Below are positions 1-49,675 of a stretch of 49,675 nt of DNA, in pieces. The notes under the pieces were generated by a model. That model had not been told where the DNA came from. It was given only the letters and a program-made list of their open reading frames with translations, and made no database searches. How positions within the stretch are numbered: position 1 is the first letter of the stretch; each line of letters starts with the position of its first letter. Origin of the DNA: a virus; the IMG/VR virus record IMGVR_UViG_3300021470_000001, positions 1 through 49,675 of that record. One strand, 5' to 3'. The position numbers and the translations under genes were made by a program.

Positions 1-127
1 GAATGGCTAGAGGCAAACGCCTAGAGCCTATTGTGCGTGAGATGTACGAAGACCTGACAGGACTAAAGGTTGAGCCAGCCTGTGTTGAACACGAAAAGTT
101 TCCGTGGTTCATGGCCAGCCTAGATGG
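1..127. repeat. Terminal direct repeat, left copy (circular genome)
   Basis: Bases 1-127 are identical to bases 49549-49675. A 127-base exact overlap equals a common maximum assembly k-mer, so this is best read as the overlap of a circular contig and not a biological terminal repeat. The unique circle would be 49548 bp. The overlap lies inside one open reading frame that stays open across the junction. Confidence 0.95.
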
Positions 128-425
128 TATCACCAAGGATGGTCGATTGATTGTAGAGATTAAATGCCCTAACGACAGGGCACACTCAGAGGCACTCAGA
201 GGATGGATACCAAAATACTATTACCCCCAGGTGCAACATCAACTAGGGGTAACAGGTGCGAAAGTAGCACACTATGTATCCTATTCAGATGCCGATAAGT
301 TCAAATTACATGAAAGGCTAGCCTTGGTAGAGATGCGACCCAACGAAGGATATATCAAAGAACTCTTTTTAAAGGAGCTATCATTTGTCCAACAACTCGA
401 ACATCAGAAGGCTCGACCTACATGA
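1..425 (+). CDS. YqaJ-like viral recombinase/exonuclease, C-terminal part (gene crosses the contig ends)
   Basis: This is the 3' part of a 200-residue protein that starts at 49371 and continues through the circular junction; the ATG at position 3 is codon 61 of the full gene, not its start. YqaJ/lambda-exonuclease family enzymes degrade one strand of dsDNA ends to give ssDNA for a partner annealase. The active-site pattern is visible in this half: Asp101 in an ASLDG motif, then Glu112 and Lys114 in VEIKCPN (full-length numbering), the PD-(D/E)xK signature. The N-terminal GGSDAA motif is in the part at the other end. A RecT-like annealase lies 2 kb downstream, fitting an exonuclease-annealase pair. 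The last 41 bases overlap the next gene. Confidence 0.85.
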   Translation, partial: MARGKRLEPIVREMYEDLTGLKVEPACVEHEKFPWFMASLDGITKDGRLIVEIKCPNDRAHSEALRGWIPKYYYPQVQHQLGVTGAKVAHYVSYSDADKFKLHERLALVEMRPNEGYIKELFLKELSFVQQLEHQKARPT

Positions 426-819
426 TTTAGACCACCACTATGTGGAATTACTCAATGAATTTGCACCTGTTTTCACGACTATAGAAGAGATGAAAAGGTG
501 TTATTTGGACAGGAGCTTTGCTGGCTCCTGTCCTACTTTTTTGTACATCAGTGACTGTGGTAAACCATTAGGGAGTATTACAGTCCAATTAGTAGATAAA
601 ATGATTTATAGATTACCTTACGCATTCATAGATGATTTTATTGTAGCTGAGGCTTGGCGTTCAAAAGGTATCGGCAAGATGCTAATGAGGCACGCAATAA
701 ATTACTGCCACACAAAAGGATGTTTTAAAATTATTCTAGATTGCTCACCCACCCTGGAAAAGTACTACGCAGGTTTTGGCTTCTATGTCAATGGCACTAC
801 AATGCGTTTAGATTTGTAA
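385..819 (+). CDS. GNAT-family N-acetyltransferase
   Basis: The 144-residue protein has the GNAT fold pattern: a beta-strand reading DDFIVAEAWR followed by the acetyl-CoA pyrophosphate loop R-S-K-G-I-G (about residues 91-96) and helix, then a C-terminal YYAGFGF segment typical of the family. It probably transfers an acetyl group from acetyl-CoA to a small molecule or protein; the substrate cannot be told. I chose a TTG start at 385 because AAAGGAG lies at 371-377 with a good spacing and the next in-frame ATG would cut into the domain. It overlaps the exonuclease by 41 bases, so the two are likely co-transcribed. A second, divergent GNAT gene is at 9984. Confidence 0.75.
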   Translation: MSNNSNIRRLDLHDLDHHYVELLNEFAPVFTTIEEMKRCYLDRSFAGSCPTFLYISDCGKPLGSITVQLVDKMIYRLPYAFIDDFIVAEAWRSKGIGKMLMRHAINYCHTKGCFKIILDCSPTLEKYYAGFGFYVNGTTMRLDL

Positions 820-845
820 GAAAAACGCATACACTTTTCTGACAG

Positions 846-874
846 AATTACCCTTGGCACGGTAATTGCTTTTA
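846..874 (+). terminator. Probable terminator after the exonuclease-GNAT unit
   Basis: A perfect 7-bp stem (AATTACC at 846-852 with GGTAATT at 861-867) with an 8-base loop is followed by GCTTTTA. The T-run is short, so termination may be weak. It sits 27 bases after the GNAT stop, where a transcript end is expected. Confidence 0.5.
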
Positions 875-899
875 TACCTATATATATCTACTAGCTATA

Positions 900-929
900 G
901 TTAGTATTTCTCTGAAGAGAAATACTAAC
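900..929. other. Perfect 13-bp hairpin in the early control region
   Basis: GTTAGTATTTCTC (900-912) is the exact reverse complement of GAGAAATACTAAC (917-929), with a TGAA loop. There is no T-run on either side, so it is not a classical terminator; as DNA it is a good dyad for a repressor or initiator, as RNA a stable stem. AT-rich flanks carry further related CTAGCTATA/TAGCTATAG motifs (891-950). The whole 820-1124 gap holds a weak terminator, this dyad and a candidate promoter, but no gene I can support. Confidence 0.6.
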
Positions 930-1037
930 TTATACTTAGCTATAGCTATATTAAAAATAGTTTTTCGTTTAAAGGCATGTCTGCTAAGTACTTACAACAA
1001 CAATAAAAATACTTTGACAAAATGTTGGCAACTGGGG

Positions 1038-1065
1038 TTGCAGTCTGCTTTTTAGATTGTAGATT
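1038..1065 (+). promoter_or_regulatory. Candidate early promoter
   Basis: TTGCAG (1038-1043), a 16-bp spacer and TAGATT (1060-1065) lie about 60 bases before the first gene of the early operon. Support comes from a similar arrangement at 8983-9010 (TTGCCG, 16 bp, TAAGAT) ahead of another operon whose first gene has the same TTGAGGGAG leader motif. Confidence 0.4.
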
Positions 1066-1124
1066 AAGTTTATGTGAAGCACAGAGCGACACACGGAACA
1101 CTAAATCTTTGAGGGAGATTAGTC

Positions 1125-1484
1125 ATGACAGTAAAGTACTTTGTTTCTGATTATGTTGTAAAAGCTATGGACGACTTCGACAAGAAGACTCGTTACGATG
1201 CAACCGAATGGGATAGATTCTACTCTGTGATTTTAGGTCTTGCCAAGGCTAGTCATTTTAAAATCATTTCGACAAAGACTAGCTCCAACCTGCAAGTTGA
1301 TTTCAAGATTGAGATCAAAACCTATGATTGCAAAATGGTACAAGACTACACATTGTACCCACCCCTTATGGCTAATTGGTTTGAAGAAACTGTTCTATCG
1401 TTGGAATGGTGTGACCAAGAATGCAATCGCAAGATTGTTGAGTTGATTGCTAAAATTGAAGAAGAGGAGAATTCTAATGTTTAG
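1125..1484 (+). CDS. Hypothetical early protein, 119 aa
   Basis: I do not recognise this protein. It is soluble-looking, rich in charged and aromatic residues, with no membrane segment or signal peptide, and ends in an acidic tail (AKIEEEENSNV) that looks helical. The ATG at 1125 is preceded by a strong GAGGGAGA site inside the TTGAGGGAG leader motif (1109-1117) that is shared with the genes at 9065 and 10890. It is the first gene of the early plus-strand operon, so an early host-takeover or regulatory role is possible but not shown. Confidence 0.75.
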   Translation: MTVKYFVSDYVVKAMDDFDKKTRYDATEWDRFYSVILGLAKASHFKIISTKTSSNLQVDFKIEIKTYDCKMVQDYTLYPPLMANWFEETVLSLEWCDQECNRKIVELIAKIEEEENSNV

Positions 1485-1689
1485 TCCAGATGACCACAAT
1501 GATTACGACCTTGATCAAAACGATCACGGTGACGACCCTAGGGATTACCAACAGTCTGAGGACGACAGTGCGGAAGACGCACTGGAGTCCGAGTCTAGGT
1601 CTAAGCCTGACTACGATGATCCTACTGAGGAGAACGATTTACGGATGCAAAGTTACGATGACGACCACTACAACCTAATGGGAGAATAA
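1477..1689 (+). CDS. Very acidic small protein, 70 aa
   Basis: I do not recognise a family. Of 70 residues, 26 are Asp or Glu and only 4 are Lys or Arg, giving a strongly negative protein with a Ser/Asp-rich middle, probably disordered or a charge mimic. I chose the ATG at 1477 because AGAGGAGA lies at 1463-1470; an in-frame TTG at 1447 has no comparable site. It overlaps the preceding gene by 8 bases. Small early phage proteins of this charge include DNA mimics that block restriction or host DNA-binding proteins, but composition alone cannot show this. Confidence 0.65.
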   Translation: MFSPDDHNDYDLDQNDHGDDPRDYQQSEDDSAEDALESESRSKPDYDDPTEENDLRMQSYDDDHYNLMGE

Positions 1690-1690
1690 C

Positions 1691-1843
1691 ATGTCGAAGA
1701 TTAAAGAGACTATACCTGAGAGGGCTAACTTTCATGACGACAGTCCTGAATACGAGCCATCAGATTCTGAGTGTGTAAGAATTGAAACAACCTGGGAAAA
1801 GGTTGCTAAGGTGGTAAACACTATACCTGAGAAAGGGGAATAG
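1691..1843 (+). CDS. Small acidic hypothetical protein, 50 aa
   Basis: This short gene lies in an otherwise empty gap, starts one base after the previous stop, and has GGAG at 1681-1684 as a ribosome site. The product is acidic in its first half (HDDSPEYEPSDSE) and contains the tetrapeptide TIPE near both ends (residues 7-10 and 44-47), so it may be a degenerate internal repeat. No membrane segment. It ends one base before the next start codon, typical of a coupled operon gene. Function unknown. Confidence 0.6.
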   Translation: MSKIKETIPERANFHDDSPEYEPSDSECVRIETTWEKVAKVVNTIPEKGE

Positions 1844-1844
1844 A

Positions 1845-2150
1845 ATGGCTGATACTTTGTCTTCCTGTGAGTTCTATCCGTTGTACTCACAGGTGCATGT
1901 TTGGGGGATGAGTGGAGAGCACCCTGACAATGTTTTGCACGGACAGATTTGCTCACCTTTGATTCCGTACTACCACGGCGATAGTACTGCGATGGGATAC
2001 TTAGTAAAACTAGACGGCCCTCTGACAGTGACTCAAACAGATTCTACTGTGTCAGGCCAAATGCAGGTGGTGTTCGTGCACTACTCAAGCTGTGAGTATA
2101 TTTCTGCGGGTGATCCACCCACTTCTCCGGGGAGTCCTTTTGATGAGTAA
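1845..2150 (+). CDS. Hypothetical protein, 101 aa
   Basis: No family recognised. The protein is short, rich in Ser, Tyr, His and Pro, with four Cys (residues 8, 36, 83 and one nearby region is Cys-poor), and reads as a small beta-rich domain with no hydrophobic helix. The ATG is preceded by GAAAGGGG. The gene ends 8 bases inside the RecT-like gene, so the two are probably translated together, and it may assist the recombination or replication proteins that follow. Confidence 0.65.
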   Translation: MADTLSSCEFYPLYSQVHVWGMSGEHPDNVLHGQICSPLIPYYHGDSTAMGYLVKLDGPLTVTQTDSTVSGQMQVVFVHYSSCEYISAGDPPTSPGSPFDE

Positions 2151-2871
2151 TTTTAATGTTGTACCTGTTGACACATTTGCTAATGTGTCTGATATGGAAA
2201 GGTTTGCTGTAGCCGCCGTCAAATCGGGCATCTACAAAGATATCAAAGACGCTGCATCTGCGATGGTGCGAATACAAGTTGGCAGGGAACTAGGATTAGG
2301 AGCGGCAGCATCATTGAAAGCTATACAACTAATTCAGGGTACGCCAACATTCTCTGCAAACTTCATTGCAGCACTTATTAAAAAATCTAGACCACGGTAT
2401 AACTACCGGGTAAAAGTCCTGACACCACTAGAGTGCTCAGTTGACTTTCTTGAAGACAAGGAAGTAGTAGGTAATCACCAGTTTACTTGGGAGGATGCCA
2501 AGAAAGCAGGGTTGACCACAAAGGAAGTGTGGACTAAGTTCCCAAAGAGTATGTTGTTCGCACGGTGTATCACTGCTGGTGGTAGGGTTTACTGCCCTGA
2601 CCTTACAGCATTCCCGTACTACACTCATGAAGAGTTAGGAGGTGCTCACAGTGAAGACGACATACTTGAGGACGAGAAACAGGAGAAGACTTTTGTGCCA
2701 TCCTCAGAAGTTTCTTTGGAAGATCGTTACAAGCTTCTCACAAGCTGTGGTACACAGGGTATCACAGTTTCAAAGTTGTGCAAACACCTGGGTATCCAAT
2801 CGTTTGAAGCAATGAGTGAGTTGGAATTTAAGCGTGCAGTTCAGTTTGTTAATTCTTATAAGGGAGAGTAG
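2143..2871 (+). CDS. RecT-like ssDNA annealing protein
   Basis: This 242-residue protein resembles the RecT-type phage annealases that bind ssDNA and promote strand annealing during recombination-dependent replication. The recognisable stretch is AVAAVKSGIYKDIKDAASAMVRIQVGRELGLG..ASLKAIQLIQGTP, then SANFIAALIK and YNYRV (about residues 20-90), followed by FTWEDAKKAGL and KFPKSMLFAR..AGGRVYCPDL with a TPEEL-like end (YTHEELGG), all in the family's usual order. The ATG at 2143 has GGGGAG at 2129-2134; an earlier in-frame GTG at 2092 lies deep in the previous gene and lacks a site. Its likely partner is the YqaJ-like exonuclease across the contig junction. Confidence 0.75.
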   Translation: MSNFNVVPVDTFANVSDMERFAVAAVKSGIYKDIKDAASAMVRIQVGRELGLGAAASLKAIQLIQGTPTFSANFIAALIKKSRPRYNYRVKVLTPLECSVDFLEDKEVVGNHQFTWEDAKKAGLTTKEVWTKFPKSMLFARCITAGGRVYCPDLTAFPYYTHEELGGAHSEDDILEDEKQEKTFVPSSEVSLEDRYKLLTSCGTQGITVSKLCKHLGIQSFEAMSELEFKRAVQFVNSYKGE

Positions 2872-2873
2872 TT

Positions 2874-3467
2874 ATGTCCGAGATGTTGCCTGTTGGAAAT
2901 TATAATGCCCAGATCGAAGGGCATGACCTTACCGCACTTGGCGATAAGGGCACACCGTGTGTTGTCTTTGATGTAGTCCTCCGTGATGGTAAGGACTCAG
3001 GTAAACAACATGTTGAGTGCGAAGGTGTTCGTAAAAAGATTCTGATGTGGTTGACTGACAAGGCCTTGCCTTACACAGTTAAAAACATACGCTCACTTGG
3101 GTACACCCAGGACGATATCAAAGGACTTGGTATGGAGCACGAAGAGTCGTCAGGCTTGCTAGGTGTTCAGGTTCGTATCTCTTGTAAGCACGCAGAGGAT
3201 CAGAATGGTGTTGTTAGGGAGCGGCTGGGTATGTTCCCATCCACTAACAATGCGAAGCCTTTAGCTGCGGAAACCATGTCTATATTTGCAAAGCTGTTCA
3301 GGGATGAACAACGCAAACTAACTCAGGAGGAATCTAAAGATGTTCAAGAAGATGATTCAGACGAAGCGTTGGCTCCTACTCCGCCTAAGAAAAATACGGC
3401 GGTCAATCCCACGAAGCAAACTGCTAAAGTAGCTAGGGGAAAAAGTGGATATCAAACGCCTTTCTAA
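2874..3467 (+). CDS. Putative ssDNA-binding protein (DUF669-like)
   Basis: The 197-residue protein starts LPVGNYNAQIEG.D followed by a beta-rich half (VVFDVVL, KKILMWLTDKA, GVQVRISCKHAED), like the DUF669 group of phage single-strand DNA-binding proteins found beside RecT and nucleases. The C-terminal 60 residues are low complexity: first acidic (EESKDVQEDDSDEAL), then Lys/Pro-rich, and the chain ends in a hydrophobic GYQTPF, reminiscent of a partner-binding SSB tail though the tip is not acidic. It sits between the annealase and the primase-helicase, where an SSB would act. The family call is from pattern only. Confidence 0.5.
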   Translation: MSEMLPVGNYNAQIEGHDLTALGDKGTPCVVFDVVLRDGKDSGKQHVECEGVRKKILMWLTDKALPYTVKNIRSLGYTQDDIKGLGMEHEESSGLLGVQVRISCKHAEDQNGVVRERLGMFPSTNNAKPLAAETMSIFAKLFRDEQRKLTQEESKDVQEDDSDEALAPTPPKKNTAVNPTKQTAKVARGKSGYQTPF

Positions 3468-3891
3468 GTTAGTAACCTATATGGAGGGAGATCGCTCTGA
3501 CGGGCGATCTCTAAAAAAGAACATGGCTAAAAGCGGATCAGATAGAGTAGAAGCATTTGGGATCTTTTCGTATGCGTTCACCCACTGGGGTAACCGTATA
3601 AGGAAGGTGCAAGTGGACAGCCTAGATGCTTTTGACCTGCTAATGGCACAGTTCGTTAAAGATGGAAAACAGATAGATAAAACATCTGATTTGTTTTTAG
3701 TTAATGCGGCGGCGTACTGGGCAGCAATCGCAGATGTTGCCCACACACTGTCTTTAACAGCAGAGCACTTGTCTAGAGAATGTAACAAAATTTCAGGTTA
3801 TCAAATTGACATGGGGGATATAGAGGATGTCTTTAATCAACAAAGGAAATGGAACGATAAACACCTTGGAGAAGGTTCTAAACCTACTTGA
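3445..3891 (+). CDS. Hypothetical replication-block protein, 148 aa
   Basis: No family recognised. Mostly helical, Ala-rich in the middle (LVNAAAYWAAIADVAHTLSL) but not a convincing membrane segment because it is interrupted by charged residues. I chose the GTG at 3445, preceded by AGGGGA four bases upstream; an ATG at 3481 with GAGGG-like context downstream of it is an alternative. It overlaps its upstream neighbour by 23 bases and the primase-helicase by 65 bases, so its expression is tied to the replication genes. Confidence 0.6.
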   Translation: MDIKRLSKLVTYMEGDRSDGRSLKKNMAKSGSDRVEAFGIFSYAFTHWGNRIRKVQVDSLDAFDLLMAQFVKDGKQIDKTSDLFLVNAAAYWAAIADVAHTLSLTAEHLSRECNKISGYQIDMGDIEDVFNQQRKWNDKHLGEGSKPT

Positions 3892-5545
3892 GGGAGTGAC
3901 CACCAGCGGTGGTGAATATAAATCGTTGTGCCCCTCTCATGACGACTCTTCACCATCGTTGAGTATTAGAGAGCGTGACGGACAAATACTTCTACACTGT
4001 CACGCTGGCTGTAAGCCAAAAGATATATTGGATGTCTTAAATCTAGAATGGAAAGACTTATTCACAGACCCAGACCTCGATCTGTGGCACGAAGTGTATA
4101 AGGAAATGATTCAGTTGTGCGAACTGTCGTCTAGTGATAGTACCTTGCTTGTTGCAAGAGGACTAAGTGAGGAATGGGTTACTTTAGGCGGGTACCGTTC
4201 CTTATCATGTCCTGCCACTAGACGCAGTGTATTAAAGTTGTTTGAATTGTATGGAGACTCCCTGTTGAGTGTTCCAGGGTTCACACGCAAAGGTGATCAG
4301 CCCATACGAATAAAAGCAACTAAGGGAATATTACTACCTGTGACAGATACCCACATGAGAATCCGTGGGTTCCAGATAGCCACAGGTGGTACTCCCAAGT
4401 ACATTTGGTTCTCAGGTGACGCACAAGCCAAGACTACCTGCCATGTGCCTTGGAGTGCACAAGACCGTGAGAGAGTTAGAATCACGGAAGGTGTCCTGAA
4501 GGCTGACATAGCTTGTTGCGTTGATGAAACGACACTTACTATAGGTGTGCCTGGAACATCTAATTGGGCAACAGCACTACCTGTTCTTAGGTCAAGGCAA
4601 TGCAAGGAAGTGTACATCGCCTTTGACATGGATTGGCAAACTAATGACGCTGTGAAGACTCAGATGATGGAGCTATTCTTTGCCTGCAAGTCTGAAGGGA
4701 TCACCACATTCATAGAAATGTGGGATTCAGCACAGAAGGGCGTTGATGATGCCCTTCTTGCTGGATCGGCTATAACGATACATGCTAGCTTGCCCGGCAA
4801 CACAATTGTTGAAGGTGTTAGGCCTGCTAGCTCTTATAAGACGGTGGCTGTGGATTGGCTGTGGAAGGGTTGGATACCTAAGGGCATGTTATGTGTTCTC
4901 GAAGGTGACCCCGGCCTAGGCAAGAGCACCTTGTGTGCGGACATTGCAATGCGTATTACAACCTGCACGCCGTTTCCCGGAGAGATAGACAAGCCTGTGT
5001 GTGGCTCTGTGTTGTTTCTATCGGCTGAGGATGACCCAGGGCGTATTACAGTGCCTAGGATGCGTGCTGCGGGCGCGAATCTAGACAAGGTCTTCTTCTG
5101 GGATTACCACCCAACATTCCCTGAAAAATTGGCACAATTAGAGGCCATCATTGAACAGATGGGAATAGTCTTGGTAATACTAGATCCGTTCCTAGCCTTC
5201 CTAGACTCTGACATAGACTCTTACAAGGATCAGAACATCAGGCAGGTTCTAACGCCTATCAGCAAGATGGCAGAACGCACAGGGTGTAGTGTTCTTCTGA
5301 TACGCCACCTGAACAAGTCACAGGGTCAGGTAAACAAGATGTACAAGGGCACAGGCAGCATTGCAGTTATAGCTGCTGCTAGAGTTTGCTTGTACATGAT
5401 TCAGGATGAAGACAGCAATGATAAAATTCTAGGTCAGGTTAAAAACAACCTAGCACCTACACAAGCTTCTTGGGCTTTTGAGTTTGAAGAAGGTGAGAAC
5501 TGGCACGACACCCGCCTACATTGGAAAGGACGATCAGAACTATGA
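3827..5545 (+). CDS. DNA primase-helicase (zinc-binding, TOPRIM-like, RecA-like AAA ATPase)
   Basis: A 572-residue bifunctional replication protein. The N-terminus has a CHC2-type zinc site (Cys35, His38, Cys58, Cys62 in CPSH and CHAGC). A TOPRIM-like centre follows, with Glu221 in TEGVLKAD and Asp267/Asp269 in AFDMD, expected to bind metal for primer synthesis. The C-terminal third is a RepA/DnaB-related ATPase: Walker A GDPGLGKS with Lys366 and Walker B VILDP with Asp453, then LIRHLNKS and GTGSIA typical of AAA_25 proteins. It should unwind DNA and lay primers at the fork with the polymerase encoded two genes on. ATG at 3827 has GAGG close upstream. Its stop overlaps the next start (ATGA). 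Confidence 0.85.
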   Translation: MSLINKGNGTINTLEKVLNLLEGVTTSGGEYKSLCPSHDDSSPSLSIRERDGQILLHCHAGCKPKDILDVLNLEWKDLFTDPDLDLWHEVYKEMIQLCELSSSDSTLLVARGLSEEWVTLGGYRSLSCPATRRSVLKLFELYGDSLLSVPGFTRKGDQPIRIKATKGILLPVTDTHMRIRGFQIATGGTPKYIWFSGDAQAKTTCHVPWSAQDRERVRITEGVLKADIACCVDETTLTIGVPGTSNWATALPVLRSRQCKEVYIAFDMDWQTNDAVKTQMMELFFACKSEGITTFIEMWDSAQKGVDDALLAGSAITIHASLPGNTIVEGVRPASSYKTVAVDWLWKGWIPKGMLCVLEGDPGLGKSTLCADIAMRITTCTPFPGEIDKPVCGSVLFLSAEDDPGRITVPRMRAAGANLDKVFFWDYHPTFPEKLAQLEAIIEQMGIVLVILDPFLAFLDSDIDSYKDQNIRQVLTPISKMAERTGCSVLLIRHLNKSQGQVNKMYKGTGSIAVIAAARVCLYMIQDEDSNDKILGQVKNNLAPTQASWAFEFEEGENWHDTRLHWKGRSEL

Positions 5546-5916
5546 GCGGGAAATTTTCTAGGGATAAGGGAATGCGTAGAGAGCGTGAGTTTGTGCACCG
5601 CTACATGAAGTTGCACGGTGTGTTTTGTCATCGAGTACCACTAAGTGGTGCTGATGCAAATTACAAAGGTGACTTGAAGATTCAGTCAGGGATGCACGAA
5701 TGGACCGGGGAGGTTAAGTGCAGGTCTACCGGATTCAAACAGCTATATGACTGGCTAGGAAAGAATGATATTCTACATGTGCAAGCTGACAACAAGGAAC
5801 CGCTGGTCGTACTACCTTGGTGGTTGTGGGCGTGCATTGTAGAGAAATTAGCAACAGAGGAGTTTATAGATGGGTATACTATTAAAGACAAATATGTGGA
5901 AAGGCCAGCACCTTAA
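5542..5916 (+). CDS. Holliday junction resolvase-like PD-(D/E)xK nuclease
   Basis: A 124-residue protein with the archaeal-Hjc type layout: an N-terminal basic helix with Glu14/Glu16 (RREREFV), a VPLSGAD strand-turn, KGDLKI with Asp44, and EVKCR with Glu57 and Lys59, the catalytic D-ExK set. It would cut branched DNA formed by recombination or before packaging. The ATG at 5542 overlaps the helicase stop by four bases and AAAGGA lies at 5525-5530; a TTG seven codons earlier is less likely. The end overlaps the polymerase gene by 47 bases. Confidence 0.7.
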   Translation: MSGKFSRDKGMRREREFVHRYMKLHGVFCHRVPLSGADANYKGDLKIQSGMHEWTGEVKCRSTGFKQLYDWLGKNDILHVQADNKEPLVVLPWWLWACIVEKLATEEFIDGYTIKDKYVERPAP

Positions 5917-7993
5917 GTGTGATGGTGCTTTCGGTTTTGACACAGAGACTACAATGATTGAGCCTGGGATGATACCAGAATTAATCGTGCTCACATTTAG
6001 TGACAACAAGCGTAGCTACATTGTGTCACCAGACATGGTTGGTGCTTGGGTTGAAATGATCTACCTGAGCGGGTGCAATATAGTAGCACACAATGTTGCG
6101 TTTGATTACCATGTTGTGTTCGCAGCACTGAAGTATGTTGAAGAGATTCGTATGTGGAAGGCTATGGTCGAACAGAATAAAGTCTGGGATACAATGATTC
6201 TAGATTTCTTAGTCAGGTTAGCTAATGGTGAGGAGGACGGTCCACTAAGGCCTAAAAGCCTTAGTGACCTGTCCGAGCACTACTTGTCAGTTAAGCTGGA
6301 CAAATCTTTACAGACAGAGTGGACTAAGTTTCTAGGACAACCAATGGAGGATATACCTGATGAATACCTTGCTTATGCTCTTAAGGATAGTGCTGTTACT
6401 AGGGAGTTATTCAACGAACTTCACCCTGTTGCTGTGCACATATCCAACCACAACAATTGTCTAATAGATATGCACGGACCACTAACACACCACACACAAG
6501 TTAAGGGTTCTATCGCACTCACAGACTGTAGCAGGGTTGGTATCAAGGTTGATACTGAAGCACAGCAGAACATAGGCATGGAAATAAAACTACAGATAAA
6601 TGATATCGTACAATGGTTAGATAAGAATTATCCAGCGTTGTTCAAGAGAGACAAGCGTAAGAAATTCTTAGGCAAGCTTATGTACAACTACACAACAGGA
6701 GTTCCTTCCGTAGATAGCAAAGCACTTCGTGTGTACCTGTTGAACATTGCAGCGGAGCTAAAGCTTAGAGACAAGAGCATACCTAAGACGGACAAGAGTG
6801 GTGAGATAACCACTAGTGCGGACTACTGGTCAGAGCACAAGCATGTGTTCATCCAGCAGTGGCAAGACATGACTACAAAGGCAAAGCTATTAAACTTTGT
6901 TGAGCAGATAAAGACAGAGCGTGTGAACCCTAGGTACCAAGCACTTGTCCGCACAGGAAGGACAAGTTGTAGCAAACCTAACCTTCAGCAAATGCCAAAG
7001 GCACAGTGGTTCAGGAAGCTATTCGTACCTAGCAAGGGCACTAAGTTTATCATAGCTGACTATAATGCTGTGGAGCTTAGGTGTTTGGGCGCGATATGCA
7101 AGAGCAGGTTTGGATTCTCACAGCTAGCACGCACATTCTATGAGGGTATTGATCCGCACGCATACACAGCGTCCAGCCTATCAAATATACCCTTTGCAGA
7201 GTTCATGAGTCTTAAGAAATCAGACCCAGAAAAGTTTAAGAAGTTTAGACAATCAGCTAAGGCTGTAAACTTTGGTGTGCCCGGTGGTCTTGGTGCCAAG
7301 TCACTAATGGAATACGCATCAGCATCATACGGTGTGTCTATGACCCTGGATGAGGCCAAGGAGTGGAAGAACAAACTAGTGACAGAGGTGTACCCAGAGT
7401 TGTCTAGGTATTTGTTTCAGGATGTGCTTGGTGCACTGTGCTTCAACCTACAGTGTGGTGCTGATGAGGTGTGTGATGCGTTCAACCTGAGATCCGCTGG
7501 CGTGTACGCATTCAGCCCAATACAAGATGTAGTGTCAGGCAACATGCGTAGTAGGAAGGGCACAGGTTACACAGGTGCTTTCAGGCGGCATGTGTGGAAC
7601 GCACTATCTAAGATAAACAAGGATAGCTCGCTAGAGATGCCACTGAGATCCCAGCGAGGTAGCCCTAGTCTAAGACGCAGAATATTCGGCAACACTGTGG
7701 TTACACTCACAGGGCGTGTGCGTGGTGCTGCTGAATACACAGAGTCGTGCAACACACAATTCCAGGGGTTGGCTTCAGATGGTGCCAAGCTTGCATTGTA
7801 CGCCGTGTCACAGTTGTACCCTGTGGTTGCCTTTGTGCACGATGAATTAGTTGTAGAGGTGCCTGACGATGCACCTGAGACACACGGTAAGGTGATAGAA
7901 TCTTTAATGAATACTAGCATGGACAAAGTGCTTAATGGTTTTGTAAGATCAGAAGTTGAGTGGGTTGTTTCTGACACATGGAGTAAGACATGA
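5870..7993 (+). CDS. Family A DNA polymerase with 3'-5' exonuclease
   Basis: At 707 residues it has the size and layout of T7-type polymerases. Exonuclease motifs: DTET (Asp24, Glu26), AHNVAFD (Asp79) and YALKD (Asp173). Polymerase motif A is ADYNAVELR (Asp397), motif B is RQSAKAVNFG (Arg460, Lys464), motif C is HDE (657-659). All catalytic residues expected for both activities are present. There is no 5'-3' exonuclease domain. AGAGGAG at 5856-5862 supports the ATG at 5870. It is the replicative enzyme paired with the primase-helicase upstream; its stop overlaps the next start (ATGA). Confidence 0.92.
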   Translation: MGILLKTNMWKGQHLKCDGAFGFDTETTMIEPGMIPELIVLTFSDNKRSYIVSPDMVGAWVEMIYLSGCNIVAHNVAFDYHVVFAALKYVEEIRMWKAMVEQNKVWDTMILDFLVRLANGEEDGPLRPKSLSDLSEHYLSVKLDKSLQTEWTKFLGQPMEDIPDEYLAYALKDSAVTRELFNELHPVAVHISNHNNCLIDMHGPLTHHTQVKGSIALTDCSRVGIKVDTEAQQNIGMEIKLQINDIVQWLDKNYPALFKRDKRKKFLGKLMYNYTTGVPSVDSKALRVYLLNIAAELKLRDKSIPKTDKSGEITTSADYWSEHKHVFIQQWQDMTTKAKLLNFVEQIKTERVNPRYQALVRTGRTSCSKPNLQQMPKAQWFRKLFVPSKGTKFIIADYNAVELRCLGAICKSRFGFSQLARTFYEGIDPHAYTASSLSNIPFAEFMSLKKSDPEKFKKFRQSAKAVNFGVPGGLGAKSLMEYASASYGVSMTLDEAKEWKNKLVTEVYPELSRYLFQDVLGALCFNLQCGADEVCDAFNLRSAGVYAFSPIQDVVSGNMRSRKGTGYTGAFRRHVWNALSKINKDSSLEMPLRSQRGSPSLRRRIFGNTVVTLTGRVRGAAEYTESCNTQFQGLASDGAKLALYAVSQLYPVVAFVHDELVVEVPDDAPETHGKVIESLMNTSMDKVLNGFVRSEVEWVVSDTWSKT

Positions 7994-8559
7994 AATATGA
8001 AGTAAAAGACAGTGGTGAGCGTGAAGAGTTTCCAAGTGGTTCTGTGCGTGACTCTCAGTTTGCTAAGGGCAGGTATGACCTGTTACCTTTTTCAGCACTA
8101 GAGAGGATTGCCATACTCACAGAGTTGGGTGCTATGAAATACGGTGCACGCAATTGGGAGAAGGGTCAACCAATTGCACGCTATATCAATAGTGCTCTAC
8201 GCCACATAATTAAATATGCAATGGGCTATCGTGATGAGGATCACCTAGCTGCTTGTTGCTGGAATGTAATGGCAGCAATGTGGACTGAGGAAGAAGTTTT
8301 ATTAAACAATTTACCCGCAGAACTAGGAGAAGGTTATGTTATCAGATCACACAGGGGAAGACAATTCAGGCCTGAAGAACAAGATGTCACAGCACAAGAT
8401 AATAAAAAAGGAGAGGAGGTTAGAAGCGATAGGGATGCGAAAACAGGGAATGACATATGCAGAGATTGGTCGTGCAATGGGTGTGACAAGGCAAGCTGCG
8501 TACAGCTATGTCGAGAGAGAATTCAAAAGCTTGATGAAGGAGGGCAGTGTAGTAGCTGA
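7990..8559 (+). CDS. dATP/dGTP diphosphohydrolase-like protein (DUF5664/MazZ type) with odd C-terminal tail
   Basis: Residues about 27-102 carry the pattern of the phage dATP/dGTP diphosphohydrolase N-terminal family: GRYDLLP, ELGAMKYGARNWEKG, SALRHIIKY..G and DHLAACCWN, an all-alpha fold that cleaves dNTPs to dNMP and pyrophosphate. In some phages relatives feed the 2-aminoadenine pathway with PurZ, but no PurZ is present here. The last ~75 residues lie entirely over the next gene in another frame and are Cys-rich (five Cys in CRDWSCNGCDKASCVQLC), so they are probably an overprinted extension. The start overlaps the polymerase stop by four bases. Confidence 0.7.
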   Translation: MKYEVKDSGEREEFPSGSVRDSQFAKGRYDLLPFSALERIAILTELGAMKYGARNWEKGQPIARYINSALRHIIKYAMGYRDEDHLAACCWNVMAAMWTEEEVLLNNLPAELGEGYVIRSHRGRQFRPEEQDVTAQDNKKGEEVRSDRDAKTGNDICRDWSCNGCDKASCVQLCRERIQKLDEGGQCSS

Positions 8560-8866
8560 GAAAGCACTTAGCCTAACACTAGCTAGGTTCGATGAGCTAC
8601 TAAAGGTATACTATAAGGAGGCAACCGCTGGTAACAGAGAATCACTTCAGTCTGTGTTATCTATCATGGATAGACAGATTAAGATATTAGGACTTGAGGC
8701 ACCTAAGAAGTCTGAATCTACTGTCACATACCAGACGCTATCAGACCAAGAGCTAATACAACAGGCAGGTATGTGGGGTATCAGTATCCCAATGGACCAG
8801 CTGACTGTGCAACCTGAATCCCTGAATGATGGAAACTTTCAAAGTCATCCAGATTTATTGCAATAA
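8336..8866 (+). CDS. Probable small terminase subunit (HTH DNA-binding)
   Basis: The 176-residue protein has an N-terminal helix-turn-helix (about residues 28-62: KQGMTYAEIGRAMGVTRQAAYSYV) and a helical middle (ALSLTLARFDELLKVYYKEA..ESLQSVLSIMDRQIKILGL) as in many phage small terminases that recognise the packaging site and assemble as rings. The ATG at 8336 has AGGAGAAGG directly upstream; ATG 8384 is a fallback. The 224-base overlap with the upstream gene is unusual. It is 2.1 kb away from the large terminase, with four genes and two transcription units in between, so a transcription-factor role cannot be excluded. Confidence 0.55.
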   Translation: MLSDHTGEDNSGLKNKMSQHKIIKKERRLEAIGMRKQGMTYAEIGRAMGVTRQAAYSYVEREFKSLMKEGSVVAEKALSLTLARFDELLKVYYKEATAGNRESLQSVLSIMDRQIKILGLEAPKKSESTVTYQTLSDQELIQQAGMWGISIPMDQLTVQPESLNDGNFQSHPDLLQ

Positions 8867-8927
8867 TTCCCAGGTTGGTACGAATAACTAGTGTTGGCTC
8901 GTTGGAACCGCTTGTGAAGACGACAAC

Positions 8928-8962
8928 AAAACACCTAGATTTAACCCTGGGTGTTTTTTTTT
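8928..8962 (+). terminator. Rho-independent terminator of the replication operon
   Basis: An 11-bp stem (8928-8938 with 8947-8957, one T-G wobble) with an 8-base loop is followed by a run of nine T from the stem end. It follows the small-terminase stop by 60 bases. Confidence 0.9.
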
Positions 8963-8982
8963 ATTTATTTTTTCTGCTAACC

Positions 8983-9010
8983 TTGCCGATAGATAAATGT
9001 GGAGTAAGAT
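8983..9010 (+). promoter_or_regulatory. Candidate promoter of the second small operon
   Basis: TTGCCG (8983-8988), 16-bp spacer, TAAGAT (9005-9010), placed just after a strong terminator and 55 bases before the next start codon. It resembles the candidate at 1038-1065. Confidence 0.45.
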
Positions 9011-9064
9011 AAGCGTATAAGGATGACGCAGTGTCAACCTGAAACACTTGAGGGAGTGAAGACA

Positions 9065-9319
9065 ATGACTACTATTACTTTGGAATTCAATATGAGAGAT
9101 ATTAATGCAATCAGAGGGGCTGTTAACACAAAGTTAACAGTAACTGAACGCAATAAAAGAGACTTGAAAATGGCACTAAACAATTCGATGGTGCCAGTGG
9201 CTTTAAAGTGTGCGTTACACGAAGAGCTAAGGGAAGCTAACAACACCCTTCATGACCTGAGACTTCTAGAACACAAGATAGACGCTTTTGTAACTAACCA
9301 AACAGGGGAGGACATGTAA
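9065..9319 (+). CDS. Hypothetical protein, 84 aa
   Basis: No family recognised. The sequence is helical and charged (ERNKRDLKMAL, LHEELREANNTLHDLRLLEHKI), suggesting a short coiled coil. I chose ATG 9065 because the TTGAGGGAG leader motif (9048-9056) ends eight bases before it; the in-frame ATG at 9023 has AGG only one base away and is less likely. It is the first gene of a four-gene operon ending at the terminator at 10479. Confidence 0.65.
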   Translation: MTTITLEFNMRDINAIRGAVNTKLTVTERNKRDLKMALNNSMVPVALKCALHEELREANNTLHDLRLLEHKIDAFVTNQTGEDM

Positions 9320-9320
9320 C

Positions 9321-9503
9321 ATGACACAGGAAGAATATCAAAAAGCTACTGAGGACTTGGCGTTCGACAGGGAGCTAGCTAGGGATAAGGCTTGGTTAAA
9401 ATATCATGACGCTAGGACTAGGATTGACCTAGCGTATGATAAGGCTATGGAAAAACTTTGGAATAAACTTTGGGTCACTAAAAAGAAAGAGGTTGTATCA
9501 TGA
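9321..9503 (+). CDS. Small charged helical protein, 60 aa
   Basis: Unrecognised. Nearly the whole chain is charged and helical (RELARDKAWLKYHDARTRI...AMEKLWNKLW) with no membrane segment, so a small coiled-coil or partner-binding protein is plausible. GGGGAGGA at 9305-9312 is a very strong ribosome site. The stop overlaps the next start by four bases (ATGA). Confidence 0.6.
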   Translation: MTQEEYQKATEDLAFDRELARDKAWLKYHDARTRIDLAYDKAMEKLWNKLWVTKKKEVVS

Positions 9504-9961
9504 GTATTCAATTTGTGCGGAATGATGAGATTATACCTGCGTTGCTTGCTAGTGGTCACCTGACCACTGGCAACAAGATACCTAAGCTTTATAATACCTT
9601 GACTAAGCACAAGAATGGTAACCTCAGGAAGCCCTTAGAAGGCACAATATCTATTGAGGAGGCTAACGAGTGCACTGATAACTATTCAAAGAAATTGTGC
9701 ACCAATGAGAACCCCTATTACTACATTGAGTCTGATGACATCAATGATGAAACAGGTTACTCAATCCCAGGGTTGGATAAATACGACAAGGTCACAGGTA
9801 AGCCTATTGTAACCCACCTACAGAATTTGCAGCGTGAGTGGCAGATGGCTAAGGACACACGGTTGCCTATTGGATGGAAGCCAACCTGTGCTGTTGAACC
9901 AGCAGACCCTGAGAGAACAGCACATGAGCTTAGAATGTCTAAGTTCGTGATACTGGACTAA
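9500..9961 (+). CDS. Hypothetical protein, 153 aa
   Basis: No family recognised. Soluble, with an acidic centre (YIESDDINDETG) and a C-terminal half rich in Pro and Trp (LQREWQMAKDTRLPIGWKP). Its last residues KFVILD resemble the last residues YMILD of the GNAT protein that follows, which may be chance. It is start-coupled to the preceding gene and lies in the second small operon. Confidence 0.6.
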   Translation: MSIQFVRNDEIIPALLASGHLTTGNKIPKLYNTLTKHKNGNLRKPLEGTISIEEANECTDNYSKKLCTNENPYYYIESDDINDETGYSIPGLDKYDKVTGKPIVTHLQNLQREWQMAKDTRLPIGWKPTCAVEPADPERTAHELRMSKFVILD

Positions 9962-9983
9962 CTTCTTAAAGGTACTGAGGAAG

Positions 9984-10436
9984 ATGATAAGAAAAGCAAC
10001 AAAGAATGATTTTGATTCTATCGACAAAATTGGAACTGATAGTTATCCAGACAATTATTATGAAGGTGTTGAATCGTTTCGTTCCAAGTTGCTTGCTTAT
10101 CCTGACGGATGCTTTGTCTGCCAGCCTAGGAATGATGTAATAGGATATATCATTTCATTCCCCTACATCCTGTTTAAACCGTATCCAATCAATTGCTACT
10201 ACAAAAATATAGAACACCCAACTTGTTATTACATCCACGATCTTTGTGTATTAAAAGAGCATCGTGGAAGTGGATATGCTTCCGCATTAGTTAATGAAGT
10301 TCTTAAAATCAAATCATATCCTAAAGCATTGATGTCTGTGCTTGATTCAAATAAGTTCTGGGAAAGATTCGGATTTAAGCCATACAAAACCGAAATGTAT
10401 TATGGAATGAATTCAACCTATATGATACTGGACTAA
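9984..10436 (+). CDS. GNAT-family N-acetyltransferase (second copy)
   Basis: The 150-residue protein has a GNAT layout: IRKATKNDFDSI at the N-terminus, strand IHDLCVLKEHRGSGYA with the R-G-S-G-Y-A acetyl-CoA loop (about residues 94-99), helix SALVNEVL, and the closing KFWERFGFKPYKTE. It is a free-standing acetyltransferase of unknown substrate and is only distantly similar to the GNAT at 385, so the two were probably acquired separately. GAGGAAG precedes the ATG. It is the last gene before a terminator. Confidence 0.75.
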   Translation: MIRKATKNDFDSIDKIGTDSYPDNYYEGVESFRSKLLAYPDGCFVCQPRNDVIGYIISFPYILFKPYPINCYYKNIEHPTCYYIHDLCVLKEHRGSGYASALVNEVLKIKSYPKALMSVLDSNKFWERFGFKPYKTEMYYGMNSTYMILD

Positions 10437-10478
10437 GGAACTCCGTTAGTTCAGGGAAACGCATTTGCGTGAACTAAG

Positions 10479-10522
10479 ACTCAATTACTAATTTAAAAGA
10501 TATTAGTAGTTGAGTTTTTTTG
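10479..10522 (+). terminator. Rho-independent terminator after the second GNAT gene
   Basis: A 14-bp stem with one wobble pair (10479-10492 with 10502-10515) and a 9-base loop is followed by a T7 run. An additional smaller hairpin (TTAGTTCA with TGAACTAA, 10446-10476) precedes it. Confidence 0.85.
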
Positions 10523-10531
10523 TTAATTAAC

Positions 10532-10561
10532 TTGACACATAAAACAAGCACAGACTATAAT
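10532..10561 (+). promoter_or_regulatory. Perfect-consensus sigma70 promoter
   Basis: TTGACA (10532-10537), an 18-bp spacer and TATAAT (10556-10561) match both consensus boxes in full, the only such pair I found. It points towards the large terminase. The predicted start, near 10568, lies at the foot of a stable hairpin, and the transcript would run antisense through the small gene at 10630-10890 before reaching the terminase. Confidence 0.75.
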
Positions 10562-10570
10562 CGCATATAG

Positions 10571-10614
10571 AGAGATTTACTGCCAGAGCGCGAGCGTCAG
10601 GCAGGTAAATCTCT
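10571..10614 (+). other. Stable hairpin at the 5' end of the transcript from the consensus promoter
   Basis: AGAGATTTAC plus TGCC (10571-10584) pairs with GGCA, a bulged G, and GTAAATCTCT (10600-10614): 14 base pairs with one bulge and a 15-base GC-rich loop. No T-run follows on the plus strand, so it is more likely a leader stem or the start of a small RNA than a terminator. On the minus strand it lies just after the gene at 10630-10890 and may help to end or stabilise that transcript. Confidence 0.55.
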
Positions 10615-10629
10615 TATATACAAATTGCA

Positions 10630-10890
10630 CTAATCATCTAGATCTTTTACAAATCCCATTAGCTGAAACATACTAGCACAATAGGTTTCTAGCTGGACAG
10701 GGTTGTCCTTGGTTGCAACAAATGTACCATCGTTGCGTTCAATAGTCCAATTCTCAACATCACCCCTGAACTTCATCATCGCACCAATAAACTTGTACAT
10801 CTTACCAAGGTTTAGTTGCCAATCACAGGTGTAGTCCGTCTTGTCTGTGAACAACACATGAATCCTAAAGCACATCCCACGCTTAATCAT
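10630..10890 (-). CDS. Hypothetical protein, 86 aa, single minus-strand gene
   Basis: No family recognised. The chain has a beta-rich N-terminal half (CFRIHVLFTDKTDYTCDWQL) and a helical C-terminus, with no membrane segment. I chose the ATG at 10890 because it follows the TTGAGGGAG leader motif (10897-10905) by six bases; the longer frame starting upstream would remove that site. It has its own promoter (10932-10959) and is transcribed against the large terminase region, so it probably belongs to the early class, like the other two genes with this leader. Confidence 0.65.
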   Translation of the reverse strand: MIKRGMCFRIHVLFTDKTDYTCDWQLNLGKMYKFIGAMMKFRGDVENWTIERNDGTFVATKDNPVQLETYCASMFQLMGFVKDLDD

Positions 10891-10931
10891 AGCTTTCTCC
10901 CTCAAAATGTGATAATGTAAAACCAACTGTT

Positions 10932-10959
10932 ATTATATAACCTCACTGGGAATAAACAA
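10932..10959 (-). promoter_or_regulatory. Promoter for the minus-strand 86-aa gene
   Basis: On the minus strand, TTGTTT (10959-10954), a 16-bp spacer and TATAAT (10937-10932) precede the gene by about 40 bases. The -35 box touches the terminase start codon, so the two units are packed head to head. Confidence 0.55.
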
Positions 10960-12533
10960 TGTCAGCAGCAATGACCAGATTAGAATTAGAGGAGAAGTTA
11001 AAACAGGCTTACACTATTGCGGAGTTAGCATCTGCACGCAGTATTAAAGGATATTTAGACTCTGTAATTATTGACTCACGCCCTGAGCCTAGGCGTTTCG
11101 CACATGTCGCACGACCCTGGCAATGGAAGCGTACAACATACATGATGGAACCTATTGAGGCGTTGTGTGGTTTACGCCCTGAGTTTAAAGGTCCTCGTAA
11201 CACATGGGAAACACTTCCGCGCGGACACGACAAGACAACAGGACTCGCACGCATATGCAATTGGGTACTAGCGTTCAGTCGTAAACCAATTGAGATAGTT
11301 GCAGCAGCGGCAGATTTCGATCAAGCAGCACTACTTGTTGAGTCTATGGCAGCAGAGGCTAGATTGAATCCTTGGTTAGCTAAACGCATTGTGTATGGTG
11401 CTAAGAGAATCAAAGGACCGGGGGGAATACTAAAGATTCTAACTGCGGATAGTGCAACATCATTTGGTCTTAGAGCAGATTTAGTGGTTTGCGATGAAGT
11501 GACACATTGGAAGAAGAGAGACTTGTGGGATACACTATGGTCAGGTAGGCAGAAGAGACCTGGATCTGTGTTTGTTGTTATCACAAACGCTGGCACACTT
11601 GGTTCGTGGCAACATGAGATTGTAGAACAAGTTAAGACTGATGATAGCTGGACAGTCTACGAGGCTAATGGACAATTAGACTCTTGGATGGATGCAGAAG
11701 CTATCCAGCGTGATCGAGCACTATTACCTAATGGTGTCGCACGCCGTGTGTTGGATAATGTGTGGATTGACCCAGCAGAAGAGTCAGGTTATCTAACAAG
11801 AGCAGAGATAAATTTAGGTACACAGCTAGGTGCAACAAAAAACCTTGTTTATACGACATCCGGTCTGCATGGCATGGAGTATGTTGCCGCAATTGATTAC
11901 GGAGCCAGAAGAGATAGGACTTCCATGTGTGTTATGCACCGTGATTTGGATGGTGTTTATGTGCTTGACAGAATGGACATTATCCAGGGCACGCCACTTG
12001 CACCAGTACCAATTGCTACTGTTGATTCATGGATAGAGAATGTAGCTAGTAACTTCAACAATCCCACTATAATTATAGACCCTTGGCAGATGGAAGCCAC
12101 AGTTCAAAAGTATGAACACAGACTGCGTTGCACTAGATTTGATGGGCGTTCAGGTAAGTCTAATTATGAGATGGCGGAGTTGCTAAGGAGCCTATTAGTC
12201 AACAACCAATTGGCGTGGTATTCTGACCCTGCGCCACTACAAGTTGGTAAGAGAAAAGAGACACTTGTTGATGAGATGGCAGGCCTAATAATCAAGACAA
12301 CAGGTAGCTCGTACAGATTCGACCACACGAATGGCCTGCACGATGACCGCACAGTATCAATGGGCATGGCGCTAGTCACACTAGCTGGTCAACAACAGGT
12401 AGGCCCGTGGGTAGCACCTGGTAGCCTGCTCAAACCTGCACCCACAGATTATTGCCTGCGCACACCTAAGTTCAATGGTATGTTTGGCTTAGGTCTAAAA
12501 CCGGATAGTGCAGGTCGCAATATATTTGGTTAG
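10959..12533 (+). CDS. terL: Terminase large subunit
   Basis: This 524-residue packaging motor has the ATPase and nuclease of phage large terminases. ATPase: an atypical Walker A, LPRGHDKTT with Lys92 and Thr93 (RGxxKT form), and Walker B LVVCDE with Asp179/Glu180. Nuclease: three acidic sites in order, AIDYG (Asp313), IIDPWQ (Asp374) and HDDR (Asp462/463), an RNase H-like set for cutting concatemers. It should work with the small subunit and the portal (16326). The ribosome site is weak (GGGA seven bases upstream). The last bases already hold GTGCAGG/CCTGCAC motifs that continue into the non-coding region behind it. Confidence 0.9.
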   Translation: MSAAMTRLELEEKLKQAYTIAELASARSIKGYLDSVIIDSRPEPRRFAHVARPWQWKRTTYMMEPIEALCGLRPEFKGPRNTWETLPRGHDKTTGLARICNWVLAFSRKPIEIVAAAADFDQAALLVESMAAEARLNPWLAKRIVYGAKRIKGPGGILKILTADSATSFGLRADLVVCDEVTHWKKRDLWDTLWSGRQKRPGSVFVVITNAGTLGSWQHEIVEQVKTDDSWTVYEANGQLDSWMDAEAIQRDRALLPNGVARRVLDNVWIDPAEESGYLTRAEINLGTQLGATKNLVYTTSGLHGMEYVAAIDYGARRDRTSMCVMHRDLDGVYVLDRMDIIQGTPLAPVPIATVDSWIENVASNFNNPTIIIDPWQMEATVQKYEHRLRCTRFDGRSGKSNYEMAELLRSLLVNNQLAWYSDPAPLQVGKRKETLVDEMAGLIIKTTGSSYRFDHTNGLHDDRTVSMGMALVTLAGQQQVGPWVAPGSLLKPAPTDYCLRTPKFNGMFGLGLKPDSAGRNIFG

Positions 12534-12743
12534 CCTGCACTTACCAGATTAAGAGAGTGGGAATGTGCGTAATAGGTTAGCCTGCACATTCCATGTTACA
12601 AACTGTGGGCATCGCTGCGCGATAGCCTGCATTGTGTACTATAAAATTGTAGCGGCTCCGCGCCGCCTCCATGCAAAAACATGTAGTGCACTTCGTGCAC
12701 ATCAGTTGTAGTCTGTAGTTGCAGGTCGCTACGCTCCCTGCAC
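12508..12743. repeat. Cluster of short palindromes and CCTGCAC/GTGCAGG motifs downstream of terL
   Basis: Dyads here include GTGCAGG...CCTGCAC (12508-12540, across the terL stop), GGAATGTGC with GCACATTCC (12560-12592), ATCGC-TGC-GCGAT (12611-12623), GCGGC-TCCGC-GCCGC (12652-12666), GTGCAC-TTC-GTGCAC (12686-12700) and TGCAGG...CCCTGCA (12720-12742). The CCTGCA(C) motif occurs about ten times in both orientations between 12508 and 12954. No open reading frame here is convincing. Confidence 0.75.
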
Positions 12744-13070
12744 AAAAGCGGCGAATTAAAGATATAAATAGTCTTAATCTATTTTTAGTTGCAGGCTATC
12801 ACCAAACGCTATAAAAATAGGGGTTTCAGCACACCGCGCCGCTGCCTGCACATTAGAGATAAGAGATGTGCGAATATATTTTATTGCCTGCATCGATGTG
12901 CACCAAACGCTATGTTTATAGGTGTTTCGTGCAGGCTTCTTTTCTTGCCTGCACAATAGCGGCGAATAACGGATATAACTACTCTCAATATATTAAGACT
13001 ACACATGTGCGTTATTATTATTTCGCATGTTCACCAAAGCCTATGTTTATAGGGGTTTCATGACATACAT
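12738..13070. repeat. Three tandem composite repeats, each with a conserved hairpin
   Basis: Units begin near 12738, 12844 and 12947. Each starts with CCTGCACA, continues with an AT-rich stretch (units 1 and 3 share GCGGCGAAT), and ends in a related 30-base element starting CACCAAA (12800-12832, 12901-12935, 13032-13063). Each element folds as a stem around CTAT and ATAGG with a four-base loop, flanked by AAA and TTT; the middle pair varies. Unit 3 has extra bases before its hairpin. The stretch from 12534 to 13137 lacks a supportable gene. Confidence 0.8.
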
Positions 13071-13137
13071 TAGAGACACGCTTAGTGCACTATTACCTAT
13101 TGCGGATAAGCGGAGTGTAAATATATTTATAGTGCGT

Positions 13138-13163
13138 AACGCCGAGTACGGTGTTTTTTTTTT
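13138..13163 (+). terminator. Rho-independent terminator of the terL transcript
   Basis: AACGCCG (13138-13144) pairs with CGGTGTT (13149-13155, one wobble) around a four-base loop; ten T (13154-13163) follow. It implies that the repeat region at 12534-13137 is transcribed as the terL 3' tail. Confidence 0.8.
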
Positions 13164-13179
13164 CGATTATTTTGTGTTA

Positions 13180-13205
13180 GGGGGGGGCACCACCAGTGGG
13201 GGGGG
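13180..13205. other. Two G8 tracts between convergent terminators
   Basis: Two runs of eight G (13180-13187 and 13198-13205) are separated by ten bases, CACCACCAGT. They lie in the 60-bp gap between the plus-strand terminator and the minus-strand terminator. No gene overlaps them. Confidence 0.8.
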
Positions 13206-13223
13206 TACCTAAAATTTACGGAA

Positions 13224-13252
13224 TAAAAAAATGACACTATCTTCACAGTATC
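13224..13252 (-). terminator. Rho-independent terminator of the minus-strand operon
   Basis: Read on the minus strand, GATACTGT-GAAG-ATAGTGTC (13252-13233, two wobble pairs) is followed by A and a T-run of seven (13231-13225). It ends the methyltransferase operon 25 bases after its last stop codon. Confidence 0.85.
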
Positions 13253-13277
13253 TACATATTCAAATTCAGGTAGCTAC

Positions 13278-13478
13278 TCACTTAGGCTGGAGAACAAAGT
13301 TGTTCAGGCACCAACAGAAAGCTTTCATAAACCAAAAGAATATAATAAACCCCACAGGTAGTGAGATTGCAAATAGTACTAGCCTGCCCAATACTGTTAA
13401 AAGAGAGTCGTTGTCTCCTATATCACAATTAGTAACCATGATGTGGTGTGTAATCTTTTCGTCCATTGGATTCTTCAT
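13278..13478 (-). CDS. Small membrane protein, 66 aa
   Basis: One clear membrane segment of about 25 residues in the middle (LVLFAISLPVGFIIFFWF), with a polar N-terminal half and a short basic C-terminal end, gives a single-span protein. AAGGA lies six bases before the ATG, and the start overlaps the stop of the preceding 43-aa gene (ATGA), which favours this frame over the plus-strand frame covering the same bases. It is the last gene of the minus-strand operon, directly before a terminator. Function unknown; a holin-like or exclusion role is only a guess. Confidence 0.6.
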   Translation of the reverse strand: MKNPMDEKITHHIMVTNCDIGDNDSLLTVLGRLVLFAISLPVGFIIFFWFMKAFCWCLNNFVLQPK

Positions 13479-13606
13479 TTTGCGTCCTTAGAAAGTTCGA
13501 GTATAAATTTGTACATCACAAGTGCGTCATTCATTTGTATAAATGGTTTGGAGGCCTTGAACGCAGTTTCGATGCGTTCAAGGACTTCTAGTAATTCAGG
13601 AGTCAT
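13475..13606 (-). CDS. Small hypothetical protein, 43 aa
   Basis: A short helical protein (MTPELLEVLERIETAFKA at its start) with amphipathic character and no membrane segment. It starts one base after the Gp88-like stop, has AAGGGA as ribosome site inside that gene's end, and its stop overlaps the next start by four bases. This tight packing on both sides is the main evidence that it is translated. Function unknown. Confidence 0.55.
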   Translation of the reverse strand: MTPELLEVLERIETAFKASKPFIQMNDALVMYKFILELSKDAK

Positions 13607-13607
13607 G

Positions 13608-14300
13608 TTATCCCTTAAATCTTTTAGATTCTCTTTTAGACTGTTGCTGGCCAAATGTTAAACCATCTTGTATTTTAATAAACTGAGGAATCCTATTAGA
13701 GACAATCCCAATCTTATTTGTTGGCAGGGCGAAGCAAAGTAAATCACTAGCACCTTGATTCATGTAACCAGCGTCTAAAAGTGCTTGTTCTGTAGGGAAA
13801 ACATCACAGTGTCTGTCGTTCTCCTTGTCGATTAGGTGATCTTCCCTGCCACCCATAGAAAACAGGTACCTGAAGTTGTGCGGTATCTCACGCTGGTATC
13901 TTTTAAAACGGGAAACTTCTTTTGTGTAGGCATAAAATGTAACCTGCTCATGAAGTATAGCTATATCAATCCACGACTGTAGGTAGTCGTCTGAGAAGAA
14001 ATCACCTGCATCGTGTATCCTCAGGTATTTCAAATTTCTCTTCTTGCGTATCTCAGCACTCATGTCAGTAAACCACTCAGCCTGTTTAAAAATAAAGTGC
14101 TCCAAGTTAGCAAGGTGTTTAGCCTTCACCACTGGGAAAAGGTAAGTACCATTGCGTGCGTAGCACATCTTCGCACACACACCTGCATTAGGGCAGCAGT
14201 TGAACCAGCTACCATCTGACATTTTTACATTCCATGCAGGTATAGTCCAATTCCAGATTCCATCCTTACGCAGTTCAGAATTCTGTGTTAGTAACTTCAT
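13608..14300 (-). CDS. Gp88-like phage protein (Cys-rich, function unknown)
   Basis: The 230-residue protein has the pattern of the phage Gp88 family: NWTIPAWNVK near the start, then C-P-N-A-G-V-C-A-K-M-C-Y-A-R-N-G-T-Y (about residues 36-53), KAKHLANLE, and LRIHDAGDFFSDDYLQSWIDIA. Cysteines 35, 36, 42 and 46 in the first part resemble a metal site, though it does not fit the radical-SAM CxxxCxxC spacing exactly. Biochemical role unknown in the family to my knowledge. The start overlaps the methyltransferase stop by four bases, and two tiny genes follow directly, so all four belong to one minus-strand operon. Confidence 0.65.
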   Translation of the reverse strand: MKLLTQNSELRKDGIWNWTIPAWNVKMSDGSWFNCCPNAGVCAKMCYARNGTYLFPVVKAKHLANLEHFIFKQAEWFTDMSAEIRKKRNLKYLRIHDAGDFFSDDYLQSWIDIAILHEQVTFYAYTKEVSRFKRYQREIPHNFRYLFSMGGREDHLIDKENDRHCDVFPTEQALLDAGYMNQGASDLLCFALPTNKIGIVSNRIPQFIKIQDGLTFGQQQSKRESKRFKG

Positions 14301-15685
14301 GACTTTAGCTCCTTGTTTACTTTGTTAATTCGTTCACCAATCCAACGCATAACAGGCACAGCCATAGAATTCCCTAGAGCTTTATATCTAGGGCCGTCTG
14401 GGCACAATTCGGCAGGTTTATTCTTCCACGCAATAGATGTGTAGTCGTCAGGAAATCCTTGTAACCTTTCACATTCACGGGGTGTAAGTCTTCTAACAGC
14501 CGTACTTTTAACAACCGTAGTTCCCGCAACGCCTGACGAAGTCAAGGCGTTGCTAGACTCAGTCTCATTCACATACAAACCACCATTGGGTCTGTCTTTC
14601 CTAGTGCCATTAGAATCACAGAATGTGATGTTATAGGCAGCAGCAGTTTGATTGTCTCCCATATCACCCCTTAGTGTACCTGTCATCTCCGGTATAAACC
14701 TGCTAGGGCTACCTTCCCTAGCTGCGATTCCGGGTTCAAACGAGATAGAAGCTAGAGGTGTGTCACCACGAACATTAGCACAATTCTTTGTTGTGAGTTG
14801 TGCTGTGTCGCTAGGCTGTGGGTTATGGTGTTGCTTCATGTCGTAGGTGGCTATGTGTGGTGCTTCATGAAGACAGTTTAGGGTTGGGCACAGGTCGTAG
14901 CACACCTCTGCGTCACCCTGTCCTGAACTTCTACAAATCACACTCACAAGCTTACCTTCGTGTGCGTACTGATCACTAACACCCTTAGGCCCATCAGCAG
15001 CAGCTAGTGCACCTGTGATAGGAGATGAGTATTCTATCTTGTAAGCACCGTCAACTATTTGTGAGTGGTCAACACCACGGTCGCCAAAGCCTCGTGTAAT
15101 AGTTCCGGTAATTTCTTTCCTCTTTTCTCTGCTCGGCGTAGAATCCCTGCGCACGCTTTCGCACTCAAATAGAACCTTGGAAGCACTTGCTGTGTCTCCA
15201 AGACATCCGACAACAAACACACGCTTGCGTCTTTGGGCGAGTCCGAACCATTGAGCGTCAAGCACTCTGTAGGCCCACCCATACCCCATGTGCCCCAACG
15301 ATGTGATGAAGGTAGAAAAATCTTTTCCTCGGTTAGATGACAATACACCGGGGACATTTTCCCAGACAACCCACTTAGGCCGTCTACTTTCAACGACTCT
15401 AAGGTAGGTAAGCATGATGTTTCCCCTGGGATCGTCCAATCCACCTCGCAAGCCTGCAATGCTGAAAGATTGGCAAGGTGTTCCTCCGACCAAAAGGTCA
15501 ATTGTTGGTAGCTTCCATTTTTTGTGCTCATTGATGTCTCCGTAGTTCTTAACTTTAGGGTAATGGTGTTTTAAAACTTCACAAGGAAAAGGTTCTATTT
15601 CAGAAAAACCTGCGGGTTTCCACCCTAGGTTTTTCCAAGCAACAGACGCTGCTTCTATACCTGAACATACCGATAAATACCGCAT
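14297..15685 (-). CDS. DNA (cytosine-5) methyltransferase
   Basis: A 462-residue C5-methyltransferase. Motif I is SVCSGIEAAS (residues 5-14), motif IV GGTPCQSFS with catalytic Cys71, motif VI ENV (109-111), motif VIII QRRKR (151-155), and motif X ALGNSMAVP near the C-terminus, so all key residues are present. The ~230-residue region between motif VIII and the C-terminal motifs is the target-recognition part and is longer than usual. I chose ATG 15685, which has AAAGAGGG just upstream, over a longer frame. No partner restriction gene is nearby, so it probably protects phage DNA from host restriction. A TATAAT at 15739-15734 (minus) may be its -10 box. Confidence 0.9.
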   Translation of the reverse strand: MRYLSVCSGIEAASVAWKNLGWKPAGFSEIEPFPCEVLKHHYPKVKNYGDINEHKKWKLPTIDLLVGGTPCQSFSIAGLRGGLDDPRGNIMLTYLRVVESRRPKWVVWENVPGVLSSNRGKDFSTFITSLGHMGYGWAYRVLDAQWFGLAQRRKRVFVVGCLGDTASASKVLFECESVRRDSTPSREKRKEITGTITRGFGDRGVDHSQIVDGAYKIEYSSPITGALAAADGPKGVSDQYAHEGKLVSVICRSSGQGDAEVCYDLCPTLNCLHEAPHIATYDMKQHHNPQPSDTAQLTTKNCANVRGDTPLASISFEPGIAAREGSPSRFIPEMTGTLRGDMGDNQTAAAYNITFCDSNGTRKDRPNGGLYVNETESSNALTSSGVAGTTVVKSTAVRRLTPRECERLQGFPDDYTSIAWKNKPAELCPDGPRYKALGNSMAVPVMRWIGERINKVNKELKS

Positions 15686-15774
15686 TTGACCCTCTTTTCT
15701 AGTACAATTGGGGCTAAAAATTAACACTTGGTTATTATATGACATTTCAATAAAGTGTATAGCCTAAATTAGTA

Positions 15775-15802
15775 TTGACTAATAGTCTACCAATGGTATC
15801 TT
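15775..15802 (+). promoter_or_regulatory. Candidate promoter of the ASCH gene
   Basis: TTGACT (15775-15780), a 16-bp spacer and TATCTT (15797-15802) lie in the divergent gap between the methyltransferase and the ASCH gene. A start near 15809 would give a leader of about 75 bases. Confidence 0.4.
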
Positions 15803-15816
15803 ATAACTACCTTGAT

Positions 15817-15876
15817 GTCTATTTCCCCATAGACTGGGTGCACCCAAAAGAGGCCCTCGCTGAAAAGCGGGGGTCC
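15817..15876 (+). promoter_or_regulatory. Structured 5' leader of the ASCH gene
   Basis: Three consecutive stems: GTCTAT-TTCCCC-ATAGAC (15817-15834), the perfect 12-base palindrome TGGGTGCACCCA (15835-15846), and a 10-bp stem with a GAAA tetraloop (15852-15861 with 15866-15875). The only purine-rich ribosome-site candidate, GGGGG at 15869-15873, is inside the third stem, eight to twelve bases before the ATG. The CCCC loop of the first stem could pair with it as a pseudoknot. Confidence 0.55.
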
Positions 15877-15883
15877 AAATATT

Positions 15884-16333
15884 ATGAATGATTCTAATTT
15901 ACAATTTGTACGAAGGAGTGATGGCTCTATCGCTATTACACACGGCATTAATGTAAATGACAAAAGCCAGCCATTCACTGACCAAATACTAAGTGGTGAA
16001 AAAACTGTTGAGACTAGAAATTCAAAATCTCTTCACCCTTATGTTGGTAGACAAATGGGAATTATTAGAACAGGTAAAGGTAAGGCACATTTAGTTGGGT
16101 ACGCAACTGTAGGTGAACCTGTTCACTACGAAGACGAGAAAAGTTTTGATTTGGATTTTGAAAAGCACAGAGTTGGTAAAGATTCTAAACACTACATAGG
16201 TAAAGCTAAACCTAAAAAGGGAAAACCCGCACCAACAACAAAATGGGGATACCCATTTAACAATGTCTCTTCGATTACGCCAGTTCCAGTTACATCAAGA
16301 GGCAATGTGGCGAGAAAAATAAATAATGGCTAA
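15884..16333 (+). CDS. ASCH/PUA-like domain protein
   Basis: The 149-residue protein has the ASCH pattern from about residue 25: SQPFTDQILSGEKTVETRN, LHPYVGRQMGIIRTGKGKAHLVGYATVGEPVHY, that is, the K-TVE-R strand and the beta-barrel core seen in RNA-binding PUA-like domains. A long Lys-rich C-terminal part (KAKPKKGKPAPTTKW) follows. ASCH proteins are thought to bind RNA or modified nucleosides, and some have amidohydrolase activity; which applies here is unknown. It starts the late plus-strand block, behind a structured leader, and overlaps the portal gene by 8 bases. Confidence 0.6.
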   Translation: MNDSNLQFVRRSDGSIAITHGINVNDKSQPFTDQILSGEKTVETRNSKSLHPYVGRQMGIIRTGKGKAHLVGYATVGEPVHYEDEKSFDLDFEKHRVGKDSKHYIGKAKPKKGKPAPTTKWGYPFNNVSSITPVPVTSRGNVARKINNG

Positions 16334-17798
16334 GGAAGATGTAATACCAGACCCGTTCGCACAGATACCACAAGAGCGTGGGTACGACTTTCCAGAAGCA
16401 GAAATAAAAGAAGGTCGTGTGCCTGGGGATGGCGGTCAACCACTACCACACTTCATGACATTCAGTCAAGTTGTGAATTGGGCATCACGCACATACCGTT
16501 ACACATTTGACGAAGCACTAAGACACAGTGCAAAAAACACACTTGCGATGCGGCGTGACCCTGTGATCATGGAGTGCATACGGTCAAGGCAAATGCCAAC
16601 CGCACAATTAGGGTGGCACCTAGAGCCACAGAACCCAGAAGACACAGCACAGACAGAGGCAGCTAAAGAGTTAACGGATATCATTAAACAGACTCCTAGA
16701 ATACAGCAACTACTGATGCACCTCTTAGAGGCAATGTTCTATGGTAGGTACGCCGTCCAGCTAAACTACGAGTGGGATTACTCAACAAAGAAACGCCGTA
16801 TGTTAGTTAAGGATTTTAAACCAATCAACGGTGACAAACTTGTGTTCAGGTATTCAGGACAGGCTGGAATACTAGTGCACGCAACTTTTGACGGTTCATG
16901 GGCTATTACGGATCGTGGAAGGGCACATTTCTTCACGCCTGACGAGCGTGAGCAAATAATCATACACAAGCACGAACCAGAAGACGCTGACTTCTATGAA
17001 GGCGAGCTAGCTGGTGGTATTCATGGTGTAGGTATCCGCAGTAAGATTTACTGGCTGTGGTATCTAAGGTCACAAGTTTTGACCTTTCTCATGGATTACC
17101 TTGAACGAATTGGTGCAGGTGGACTCACTGTGTATTACTTCGAGGCTGGTAACCCACAATCGTTAGCTGAAGTTAAGCAATGTGCTGAAGAACAGATGCG
17201 TAACAACACAATCCTATTCCCAAGGTACCGTGACAACTCAACTGCGGGTCCGGGAATAGAAAGAATTGACCCATCACCCGCTGGTGCACAGCTATTGTAC
17301 GACCTTATTACGGCCTATTTTGATCAACAGATCAGAAGGTTCATAAAGGGTGCTGATGACAATGAAATGACCTCAGGAGAGGCACAGGAGATCGGCGACA
17401 CGCACTCTAGGATGGTGCGATACGATGCGATGAACCTACAAGACACACTGACGGAAGAACTTGTTGCGACTCTTCAAAAGTACAACTTCCCCGGACTACC
17501 ACAAATACGCTGGGTGTTCGATATTGATAAACCTAATGCAGGTGAAACACTCACCGCAGCACAAGCGTTTTATCAGATGGGCGGTACTTTAGATGAAGAT
17601 GAACTTAGGGCTATTTTAGGCTTGAGCCGACCACAACCCGGTCATGCGATATTAGCCCAAAACATGCCGCTAAACCCGTCCACAATGGGTAGCCAGCCAA
17701 CAGGTGTGCCTCAACAAGGGCAACCAGGGCCTATGCCTGAACAAGGTGCAGAAGCGGCTCAACCTACACCGGACGGGGCACAAGGTGCGGGGGCATAA
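16326..17798 (+). CDS. Portal protein (Mu gp29/DUF935-like)
   Basis: At 490 residues it has the size of Mu-type portals. Recognisable stretches are ALAMRRDPVIMECIRSRQ near the N-terminus, LEAMFYGRYAVQLNYEW, a FKPINGDKLVFRYSG strand region, GGIHGVGIRSKIYWLWYLRSQVLTFLMDYLERIGAGGLTVYYF (about 235-277), and a C-terminal ADDNEMTSGEAQEIGDTHSRMVRYDAMNLQDTL helix, as in DUF935 proteins. The last 45 residues are Pro/Gln-rich. It should form the ring at the capsid vertex that the terminase docks to. Ends in a stable hairpin around the stop codon. Confidence 0.75.
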   Translation: MAKEDVIPDPFAQIPQERGYDFPEAEIKEGRVPGDGGQPLPHFMTFSQVVNWASRTYRYTFDEALRHSAKNTLAMRRDPVIMECIRSRQMPTAQLGWHLEPQNPEDTAQTEAAKELTDIIKQTPRIQQLLMHLLEAMFYGRYAVQLNYEWDYSTKKRRMLVKDFKPINGDKLVFRYSGQAGILVHATFDGSWAITDRGRAHFFTPDEREQIIIHKHEPEDADFYEGELAGGIHGVGIRSKIYWLWYLRSQVLTFLMDYLERIGAGGLTVYYFEAGNPQSLAEVKQCAEEQMRNNTILFPRYRDNSTAGPGIERIDPSPAGAQLLYDLITAYFDQQIRRFIKGADDNEMTSGEAQEIGDTHSRMVRYDAMNLQDTLTEELVATLQKYNFPGLPQIRWVFDIDKPNAGETLTAAQAFYQMGGTLDEDELRAILGLSRPQPGHAILAQNMPLNPSTMGSQPTGVPQQGQPGPMPEQGAEAAQPTPDGAQGAGA

Positions 17799-17815
17799 AG
17801 CCCCCCGCCCTTGTG
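17779..17815 (+). terminator. Strong hairpin around the portal stop codon (possible terminator or mRNA stabiliser)
   Basis: CACAAGG (17779-17785) pairs with CCTTGTG (17809-17815) and inside it GCGGGGGC (17787-17794) pairs with GCCCCCCGC (17800-17808, one extra C). The loop holds the TAA stop. No T-run follows at once, so partial termination or protection of the upstream mRNA is likelier than full termination. Confidence 0.6.
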
Positions 17816-17841
17816 TGTAATTTTAACAAAGGAGTTTAGAT

Positions 17842-18315
17842 ATGCCTGGTGACAATGTTAAAAATGCTATTAAAAAGACTAACGATAGAAATAAAATAAC
17901 ACAAGGTGTAAACGATTACGCTAAAACTAACCCACTTAATTTTAGTGGAAAACAATGGCCTTTGGAGAAATCTATGAAGACTGATAAACCTACAAAGTAT
18001 ACACCAAAAGCTGGTGAAACAAACGGTGAGAAACCCGGTGAGCACATTAAATATGTTATAAATAAAGTAGATGAAAAAAACGCACAAAGTCAAGGTGCTA
18101 ACGATCACGCCAAATCAACAGGGGGAAAACCTACAAGAAATCAAAATGTAAATCCACTTGGCGGAAAAGCTAAAGGGCATAAAGGTGGAGTAAGCCCCCT
18201 TAAACATAGATACGGTGCAGGTATGGGTGACGGCTCAATCCCTTCAGGAACAAATACACATTTACCTGGAAAAAGAAAACCAGATGGTGGTTTTTATAGT
18301 GCCGGTTGTAGATAA
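17842..18315 (+). CDS. Basic low-complexity protein with internal duplication, 157 aa
   Basis: No family recognised. It is rich in Lys, Asn and Gly, probably mostly disordered. Residues 2-28 and 65-91 are a repeat: both begin PG and end ND.AK, with 12 of 27 residues identical by eye. The C-terminus is Gly/Lys-rich and ends in Cys-Arg. AAGGAGT lies upstream of the ATG. Its place between portal and capsid genes and its basic charge fit a minor virion or DNA-associated internal protein, which is inference. Confidence 0.65.
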   Translation: MPGDNVKNAIKKTNDRNKITQGVNDYAKTNPLNFSGKQWPLEKSMKTDKPTKYTPKAGETNGEKPGEHIKYVINKVDEKNAQSQGANDHAKSTGGKPTRNQNVNPLGGKAKGHKGGVSPLKHRYGAGMGDGSIPSGTNTHLPGKRKPDGGFYSAGCR

Positions 18316-18342
18316 ACATTTTATACATTAAGGAGTTTTAAT

Positions 18343-18642
18343 ATGGCAAATGTCACAGGACCAGTAGGCGGAAACTTTGCAAACAACCAAGGTGGACTAA
18401 GAGCAAAAGCTATGAACAGTGCTATAAATCCAGCACCACTAGCTAAGCCAGCAAAGCCTGTTAATTTAGTGCAAAAAAAAGTAAATGGTAAGGGCTACCC
18501 TATTAATAAACCAAGTGGTTATCAAGGTGTTAACGCTTTAAAACCTAAAGCTCAAGAGTTTAGACAAGACCAAGGGCCAGCTAACACAAATAACCAAACC
18601 CCTGCAAACATGAACAATAAGACTTACAGATCACAAGGATAA
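18343..18642 (+). CDS. Asn/Pro/Lys-rich protein, 99 aa
   Basis: Unrecognised. Low complexity, basic, with many Asn, Pro, Ala and Gln residues and no hydrophobic core, so likely disordered. It resembles the preceding protein in style (PLNF/NPL motifs, basic, Gly-rich). AAGGAG is well placed before the ATG. It and its neighbour may be internal capsid proteins or peptides processed by the protease at 23551; I see no cleavage motif that would prove this. Confidence 0.55.
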   Translation: MANVTGPVGGNFANNQGGLRAKAMNSAINPAPLAKPAKPVNLVQKKVNGKGYPINKPSGYQGVNALKPKAQEFRQDQGPANTNNQTPANMNNKTYRSQG

Positions 18643-18643
18643 T

Positions 18644-21600
18644 ATGATAATGCAAACAAGGTTCTCTAAATTTATTGACAAGGTTGTAGCTTTTAAAAAG
18701 AGAGCATACACAAACCGTATTTCTTTTTCAGCTAAAGTTGATAAAGTTAACAAAGTTGCTACACCGTCTAAAAAAGCTACAGCAGTTACAAAGCCTAAGC
18801 CAGATAATGGTATAACAAAGGCGGAGCACGCTACTCATGAAGATGCTGCAAATGCCCATTTAAACAATGACCCTTCAAAAGAAATTAGAGAAGCAACAAA
18901 TTTTACCCCATATGGTAAAGCAGCGCCACCACTTGGCCAAGGTACGGTGAATCAATTTCTACAGACTAAAGGATACAGGGACGGGGAGTACGAAAAACTT
19001 AGAGACAGCAGAAAAGGACAAAAAGATCATCTATTGTCTATTTTAAATAATACGCATTACTTTTTTGGGGCTAGGGTTAAAAAAGAAGACCAAGCTAAAG
19101 TTGACAAAGCCAATACCGGATTAAATGACGAGCAAATTGAGCACATAAACGGATTAGACCACGGTTTAAATAATTCACAATTACATGCATTATTGTATTT
19201 AGATAGTCATGATATATTAAAAGACGCTCCCCCTGTTATTTCTGATAGATATCAACAATCTAGATATTTTGACATGATGCGAGAGGAGATAGCTAGAAAA
19301 CAAGGTGCTTCAGGTCAGCCTATGTTAGATGAAGACGGTAAGCCTATGCATGATTCTAAAGGAAACGCTCTATTAAATCCTGAATTTAAATTAGATAAGA
19401 AAAGCTTAGGCAGTATACACGCCCGTGTGCGAAAATCAATTCTCCCAGAATTAGAAGGGGAAGAAGATGAGTACGCTTCAGATAAAAAGCTAGGCGCAAA
19501 AAAATTAACCGAAGCACAAAAAATGGAAAGGTTTCCCCCTATAATGCGGGGACTTATAAAAGGTGCTGCTGCTTTTGTTGGATTACTTAAAAACAAAAGA
19601 CCAAAAGGCGGCATTTCCGAACCTATGGTTCCAGAAGGTGAGAATGGTCAGTTTACAAATGAACAACTTTTAACATTAGACAAAGAGCTTAACCATTCCG
19701 GTGGTTACAGCCCAAGTGTAAACGCAAACTTCACACGCATGTGGCACTCCGTAATGCACCAAGAAGTTTGGGATTTAATAGACGGTACTGAATTAGGAAA
19801 AGATAAACAAGGTAAAGAATACAGCCCTTCAGAAAAAAAAGCCTTGTACCATAGCCAAGGCGCTAGAGGTGTTCTTGAAAAGTTATCTCAAGAAAAAATT
19901 AGTCAGATACCTGAAGGCACAGACCCAAAAACAGCTAAGTTGATGAAAGCTAAAATAGAAGATGATAGAATGCGTGCGGTTGTTGCATTAGGTTTAACCT
20001 TTGCTACAGACCACACAGCACAGGCGCTTGCCTCTGAAGGTGTAGCTAAAACATCAAGCGGAGATCCTAAAGATGGCGGATTTGTAATTTTACCTAGTGG
20101 CGAATGGAAACAATATAAAGACGAAGCTGCAAAAAATCAAATAGTAAAAGAGAATAACGCTGGTCAGGATTCTGGTGCGTTGTGGTATGACGATGATATG
20201 GCACAAACAGATGCGAATATTGTTGGGTTGCTTAATTTCTTAAATAAGGATAATCAAAAATCAGACAAAAATCCTGACGGGTATGTTAATATACCTAAAA
20301 TAGAAAACACAGTACCCCCTACTGATAGAGGGGTAGAGCAGCATATAATGCTGACTAATTTTAAAGCTTTAATGGCACCTACTAGTTTTGGGATGCAACC
20401 TGGGGCTAACCTAGGGGTTGCCGTAAAAATGTACAAACAAGCCCTAATAGAGAAAGCAAAAGACCCAGAAGGGAAAGACAAAAGTGTATTTGCCTACATT
20501 AGTACAAAACAAGATGAAAGTACGGACAAAGACGGTGTAGAGCACATACAACACGAAAATAGACTTTACGGAAGAGCTAAAGCATTATCAAATTCTATGC
20601 AAGTTACTGAGCCATCTCTTTTTGTGCATATAAATGCTTTGTACGCTGACCCTGACAATAAAGATAATATTAAAAAAGCTATATACTTGCAAAAAGAATG
20701 GATGCGTCTTGAAGACAATAGAGGTATTATTTATCAGGATGAAGAAAAACCTAAATTAAGACCAAAACAAAAAAAACCTAAAGAAGGCGAACCAGAACAA
20801 GAGAAACCAAAATTAGGAAAAATGATTATAAGGGGTGCACACAGCAGCACAGATAGCCTACAAAAAATAATTGAGGCTGCAAGAGATTCTAGTTTTAAAG
20901 TGCCCACAAAAATAGCAGAAGACGATTTAGATATAACTGTCAAAGGTGCTTTAAAAAAACCTAGCTTAACTGCACTTGGTAGAAACGCCAAGCTTGATGA
21001 TAAATTACAAAAGATGAATGATTGGGCAGACCCTTTAAAAACAGAAAGTCCTGACGGAATATATTCAAAAGAATACCAAAAAAAGATGCGCGAAGATGTA
21101 AAAAACATGGGTTTCTCTACCGAAGATCTACAAAAAGATTGGACGACTAGAGGTGGATCTATAAATCCTATGTTAAGGTTTATAAAGAATTACACCGCTG
21201 CATTTGGCAAAGATGGTGACAAACAATTAGCAGCTTTCCTAACAGGTTCACACAGTGCTAAGTTTATGGCTCAAGAGTGGGCTAAATATTCTCTGCACAC
21301 AGATGAGAACGGAAGAAATTCTTATCAAGTAGAAATAGAGCAAGCAAAAAAACTACCTGAACCACAAAGAGAAAACACAATAAAATCAATAAAAGAAGAT
21401 TACGCTGACTTTTTAAGAAAGACAGAAAAGAAATTTATAAGTGCTGCACCAGCGGGTTTAAAAAATTCTATAACTAGCGGGCAAATAGGTGTTTCCGGTT
21501 CTTATATATTTGGGCCTAAAGGTGGAAATTTTCATCAAGACCTATCGTACCAAGGCGGATACCCAACAAAAGACTTGTGGTATACTAGATGGATGCTTTG

Positions 21601-23551
21601 GGGCTTAGGCACCATGACAAATAAAAAAGGTTCTCTTATAGACACGCCACCTAAAGAATTAGCTGGTGCGTTTGATTTAATAAATCATTACACAGCCGAG
21701 CAATTTAAATTAAGCAACAAGCAAGTTCAAGCTATGGGTTGGTACCATTGGAAAAATTTTTGCACTCGTATGGGTGTAAAAACAGCGGGTATGGAAAACT
21801 ACACAAGTGCTTCTAAAAAGATTTATGAAAAGACATTAGGACCAGCAGCAAACAAAAACATAATGCCTGAAATACCAAAAGGAGATGCTGATGCATATGC
21901 AAAGACCAAATCAACAGAGCAAACCTCTAACGGAAAAGGAGTGCCACCACATATCTCAGCAGCTAATCTCGCAAGGGCTAATGCCGTCCTTGGAATCGAT
22001 TATACAGACACTTATAAAGAGCCGACCCGGTTGGCAGGAAGTCCTGGCAACCCACTTAAAAACTCAAAGGGAAAAAGAGGCACAAGACTACCCGGAAGAA
22101 ACGGAAGACGACTAAAATTTGCACAGTTCACACAAGCACCGGGTGGTATGACAGGAACACCTGTTGCGACTAGAACTAACCAGCCGTTCTCCAACGCTGT
22201 GGCTAAATCCCCAGGTGGTAAGAACCTAGCACAAGGTGCACTTGGTAACCAGATCAATGCCAAGGGTGGTGTAGAAACCACCGCACAGAATGCGGTTGGT
22301 GATTGGCCTAATGGTTCTGAAGAGTCAATCGTGCACACGGCGCCACAAGGCACCGATCCAGCTAGATTAAAATACCTAGCAGCTTGGCACGGTATCTCAG
22401 GGCAGAAGAAATCTGTACTTGTGTTCCACCCGAATTCAAAAGGTCCAGATAGTTTGTACCACATGACACACCCTTCAACGGACATGGGTGAAGTGCGAGA
22501 TTCCTTAATAGCGGCGGGTATAAACTACAAGACGCTGCTACCTGGAAAGACAAACACTAAAGTATTAGTGTACGACCCAAACAGGACAATGAGAAACACC
22601 GTAGATCAATATGCTACAAATAATAACTTAAATGTAGAAGAAAACATTGGACAAGGTGAGATTGTAGGACATAATGGTGATTGGAACAGCGCTGGTGCTC
22701 TACCGAAATCCAGACAAGCTTACACAAACATCATAGGTGAATATGAGCAGAATAGTAACCAAGCCGGGCCTTCCAACAATACTAGTGGGGCACCCACCAA
22801 TGGCACAGGCACCAGCACAGGGCAAGCCCAGCAACTCTCCCGCACAAACAAGGCCAAAATAAAATTTGACCGTAGTCGTAGGGTGTTAGAAGGTTTCCTG
22901 AGACAACACAACACACCTAACAAAGAGCTACCACCTGTTGGGGATTTACTAAGCCAAGACCTACAGAACATAAAGCCAGAGCATCTATCAAAGTATCAGC
23001 AGTTAATTCCAGACGCTAAGTGGTCAGACATAGAAGGTGCTGTAACCTCACTGAAAAAAGACCCTAGCTTATATGACGACATGACGAGTGAATCTAACAG
23101 GCGAGAGATGTACTGCAAGGAACACGCAAGGACAGTACTTCAAAGCAGTGGTTTAAAGAAGCTAATTGATAGTCTTAGAGTGCAAAATTTAATACCTGAA
23201 CACGCACAGCACTTGATTGAAGACGCTAAGGATGGAGATTACTTTTCCTTAGAAGCCATTAGCTCAGAACTACAACACAGCGTACCTTCACTGCGGGCTT
23301 TCTCAAAAGCCGCAGAGAAGGAATATAACAAAGCTGGAAAGGCATGGGATAAAATGCGAACAGTACAACCACAGAAGTTTGCTAAGAAATCCGCACACGC
23401 AGCAGATCAGTATCGAGCAGGTGCACACGGTATTACATTCCGTGGTAGGAACTACAACGGTGGACAATTTGCACCACAGAATGACGGTGTTAAAAGGTTT
23501 GAAAAAGACTCCAACCTAACACACATGATTAAAAAACTGCGAGGAGCTTAA
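18644..23551 (+). CDS. Giant putative virion protein, 1635 aa
   Basis: I do not recognise the family. The N-terminal 70 residues are strongly basic. Residues about 90-1080 are a long, Lys-rich helical region with no obvious repeats or enzyme motif. Residues about 1120-1210 are low complexity (Gly/Asn/Arg/Pro). A compact-looking domain at about 1240-1370 (LKYLAAWHGISGQKKSVLVF, VLVYDPN) and a helical C-terminus follow. Base use differs: up to about 21870 the gene is very A-rich (many AAA, ATA, TTA codons), while the rest looks like the neighbouring head genes, as if two sources were joined. Its place before the head protease suggests an injected or head-internal protein. ATG 18644 or 18650 may be the start. 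Confidence 0.7.
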   Translation: MIMQTRFSKFIDKVVAFKKRAYTNRISFSAKVDKVNKVATPSKKATAVTKPKPDNGITKAEHATHEDAANAHLNNDPSKEIREATNFTPYGKAAPPLGQGTVNQFLQTKGYRDGEYEKLRDSRKGQKDHLLSILNNTHYFFGARVKKEDQAKVDKANTGLNDEQIEHINGLDHGLNNSQLHALLYLDSHDILKDAPPVISDRYQQSRYFDMMREEIARKQGASGQPMLDEDGKPMHDSKGNALLNPEFKLDKKSLGSIHARVRKSILPELEGEEDEYASDKKLGAKKLTEAQKMERFPPIMRGLIKGAAAFVGLLKNKRPKGGISEPMVPEGENGQFTNEQLLTLDKELNHSGGYSPSVNANFTRMWHSVMHQEVWDLIDGTELGKDKQGKEYSPSEKKALYHSQGARGVLEKLSQEKISQIPEGTDPKTAKLMKAKIEDDRMRAVVALGLTFATDHTAQALASEGVAKTSSGDPKDGGFVILPSGEWKQYKDEAAKNQIVKENNAGQDSGALWYDDDMAQTDANIVGLLNFLNKDNQKSDKNPDGYVNIPKIENTVPPTDRGVEQHIMLTNFKALMAPTSFGMQPGANLGVAVKMYKQALIEKAKDPEGKDKSVFAYISTKQDESTDKDGVEHIQHENRLYGRAKALSNSMQVTEPSLFVHINALYADPDNKDNIKKAIYLQKEWMRLEDNRGIIYQDEEKPKLRPKQKKPKEGEPEQEKPKLGKMIIRGAHSSTDSLQKIIEAARDSSFKVPTKIAEDDLDITVKGALKKPSLTALGRNAKLDDKLQKMNDWADPLKTESPDGIYSKEYQKKMREDVKNMGFSTEDLQKDWTTRGGSINPMLRFIKNYTAAFGKDGDKQLAAFLTGSHSAKFMAQEWAKYSLHTDENGRNSYQVEIEQAKKLPEPQRENTIKSIKEDYADFLRKTEKKFISAAPAGLKNSITSGQIGVSGSYIFGPKGGNFHQDLSYQGGYPTKDLWYTRWMLWGLGTMTNKKGSLIDTPPKELAGAFDLINHYTAEQFKLSNKQVQAMGWYHWKNFCTRMGVKTAGMENYTSASKKIYEKTLGPAANKNIMPEIPKGDADAYAKTKSTEQTSNGKGVPPHISAANLARANAVLGIDYTDTYKEPTRLAGSPGNPLKNSKGKRGTRLPGRNGRRLKFAQFTQAPGGMTGTPVATRTNQPFSNAVAKSPGGKNLAQGALGNQINAKGGVETTAQNAVGDWPNGSEESIVHTAPQGTDPARLKYLAAWHGISGQKKSVLVFHPNSKGPDSLYHMTHPSTDMGEVRDSLIAAGINYKTLLPGKTNTKVLVYDPNRTMRNTVDQYATNNNLNVEENIGQGEIVGHNGDWNSAGALPKSRQAYTNIIGEYEQNSNQAGPSNNTSGAPTNGTGTSTGQAQQLSRTNKAKIKFDRSRRVLEGFLRQHNTPNKELPPVGDLLSQDLQNIKPEHLSKYQQLIPDAKWSDIEGAVTSLKKDPSLYDDMTSESNRREMYCKEHARTVLQSSGLKKLIDSLRVQNLIPEHAQHLIEDAKDGDYFSLEAISSELQHSVPSLRAFSKAAEKEYNKAGKAWDKMRTVQPQKFAKKSAHAADQYRAGAHGITFRGRNYNGGQFAPQNDGVKRFEKDSNLTHMIKKLRGA

Positions 23552-24696
23552 TGGACGATAACGACATGATTGTTAAACACCATGTTCCTATTCTGGACGA
23601 GCATGAGCTTAAGGATGGCAAAGGGAATGTGGTGATTCGGCTCGACCAGAAGAAACTATCTGAGATAGTTAGAGTAAACAATAAGCGCATGGGGAATACT
23701 GGTGACGAGATACCACTTGTCATTGGGCACACCAAAGATGACGCACCTGAAGGTGAGCAACCTGAAATTGTTGGATACGCTACCAACCTAAAGGTAGAGC
23801 CGTTCTTCAAGACAGGTAGGAAGTGTATCACAGCTACCTTCAAGTTTTTCAAACATGCCGCTGACAAGGTTCGTGGTTTCCCAAGGAGATCAATAGAACT
23901 TTGGCTAAGTGATTACAAGATTGACCCGATTAGTTTGCTCGGTGCAACTACTCCAGAACGAGACTTAGGCTTACTCCGCCTTTCTAAAGGTGGGGTTAAA
24001 AAATATCAAAGGACTATAGGAATGAATGATCAACAAGGTATTATTGACGGTGTTTTAGCTGGACTCCAACAAACGGATGTATGGCAATTTCTTACACAAC
24101 TTTCACAACAGGGTGGTGAAGCACCACCTGAGGAAGGTGGTATGCCGCCTGAGGGAATGCCCGGTGAAGAAGCACCTATGCCAGAACAAGGCATGGAAGA
24201 CCCTAACGGTGGTGCACCTCCTATGGATGATGGCGGCGGCGAAGAACCTATGCCAGAAGAATCCACTGAACCGGAGGAACCTATCCAACAGTCTAGGGGT
24301 AATCGATACAACAGAATTAAACTATCCAGGGTAGAACAGGAAAACCAACTTCTCCACAAGGAGATCCAAAACATCAAGATTAAATTCCAGCGTGCAGAGC
24401 GTGAGAAAGATCTTATTGAGTTGGAAGCGGAAGGTTTCATGTTAGACCGTGGTGAAGAGCTATCCTTAGTCCAATCTCTACCTGAGAAGACCTATAGGGC
24501 ACATCTTCAGATCATCCGTAAAAGGTACCAAAAAGCACCTATTGGTGCACGGGCCTCTTACTACCAAGAATCTCGTTCTGGTGGGGTGCGTGGCCGCACT
24601 AAGGACGAAGTGAACGAAGCTATTAACTTTGCAACCCAAAACGGCATTACCTACCAAGAAGCTCTTGGTAAAATCAATGCTGAAAAAGTACTTTAA
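23551..24696 (+). CDS. Head maturation protease/scaffold (Mu gpI-like)
   Basis: The 381-residue protein combines two parts. Residues about 1-160 resemble Mu gpI-type capsid proteases: VVIRLDQKKLSEIV, LVIGHTKDDAP with a candidate catalytic His, ITATFKFF, GFPRRSIELW with a candidate Ser, and LLGATTPERDLGLLRL. A Pro/Glu/Gly/Met-rich linker (about 190-250, repeated PEEGGMPPEGMP-like) and a charged coiled coil (about 260-310) follow, fitting a scaffold. It should guide shell assembly and cut head proteins. The start overlaps the previous stop (TAATG) behind GAGGAG. Confidence 0.65.
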   Translation: MDDNDMIVKHHVPILDEHELKDGKGNVVIRLDQKKLSEIVRVNNKRMGNTGDEIPLVIGHTKDDAPEGEQPEIVGYATNLKVEPFFKTGRKCITATFKFFKHAADKVRGFPRRSIELWLSDYKIDPISLLGATTPERDLGLLRLSKGGVKKYQRTIGMNDQQGIIDGVLAGLQQTDVWQFLTQLSQQGGEAPPEEGGMPPEGMPGEEAPMPEQGMEDPNGGAPPMDDGGGEEPMPEESTEPEEPIQQSRGNRYNRIKLSRVEQENQLLHKEIQNIKIKFQRAEREKDLIELEAEGFMLDRGEELSLVQSLPEKTYRAHLQIIRKRYQKAPIGARASYYQESRSGGVRGRTKDEVNEAINFATQNGITYQEALGKINAEKVL

Positions 24697-24711
24697 CTAG
24701 GAGAATAATTC

Positions 24712-25137
24712 ATGCCTCTTTACAATCCGGCTTTTATTGCAGGTGGGGATATCAAACCTGCTAGGTTCGTGCGAATCACAGGTGAGTTTACTATTTCACA
24801 GTGCTCCGCATCAACACAATCTATAATTGGTGTATCACAAGAAGGTACCTTTAGCCCACCTAATCTTGCAACCCTTTTGGGTGGCACAGAGAGTGGACTA
24901 GCAGCTAGCTCAGGGCAATCACTTAAGGTCTTCGGACTTGGTGATGTTTGCATGATCTTTGCAGGTACTGGTGGTGTTACCGCTGGAACTAAAGTTAAAT
25001 CCGATGCTGACGGCAAAGCTGTCAATATTGGAACTGTAGCTGGTATTTACAATGTTGGTGGCACCGCACTCAACACTGTTAATGCTGGTGAAAAAGTTTT
25101 GATCCAAGTCAACCCACATGTTGTGGAAGTTGCTTAA
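24712..25137 (+). CDS. Putative capsid decoration protein (DUF2190-like)
   Basis: The 141-residue protein begins MPLYNPAFIAGGDIKPARFVRIT and has a small beta-barrel pattern with GDVCMIFAGTGGVTAGTKVKSDADGKA, similar in style to DUF2190 head decoration proteins that trimerise on the shell. It has the usual place between the protease/scaffold and the major capsid protein. AGGAG precedes the ATG. The assignment rests on position, size and pattern. Confidence 0.6.
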   Translation: MPLYNPAFIAGGDIKPARFVRITGEFTISQCSASTQSIIGVSQEGTFSPPNLATLLGGTESGLAASSGQSLKVFGLGDVCMIFAGTGGVTAGTKVKSDADGKAVNIGTVAGIYNVGGTALNTVNAGEKVLIQVNPHVVEVA

Positions 25138-25164
25138 CAAACTAACTAATTAAGGATAAATATC

Positions 25165-26265
25165 ATGGCAGATTTTGTATCGGCAAACGCCCAATTTCCA
25201 AGTGGAACAAACACATATATCCCAAGCTTTGACGCTACTGGTCAACTTGTGGTATCGTTCAGTCGCAATCCTAAAGACTTTGCGTTGAACAAATATATCA
25301 CCATCACCCCTGTTAAAAAGTCTTCAGGCTACTACCTGAAACTTAATGCAGAACAAGCTGCACGGGTTTCTTACGATTCCCTTAAAGATCATGTGTGGCA
25401 CGATGGTAATGACGCTCCACACGGGGAATGGAATAATGAAAAGTTTGAGTGGTTGAACTTCAATACCCAACGGTATGTGTTCCCATTCAGGCTGGGCTAT
25501 AAGGCAGTAGATCAAGCTGACTGGAAGATTGTAGCTTCCTACAGTGCGATCAATGCACAACAAGCTATGACTGCCAGAGTAGTTAAAGTTTGGGATAAAT
25601 TGCAGAGCGCTGTTGGTTCTGGTATCAACGATATCGCAACCGTTAGCTGTACTGCTTCTGCTAACGCCTACACAGGTGGTAGCACCTTAGTAGGTGGTGA
25701 CTCCGGTGATATCGCACAAGGAACCTCTGTTGGTCCTGTTTTCAAGAAGGCCTTGAACGCTGTCTCTAGAAAGATTAACAAGGACACCTTGGGTGCTTGT
25801 GGTCCTAAAGAGATGTGTCTTATCATCAACCCAACTGTTGCTGATGCACTTAGTCGTTCTAAGGAACTTCACACCTACTTGAAAGAGTCGCCAGTGGCAC
25901 TTGCTCAGATTCGTGGAGATTCGGACTCTATGAATGGTAAATATGGTTTACCTGACAAGTTGTACGGATACGATATTATCGTTGAAGATGTTGTAAAGGT
26001 TGCTAATAAAAAAGGTGCAACTCGAACAACCGACTATGTGTTGGGAGACAACGAGGCTTGGATTCTTGCACGCCCAGGTGATTTAGTTGGGTTTGAAGGT
26101 TCGCCTTCGTTCTCTACTGTGCATCTCTTTGCATACGAAGAAATGACTGTAGAACAAAAAGACGATCCAGATAACCGCCGCATCAATGCCCGTATCGTAG
26201 AAGACTACGGTATTGAGGTTGTTGCACCTATCACTGCTTTCAAGTTTACCAATGTGGTATCCTAA
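25165..26265 (+). CDS. Probable major capsid protein
   Basis: At 366 residues, directly after the decoration protein, this is the best candidate for the shell protein. It reads as an alpha/beta structural protein (AINAQQAMTARVVKVWDKL helix, MCLIINPTVADALSRSKEL, YGLPDKLYGYDIIVEDVVKV, and a C-terminal INARIVEDYGIEVVAP), where the NP.VADAL..S and G.P...YGYDI segments are typical of HK97-type capsid proteins. Its codons look more highly optimised (many GGT, GCT, ACC, AAC) than its neighbours, consistent with high expression. The stop overlaps the next start. Confidence 0.75.
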   Translation: MADFVSANAQFPSGTNTYIPSFDATGQLVVSFSRNPKDFALNKYITITPVKKSSGYYLKLNAEQAARVSYDSLKDHVWHDGNDAPHGEWNNEKFEWLNFNTQRYVFPFRLGYKAVDQADWKIVASYSAINAQQAMTARVVKVWDKLQSAVGSGINDIATVSCTASANAYTGGSTLVGGDSGDIAQGTSVGPVFKKALNAVSRKINKDTLGACGPKEMCLIINPTVADALSRSKELHTYLKESPVALAQIRGDSDSMNGKYGLPDKLYGYDIIVEDVVKVANKKGATRTTDYVLGDNEAWILARPGDLVGFEGSPSFSTVHLFAYEEMTVEQKDDPDNRRINARIVEDYGIEVVAPITAFKFTNVVS

Positions 26266-26789
26266 TGGCACACGCAACTGTGTCTGATCTTCTGATGCGT
26301 TACGACCTCCGTAGAATCGGTGATCTTGTGTTAGACACAGACCAGCGAGCGACTGCGGAGGAACTAGCTGGAAATAGCACAGCAGGGCTGGTCGTACAGA
26401 CCGCCCTGTCTGATGCCTCAGGTATGATCAACAGTGCAATACTTGCAGGCAACAGATACTTGCTTGTAGACTTGCAGAATATGACGGAAGATTCTAAAGG
26501 TTTCCTTAAAAGACTATGTTGCGATATAGCTTATGGATTACTAATATCTAGGCGTGGTTACGGTGGTGCTGACTTAGATGCAATGACATCTAGGGCAAAG
26601 GAGTCAGAGGCTATACTAGAGACACTACGCATAGGTGAGCGTGTATTTGAAATTGAAAAAAACGAAAACGCAGAGATACCACAACAAGCACAAGTTAGCA
26701 GAACTATAAGTTTGTTCTCTAGCGAGCTAGACCGCTACTTCGGTATGAGACAATCAACAGCAAACGAATTTTTCAACCCAAGGAGTTAA
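26265..26789 (+). CDS. Putative head-tail connector/head completion protein
   Basis: The 174-residue protein starts VSDLLMRYDLRRIGDLVLD and is largely helical, with SDASGMINSAILAGNRYLLVD followed by KRLCCDIAYGLLISRRGY, a layout like the DUF1320/gp36 and gp6-type connectors that sit under the portal. Position right after the major capsid gene supports this. Start overlaps the capsid stop (TAATG). Confidence 0.55.
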   Translation: MAHATVSDLLMRYDLRRIGDLVLDTDQRATAEELAGNSTAGLVVQTALSDASGMINSAILAGNRYLLVDLQNMTEDSKGFLKRLCCDIAYGLLISRRGYGGADLDAMTSRAKESEAILETLRIGERVFEIEKNENAEIPQQAQVSRTISLFSSELDRYFGMRQSTANEFFNPRS

Positions 26790-26790
26790 A

Positions 26791-27426
26791 ATGGCAAACA
26801 TCTACTCAACAGGTCCGGCACATATATTTATTGGGAGGATGCCTACTGATGATGTGGCAGAATTTACTGTGGACAAAATGTTCTATCTTGGAACATTTGA
26901 AGGATCTCCAAAGATAACTATTAACAACTTGAGCGAAGATGTGATGAATGATATTGGTGGTGACGCACCGATAGCTAAATCCATCCTAGGACAGACTGCA
27001 AACATTCAAGGTGTTCTAAATAGATACGATGAGGCTGTGTATCAGAAACTTTCAGGCAGTCTGTACGGAACCACAAACCGTGGAATTTCGACCAAAGAGC
27101 ACATTGGTGCACTGGCTCAGACTATGGGATTTGATTTTGATGTTCTGATGTACTTCCCATTTGCATCTAGATTCGCAGTGGATGACACACCGTATGTTCC
27201 ACCTGAGGGTTTACACTTTGTAAGTGTTGTTCCACAAGGTCCGGACAAGCTTATGGATATGGGCACATCAGCACGAAAGATTGAGATTAACTTAATGGCA
27301 ATTCCTAAAAGGAAAGCTACAGCAACTCAATCTTCTAATACTAATGACACCAACAATGTATTTGAATTTGTTCTATACAAACACATCGCTACCGTAGCGG
27401 CAGCATTGAAAGGATTGGTGAACTAA
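26791..27426 (+). CDS. Virion protein, first of a paralogous pair (possible tail tube)
   Basis: The 211-residue protein is related to the next one: both open with IYSTGP.HI, then YLGT.E..P, ND(I/V)GG.AP and LNRY.E in the same order and spacing, so they arose by tandem duplication. The pattern of short beta-strands and a conserved G..A.I...LNRY segment would suit a ring-forming tube or shaft protein. I cannot tell whether one of them is the major tail tube. AAGGAG lies at its ribosome site, one base after the upstream stop region. Confidence 0.6.
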   Translation: MANIYSTGPAHIFIGRMPTDDVAEFTVDKMFYLGTFEGSPKITINNLSEDVMNDIGGDAPIAKSILGQTANIQGVLNRYDEAVYQKLSGSLYGTTNRGISTKEHIGALAQTMGFDFDVLMYFPFASRFAVDDTPYVPPEGLHFVSVVPQGPDKLMDMGTSARKIEINLMAIPKRKATATQSSNTNDTNNVFEFVLYKHIATVAAALKGLVN

Positions 27427-27427
27427 C

Positions 27428-28090
27428 ATGGCAGCACAAATCTATTCCACAGGACCAGTACATATTTATGTGGCACATAAAACATTAGGTCCAGCAGCAG
27501 CGACCTACTTGGGAACATGTGAAAAAACACCTAATGTTGAAATTGAATACAAGTGGGCACCTGTTAACAACGATGTTGGCGGTCTAGCCCCCGTAGATAT
27601 GGTTTTTAAGGGGATCACGGCTAAGATCAACCTAAGCCTCAACAGGTACAACGAAGAGAAGCTAATGGCATTTGTAGGCAATCTAGGGGCTGTTACAGAT
27701 AGGCCTGCTAATGCAACATTCCAGCCGGGTATTATGGATGCTAGCCAAATTGGTGCACTAAGTGAGATCGGGCACTTAGGTGGAACTAAGGCACAGCACA
27801 CCAAGGGGTACTGGTTAGCTCTTAAATTTTCTTTTGCAGGTAATGCGTCTTTAGTAGGTCTTCCACCTGGGTATTGGTTCCCTTCAGTGCATGTTGCTCA
27901 GTTTGCATACGAGCAAGTAGGGTCTAAGCACAAGAAGATAGCGTTATCTTTAGAGGCACACCCACAGGTTGTAAGTGCTGCTAATGGTGCTGCTGATGAC
28001 CGTGGTATGGTAGATGGTGCTTACTTCAACAGGCTCTACACCACAGAGCAGGCTATATTTAGTTTTAGCACATTACCTGACGCAGATTAG
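27428..28090 (+). CDS. Virion protein, second of a paralogous pair
   Basis: The 220-residue protein shares its first ~85 residues with the previous gene product (IYSTGP.HI, YLGTCE..P, NDVGG.APVD, LNRYNEE) and diverges later, with an added middle containing GYWFPSVHVAQFAYEQVGSKHKKIALSLEAHPQ. Two related but different subunits may form a mixed ring, or tube and tip. It starts right behind its partner's stop. Confidence 0.6.
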   Translation: MAAQIYSTGPVHIYVAHKTLGPAAATYLGTCEKTPNVEIEYKWAPVNNDVGGLAPVDMVFKGITAKINLSLNRYNEEKLMAFVGNLGAVTDRPANATFQPGIMDASQIGALSEIGHLGGTKAQHTKGYWLALKFSFAGNASLVGLPPGYWFPSVHVAQFAYEQVGSKHKKIALSLEAHPQVVSAANGAADDRGMVDGAYFNRLYTTEQAIFSFSTLPDAD

Positions 28091-28101
28091 GGGGCACTTC
28101 A

Positions 28102-30423
28102 ATGGCCCCTAATATGATTCCAATTGATCACAACATTCCAAGGAATAAACCCCTTGGAATGAAAGATCAAGAACCTAAACAAAACGCAACTCTAGACTAT
28201 TTAAACTCCTTTAAAGACGCTCGAAGTAGTCTACAAGGAATAGCACGCACAGCCGGAGTTGGGGAAGAAACAAGAAACAGCCTCTCCACAAGCACGCTCT
28301 CTAAGAGATACGCTGACGAGAGCGGTGGTGGTGCAAAAATAGGAAACATGTCCTACCAAGACTTTATGATGGCTCGCGCAGTGCACAGCGGTGCCACTAC
28401 TACAAAGAGAGGTTTACTTGGTTATAAATCTCAGGTAGCGGTTTCAAATGCCTACGATTTAACAGAGGAGAACTTTTCTACAAAACAAAGGGAAGAGTCT
28501 AAAAAAGCTTGGGCTAATCAAATTGATTCCGGTATAAAAATGGCCGAACAATATAACGCACTTTCACCAGAGGCCAAGCTAGCTGTAGATCACGAAATGA
28601 AAGTTGAAAAAGGCCACATGGATTCTGGTTCTTTCCAATACAAGCGTGGTTCCGTAGGGATGTTGTCCACAGGCCAAGGTTTAGTTGCTGATAAAGAGGC
28701 GTACTTTAAAGCTAGAATGCAAAATGCAATTGCACAAGGTTCTAAGATTGATACGGATGTAAAGAAAAGTGGAACAGAGGCTGAGGCAGCTAAAATACAA
28801 GACCCTGAAATGCGTAGAAAATTTATAACACAAGCTTACAAAGAACAATTTACCGAAAAGTTTGCAGGGTTTAGGGATGCTAACTCTAAAGACAATGACG
28901 CTGACGGAGAATACCACGCAGCTTTGTGGGAGTTAGGTGATGCAGCTATAACTGCTGCTTCATTTGTGGCACTACCTGGAGCAGGTGTTGGGTTAATTGC
29001 TAAGGCTGGTTTTGAAATAGGTAAACGAGGACTTGTGCGAGGCGGGGCAGAGCTACTAAAACAAGGTGCAAAAGCTACTGTTAAACCAGTTGGAAAGTTT
29101 GTAAGTACTGTAACAGGTAACGAAGCAATACAGTCAGGCAACGCACTACTCCAACAAACAAACGCACCTGAATTCTTAAAAACTATAGGATCTGTTACAG
29201 CAGGTGCGGCGAACTCCTACACTCAGGACAAATATGGTAACATAGATATAAGAGATCCTAGATCTATTTTAAATGGGCAGATGGCAGCAAACATTAATCC
29301 TACACTTATTACATTAGGAGGTCGTAAGGGTGCTATTGGTTCTGCTGCTAAAGCTAGCCATCAAGGTTTGACTATAGTGGGCGCGACAATGAACACCGCT
29401 GGTATTGTCGAGGGTGTTTCCAAGGTAGGCAGCACAATTAGAAATTTTGACCACGAAGTAGACGCTAAAGCACAAGAGCTAGACAGACTACCCCAGAACA
29501 AAGGTAAAACGCAAGAGCAATTGCGTGCGATGGCTAAACAACAAGTCATACAGAGCACTACCACAAACATTGGGGATATAGGTTTTTCTACACACGACAT
29601 GCACGGCACTATGAAAAATAAACCAGCACCTACTCAAGCCCAAGTTAAATCAGCACAGGCTACAGCTAGAGAGAACATGTCAGCTAACCACCCTAATCTA
29701 GTTATGAGCAGAGAACACCTGGACGCCGCCAGTGCTGTTACTAAAGAATCAGCACCCTTAAGAAATAGAACACAAGCACACGAAGCTACCTTAGCACAAG
29801 CTAAAGACCGGGTAGATGGTAAGGCACCTGTGCAGAATGTAGATATGCGGGATAAAGCACAGGAAATAGTTGACAAAAGCAAAATGACAGACCAAGAGTT
29901 AAATACTAGATCTATAGATTTAGAGATGAGTGATCGTGAACATACTGACGAATATTCAACTATTGGCAAAGAGCAAAAATATAGACAAGACTCAGCCTTA
30001 CTAAAGCCTAAGGACGAAAATATAAAAGAACACGAAGGCGAAGCTAATCGATTAGTACGAGAAGCCGAAAAAGATGCTACTAGAAAAGAACTTATAGATA
30101 ATAGATTTTTTGGTGACGCTAGAGTTAAAGATACATCTAAAAATAAAGAGGTATCTAAAGAAAAAGACGACACACGAACTAAAGACGACACTAAAGAAGA
30201 TCCTATTTCTAAAGAAGATCCACTTGTTAAAGACAGGGTGCCACATGTAGCACAAGACCCGAACAGAGAAATTGCACCACCTGCACTACCCCCAGCCGCT
30301 TCCGCTGGCGTGGGGGGAGGCGGATTCTCTAGTGCTGCTATGAGCGGTTACCCATCACTTGTAAACCCTTCGTACAACACAGTACAAATACAGCTACCGT
30401 ATTTTTCTGAACTAGGACTTTAA
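28102..30423 (+). CDS. Large putative internal virion or tape-measure protein, 773 aa
   Basis: No family recognised. The first ~260 residues are charged and helical. Residues about 270-340 are Ala/Gly-rich and hydrophobic (ELGDAAITAASFVALPGAGVG...), able to enter a membrane. The part from about 500 to 720 is almost all Lys, Asp and Glu in long helices. The last 25 residues turn hydrophobic and aromatic. This order suits a tape measure or an ejected protein that crosses the envelope, and the place after the tube-like pair agrees, but length and fold do not prove it. A-rich codon use resembles the giant gene at 18644. Confidence 0.6.
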   Translation: MAPNMIPIDHNIPRNKPLGMKDQEPKQNATLDYLNSFKDARSSLQGIARTAGVGEETRNSLSTSTLSKRYADESGGGAKIGNMSYQDFMMARAVHSGATTTKRGLLGYKSQVAVSNAYDLTEENFSTKQREESKKAWANQIDSGIKMAEQYNALSPEAKLAVDHEMKVEKGHMDSGSFQYKRGSVGMLSTGQGLVADKEAYFKARMQNAIAQGSKIDTDVKKSGTEAEAAKIQDPEMRRKFITQAYKEQFTEKFAGFRDANSKDNDADGEYHAALWELGDAAITAASFVALPGAGVGLIAKAGFEIGKRGLVRGGAELLKQGAKATVKPVGKFVSTVTGNEAIQSGNALLQQTNAPEFLKTIGSVTAGAANSYTQDKYGNIDIRDPRSILNGQMAANINPTLITLGGRKGAIGSAAKASHQGLTIVGATMNTAGIVEGVSKVGSTIRNFDHEVDAKAQELDRLPQNKGKTQEQLRAMAKQQVIQSTTTNIGDIGFSTHDMHGTMKNKPAPTQAQVKSAQATARENMSANHPNLVMSREHLDAASAVTKESAPLRNRTQAHEATLAQAKDRVDGKAPVQNVDMRDKAQEIVDKSKMTDQELNTRSIDLEMSDREHTDEYSTIGKEQKYRQDSALLKPKDENIKEHEGEANRLVREAEKDATRKELIDNRFFGDARVKDTSKNKEVSKEKDDTRTKDDTKEDPISKEDPLVKDRVPHVAQDPNREIAPPALPPAASAGVGGGGFSSAAMSGYPSLVNPSYNTVQIQLPYFSELGL

Positions 30424-30968
30424 TGCCACAAATTAAATCATCCACAGGTGCTCTTATAAAAGCAATTAAATCTTTGATTGTAACAGAGCTTAGTTTAAAT
30501 TCATCAAGAGTACTTCTGGTCGCTCGGTCAGAAATACCTAACTTCACAGGTGACCAAGATATTATTATTCGCCCAGGTTCACCTACACCTGACGATGGGT
30601 TTATTCAGGGTAGTGGTAGGACTGCTTCTGTAGTTACTAGACAGATATATATTGCAATACGGACAAGGTTTGCTGTAGATATATCTAATAGCGATGAACG
30701 CTGGCTTCTAGACCCAACCTACGGACACCTTGCAAGAGAAGAACAACTTATAAATCTTCTACATTTAAGGTGGATAAAGGACGCATCTAACAACGACCTA
30801 CTAGTACAACCATTGCGTATGACTAAGCCTGTCACAGACTTTGTGGGGCACTCACAAGAGGGCTACACAAGAGGATCTAATGAAAAAGACAGTCAGAAAC
30901 AGTATGGTATTTCACTGCTGGCTTTTGAAGCAACTTACATGTTAGGGGTTACCAGCAATGGCTACTAA
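30423..30968 (+). CDS. Putative tail terminator/completion protein
   Basis: The 181-residue protein is alpha/beta with an N-terminal helix (ALIKAIKSLIVTELSL), strands DIIIRPGSP and RQIYIAIRTRFAVD, and a LLDPTYGHLAREEQLINLLH region, a layout seen in tail terminator and completion proteins that process R..R..i.i.vw-type strands. The call is weak and mostly positional. TAATG junction with the upstream gene; an 11-base overlap with the downstream one. Confidence 0.45.
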   Translation: MPQIKSSTGALIKAIKSLIVTELSLNSSRVLLVARSEIPNFTGDQDIIIRPGSPTPDDGFIQGSGRTASVVTRQIYIAIRTRFAVDISNSDERWLLDPTYGHLAREEQLINLLHLRWIKDASNNDLLVQPLRMTKPVTDFVGHSQEGYTRGSNEKDSQKQYGISLLAFEATYMLGVTSNGY

Positions 30969-32646
30969 TTCTGCTAATTGGATGCGTTACGGTCCAATTA
31001 AATTAAACATAGTAAAGCTCTTAGAATACAAGAAAGAACCTGTCTACGGAGACAAGGAAAAGGTTCACTACATGTACACAAGGCACACACTTGCGGTGGG
31101 TGCCACTGTTTACCCTGACACAGATGTAGATTACAGCGAGATACCACAACAGCTAAGGGCTACATTTGGTTGCTACACTAATGAGATAGCAGATAGCAAA
31201 AACACAAACGGAAACATAAATACAATTGGTAATGTTATGCCTAGCGTAGTCAGGATTGACTCAATGCTAAGGCACTTCCTAATGCAACCTAGGCAGAAGC
31301 TAAAATATGTAATTGGTGAGGATATTATATTAGAAAGCCCATCTATAGATTCCTTGGTAGACTGCAACAACGGACCTAAGCCTGTTAGCCTTACAATAAA
31401 AAAAGTAGGCGGCCTACAGTCTATGTATGTTGAGTTTGTAATCTGTACTGATGTAAACGAAAGTATAAAATACGGCTCGCCTGAATACCCGGTAGTATCT
31501 AACCAATTTTCAATGGAACATGAGATAGACCAAGATTTCTACACCACAAGAAAAGTATCGGGTCTGGCACACTTCCGTGGTGATATCCTACTTAAGCACA
31601 ACTACTCACCTGACGACTTCAGGGAGTGGTTAAACATACCCTCACCTATAGGTTTTAAAAGAGATATCGTAAAGTGCAGATTACACCCAGACTCGTTAAA
31701 ATTAGAGTATTCATTTGTAGACAGGGAGATGCACCATCACTTAGACACAAGGGCGGAGAACGAGGGAAAACAAATTAAGCTTAGAGATTCAGACTCTAAG
31801 ACAGCACCTATACCTAGAATGAGAAACATTACAAGACTAGAAGTAAAACAATATGTAAGCATAGTTACTAAAAGTTTAATGGACGCAATCGGTGGTGCAA
31901 CAAACGATATTATAGGTTCCCTAAGTCCAAAGAATTTTAAAAACTGGCACAGTTCAGTACAAACTGTTTTTAATGGTGTTAAGAATCTTTCAGGAAACTT
32001 GATGCCTGTGCGTGAGGAAAAACTTGATATTACTATCTACGGAAACAACCGAAGTGAAAAGTACGAGCTAGAGTATTTAGCATTATTTATTATTGAAAAA
32101 AGATTACCCTTTAACCCTTACTCCGGTATGTACACCATTGCAGTGGAAGAGGACATTCTTGGATCTTTTGTAAAGATACATGTGACTAGGAATAGTAGTA
32201 TTACTGACAACTTAGGTTTAAACGGATATAACGAAGCTACTTTATCTAATATTGGAATGGCCCCTACATGGGATAATATTAGTGGAAATTCTAAGTTTAA
32301 TTTAAACGAAATCTACAACAAACGGAATGTATTTTTTACAGAGCCTGCTGGTATAGCAGGTGTAACTGTAAAATCTTTTGTTGATGGTGCACCAAACCCA
32401 GCACTTAAAGATTTAAACATTATAAAAGCACGCAGTGGTCAATACGACCAGATGCGTGGAACTTACCTAGAGCAGCTAATCGCAGAAAGCATTAGACACT
32501 CACCTGACGAGCCACCGTTAGACGATAAGTCTAGCAAAGTTTATAAGTATCAAGATAAAATAAGAAACAACACAGACAAGGCAGAGTTTGAAAAAACACT
32601 ACCTATGGGCAACGATCCAAACCTTATCCAAGATGAGGGAGTTTAA
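30958..32646 (+). CDS. Unrecognised tail/virion structural protein, 562 aa
   Basis: No family recognised. The chain is soluble and mixed alpha/beta, with strand-rich parts (VRIDSMLRHFLM, LKYVIGEDIILESP, MYVEFVICTDVNESI) and a charged helical C-terminus (VYKYQDKIRNNTDKAEFEK). The segment SFVDREMHHHLD has three successive His. Position after the terminator-like gene and coupling to its neighbours argue for a tail or baseplate protein made in equal amounts with them. Confidence 0.6.
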   Translation: MATNSANWMRYGPIKLNIVKLLEYKKEPVYGDKEKVHYMYTRHTLAVGATVYPDTDVDYSEIPQQLRATFGCYTNEIADSKNTNGNINTIGNVMPSVVRIDSMLRHFLMQPRQKLKYVIGEDIILESPSIDSLVDCNNGPKPVSLTIKKVGGLQSMYVEFVICTDVNESIKYGSPEYPVVSNQFSMEHEIDQDFYTTRKVSGLAHFRGDILLKHNYSPDDFREWLNIPSPIGFKRDIVKCRLHPDSLKLEYSFVDREMHHHLDTRAENEGKQIKLRDSDSKTAPIPRMRNITRLEVKQYVSIVTKSLMDAIGGATNDIIGSLSPKNFKNWHSSVQTVFNGVKNLSGNLMPVREEKLDITIYGNNRSEKYELEYLALFIIEKRLPFNPYSGMYTIAVEEDILGSFVKIHVTRNSSITDNLGLNGYNEATLSNIGMAPTWDNISGNSKFNLNEIYNKRNVFFTEPAGIAGVTVKSFVDGAPNPALKDLNIIKARSGQYDQMRGTYLEQLIAESIRHSPDEPPLDDKSSKVYKYQDKIRNNTDKAEFEKTLPMGNDPNLIQDEGV

Positions 32647-32648
32647 AG

Positions 32649-33293
32649 ATGCCACAAGAAACTAACTTGTGTTTTGACTACAGCACTGGTACAGTGTGTA
32701 AGGGAAGAACAGAGTGTAAGTACAAGCGTGTAAGATATCACAGATCACTTGACACTGCCAGAGTCGAACCAAACACAGGAACATCGACAAGAACGCAAGT
32801 AGTTACATCTATTTTCCCGCAAACAAAGCCAGTATTAACACCTAAGCAGATATATAATTTTAATCCGGGTGCTTATTACAAAACTATAAACGCTCAGGTT
32901 GGTCAGTTGCTTATGAATAACTTTCCTTGGGGGCAAATAGAAAGACCTAGGTCAGCGCCTTATAATTTAGGACAAACTAGAGTTCTAACAGAAAGCAGCA
33001 CTGTTTCCGGTAAGTATGAAGCCGTTTATAGATATGTGCAACTTCCTCCGAACAAGTACGAGTTTAGAGATGCACCTCTAAAAGGTAAAGTTGCATTTAT
33101 GAAATGGTACGATGCCTTTGCATCTGGACAAGACGAGCCTGGGAAAAGGTGGCCTTTAATTTTTAGCCATCTGACACAAAATTGGCAGAATTACACTGAC
33201 CCCGGTAGCAAAGCTGATGACATACTTAAGAAAATGCAGTTGTTGATACAACAGGCATTTTCAGGAATAATAGTACTTAACGCAGCACAATAG
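32649..33293 (+). CDS. Unrecognised virion-block protein with Cys-rich N-terminus, 214 aa
   Basis: Function unknown. Residues 8-31 contain Cys8, Cys17 and Cys23 spaced C-x8-C-x5-C, with His31 behind, close to the CCCH zinc-finger spacing except that the residue three after the last Cys-gap is Arg27 rather than His. The remainder is globular, with aromatic-rich strands (AYYKTINAQVGQLLMNNFPWG) and a helical end (ADDILKKMQLLIQQAF). No membrane segment. It lies between two unrecognised tail genes. Confidence 0.6.
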   Translation: MPQETNLCFDYSTGTVCKGRTECKYKRVRYHRSLDTARVEPNTGTSTRTQVVTSIFPQTKPVLTPKQIYNFNPGAYYKTINAQVGQLLMNNFPWGQIERPRSAPYNLGQTRVLTESSTVSGKYEAVYRYVQLPPNKYEFRDAPLKGKVAFMKWYDAFASGQDEPGKRWPLIFSHLTQNWQNYTDPGSKADDILKKMQLLIQQAFSGIIVLNAAQ

Positions 33294-33301
33294 GAACTAA
33301 A

Positions 33302-33883
33302 ATGGCACAAGTACTAAGAGACAATATAATAACAGGATCTCACGCACTTTATCCATATTTAGTAGCTGAGGTAAAAGTTCAGTATTCCACAAGCACAAAT
33401 AAAGCTGCTGTAAAAGGTGTTGGACCAACAGGCGGAACAACTAGAGTAATAAACTTAAGTGGACCTGTCACAAGAAAATCACTAACCTTTGAATTTGTTA
33501 GGTTAAACGCAGCACCTGACTTACCTTATATTTCTTCAGTGCACATGGACAATGTTGAAGATGTAGTCGAGACAAGCGATATTCAAGTATCAGCACCTAC
33601 ACTACATAGTGATGGGCAATCACAGGTCTACCAAGCAGCAGGTAAAATCGTGTACATATGTCAGACTATTCACGACCCTGGGAACTCTGTTATAAATTTT
33701 CCAATATCTCCTGTGGACGCAAACAGAGAACAGATTGCATCAATAAACCCTAGAGGAGCACAAAACAACAACTCGTTTGATGGAGGTGTTTTTAATGCTA
33801 CTTGGCCTCCAACAGCAGTTGAAGGAGTTCAAACATTAGGAAATAGTTCAACAAGTAACACTTCGGGCGGACCAACTAATTAG
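33302..33883 (+). CDS. Unrecognised virion-block protein, 193 aa
   Basis: The protein is beta-rich (YLVAEVKVQYSTS, KSLTFEFVRLNAAP) with a low-complexity C-terminus full of Asn, Ser, Thr and Gly (LGNSSTSNTSGGPTN), the usual look of an exposed virion component. No domain recognised. A ribosome site is close behind the previous stop (TAGGAACTAAAATG). Confidence 0.55.
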   Translation: MAQVLRDNIITGSHALYPYLVAEVKVQYSTSTNKAAVKGVGPTGGTTRVINLSGPVTRKSLTFEFVRLNAAPDLPYISSVHMDNVEDVVETSDIQVSAPTLHSDGQSQVYQAAGKIVYICQTIHDPGNSVINFPISPVDANREQIASINPRGAQNNNSFDGGVFNATWPPTAVEGVQTLGNSSTSNTSGGPTN

Positions 33884-33893
33884 GAGATAAAAC

Positions 33894-35249
33894 ATGTCTA
33901 TTGATTTTACAGGAACTTATGGTATATTTACTAAATTAGGATTATTGGGAGGTTTTTTATCTAAAATTAACCAATTCCAAAAAGATCTTATAACAGTGAA
34001 GTCTCCTGAATTTATAACTAAATTCACAGGTAATGCTAAGACAAAGGTTATATTAGGTTACATACCTGAGATAGACTTACAGATTGAAAGTGTAAGTAAT
34101 ATTACACCTAACTTATTAGTAGGGGTTGCCGCTGATATTGTCATAGATAGCGTCAGGTCAGACGACCCTATCATACCTGAAGATTTAAGCTTGTGCCTAG
34201 CAGAGCTTGTAAATCAGATGGAAGAAAATAACATAAGGGTTAGACAAGTGACAAACACAATAACAACATCACAAAGTACGCCTGCAAAGAGTGTTGTTTT
34301 AATTGCACCTGTTAATGAAAGAGGTTTAGAGAATCAATTTATACTTGCTGAGACACTTCGATTAGAAGTAAGCTCGGATTCCTACACAGGTGGTGCAGCA
34401 GCAGGTAATGAAGCATTTACAATCTCTACAGCAAACACTGCAAGTAGCATTTATAATTACGACTACCCGGCTGGAAGCGGCGCATCTGATACATTTAATA
34501 GAGTTAATGTAACAGCCTCACTTGAGCAAGGTAATTTAGTAACTAACGGTACATTTCTAATTGCTAGCACAACTACGCCTACGGCACCTGAAAGTTGGGA
34601 GGCTATATCACCTCACGGTGTTGCAGGTGTTAATTGGGCTACATCTGTTGACGGTCTAAAGCTAACGGGTAACGCAACATCTAGTGTGAGGCTTCGTCAG
34701 GATGTAAGCACATCCGTGACAGGTAGAACTGTGTATGGGTTTCACTTCAGGGTTAAGGCACCTGTTGCCTTAACCACAGGTAATCTAACTATAGATTTAA
34801 TTGACGAGTCTGGAACAATACTAACATCAGACACAAATACAATGTTGGCTTACTCGGTTAGTCTTAACGAAGTTGGAACAAGCTTTACTGAGCACACCGG
34901 ATACTTTGTAACAGGAACAAAAACACCCTCTGTTGTATACTTAAGAATAATGAGCACTGCCGAATCAACAAAAATTTTATATGTAGATAGGCTAGCACTT
35001 ACACAAATGCAAGAGATGTACAGTGGTGGGCCTTATGTTGCTGTTTTTGGAGTGTCTACAAATCCTCTATCACAAGGTGAGAGAATATCTGTAAACATCA
35101 CAAAAGCACTAAAGGATGGAACAGGAACTATACCGTACACTAACAACACTTTTCAGATGTTGTTTAACAGGTTATTTGCAACAGGCGTTGGCGGGTTTAC
35201 ACTTCCTTTCAGCAGCACACCTAATGTGGCAGATACACTAATTAACTAA
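33894..35249 (+). CDS. Tail/baseplate protein with carbohydrate-binding-like domain, 451 aa
   Basis: Residues about 1-190 are an unrecognised structural part. From about residue 210 a jelly-roll pattern follows: GNLVTNGTF, PESWEAISPHG, SVRLRQDV, YGFHFRVKAP, ILYVDRLALT (to about 370), as in CBM4/9-type and galactose-binding-like modules that bind sugars. The last 80 residues return to a structural style. It may contact host glycans near the tail tip. GGAG precedes the ATG. Confidence 0.55.
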   Translation: MSIDFTGTYGIFTKLGLLGGFLSKINQFQKDLITVKSPEFITKFTGNAKTKVILGYIPEIDLQIESVSNITPNLLVGVAADIVIDSVRSDDPIIPEDLSLCLAELVNQMEENNIRVRQVTNTITTSQSTPAKSVVLIAPVNERGLENQFILAETLRLEVSSDSYTGGAAAGNEAFTISTANTASSIYNYDYPAGSGASDTFNRVNVTASLEQGNLVTNGTFLIASTTTPTAPESWEAISPHGVAGVNWATSVDGLKLTGNATSSVRLRQDVSTSVTGRTVYGFHFRVKAPVALTTGNLTIDLIDESGTILTSDTNTMLAYSVSLNEVGTSFTEHTGYFVTGTKTPSVVYLRIMSTAESTKILYVDRLALTQMQEMYSGGPYVAVFGVSTNPLSQGERISVNITKALKDGTGTIPYTNNTFQMLFNRLFATGVGGFTLPFSSTPNVADTLIN

Positions 35250-35250
35250 A

Positions 35251-38010
35251 ATGAGCAGCGAACAATTTACATTTGCGGGTGTTCCACTGATAGTGCCTAG
35301 TGCACAGATACTATCATTTGTGGAAGACCACACGCAGTTTAAGCCGGAAAACTATTTTAGAATACCTAACAACGGTAAGTTGGACGGTCAGGATATTTAT
35401 TTTGACGACTACGACAGAGATCCTTACAAACACATGAAATTAGGTTCTCTCTATTGGCCTACGGGTGCGTCTAATTTTGCAGCAGGGTTCTTTTTAGTAA
35501 CATCTTCAGACTTAGAAAAACTACCTGAATACGACACATTAGGATTTACAGACACTTTAGATACTAAAGGAGGTCTAAGGTCAACTATAAGCAAAGACGG
35601 TTACAAGGCTGGAAAGCTTGTAATGCAAAATACAGACATACCGTTTTCTGCTAAAATGTACATGCTTCCGCCTAGGCCTTTAATTCAAATTGTTACACCA
35701 GCTTACAATGACAATGTACAACTTCGTGGGAAGATACCAATGAGCCATTTAGAGGCTCTGTGGGTTCTTCCTTTAGTAGATGAGAGGTATTGGTGGTGGT
35801 GGCACACATCTGGGGAGATGTCGTTAAAAACCTGCACAAGCTGGCAGGGATTATTTGTGTCTTTATTTAAAAATATGGGCTACGACTTACATCAATTGTT
35901 AATATCAGAAATACCGTCTAAATATTTATACCCAAATAAAGTGTTTAGAAGCCAATATAGTAGCTTAAAAGTTCCTCTTCTATTAGATACAATTGCACAC
36001 TCTTGTAACTCTAGAATTATTAGCAAGTTTAACGGACAGATTCTTGTAGAGCATGTCAGAGATGGTTACAACCTAGACAGCTACACATCAATCACACCTG
36101 CTGGCGTAGCAGCAGGTGGATACATGTCCTTACACTCAACAGTAAAAGAAAATTACGAAAAACAATTTCCAGCGTCATCACCACTAAACAAATCAAGTAC
36201 GGCGGCAGATAAACTTGTAAATGTTATAAGAGACACACCTGGAGTTATACCAGCGGTAACTACATTTATAGTTAACAACAAAAAAATACACATTGATGTA
36301 ATTGGAAAGAGTGAAACTAGTGAGGACTATGCAAAAAGAGATGCTGATGTTTGGCCTCTAAGCGATAACGGTTACGACACACTTAATACACAAAGTATTG
36401 AAACTATTGCAACTGACGGAAACTTAGATTCAATTACACAAGGCGTGCTTGGTTATTTTACTAGCACAGAAGGAGACACTGTATCTCCGTCTATACCAAG
36501 TTACCAAATTAAGGGAAGAGGATCGGTAGTTACAGATGTGCCTTACAAGGATGGTGACTTCTTACTTGACACTAGAACAGGCACAAGGTACGGGCCTAGA
36601 GTGTCAGGGTCTTGGGGAGATGGTGTAAACGGTGTTTCTGTACTAAGTAAATACTTTAGAATAAACGCATCAAGCTACAAAACAAATGTAAAACAGTGCC
36701 CTGTGGAATCACAAAAGCCTGCTAACAAAACAGACAAAGAATTTAACGACAACCAATTAAAGGAATACGCACAAACCTACGCAGGTGATTGGGCTTTATT
36801 CCAACTTGCTGACACAGACATTACTCTAAACGGGTGCGTACCTGTACAACAGACATCTCTAATAGGACACATAGAATTTAATATTACTGAGGGCGGATCT
36901 TTTACAAGGGTTGTTCGGCCGCCGTACAACGACACAGTGCAAGATTTGTACATTGAGTCCTACCTAGGGGATGAGTCAGGTTGTGACGCAGATACCTACG
37001 CATGTGGTCAGTGCAAGGGTATGCAGGCTGGTAGCGTCACTACTCAACTTTACGGTTTCGGTAATTCTAGCATGTTCTTACCTTACAGCCCTGTGCAGGT
37101 AAAAAACTCCACACTGCCTGTTGGTGCAGATCCTTTGTTATATACAAACTACCACAAGCCACCTTATGTAGTTAAATTCTGCTTGGGTTCTTCCGTAGGT
37201 AATGTTGCACTTGATTACCACTTCCAAACACAGGCAATGGTCAGCGTGTATTGGAATGGTAGCAAGGTAACATCACGCCAAATTAACGGTGCAAAATCTT
37301 TTACCTGCCAAGGCTGTGCACAATGTTGGGGAAGACTCACATTTGCAAAAACTGCAAAAAGCCCTGCATACGCTACGGTGATAATTGAGAGAGTTAATGA
37401 GTACGATAATGACGCACAGTTATTACAGAATCAAAATTGGTACATGAACATGAGGTGTGTGGATTCACAACCCTACCCAGCACCCAGAGCAATTGCGTGC
37501 GATCAAAAGCTAGACGAGGTTGGCGGAATATTTACTTTAGGAATGTTTACTAGCATTCCAATTAACATACCATCCAGCAGTAACGGTATAATACCAAACA
37601 CATCCGTGTGCGTAGCGGATGCAGCGGAATCAGACTTTCAGTGCGGTGGGGTAAACTGCACAATACCTGCAAACCTTGTAATGTCGTTTGAAAATCCTCC
37701 AGATTCTTGCAAGTACTTAAAAGACACTGTTATCCCATTACAGCAATCTGTATTTGACGGTGGTTGGGCTGGAATACATGATCAGTTTGGACCACTAAAA
37801 GATATAGTGCAGGCAAAGCTAAGATTAGTAGGTAACACCGGATTTGATTTAACTATTAAAGATATAGTTAATGTATCTAAAACACCAGTGCAGCTAACTT
37901 CAGGAACTACATGTATTTGCTCACCTTTTAAATTAGAATTTGCAGCAGGTATTCTGACTCCTTTTTCTTGCGTAGGAACAACCACAAAAGTAATAATTAA
38001 AGAGGCTTAA
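35251..38010 (+). CDS. Large Cys-rich tail/baseplate protein, 919 aa
   Basis: No family recognised for the body. The N-terminal third has many aromatic residues, including four Trp in a row (YWWWWH, near residue 180). Around residue 435-460 it has one copy of the DGDFLLDTRTGTRYGPR module that is repeated in the adhesin gene downstream. The C-terminal half holds about 18 Cys, with CGQC, CQGC and CAQC clusters, unusual for a phage tail protein and suggestive of disulfides or metal. Probably a baseplate or tail-tip component bearing the fibres encoded next. Confidence 0.6.
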   Translation: MSSEQFTFAGVPLIVPSAQILSFVEDHTQFKPENYFRIPNNGKLDGQDIYFDDYDRDPYKHMKLGSLYWPTGASNFAAGFFLVTSSDLEKLPEYDTLGFTDTLDTKGGLRSTISKDGYKAGKLVMQNTDIPFSAKMYMLPPRPLIQIVTPAYNDNVQLRGKIPMSHLEALWVLPLVDERYWWWWHTSGEMSLKTCTSWQGLFVSLFKNMGYDLHQLLISEIPSKYLYPNKVFRSQYSSLKVPLLLDTIAHSCNSRIISKFNGQILVEHVRDGYNLDSYTSITPAGVAAGGYMSLHSTVKENYEKQFPASSPLNKSSTAADKLVNVIRDTPGVIPAVTTFIVNNKKIHIDVIGKSETSEDYAKRDADVWPLSDNGYDTLNTQSIETIATDGNLDSITQGVLGYFTSTEGDTVSPSIPSYQIKGRGSVVTDVPYKDGDFLLDTRTGTRYGPRVSGSWGDGVNGVSVLSKYFRINASSYKTNVKQCPVESQKPANKTDKEFNDNQLKEYAQTYAGDWALFQLADTDITLNGCVPVQQTSLIGHIEFNITEGGSFTRVVRPPYNDTVQDLYIESYLGDESGCDADTYACGQCKGMQAGSVTTQLYGFGNSSMFLPYSPVQVKNSTLPVGADPLLYTNYHKPPYVVKFCLGSSVGNVALDYHFQTQAMVSVYWNGSKVTSRQINGAKSFTCQGCAQCWGRLTFAKTAKSPAYATVIIERVNEYDNDAQLLQNQNWYMNMRCVDSQPYPAPRAIACDQKLDEVGGIFTLGMFTSIPINIPSSSNGIIPNTSVCVADAAESDFQCGGVNCTIPANLVMSFENPPDSCKYLKDTVIPLQQSVFDGGWAGIHDQFGPLKDIVQAKLRLVGNTGFDLTIKDIVNVSKTPVQLTSGTTCICSPFKLEFAAGILTPFSCVGTTTKVIIKEA

Positions 38011-38011
38011 T

Positions 38012-41000
38012 ATGCTAATTCAATTTAAGAACGGGCCTAAGGCAGCAATTCAGACACAGTCTTTCCTGACAGGTGAGCCAGCGTTTGCAAACGACACACA
38101 AGAGCTTTTTGTAGGTGATGGGTTTACGCTAGGTGGTATTAACATATCCTCACTAGGGGGATCTGCTACTTATATAATTCAAGATGCGGAACCACCTGCA
38201 CCAGCTAACCCTACTACGGCAAAATCGTTCTGGTATGACACATCCGATAGCTTTCTGTACATTTGGAAATATGCAGGTGGTGTAGGTGCGTGGACTAGAG
38301 TTTTAGCCTCCGGTCCGACAGGCCCAGCGGGTGCAACTGGCGCAATAGGCTCAATAGGGGCACAAGGAATTCAAGGTATTCAGGGAGTCCGTGGGGCTAC
38401 CTTTCTGTCAGGCACAACAGGCCCAATTTCAACAACTACCGCAATAGATGGGGATTACTTCCTTAATACAACAACACGCCTGTTATACGGCCCCAGGGTC
38501 ACTACAAGCGGTGTTGCCAGTTGGGGTGGTGCAATAGATCTTAAAGGGGAAACAGGAGCACAGGGTATTCAGGGTGTGGCTGGTGCAGTTGGTGCGGTTG
38601 GTCCAGACGGCACTAAAATTTTCTACGGTAACGAGGTACCTACATCCACCTTCCCAAGCTCTACAGAGCGTAGGGAGGGGGATTTCTACATAGATCTAGT
38701 CGCAGGTAGGTTGTACGGTGGGTACACTAATTCACAAGGTTGGGGTGCAGGTGTATCACTTCTAGGTCCAGCGGGTTCTGCGGGTGCACAAGGTTCAAAA
38801 GGGGATGCAGGTACCGCTGGTTTAGTATGGCGTGGTGTGTGGGCATCTGGAAGCACCTACCCAGAAAAGTCTGTAGTTCAATTTTCAGGTAGCAGTTATG
38901 TGTCTCTGAAGACAACCACCAACAACCCTACAATTGTAACTGATTGGGATTTAGTTGCATCTAAGGGTGGCTCGACAAGTGCAACCGCAGTTATATACGC
39001 CACATCTCCAATTGTCTGGGATGAACCTACTACAACACTTAGCTTTAATGTTCCAAATGCAGCAACAGGTAATGTTCTAAAATATGACGGTACATCGTGG
39101 GTAGCAGGTACCAGCGTAGCAGCTAAGTCTATCTACTCTGGGGCAGGTGCACCAGCCTCTGAAACAGGCACGGATGGCGACTTTTATATGCAGATGGCCG
39201 GAACAGGTGCACCAAAATTATTTGGGCCTAAATCGGGCACAGATTGGGGATCTGGTGTGTCTCTAATTGGGGCTAACGGAACTAACGGTCAAAATGGTAT
39301 AGCTGGGCCTGCTGGTGATGACGGCGCCGCAGGTATGGAGTGGAACGGTGAGTGGGATGCTACTGTAAACTACTCTATGGGTGCTGTGGTAGAGTACTTG
39401 GGATCACTGTATATTTGCGAGGTTGACAACACATTAAACATCACACCTAACACCACATTTAATTGGGATCTTCTAGTAGCTAAGGGTGCACAAGGTGAGA
39501 CAGCAAACATTGTAGGCACACTGCCTATCACCATGACTTCTGAGACAACAGGTGTTTATCCCAACGAGTCAACCACACTTACAGTTTCTCTAGCGGACGG
39601 AACAACCACAGGTGATGTACTAACCTGGAACAGTGTATCTAAGACATGGTCAAGCAAACAACCTAATGAGCTTTTAAATGGTTTAGCTGATGTAACAATC
39701 ACAAGCGCAAAGTCTGGGGAAGTGTTAAAATATTCAGGTACGGAGTGGGTGAATGGTGAAATTACATTAGACTCACTTTCAGATGTAACTACTACAACAC
39801 CTATTAGCGGACAAACATTATCTTATAATGGAACTATTTGGGAAAATGCAGATACTGTAAGCGAGATAAACACTACGCTACCCTTAGAATGGGATTCTAA
39901 AACATCTACAATAAGCATAACATCTGGAACAAGTAACGATCAAGCTTTGCTGTGGAACAAAACTTCAAAACTTTGGGAAGTTAAAACACTACCTGCCGCT
40001 GACATCACAGCAAATACGCCACTGTTTTGGAATTCAACGAATAAAATTCTTTCATTTGGAGTTGACGCACAGTCTGGGAATGTGCTCATGTACGATGGTG
40101 TTGCATGGGTTGCAAGTACACCATACGACCACTCAAGGCCTACCATACTTTGGGGTGACGGTGTACCACCTCAGGGTATGGGGCACAGCGGTGATTTTTA
40201 TATTGATACTACCGGGCATTATCTGTACGGACCAAAATGTTCAGGATGTCTAAACAACAAGTGGACATCTATTCAAGAACCTGTCAACTTAGTTGGTCCA
40301 ACAGGTGCAATTGGTTTAACAGGTGCACAAGGTGTTCAGGGAATTCAGGGTTTAATAGGATCACAAGGTCCACAAGGCAATTCAACACAAAACCTTATCC
40401 GAAAAGTAGACCACTCTGGCGATCCTAGCACGATGCCACCGTACACCAACTACAACTACATTGGTAACAACGGTGACTTCCTAATAGTCAACGGTGCGAC
40501 AACCATACGCTGGTACGGTCCTAAAGCAGCAGGTGTTTGGCCTACACCTTACATTGAATTAAAAGGCACAGAAGGTCCACAAGGGGTACAAGGTATTCAG
40601 GGAATTGCAGGCCCTCAATCTGGTCAGATAATCCACAGTGCAACAGTAGCCTCAAACGCATCTATACCACCTGACCCTAGTGCAACATTAGGTGATGTTG
40701 GCGACTTCCACATTACAGAACTTAATACCACCACAGGCGAGTATATTGGTAGTTATTTGTTTGGTCCAAAGACATCAGATGGAACAGATCCGTGGGGAAC
40801 ACCTAGAAACCTGAGAGGGCCAACAGGCTCGACAGGTGGCACAGGTGCACAAGGTCCAGCAGGCACAACCCCTAACCCAGCTTTATCGGACATAGATGGT
40901 GGTTTGTTTAACACAGGCACAACAGAAAATCCAACACTTGCAATAAAGACCGTTAGCGGAACAGGTTTAGTGTTAAAGAACATTGGAACAGCCACACACC

Positions 41001-41119
41001 CACACCTGTCACTAGATTTGGCTTCACTAGGTGTGTTTTATTTAAACAGTTTGAACCAAATAAGCCTAAGGCCTATCTCTAACAACGCATCTCAAAGAAG
41101 GAGCTTTTTTGGAATATGA
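38012..41119 (+). CDS. Collagen-like tail fibre with GDFY/LYGPK repeats, 1035 aa
   Basis: The first 45 residues (QFKNG..AAIQTQSFLTGEPAFANDTQELFVGDG) match the virion-attachment start common to many phage adhesins. Gly-X-Y collagen-like runs follow (e.g. residues 101-129, and others at about 190, 260, 770, 860 and 940). Between them are six copies of a GDFY....LYGPK...W....L.GP.G module and four copies of a module ending G..L.Y/W.....W. A trimeric, elongated fibre is expected. The C-terminal 30 residues carry no chaperone motif I know. Stop overlaps the next start (ATGA). Confidence 0.8.
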   Translation: MLIQFKNGPKAAIQTQSFLTGEPAFANDTQELFVGDGFTLGGINISSLGGSATYIIQDAEPPAPANPTTAKSFWYDTSDSFLYIWKYAGGVGAWTRVLASGPTGPAGATGAIGSIGAQGIQGIQGVRGATFLSGTTGPISTTTAIDGDYFLNTTTRLLYGPRVTTSGVASWGGAIDLKGETGAQGIQGVAGAVGAVGPDGTKIFYGNEVPTSTFPSSTERREGDFYIDLVAGRLYGGYTNSQGWGAGVSLLGPAGSAGAQGSKGDAGTAGLVWRGVWASGSTYPEKSVVQFSGSSYVSLKTTTNNPTIVTDWDLVASKGGSTSATAVIYATSPIVWDEPTTTLSFNVPNAATGNVLKYDGTSWVAGTSVAAKSIYSGAGAPASETGTDGDFYMQMAGTGAPKLFGPKSGTDWGSGVSLIGANGTNGQNGIAGPAGDDGAAGMEWNGEWDATVNYSMGAVVEYLGSLYICEVDNTLNITPNTTFNWDLLVAKGAQGETANIVGTLPITMTSETTGVYPNESTTLTVSLADGTTTGDVLTWNSVSKTWSSKQPNELLNGLADVTITSAKSGEVLKYSGTEWVNGEITLDSLSDVTTTTPISGQTLSYNGTIWENADTVSEINTTLPLEWDSKTSTISITSGTSNDQALLWNKTSKLWEVKTLPAADITANTPLFWNSTNKILSFGVDAQSGNVLMYDGVAWVASTPYDHSRPTILWGDGVPPQGMGHSGDFYIDTTGHYLYGPKCSGCLNNKWTSIQEPVNLVGPTGAIGLTGAQGVQGIQGLIGSQGPQGNSTQNLIRKVDHSGDPSTMPPYTNYNYIGNNGDFLIVNGATTIRWYGPKAAGVWPTPYIELKGTEGPQGVQGIQGIAGPQSGQIIHSATVASNASIPPDPSATLGDVGDFHITELNTTTGEYIGSYLFGPKTSDGTDPWGTPRNLRGPTGSTGGTGAQGPAGTTPNPALSDIDGGLFNTGTTENPTLAIKTVSGTGLVLKNIGTATHPHLSLDLASLGVFYLNSLNQISLRPISNNASQRRSFFGI

Positions 41120-42300
41120 AAACATTAATACTTAGCTACAAGTCCAGACTGTATGTTCAATCCCAAGGTGTTGCGTGCAATGTCACGGCTAGCACTCACT
41201 TAATGGAATTTGTAAAAGACTCTAACTTGTATCCAGGGCCTGGTGGTGAAGAGAACTACGAGCGTGTTTTCTATAGCCACCCACAGCAGAACAATGTAAA
41301 CACCCTAGTGGATAACACCTCAGAAGGCACAAGGGTGGTGCGAGAAATCTACTTGTACAACAACGCAATAGACGCTCAAGTTTACAGCATTAGAATTCGC
41401 ACCTATTTAGATATTACATTATTAGCTGGTGAAGGGGCTGGTCAGAAAGACCACCCCGACAACTACACAGACACATGTTTAATAGACATTACAATACCAT
41501 CTGAGAAAGTGTGGAGATTCTCAGAAGCGTTTCTACTTAGCTACCCGTCTGTAATTGTGTTAGACAATGGGAACATGGACGAGATATCCATAGTAACAGC
41601 ACCAACTGGCGTACAGACTCTAAACAGTTCGGACAAGATCCATGTTACCATGTCGCACGGTATCACAGGCCAGACCACTTGGGGAATTACAGAGACACTA
41701 ACTCAGAAAGTTATTGCGGGTACAGCTAATACATCACTGTACAAGCTGCCATACTCCGCTTCACCAACTGCAACGGTGATTAAGCAGATCTGTGTGTATA
41801 ACTCTAGTGGTAAAACCATCCATGTGAAGGTGGGTTTTGGTCCAGCCACATCGAGCAATCTGCAAGGGTACATCTACGATGGTGAAATTGCACCAAACGG
41901 TAGCTGGTGGAGTGACGGCAGCACCTACCAGAACATAGAAGACTACACAGGTGGCTCTGGTGGTTCTGGCGGTTCTCTAACATTAAACCCAGTACTACCA
42001 CTGTCGTACACACCCTCAGGACATGTTTTAAGGATTGCACAGGCTGGTGCACAAGACAGGCAGGTTCTAGGCTGGGATGCAACCGCACTAGAATGGCGAC
42101 CACAGGACAACTTAGAAGTGTTGACACCTGTTTACCCGCTAGAGTACAATATGAGCACCTTGGAACTCTTAATAGGGCGTAAAGGTGCTTCTGACGGACA
42201 AACACTAACTTGGAGCACTGCAAATAACAGATGGCAGCCCGGTGCTTCTTCTGGTAGTGGTGCACTGGCTGGTTTAGAGATTGATGGGGGGTCTTATTAA
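41116..42300 (+). CDS. Tail fibre-associated adhesin, 394 aa
   Basis: The first ~275 residues are beta-rich and unrecognised (YLYNNAIDAQVYSIRIRTYLDIT and KQICVYNSSGKTIHVKVGFGPA could be a receptor-binding barrel pair). After a Gly/Ser linker (GGSGGSGGS) come two copies of the module LPLSY....LRI..AGA.DRQVLGWD....W.P and YPLEY....L.I.RKGASDGQTLTWS....W.P, also present in the fibre upstream. It starts in a four-base overlap with that fibre gene, so both likely form one adhesive device. Confidence 0.6.
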   Translation: MKTLILSYKSRLYVQSQGVACNVTASTHLMEFVKDSNLYPGPGGEENYERVFYSHPQQNNVNTLVDNTSEGTRVVREIYLYNNAIDAQVYSIRIRTYLDITLLAGEGAGQKDHPDNYTDTCLIDITIPSEKVWRFSEAFLLSYPSVIVLDNGNMDEISIVTAPTGVQTLNSSDKIHVTMSHGITGQTTWGITETLTQKVIAGTANTSLYKLPYSASPTATVIKQICVYNSSGKTIHVKVGFGPATSSNLQGYIYDGEIAPNGSWWSDGSTYQNIEDYTGGSGGSGGSLTLNPVLPLSYTPSGHVLRIAQAGAQDRQVLGWDATALEWRPQDNLEVLTPVYPLEYNMSTLELLIGRKGASDGQTLTWSTANNRWQPGASSGSGALAGLEIDGGSY

Positions 42301-43736
42301 TGGCTATTATTAAAACACTAAAAGTAATAACACACCCACAGGGTGCACGGTACAACGCCACTTTTAGTACACAACCCGTAATCCATGTTGGTGATTTAAA
42401 CACGACAACTAGCGTGTTCACCATAGATACTGCGTTTGTTGGAACGGTGTTAGTTGCAGAAGGCCCTGGTAACACAGGTTACAACCTTTCAGGAACACTT
42501 ACAAAAACTTTTGTAAACGGTGTTGCAACATTTACTGATTTGGGAATTGTTCCAGATAGCACAAATACAACACTTGATGTAGCTGCTGCGTCTTTGTCGT
42601 TTTTAACCACTAATTTAAATGTGGTAACCTCGAACACATTCCAAATATCTAACGCATCTAAACTAGTAGTAACATCTACTCCGGTACCTACTACAACTAC
42701 ACTTGGAAGGGTAATGCAGATACCCGTAAAAGTTCAGTTTAGGGATGTGGATAACAATAACATACCATTGAATGGGATTAGCATTGTTGCGAGTGCACAG
42801 GGTGCAACAATGTCAGGCACAACCACACTACAGAGCGGTGTGACAGGCTTTGTAATATTCACACAGCTAACCTTCTCCGGTGGTTCTCAGGTAGTAGTGA
42901 CATTCTCTTCACCGGGTATGACATCTGCTGTTCTTACTATAAATCTGATACCTACGAACATAATCAAGCCTAGAAGAAGCATAGTGGCGGGAGATCCTCC
43001 TGTTGCTGGGGATATTGTACCATTTGAGATAGCAATTAATATTCCAGATAGGCAATTGTGGGTTGCTGACGAAACAGGCACCCCGATTCTTATTGTGGAC
43101 GGTGATGCAAATACTGGTGGAGGTGGTGGGGCTAGTGCACTAGTCGATCTAACGGATGTTGTAATTACATCCCCAACTGATGGACAAGCTTTAAAGTACG
43201 ACACTGCTAGCAGCAAGTGGATTAATACTACGGATGCAACAGGTAGTGGGGGAGGTGGTGGTGGTGACTACCTGCCTTTAGCAGGTGGCACCATGACGGG
43301 TGCAATAGTATTTGGAACTGGGGGGCAGTATGTTAGTAAAGGTAATTTTGATACCTCTAGAGGGGGCAGCAACGGTATTTCTTTAGTGTGTGCAGTTGGG
43401 TTTGAGTTCAACTGGCAAGCTGGTTGGTTGCGAACCACAAACGATGGCTCGACCACACCTAGACCACTCTACCTAGACTCTGGCGCAGGTACAACCTTGA
43501 AGGTATGGAACGCAGCTACTAGCCTAGGAACTACTATTTCTCACTTGGGTATCACCTACCCAGACGGTACCACACAGACTACAGCTAGTGCAGGTGGTGG
43601 GGGTGGTTCAGGCACAGGTTTTAATACGGGTTCCACAGCACCCACATCACCTGCTCAAGGTGATAGGTGGGTGAGCACTAACGATGCAATTCTTTACACC
43701 TACTACGGCACCGCTTGGGTGCAGTTTAATACTTAG
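42300..43736 (+). CDS. Tail fibre protein with Ig-like and fibre-tip repeats, 478 aa
   Basis: The first ~220 residues look like invasin/Big-type Ig-like domains (TIDTAFVGTVLVAEGPGN, VKVQFRDVDNNNIPLNGISIVAS, SGVTGFVIFTQLTFSGGSQVVV). Then comes IPDRQLWVADETGTPILI, one copy of the module SPTDGQALKYDTASSKW, a Gly-rich linker, the T7/P2-type fibre repeat YLPLAGGTMTGAI, and a last PTSPAQGDRWVSTNDAILY..YGTAWVQF unit. This is the typical chain of a host-recognition fibre. Starts in a one-base overlap with the preceding stop. Confidence 0.75.
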   Translation: MAIIKTLKVITHPQGARYNATFSTQPVIHVGDLNTTTSVFTIDTAFVGTVLVAEGPGNTGYNLSGTLTKTFVNGVATFTDLGIVPDSTNTTLDVAAASLSFLTTNLNVVTSNTFQISNASKLVVTSTPVPTTTTLGRVMQIPVKVQFRDVDNNNIPLNGISIVASAQGATMSGTTTLQSGVTGFVIFTQLTFSGGSQVVVTFSSPGMTSAVLTINLIPTNIIKPRRSIVAGDPPVAGDIVPFEIAINIPDRQLWVADETGTPILIVDGDANTGGGGGASALVDLTDVVITSPTDGQALKYDTASSKWINTTDATGSGGGGGGDYLPLAGGTMTGAIVFGTGGQYVSKGNFDTSRGGSNGISLVCAVGFEFNWQAGWLRTTNDGSTTPRPLYLDSGAGTTLKVWNAATSLGTTISHLGITYPDGTTQTTASAGGGGGSGTGFNTGSTAPTSPAQGDRWVSTNDAILYTYYGTAWVQFNT

Positions 43737-43744
43737 GAGTTATC

Positions 43745-46135
43745 ATGCCAGCAAATTTAAATCCATCGTATGCTCCAATAGGTGGTGGTGGAAGAACTAT
43801 TGCAATAGGTGTTCCAGATGACCTACCAACAGGTTACCATTGGGTCCGCAATCTATTAAATGGGCAAACAACGGGCGGTTCTCAAACTTCATACTCAACA
43901 GGAACCAACAACTCTAATTTTACCGAAGGTAGCACAAACTGCCTAAGTGCGGTGTACGCTAAAGACGCTGGAAACACTGGACCGGGTGCGTTGCAATTCA
44001 CAGTCTTTTTAGGTTGTATTAAAACAGGGGCAGACCCAGAACCACCTACTGTAAATGTGTACGCATCCACTATGCCGGGGCAATCAGGACTAATAGCTGA
44101 TTATTCGGGTGATGGCTTAGTTCAGCAGTTTAGATGCAAAGTAAGCACGACCCCCGGTGTTGGGGAAAGTGGATTAGTCACCATTGCTTATGCGCCACCA
44201 GCAGGATTTAAAGGACTAATGTGGTATGAGATAAATGTAATCGGATATGTCAGCTATCTTGCCGTTAATGGGAATGGTTCTTCAAACTCACTATATAACT
44301 TGCGAGGAGTTCCTAACAGTAGATCGGGTTGGGATCGAGGTGGTGGTATCTGGAAGGGTTCTCAAAGAGCTTTAGTTTACCCGATTTCTAATAATCTCAC
44401 AACTAGCGTTGTAAGTCAGTATTCGACTTCTCCTAATTTTGCTATTGGTGAAAATAATAATGCCGATGGAGTAAATTCACTTTCCATTTATATTAGTAGG
44501 GATGACCAATGGGATAGCACTACACTTGCTCGAACAAATTCAAACAATCCTACTCGAATGAATATTGCGAGTGGGTACGCAACTGAATATGGTTATGGAA
44601 CTAATGGGCAAGTGTATGTTGCCGCATCTGAGGGTGTTAGCTGTGTTCCATACAGGCCCGCTAATAGTGTGCAACTTGACACAATTGGAACTTATGCGAA
44701 TCAAGAAGATAATGCCCCCAAGCCTAGTGCGTATGTGTTAACCCAAAATCAATGCCCCGGTACTTCTTACGAAGATCAATGGTATTTCACATCAGCATCA
44801 ACATCAATTCTTCAAACCAATGTAACTGTGACTGTGTGGCTAGAAAAAGCACCCGATCCTATTCCAATAATGAATAATAACAACGGTGTTTATTGTTATG
44901 CCACAGGGGGAACAGTAACTATTAACGGAAGTAATTTTACTAATGTAAATAAAGTGTATGGCTACGGTGGTCAAATTTTAACAGGCGCAACAGTAAATGT
45001 AATTTCAGATACGGAAGCAGAAGTTACTTTGCCAACGAACACATTCGGTACTATTGGTTTAGGAATAGGAACAGGCAATGTAGGTTATACTACTCTTCCC
45101 AATGGCGGGTGTGCTAGCGGTGTACCAAATTATAATCCAGTATATAATCCTCCGAGTCCTGCCCCAGTACCAACTCCAACTCCCCCAAATACCAATGTAT
45201 GCATGGGTGGTTGGACTTTTGGAATAAAGACGAACACTACTTATTTGTGGGATGGCCCAAAAATCGTTAGCTACGATGGAACTGTTTTCATGGCCCCAAA
45301 TGCGGGTACATGGACAGTTAATGCAATTGAAACTTGCCTAGACTTTAATATTCAAGATGTGTACCTCCAGAATGGTACATACCTAAACCCCGGTGCAGGC
45401 GAAATTATACAAATTATCGATTGGGGCTATCCGTATGATGGTAGCTATTATGTTTATTCAAATAGCTTACTAGGTACAGTACAAAGGCGATTACAACTAT
45501 CCTGCACAAACACAAGCCCCACACCCACACCCAGCCCGATCCAAACAGGCACTTGTATTGCACCTGCAAACACAAACAATGGACCTTTTGCTTTTCCAAC
45601 ATCTCCGACACTAAATGAAATTTATAGCTTTCATGGGCGTGCGTGGTATTGGAACAGTTATGCGTGGAACAGATATTGCGTAGGTGTTACACCAATTTCA
45701 ACAACAAGTCCGGCTTTATCTCTTTACAGTAGTACTGAGGTAGATAATTATGGAACTCGAACTCAAACCGGAACAGGATATTATGGTGAAACAAATTACA
45801 TATTAGAATACACGCTAAATGATTTTGATACGGAAGCAATTTTGCAACAATCGTACCAAGTTGAAGTTCCAGGATATGCAAGTATGTTTGCTGTTTCTTC
45901 AGGAAACAACGGAACTGTAATTCAAGTACAAGGCAATGCAAATAACACGGCAGGGCGAGCTTTTTCTATAAGTAGTTCTGGAACAACATTTGTATCAAAG
46001 ATGTTACAAATTGGAGATATAATAGATGTGTATATAAGACTTAACCATATAACAGGACAGTATGGAAACGGAATTTTGCAGCCTTCATCTACATACGCTC
46101 GATTTGAGTTTATATCTCAATCCACAAGACCATAG
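43745..46135 (+). CDS. Putative receptor-binding protein with IPT/TIG domain, 796 aa
   Basis: The first ~375 residues are unrecognised beta-rich sequence, with Gly, Asn, Ser and Thr abundant. An IPT/TIG-like domain follows (about 385-455: YCYATGGTVTINGSNFTNVNKVYGYGG..., DTEAEVTLP). Two Pro/Thr linkers (PSPAPVPTPTPP and SPTPTPSPIQTG) separate it from two C-terminal beta domains. Codon use is more T/A-rich than the preceding adhesin genes. Likely the outermost, exchangeable host-binding protein. AGGAG precedes the ATG. Confidence 0.65.
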   Translation: MPANLNPSYAPIGGGGRTIAIGVPDDLPTGYHWVRNLLNGQTTGGSQTSYSTGTNNSNFTEGSTNCLSAVYAKDAGNTGPGALQFTVFLGCIKTGADPEPPTVNVYASTMPGQSGLIADYSGDGLVQQFRCKVSTTPGVGESGLVTIAYAPPAGFKGLMWYEINVIGYVSYLAVNGNGSSNSLYNLRGVPNSRSGWDRGGGIWKGSQRALVYPISNNLTTSVVSQYSTSPNFAIGENNNADGVNSLSIYISRDDQWDSTTLARTNSNNPTRMNIASGYATEYGYGTNGQVYVAASEGVSCVPYRPANSVQLDTIGTYANQEDNAPKPSAYVLTQNQCPGTSYEDQWYFTSASTSILQTNVTVTVWLEKAPDPIPIMNNNNGVYCYATGGTVTINGSNFTNVNKVYGYGGQILTGATVNVISDTEAEVTLPTNTFGTIGLGIGTGNVGYTTLPNGGCASGVPNYNPVYNPPSPAPVPTPTPPNTNVCMGGWTFGIKTNTTYLWDGPKIVSYDGTVFMAPNAGTWTVNAIETCLDFNIQDVYLQNGTYLNPGAGEIIQIIDWGYPYDGSYYVYSNSLLGTVQRRLQLSCTNTSPTPTPSPIQTGTCIAPANTNNGPFAFPTSPTLNEIYSFHGRAWYWNSYAWNRYCVGVTPISTTSPALSLYSSTEVDNYGTRTQTGTGYYGETNYILEYTLNDFDTEAILQQSYQVEVPGYASMFAVSSGNNGTVIQVQGNANNTAGRAFSISSSGTTFVSKMLQIGDIIDVYIRLNHITGQYGNGILQPSSTYARFEFISQSTRP

Positions 46136-46147
46136 TTTAGGTGAAAA

Positions 46148-46531
46148 ATGCCAAGACCTTGCACATGCAATAATGTAATTCCTAACAGCACTTGGGATAA
46201 CACACAGTGCCAACTTTGTTGGCATTACCACCACAACACAAGGGTGAGGGCAGCCTGGGATAATGACGAACCAATACAAGTTCCACCTATGTTAGAACAA
46301 GCTAGCTCTTTAATGTCTTCTGTAGCTAAATGGGGCTTTTCAGGTTGCACTCGAGTGCCCTTAGAAGTGCAAGCAAACAGGCTAAACATTTGCAATAACT
46401 GTGAATTTAAAAAAGACGATAAATGCGGAGTTTGTGGATGTTTCTTAAAAATCAAAGCTAGCTGGATCACTGAGAAGTGCCCACTAGGGAAATGGAGCGA
46501 ACATGACACCACAGGATCTACCCCCAATTGA
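46148..46531 (+). CDS. Zinc-ribbon-like protein, 127 aa
   Basis: Two Cys groups are visible: N-terminal Cys5, Cys7, Cys21, Cys24 with nearby His residues, and C-terminal Cys82, Cys85, Cys93, Cys96, Cys98, Cys111 in RLNICNNCEF...CGVCGCFLKIKASW...CPLGKW. The second is a common phage zinc-ribbon pattern of unknown role found near virion genes. No membrane segment. It overlaps the next small gene by 29 bases. Confidence 0.6.
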   Translation: MPRPCTCNNVIPNSTWDNTQCQLCWHYHHNTRVRAAWDNDEPIQVPPMLEQASSLMSSVAKWGFSGCTRVPLEVQANRLNICNNCEFKKDDKCGVCGCFLKIKASWITEKCPLGKWSEHDTTGSTPN

Positions 46532-46667
46532 ACTTTTAGAGGATATTTTACTACCTTTAAAGTGGACTATTGATAGAATATACTGGTGGGGATTCAAGGA
46601 CGGAGTTACAATGGGAGGCGTTGCGTTCTTTGTGTTGTTCCTTCTCACTAACAGGAGAGCATCATGA
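46503..46667 (+). CDS. Small membrane protein, 54 aa (possible lysis gene)
   Basis: Too short for routine calling but well supported: GGAG six bases before the ATG, overlap with the preceding gene, and a four-base ATGA overlap with the following peptidase gene. The chain has an amphipathic acidic start (LPPIELLEDILLPLKWTIDRIYWWGF) and a single hydrophobic segment (MGGVAFFVLFLL, about 37-48), ending in TNRRAS, giving a cytoplasmic positive tail. Its place before a membrane-anchored hydrolase fits a holin or pinholin-like protein, which is inference. Confidence 0.6.
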   Translation: MTPQDLPPIELLEDILLPLKWTIDRIYWWGFKDGVTMGGVAFFVLFLLTNRRAS

Positions 46668-47428
46668 ACAAGGTAATCGGCATGTTAATTCTAGCTGTAG
46701 GCCTTATAGCAGCTAACGAGGTGTACTTTGGGAACCTGAAGTTTGACCCAATGCCACTTCTTAGGCCAAAAATTGTACCACCAATACCACTACCAATTAT
46801 CCCAGATGTACCTAAGCCTAAACGACCTTGGGGCACAGACCTAGAAGGCTCAGTTGAGTCTATTACTCTAGGTGGTTCTATCGCACCTGACGGTTCTACG
46901 CCACTACAGATTGACTTCCCTTTAGCACAGCACATCAGCAACATTGGTTCTCATGTGGACGGTGCGGGTATGTGCGTGATGTCTTCTATTGAGATGGCTG
47001 GAAGGTGGCAGAACCTAGAGCAGGTTCGTGGCCTACGCAATTGGTGTGCCAATAAGCCAGGTGGTGGGTACCCTTCCAAGGTAGACAAACAACTAAAAGA
47101 GTACTCTCAGGTACAGAAAATCAACACGCCTGAGTATGTGCAATATGAAGGGAAAGAGCTAGACCTGCTTAAGCTAGCACTCAAGACAGGTAGGTTTCCA
47201 GCTGTGACCTATTCAGGGCGTGATAAAGTGCGATATTCGAGCACAATCGCCCACATGGTGTGTTTGGCTCACTTAGACGACAAGTGGGCAGCAATATGGG
47301 ATAATAACGGCACAGCAGGCGAGCTAATCTGGATGACCCCTGAAGAGTTTAAAAGTAGATGGACTAATGATTCCAATGGTTGGGCTTTCGTATGGCTCGC
47401 ACCACCACCACCACCTGTGCCACACTAG
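46664..47428 (+). CDS. Membrane-anchored papain/C39-like cysteine peptidase, 254 aa
   Basis: Residues 4-18 (VIGMLILAVGLIAAN) are a signal anchor with Lys3 before it. A Pro-rich linker follows (31-55). The catalytic-type domain starts near residue 85: Cys104 in GAGMCVMSSIEMAGRW, His197 in AHMVCLAHLDDKW and Asp213/Asn214 in IWDNN, the Cys-His-Asp/Asn order of papain-like and C39-like enzymes. The chain ends in a Pro stretch. Between holin-like small membrane proteins it may act as the lysis enzyme on the wall or an envelope protein, or in tail entry. No lysozyme, amidase or transglycosylase was found elsewhere. Confidence 0.65.
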   Translation: MNKVIGMLILAVGLIAANEVYFGNLKFDPMPLLRPKIVPPIPLPIIPDVPKPKRPWGTDLEGSVESITLGGSIAPDGSTPLQIDFPLAQHISNIGSHVDGAGMCVMSSIEMAGRWQNLEQVRGLRNWCANKPGGGYPSKVDKQLKEYSQVQKINTPEYVQYEGKELDLLKLALKTGRFPAVTYSGRDKVRYSSTIAHMVCLAHLDDKWAAIWDNNGTAGELIWMTPEEFKSRWTNDSNGWAFVWLAPPPPPVPH

Positions 47429-47436
47429 GAGATATG

Positions 47437-48177
47437 ATGAACTTACTATTTGCTGTGATTATGTTTTTAGACTTTAGCTGGGTGCCTACTGACGATTCTC
47501 GTCAGGTGGCACTATACAAGGACTCTGTACAAGTGGGTGTGTACAAGGTGCCTGAACGAGTTTACTTGGAGATGGATTCAAAGGGTAACTTCAAGGAGTC
47601 CACACTTCCTACACCAATACCAGATAAATATTTAGACCTATTTCCTATAAAGAAGATGGCTAATTATGGTATTGAGTTATCCGAGATGAAGGGCAGGCCT
47701 GAGAGTTACTACCACAACGGTAGGAGTATCACTAAGGAGAGTGCACTTCTGCTTATGGGCACCCAGGGTATACCTGACGATAGTCTGTTTATACGAATCA
47801 CTGTAATTGGTTCGGACGCAATGAGAAAGAAGGTGCGCGATGACTTATACAACGACCCTGCACTTTCAGACTTTAGATCTTTCACAGTAGTACAAGACTA
47901 CCCTAAAGACCACTGGGCGGTCAATGGTGTGGGATTTGAGGCTAACAGTGAGATTGCAATCTATGTGCAATCTCCAGACGGCACGGTGGTGCATAGACAA
48001 AACGACTACACGGATGGAGCAGTAGGTTTGGCAACAGCACTACGGAAGGTGGACCCTAACTACCGGAAGGGGGGTGATCCAGATCTCAGAGCTACCCTAG
48101 AGGGATCTCTGTTGGTTGTTGTTATTATTGTTACACTTGGTTTGGCGGTATTCTTTTTTAGAAGGAGTGATGACTAA
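47437..48177 (+). CDS. Membrane protein with N-terminal signal and C-terminal anchor, 246 aa
   Basis: The N-terminus MNLLFAVIMFLDFSW is a signal-like hydrophobic stretch; a C-terminal helix LLVVVIIVTLGLAVFFF (about 224-240) followed by RRSDD is a membrane anchor with a basic cytoplasmic end, so the ~200-residue middle is probably outside the cytoplasm. The middle is alpha/beta (SLFIRITVIGSDAMRKKVRDDL) and unrecognised. I chose ATG 47437, with TAGGAG five bases upstream; ATG 47434 is too close and the longer frame starting at 47380 lies inside the peptidase gene. Possibly a spanin-like or envelope partner of the peptidase. Confidence 0.6.
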   Translation: MNLLFAVIMFLDFSWVPTDDSRQVALYKDSVQVGVYKVPERVYLEMDSKGNFKESTLPTPIPDKYLDLFPIKKMANYGIELSEMKGRPESYYHNGRSITKESALLLMGTQGIPDDSLFIRITVIGSDAMRKKVRDDLYNDPALSDFRSFTVVQDYPKDHWAVNGVGFEANSEIAIYVQSPDGTVVHRQNDYTDGAVGLATALRKVDPNYRKGGDPDLRATLEGSLLVVVIIVTLGLAVFFFRRSDD

Positions 48178-48359
48178 TGAGCATTATTACTATTGCATGT
48201 GGATGTGCGTGTTTTTTTGGTGGTTGGGTTGCAAGAGAAGTTTGCAGGCCTAAAGACCACCCTATCATTGATGGCGTGCGAAAGCTTTTAGCACAGAAAG
48301 CTAAAGACGCTAAAGTTATTGATGTTGAAGAAGAACTCAAAAAACTTAAAGGAGTCTAA
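48177..48359 (+). CDS. Small one-span membrane protein, 60 aa
   Basis: A hydrophobic, Cys/Gly-rich start (IITIACGCACFFGGWVA, residues 3-19) is followed by a charged helical tail (KLLAQKAKDAKVIDVEEELKKLK), i.e. an N-terminal anchor with a cytoplasmic or periplasmic coiled coil. It is coupled to the previous gene by a one-base overlap, with AAGGAG upstream. Part of the same membrane-protein cluster; function unknown. Confidence 0.6.
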   Translation: MSIITIACGCACFFGGWVAREVCRPKDHPIIDGVRKLLAQKAKDAKVIDVEEELKKLKGV

Positions 48360-48361
48360 TT

Positions 48362-48514
48362 ATGGCTGGTTATAAAACATACCTTGCTTGTGCTGGATTA
48401 TTTGGTTTAGCACTTTACCAATTCTCACAAGGTCAGATTGAGCAAGCTAGCCAATCGTTCCTAGCTGCATTAGCTGCTTACGGCTTACGCAGTGCATTGA
48501 AGAATGTAGCCTAA
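48362..48514 (+). CDS. Small hydrophobic helix protein, 50 aa
   Basis: This short gene fills an otherwise empty gap: AAAGGAG at 48347-48353, ATG at 48362 and a stop that overlaps the next start (TAATG). The product is small and neutral with two weakly hydrophobic helices (YLACAGLFGLALYQF and AALAAYGLRSAL) separated by QGQIEQASQ. Similar phage ORFs are often listed as small membrane or holin-like proteins, but I cannot assign a function. Confidence 0.6.
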   Translation: MAGYKTYLACAGLFGLALYQFSQGQIEQASQSFLAALAAYGLRSALKNVA

Positions 48515-49233
48515 TGGGAAAAGTGCTTATAGCTGGTGAGTGTAGTAATGGTGTCGCATCGCACTTGCGTGCGTTGGGGCACCATGTCACCACTGCTGAT
48601 TTTAAACCCAACGAGGTTGACCAGACAAACCACCACCAAGGGAACTATTGGGATCTTCTAGACGGTAGCCACCATTGGGATATGTTGTTAGGTCACCCCA
48701 CCTGCACGAACATGGCTAACAGTTCAGTAAGCAGGCTAACACAAAAGAAGGCGGATGGTACGCTGGCGTACCCTACTAGAATGCAAGACATGCAGAGGGA
48801 TGCGGAAGACTTCAAACGCATGTTAAACACACCACACGCCGATAGGGTGATGTTAGAGAACCCTGTTATGCATGGGCACGCAACAAGGATAATTGGTGAG
48901 AAGTCTAGCTTTGGAATCCAGCCATTTCAACACGGTGCGACTGAGTCAAAGCAGACTAGGTTCCACACACGCAATGTGCCACCCATGAAGCCAACCCAGG
49001 TTATGCCTAAGCCTGCTAATGGTCTTTGGGATAACCAGATGCGTGGTAAGAATGGGAAGGTGTACCCTAAAGAGGCACCATCCGCACAAAGAGCAACAGA
49101 CAGATCGCGCACAAGGCCTACTGTAGGTAAAGCTATTGCAGACCATATACACTCTTTAATTCCACCACCAGAAAACAAGGTTAAAATGTCTAGAAGAAAA
49201 GACGGATCTTGGTATTTTACTAATGCAGTCTAG
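48514..49233 (+). CDS. DNA methyltransferase-like phage protein, 239 aa
   Basis: This resembles a common phage family with a methyltransferase fold: VLIAGECSNGVASHLRALGHHV (SAM-binding strand-loop-helix, residues 4-25), WDMLLGHPTCTNMANS (about 55-70), DADRVMLENP-type segment VMLENPVMHGHA, and a C-terminal RSRTRPTVGKAIADHI helix. The PTC takes the place of the usual Pro-Cys of C5-methyltransferases, with Cys retained. It may act as a cytosine methyltransferase on phage DNA, or be an inactive relative; a full C5-methyltransferase is also encoded at 14297. Confidence 0.6.
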   Translation: MGKVLIAGECSNGVASHLRALGHHVTTADFKPNEVDQTNHHQGNYWDLLDGSHHWDMLLGHPTCTNMANSSVSRLTQKKADGTLAYPTRMQDMQRDAEDFKRMLNTPHADRVMLENPVMHGHATRIIGEKSSFGIQPFQHGATESKQTRFHTRNVPPMKPTQVMPKPANGLWDNQMRGKNGKVYPKEAPSAQRATDRSRTRPTVGKAIADHIHSLIPPPENKVKMSRRKDGSWYFTNAV

Positions 49234-49453
49234 TCGTGTGTATGACTGGCATGGTACAATAGACCCGTACCTGCCTACGGTATATCCACCCGGCTCACCC
49301 GAAAAAATTCGGGTAATGCAAATTCGTGCAGAGCTGGAGTTACCGCTTCATCACACCGAGGACAACAAGCATGTTGAATTGCAAGTATGTGACCTTAGAT
49401 CAGAGCGGTCAAGAGTGGTTGAGATGGCGACAGGGCGGGGTAGGTGGTTCTGA
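49223..49453 (+). CDS. Small conserved-looking phage protein, 76 aa
   Basis: The protein has the stretch YPPGSPEKIRVMQIRAELELPLHHTEDN (residues about 21-48), a pattern I associate with short proteins of unknown function in many environmental phages. It overlaps the end of the methyltransferase-like gene by 11 bases and the exonuclease start by 83 bases; the last ~28 residues (from HVELQVCDL) lie over that gene and may be an overprinted tail. The ribosome site is weak. Confidence 0.5.
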   Translation: MQSSRVYDWHGTIDPYLPTVYPPGSPEKIRVMQIRAELELPLHHTEDNKHVELQVCDLRSERSRVVEMATGRGRWF

Positions 49454-49675
49454 TGCTGCTGTACTAATGGGTTCCAACCCTTGGTGCAAGCCAGACGAAC
49501 TAATGGGAAAAAAAATAGGAACTATACCTGAACAGTACGAGAACGAAAGAATGGCTAGAGGCAAACGCCTAGAGCCTATTGTGCGTGAGATGTACGAAGA
49601 CCTGACAGGACTAAAGGTTGAGCCAGCCTGTGTTGAACACGAAAAGTTTCCGTGGTTCATGGCCAGCCTAGATGG
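49371..49675 (+). CDS. YqaJ-like viral recombinase/exonuclease, N-terminal part (continues at position 1)
   Basis: This is the 5' part of the gene completed at 1-425. The ATG at 49371 has GAGG nine bases upstream and opens VTLDQSGQEWLRWRQGGVGGSDAAVLMGSNPW, the typical YqaJ start in which the GGSDAA loop binds the DNA end. The frame runs on without a stop through the 127-base overlap, giving 200 residues in total. It overlaps the small upstream gene by 83 bases in another frame. Confidence 0.85.
   Translation, partial: MLNCKYVTLDQSGQEWLRWRQGGVGGSDAAVLMGSNPWCKPDELMGKKIGTIPEQYENERMARGKRLEPIVREMYEDLTGLKVEPACVEHEKFPWFMASLD
49549..49675. repeat. Terminal direct repeat, right copy
   Basis: Exact second copy of bases 1-127. 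See the left copy: the pair shows that the contig is circular, and only one copy exists in the genome. Confidence 0.95.

Follow-up and report, generated by a model that had tools for sequence, protein, structure and literature searches.

An uncharacterised cis-acting locus with iterated dyads, conserved behind the terminase large-subunit gene of a phage group

The DNA analysed here, hereafter the window, is the 49,675-nucleotide stretch at positions 1-49,675 of the IMG/VR virus record IMGVR_UViG_3300021470_000001, a record classed as linear. Left of its terminase gene terL lie genes for a YqaJ-type recombinase, a RecT-like protein, a primase-helicase and a DNA polymerase (one weaker PHROG match of the latter is named DNA polymerase I), and the portal gene is found at 16326-17798. 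Genes for a GP88-family protein and a DNA methyltransferase occupy the minus strand between terL and portal. The locus described below (Table 1) separates the rightward terL from these leftward accessory genes, within the longest gap among the open reading frames (ORFs) taken as genes (12534-13277, 744 nt).

Table 1. Coordinates of terL and of the features mapped behind it; positions are those of the window
Feature	Position	Strand	Remarks
terL, terminase large subunit	10959-12533	+	PHROG phrog_9, E 1.5e-29; locus starts at the terL stop codon
GCCTGC linkers and GC-rich triloop hairpins (12611-12623, 12652-12666, 12686-12700)	12534-12700		
TGCAGG-TCGCTACGCTC-CCTGCA inverted repeat	12720-12742		
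Box GCGAATTAAAGATATAAATAGTCTTAATCTATT, first copy	12751-12783	+	12754, inside it, starts the region's most AT-rich 40 bases
Dyad copy 1	12801-12827	+	Loop AAAA
ACATTAGAGA box running into AATATATT	12850-12881	+	
Dyad copy 2	12902-12928	+	Loop GTTT in the window; AAAT in L002, L003, L004 and L017
Box GCGAATAACGGATATAACTACTCTCAATATATT, second copy	12962-12994	+	Conserved in clade C
Dyad copy 3	13033-13059	+	Aligns with the single copy of clade C, 25/27 bases
ACATTAGAGAC..CTTAGTGCA box 3' of the dyad	13067-13097	+	Conserved in clades B and C
Terminator-like stem around core CGAGTACGG (13143-13151)	13138-13155	+	Stem and T run
Two runs of eight G (13180-13187, 13198-13205)	13180-13205	+	
TACCTAAAATTTAC box after the G runs	13206-13219	+	

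An earlier description made from the letters of the window (the sequence-only reading) had placed three tandem units at 12738, 12844 and 12947, and we recovered them: CCTGCACA, which starts the three units, occurs at 12737, 12845 and 12948, at most 1 nt from each claimed start. The AT-rich part ascribed to each unit was likewise found to repeat (GCGAATWAMSGATATAAMTASTCT at 12751 and 12962). Three 27-base imperfect dyads follow the pattern ACCAAA[GC]{2}CTAT-nnnn-ATAGG[GT]GTTTC in the window, their halves out of register by 1 nt, with GATATAA boxes preceding two of them and ATTAGAGA boxes coming after two. The best 27-base repeat of the region is identical at 24 of 27 bases, against a maximum of 20 in 100 dinucleotide shuffles. 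A fourth copy is absent from the window, where the next best match carries 5 substitutions.

Related loci were drawn from the viral collection by terL (17), by terL alignment (17) and by portal alignment (23), the records overlapping to a large extent. Clade A (the window, L002, L003, L004, L011 and L017) has three dyad copies, clade B (L005 and L006-L010) four, the first of them close downstream of terL, and clade C (L031, L070, which equals L078 in the compared stretch, and L082) a single one. Clade D (L012-L014, identical at the locus) has no dyad, only two matches with 5 substitutions, and the boxes of the unit are likewise absent from it; GC-rich hairpins and GCCTGC linkers are present. 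The dyad is therefore found in the same place after terL in three of the four clades with readable DNA there, and the conservation of the hairpins in relatives, whose lack would have counted against the sequence-only reading, extends to clades A, B and C and stops short of clade D. The absence from clade D indicates that the dyad is not indispensable.

The unit of clade C aligned with window positions 12965-13093 at scores of 84 (L070) and 93 (L082), whereas 200 shuffles gave at most 45 and 38, respectively. When the dyads were masked, the clade C boxes scored 49 against a maximum of 41, aligning then with the neighbouring units at 12754-12885. Between clades A and B, noncoding islands of high identity (93% at 12871-12910, 90% at 12951-12990 and 92% at 13071-13110) are separated by poorer parts, such as 43% at 12641-12680. 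Four-fold sites of terL are identical at 66% between clades A and B, 39% between A and C (L082) and 44% between A and D; drift that left so few of these sites unchanged would not have kept the dyad shared by clades A and C nearly intact (Table 1). The locus is real and is kept by selection on position, sequence and arrangement.

Three ORFs of at least 60 aa overlap the region and are open in some close relatives. The ORF at 12866-13063 has two stops in L005 and two in L010, that at 12774-12956 has one stop in L017, and for that at 13027-13212 only the first 27 residues match in one piece in L005 and L010. Because all three break in relatives, protein coding was rejected and the earlier description of the region as gene-free stands; the stretch is a cis-acting DNA locus, not a gene.

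Upstream of the units, five unrelated dyads had been claimed. Three perfect hairpins and the TGCAGG...CCTGCA pair were confirmed among these; the number of perfect hairpins in the window region (5 vs 3.5 +- 1.6 in 200 shuffles) is not above chance. Corresponding counts were 12 vs 5.5 +- 1.9 in clade D (shuffle maximum 10), 8 vs 3.7 +- 1.8 in clade B (maximum 9) and 6 vs 2.4 +- 1.3 in clade C (maximum 6). Counted on both strands, the GCCTGC motif occurs seven times in the window region, whereas 500 shuffles gave 0.45 on average and 3 at most; with 500 shuffles each, there were 7 in clade B (maximum 4), 11 in clade D (maximum 6) and none in L070 of clade C. Positions 12578-12691 align with clade D, the stems differing and the pairing being kept, and the alignment that matches the hairpins at 12611 and 12652 to hairpins of clade D scores 48 (shuffle maximum 38), a comparison of few sequences. 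Pairing maintained whilst the stems change between clades A and D is more readily reconciled with a folded strand than with a site on duplex DNA.

Downstream of the units, the plus-strand terminator placed at 13138 by the sequence-only reading was found as a stem at that position, the only plus-strand one in 12300-13700; minus-strand stems lie at 12667-12651, 12700-12686 and 13368-13348. In the window, the region may plausibly be transcribed together with terL as far as 13138, but the stem is not conserved in relatives. The core within the stem, CGAGTACGG, is found nowhere else in the window and is common to the clades covering it (TGAGTACGG in L082). The two G runs beyond it are the window's only runs of at least seven G, with single runs of six elsewhere, and paired runs of 6-10 G occur in the clades covering the element. 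Run lengths and spacers are 8/CACCACCAGT/8 and 9/CACCACCAGT/8 in clade A, 8/CACCCAC/8 and 10/ACCCGA/8 in clade B, 7/ACCACA/7 and 6/AACCGAA/6 in clade C, 7/ACCCGGA/7 in clade D, 8/ACCCGT/8 in L068 and 8/TACCGAA/10 in the further relative L135. The core sequence and the paired G runs, not the terminator stem, are what the relatives keep.

A search for GAGTACGG with a pair of G runs 20-50 nt after it returned 13 stretches, all on records of this group. One search with the G-run element gave 19 stretches, five of which (L086-L090) had no window-protein match, and another gave 32, of which 13 were known and 19 new; among the new ones, L135 proved to be a relative, with a portal at 81%, whereas the window-protein set has no counterpart in the other 18. 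Elements of the type GGGGGGGACCC-n3-7-GGGGGGGTCCC were also seen in L136, L138, L139, L141, L144, L148, L149, L151, L152 and L153, none with a window-protein match; four of the phages with such elements sit on contigs of more than 300 kb, and one representative folds into a longer hairpin.

Scanned strictly for the dyad, the viral collection gave 11 stretches, all on this group's records, and a relaxed scan placed 14 of 15 in the group, the other (L085) lacking any window-protein match. Four matches in the bacterial genome collection were not convincing, three lying in apparently one gene (two were ORF-checked) and one being a lone match; the phage collection gave one weak match (E 0.7) and the plasmid collection none. 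A mobile palindromic repeat was rejected, as the window held no further copy and the genome collection showed no convincing dispersal. Searching bacterial genomes with the portal revealed no relative, and a literature search found no paper on the locus or the phage group, which is not proof of absence. The terL protein had no match in 50,697 phage records (tblastn, E 1e-5), and the present map is therefore a first one of the probable place of a main cis-acting control in the group. Compact markers for these phages are the dyad, the CGAGTACGG core and the G-run pair.

Most dyad copies read CACCAAA-[GC,CG,CC]-CTAT-nnnn-ATAGG-[G,T]-GTTT-[C,G]. All 15 distinct copies have the same inner pairs, AAA/TTT and CTAT/ATAG, and were gathered with a pattern that fixes the inner-pair bases; a second search allowing up to 5 substitutions in 11 sequences returned every plus-strand copy in clades A, B and C with an unchanged core, and mirror images of known copies on the minus strand. 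That search found no degenerate copy, the few matches with 4-5 substitutions in L005, L070 and L013 looking like chance. The mismatch is C.C in 11 of the 15 distinct copies and G.G in one, with a C-G pair in the three clade C copies, and a single pair of 15 (outer, G-C to U-A) is changed on both sides, compared with a shuffle mean of 2.4. No covariation measure of the dyads exceeds shuffles. Invariant inner pairs without covariation above shuffles argue against a structured RNA and for a sequence-specific DNA site; the dyads behave like a recognised sequence, and the locus looks more like a protein-docking DNA site than a structured RNA.

Iterated, invariant dyads in the longest gene gap, beside a conserved unique element, fit a loading site for a phage protein on DNA. 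The sequence-only reading had offered a replication origin or packaging site as one of its two inferences, and this is the one that we prefer: we tentatively regard the locus as one that acts in cis in replication or packaging and can be compared to SPP1 oriR, a reading that falls somewhat short of even odds. A phage DNA-binding protein, either a replication initiator or a small terminase subunit, would bind the dyads, and opening, stalling or cutting of the DNA may take place at the neighbouring boxes and the G-run element. The number of dyads, one to four among clades A-C, is variable as for iterated protein sites. Of the two functions, replication is slightly the more probable, neither being likely by itself. 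Among the scanned proteins no initiator was recognised, and no initiator, small terminase subunit or dyad-binding protein was identified with certainty. Candidates for binding the dyads are a helix-turn-helix protein encoded at 8336-8866, the products of 2874-3467 and 3445-3891, which have no assigned function, and the primase-helicase (3827-5545). The 1-nt register offset of the dyad halves would be unusual in the site of a simple dimer on duplex DNA.

For replication, tandem sequence-specific repeats in a non-coding stretch resemble iteron-type origins, with three units here and 1-4 copies in relatives. In SPP1 (PMC6316719), oriR has direct repeats and an AT-rich element and lies in a long intergenic space, within a segment of accessory genes inserted among the late genes. 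The setting here is of the same kind, with repeats accompanied by an AT-rich part, a long intergenic space and accessory genes interrupting late genes; unlike oriR, the present locus comes with no gp38-type initiator that we could find, its repeats are imperfect dyads, and only a short box is AT-rich. The region has 57% A+T overall, about the genome level. Its best 40 bases reach 82.5% A+T, with only 5 window start positions higher, whereas over 60, 100 and 150 bases 312, 848 and 2356 start positions are higher, the best 100 bases of the region having 69%. The A+T evidence for an origin is thus mixed, a short box being extreme and longer stretches ordinary. The GC-skew check suggested for an origin gave no signal, for skew shows no switch of its own at the locus and follows gene direction. 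On the origin side, then, the preferred reading keeps one short AT-rich box and has no skew signal.

For packaging, the R sites in cosB of phage lambda are iterated protein sites of a packaging region. In SPP1 (PMC6316719), iterated protein sites at pac adjoin the cleavage region near the terminase genes. The SPP1 pac model is an alternative here because the terminase is adjacent. Like SPP1 pac and lambda cosB, our locus has iterated sites near a terminase gene; unlike them, it comes after terL, not at a small-subunit gene, and one relative closes to a circle. In that relative (L005, record G005) the ends overlap exactly over 127 bases and the break falls at window positions 17334/17460, so the genome maps as a circle with the locus internal. 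A second record, G006, was considered as circular and rejected: its ends map to 48620 and 48718, yet have no exact overlap. Among the 64 contig ends of 32 group records (the window, G001-G030 and L135), part of which were mapped, seven (L003, L004, L082, L061, L066, L068 and L135) are no more than about 75 nt away from the G runs, but do not line up flush, and T/G homopolymers can explain them; another 40 lie elsewhere or were not placeable. As contig ends pile up at homopolymers, packaging ends are indistinguishable from assembly breaks in these records. A possible likeness between the SPP1 pac decamer and CTATTGCGG at 13097 was dropped: the decamer appeared in none of the papers listed by a literature search, and by eye only clade A has CTATTGCGG. 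The dyad, core and G runs offer exact targets at which a replication start, a packaging start or a transcription end could be sought.

Of the alternatives, the one that survives best, although we consider it unlikely, is that the palindromes have no phage role, the dyads and GC hairpins multiplying and being remodelled through errors of replication, for instance template switches from one arm to the other. Loops differ as four-base blocks at orthologous places with the arms nearly unchanged (clade A copy 1 AAAA vs clade B copy 2 GTTT; clade A copy 3 GTTT vs clade B copy 4 AAAA; window copy 2 GTTT vs L002 AAAT), and template switching at short inverted repeats is known to render the two arms alike and to invert the spacer (PMC8604942). 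Stretches of about 47 bases in L003 and about 51 in L005 are missing, and by eye these are flanked by TAGCCTGCA copies in the window and L010. The observed loops are nevertheless one base off exact inversions, and the unit with its boxes is conserved at one place in clades A, B and C with no copy elsewhere in the window. Such an origin would also leave the dyads to drift, which is at odds with the 25 of 27 bases kept at 39% four-fold identity.

A structured RNA, the other inference of the sequence-only reading, would have the repeats act as RNA modules, either in the 3' portion of the terL message or in a transcript of the opposite strand. The stretch does fold better than 20 shuffles per strand (z -4.1 on the plus and -4.9 on the minus strand), but inverted repeats tend to give similar z values on both strands. 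A C-A cell next to the mismatch in 7 of the 15 copies can pair only on the minus strand, as G-U, and the differing stems of the clade A and D hairpins at aligned places, together with the one outer dyad pair changed on both sides, point the same way. Against these stand the lack of dyad covariation above shuffles, promoter-like sites at chance level in 12300-13700 (5 vs 3.8 +- 2.3) and the absence of any gathering-level Rfam match in the window, L054, L051, L070 or L082, the two matches in 12450-13300 lying far below the cut-off. With the inner pairs invariant and the strands folding alike, repeated RNA modules are improbable, slightly more so than palindromes with no role. The locus is a real, conserved, uncharacterised cis-acting locus for which the RNA reading is disfavoured.

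Marginally less probable again is a transcription boundary, in which the locus would separate convergent transcription, its hairpins protecting 3' ends with stems for both strands and the G-run element acting as a block. terL and the genes from 13608 on do converge on the locus, terminator-like stems are in excess in 12300-13700 (4 vs 1.2 +- 1.2 in shuffles), and a quadruplex or a GC hairpin is predicted at the plus-strand G runs. The stem and T run at 13138 resemble an intrinsic terminator, but the plus-strand stem, which has 7 pairs in the window and 5 in L002, is reduced to 3 in L003 and L017 and 2 in L010, L005, L070, L082, L013 and L031, eight relatives that keep the GAGTACGG core; unlike the case of an intrinsic terminator, it is the core sequence that relatives keep. 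Iterated, sequence-invariant dyads, moreover, are not needed for a boundary.

Very improbable in our estimation is an origin resembling the human mitochondrial CSBII, which terminates transcripts and anchors the R-loops from which replication is primed (PMC6317783). Transcription coming from terL would run through the hairpin units into the G runs, a quadruplex-anchored R-loop would form, its RNA would prime the phage polymerase and the dyads would load the primase-helicase. As in CSBII, the G runs lie on the non-template strand for terL-side transcription and a quadruplex is predicted in most clades, being the preferred plus-strand fold in A, B, L005, L031 and L135. The likeness is one of G runs only, and the prediction gave no preferred quadruplex in L070 (runs of six) or in clade D, which prefers a GC hairpin, so that a CSBII-like three-layer quadruplex in every member was rejected. 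A CRISPR repeat and an integron attC site were considered and, by eye, dropped on the features of such elements.

Elsewhere in the window, a consensus sigma-70 promoter (TTGACA-N18-TATAAT) with a long hairpin directly after it was observed at 10532-10616. Clades B, C and D also have a promoter-like site and hairpin before terL, with differing stem sequences and, in D, a T run; in view of this recurrence, the sequence at 10532-10616 is likely to give a small RNA or else to serve as a leader for terL transcription. The element had no Rfam family at the cut-off, and its position is comparable to that of put-type antitermination RNA (PMC9378689). Just before this promoter, a terminator-like hairpin with seven T was seen by eye at 10480-10521, and would close the replication operon. 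Upstream of portal, clade D (L013-type records) and the more distant L135 have a TTGACA promoter-like site and two hairpins, the second with a GGCCGGG-type stem.

Several observations concern the remaining genes. A dATP/dGTP diphosphohydrolase-like domain (PF18909, E 1.8e-19) at 7990-8559 adjoins the DNA polymerase gene and could, we presume, point to altered nucleotides in the phage DNA. The structural module (18644-49453) is very divergent: seven of its proteins (starts at 23551, 25165, 28102, 30958, 33894, 35251 and 46664) had no PHROGs family at 0.001, ten (18644, 23551, 25165, 28102, 41116, 42300, 43745, 46664, 47380 and 48514) had no Pfam family at 0.01, and only the protein starting at 38012 matched, through collagen repeats. 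Finally, positions 13261-13493, about 233 bases in the window, correspond to about 10 in L002 and L017, and hold a 66-aa minus-strand ORF with one hydrophobic stretch by eye.
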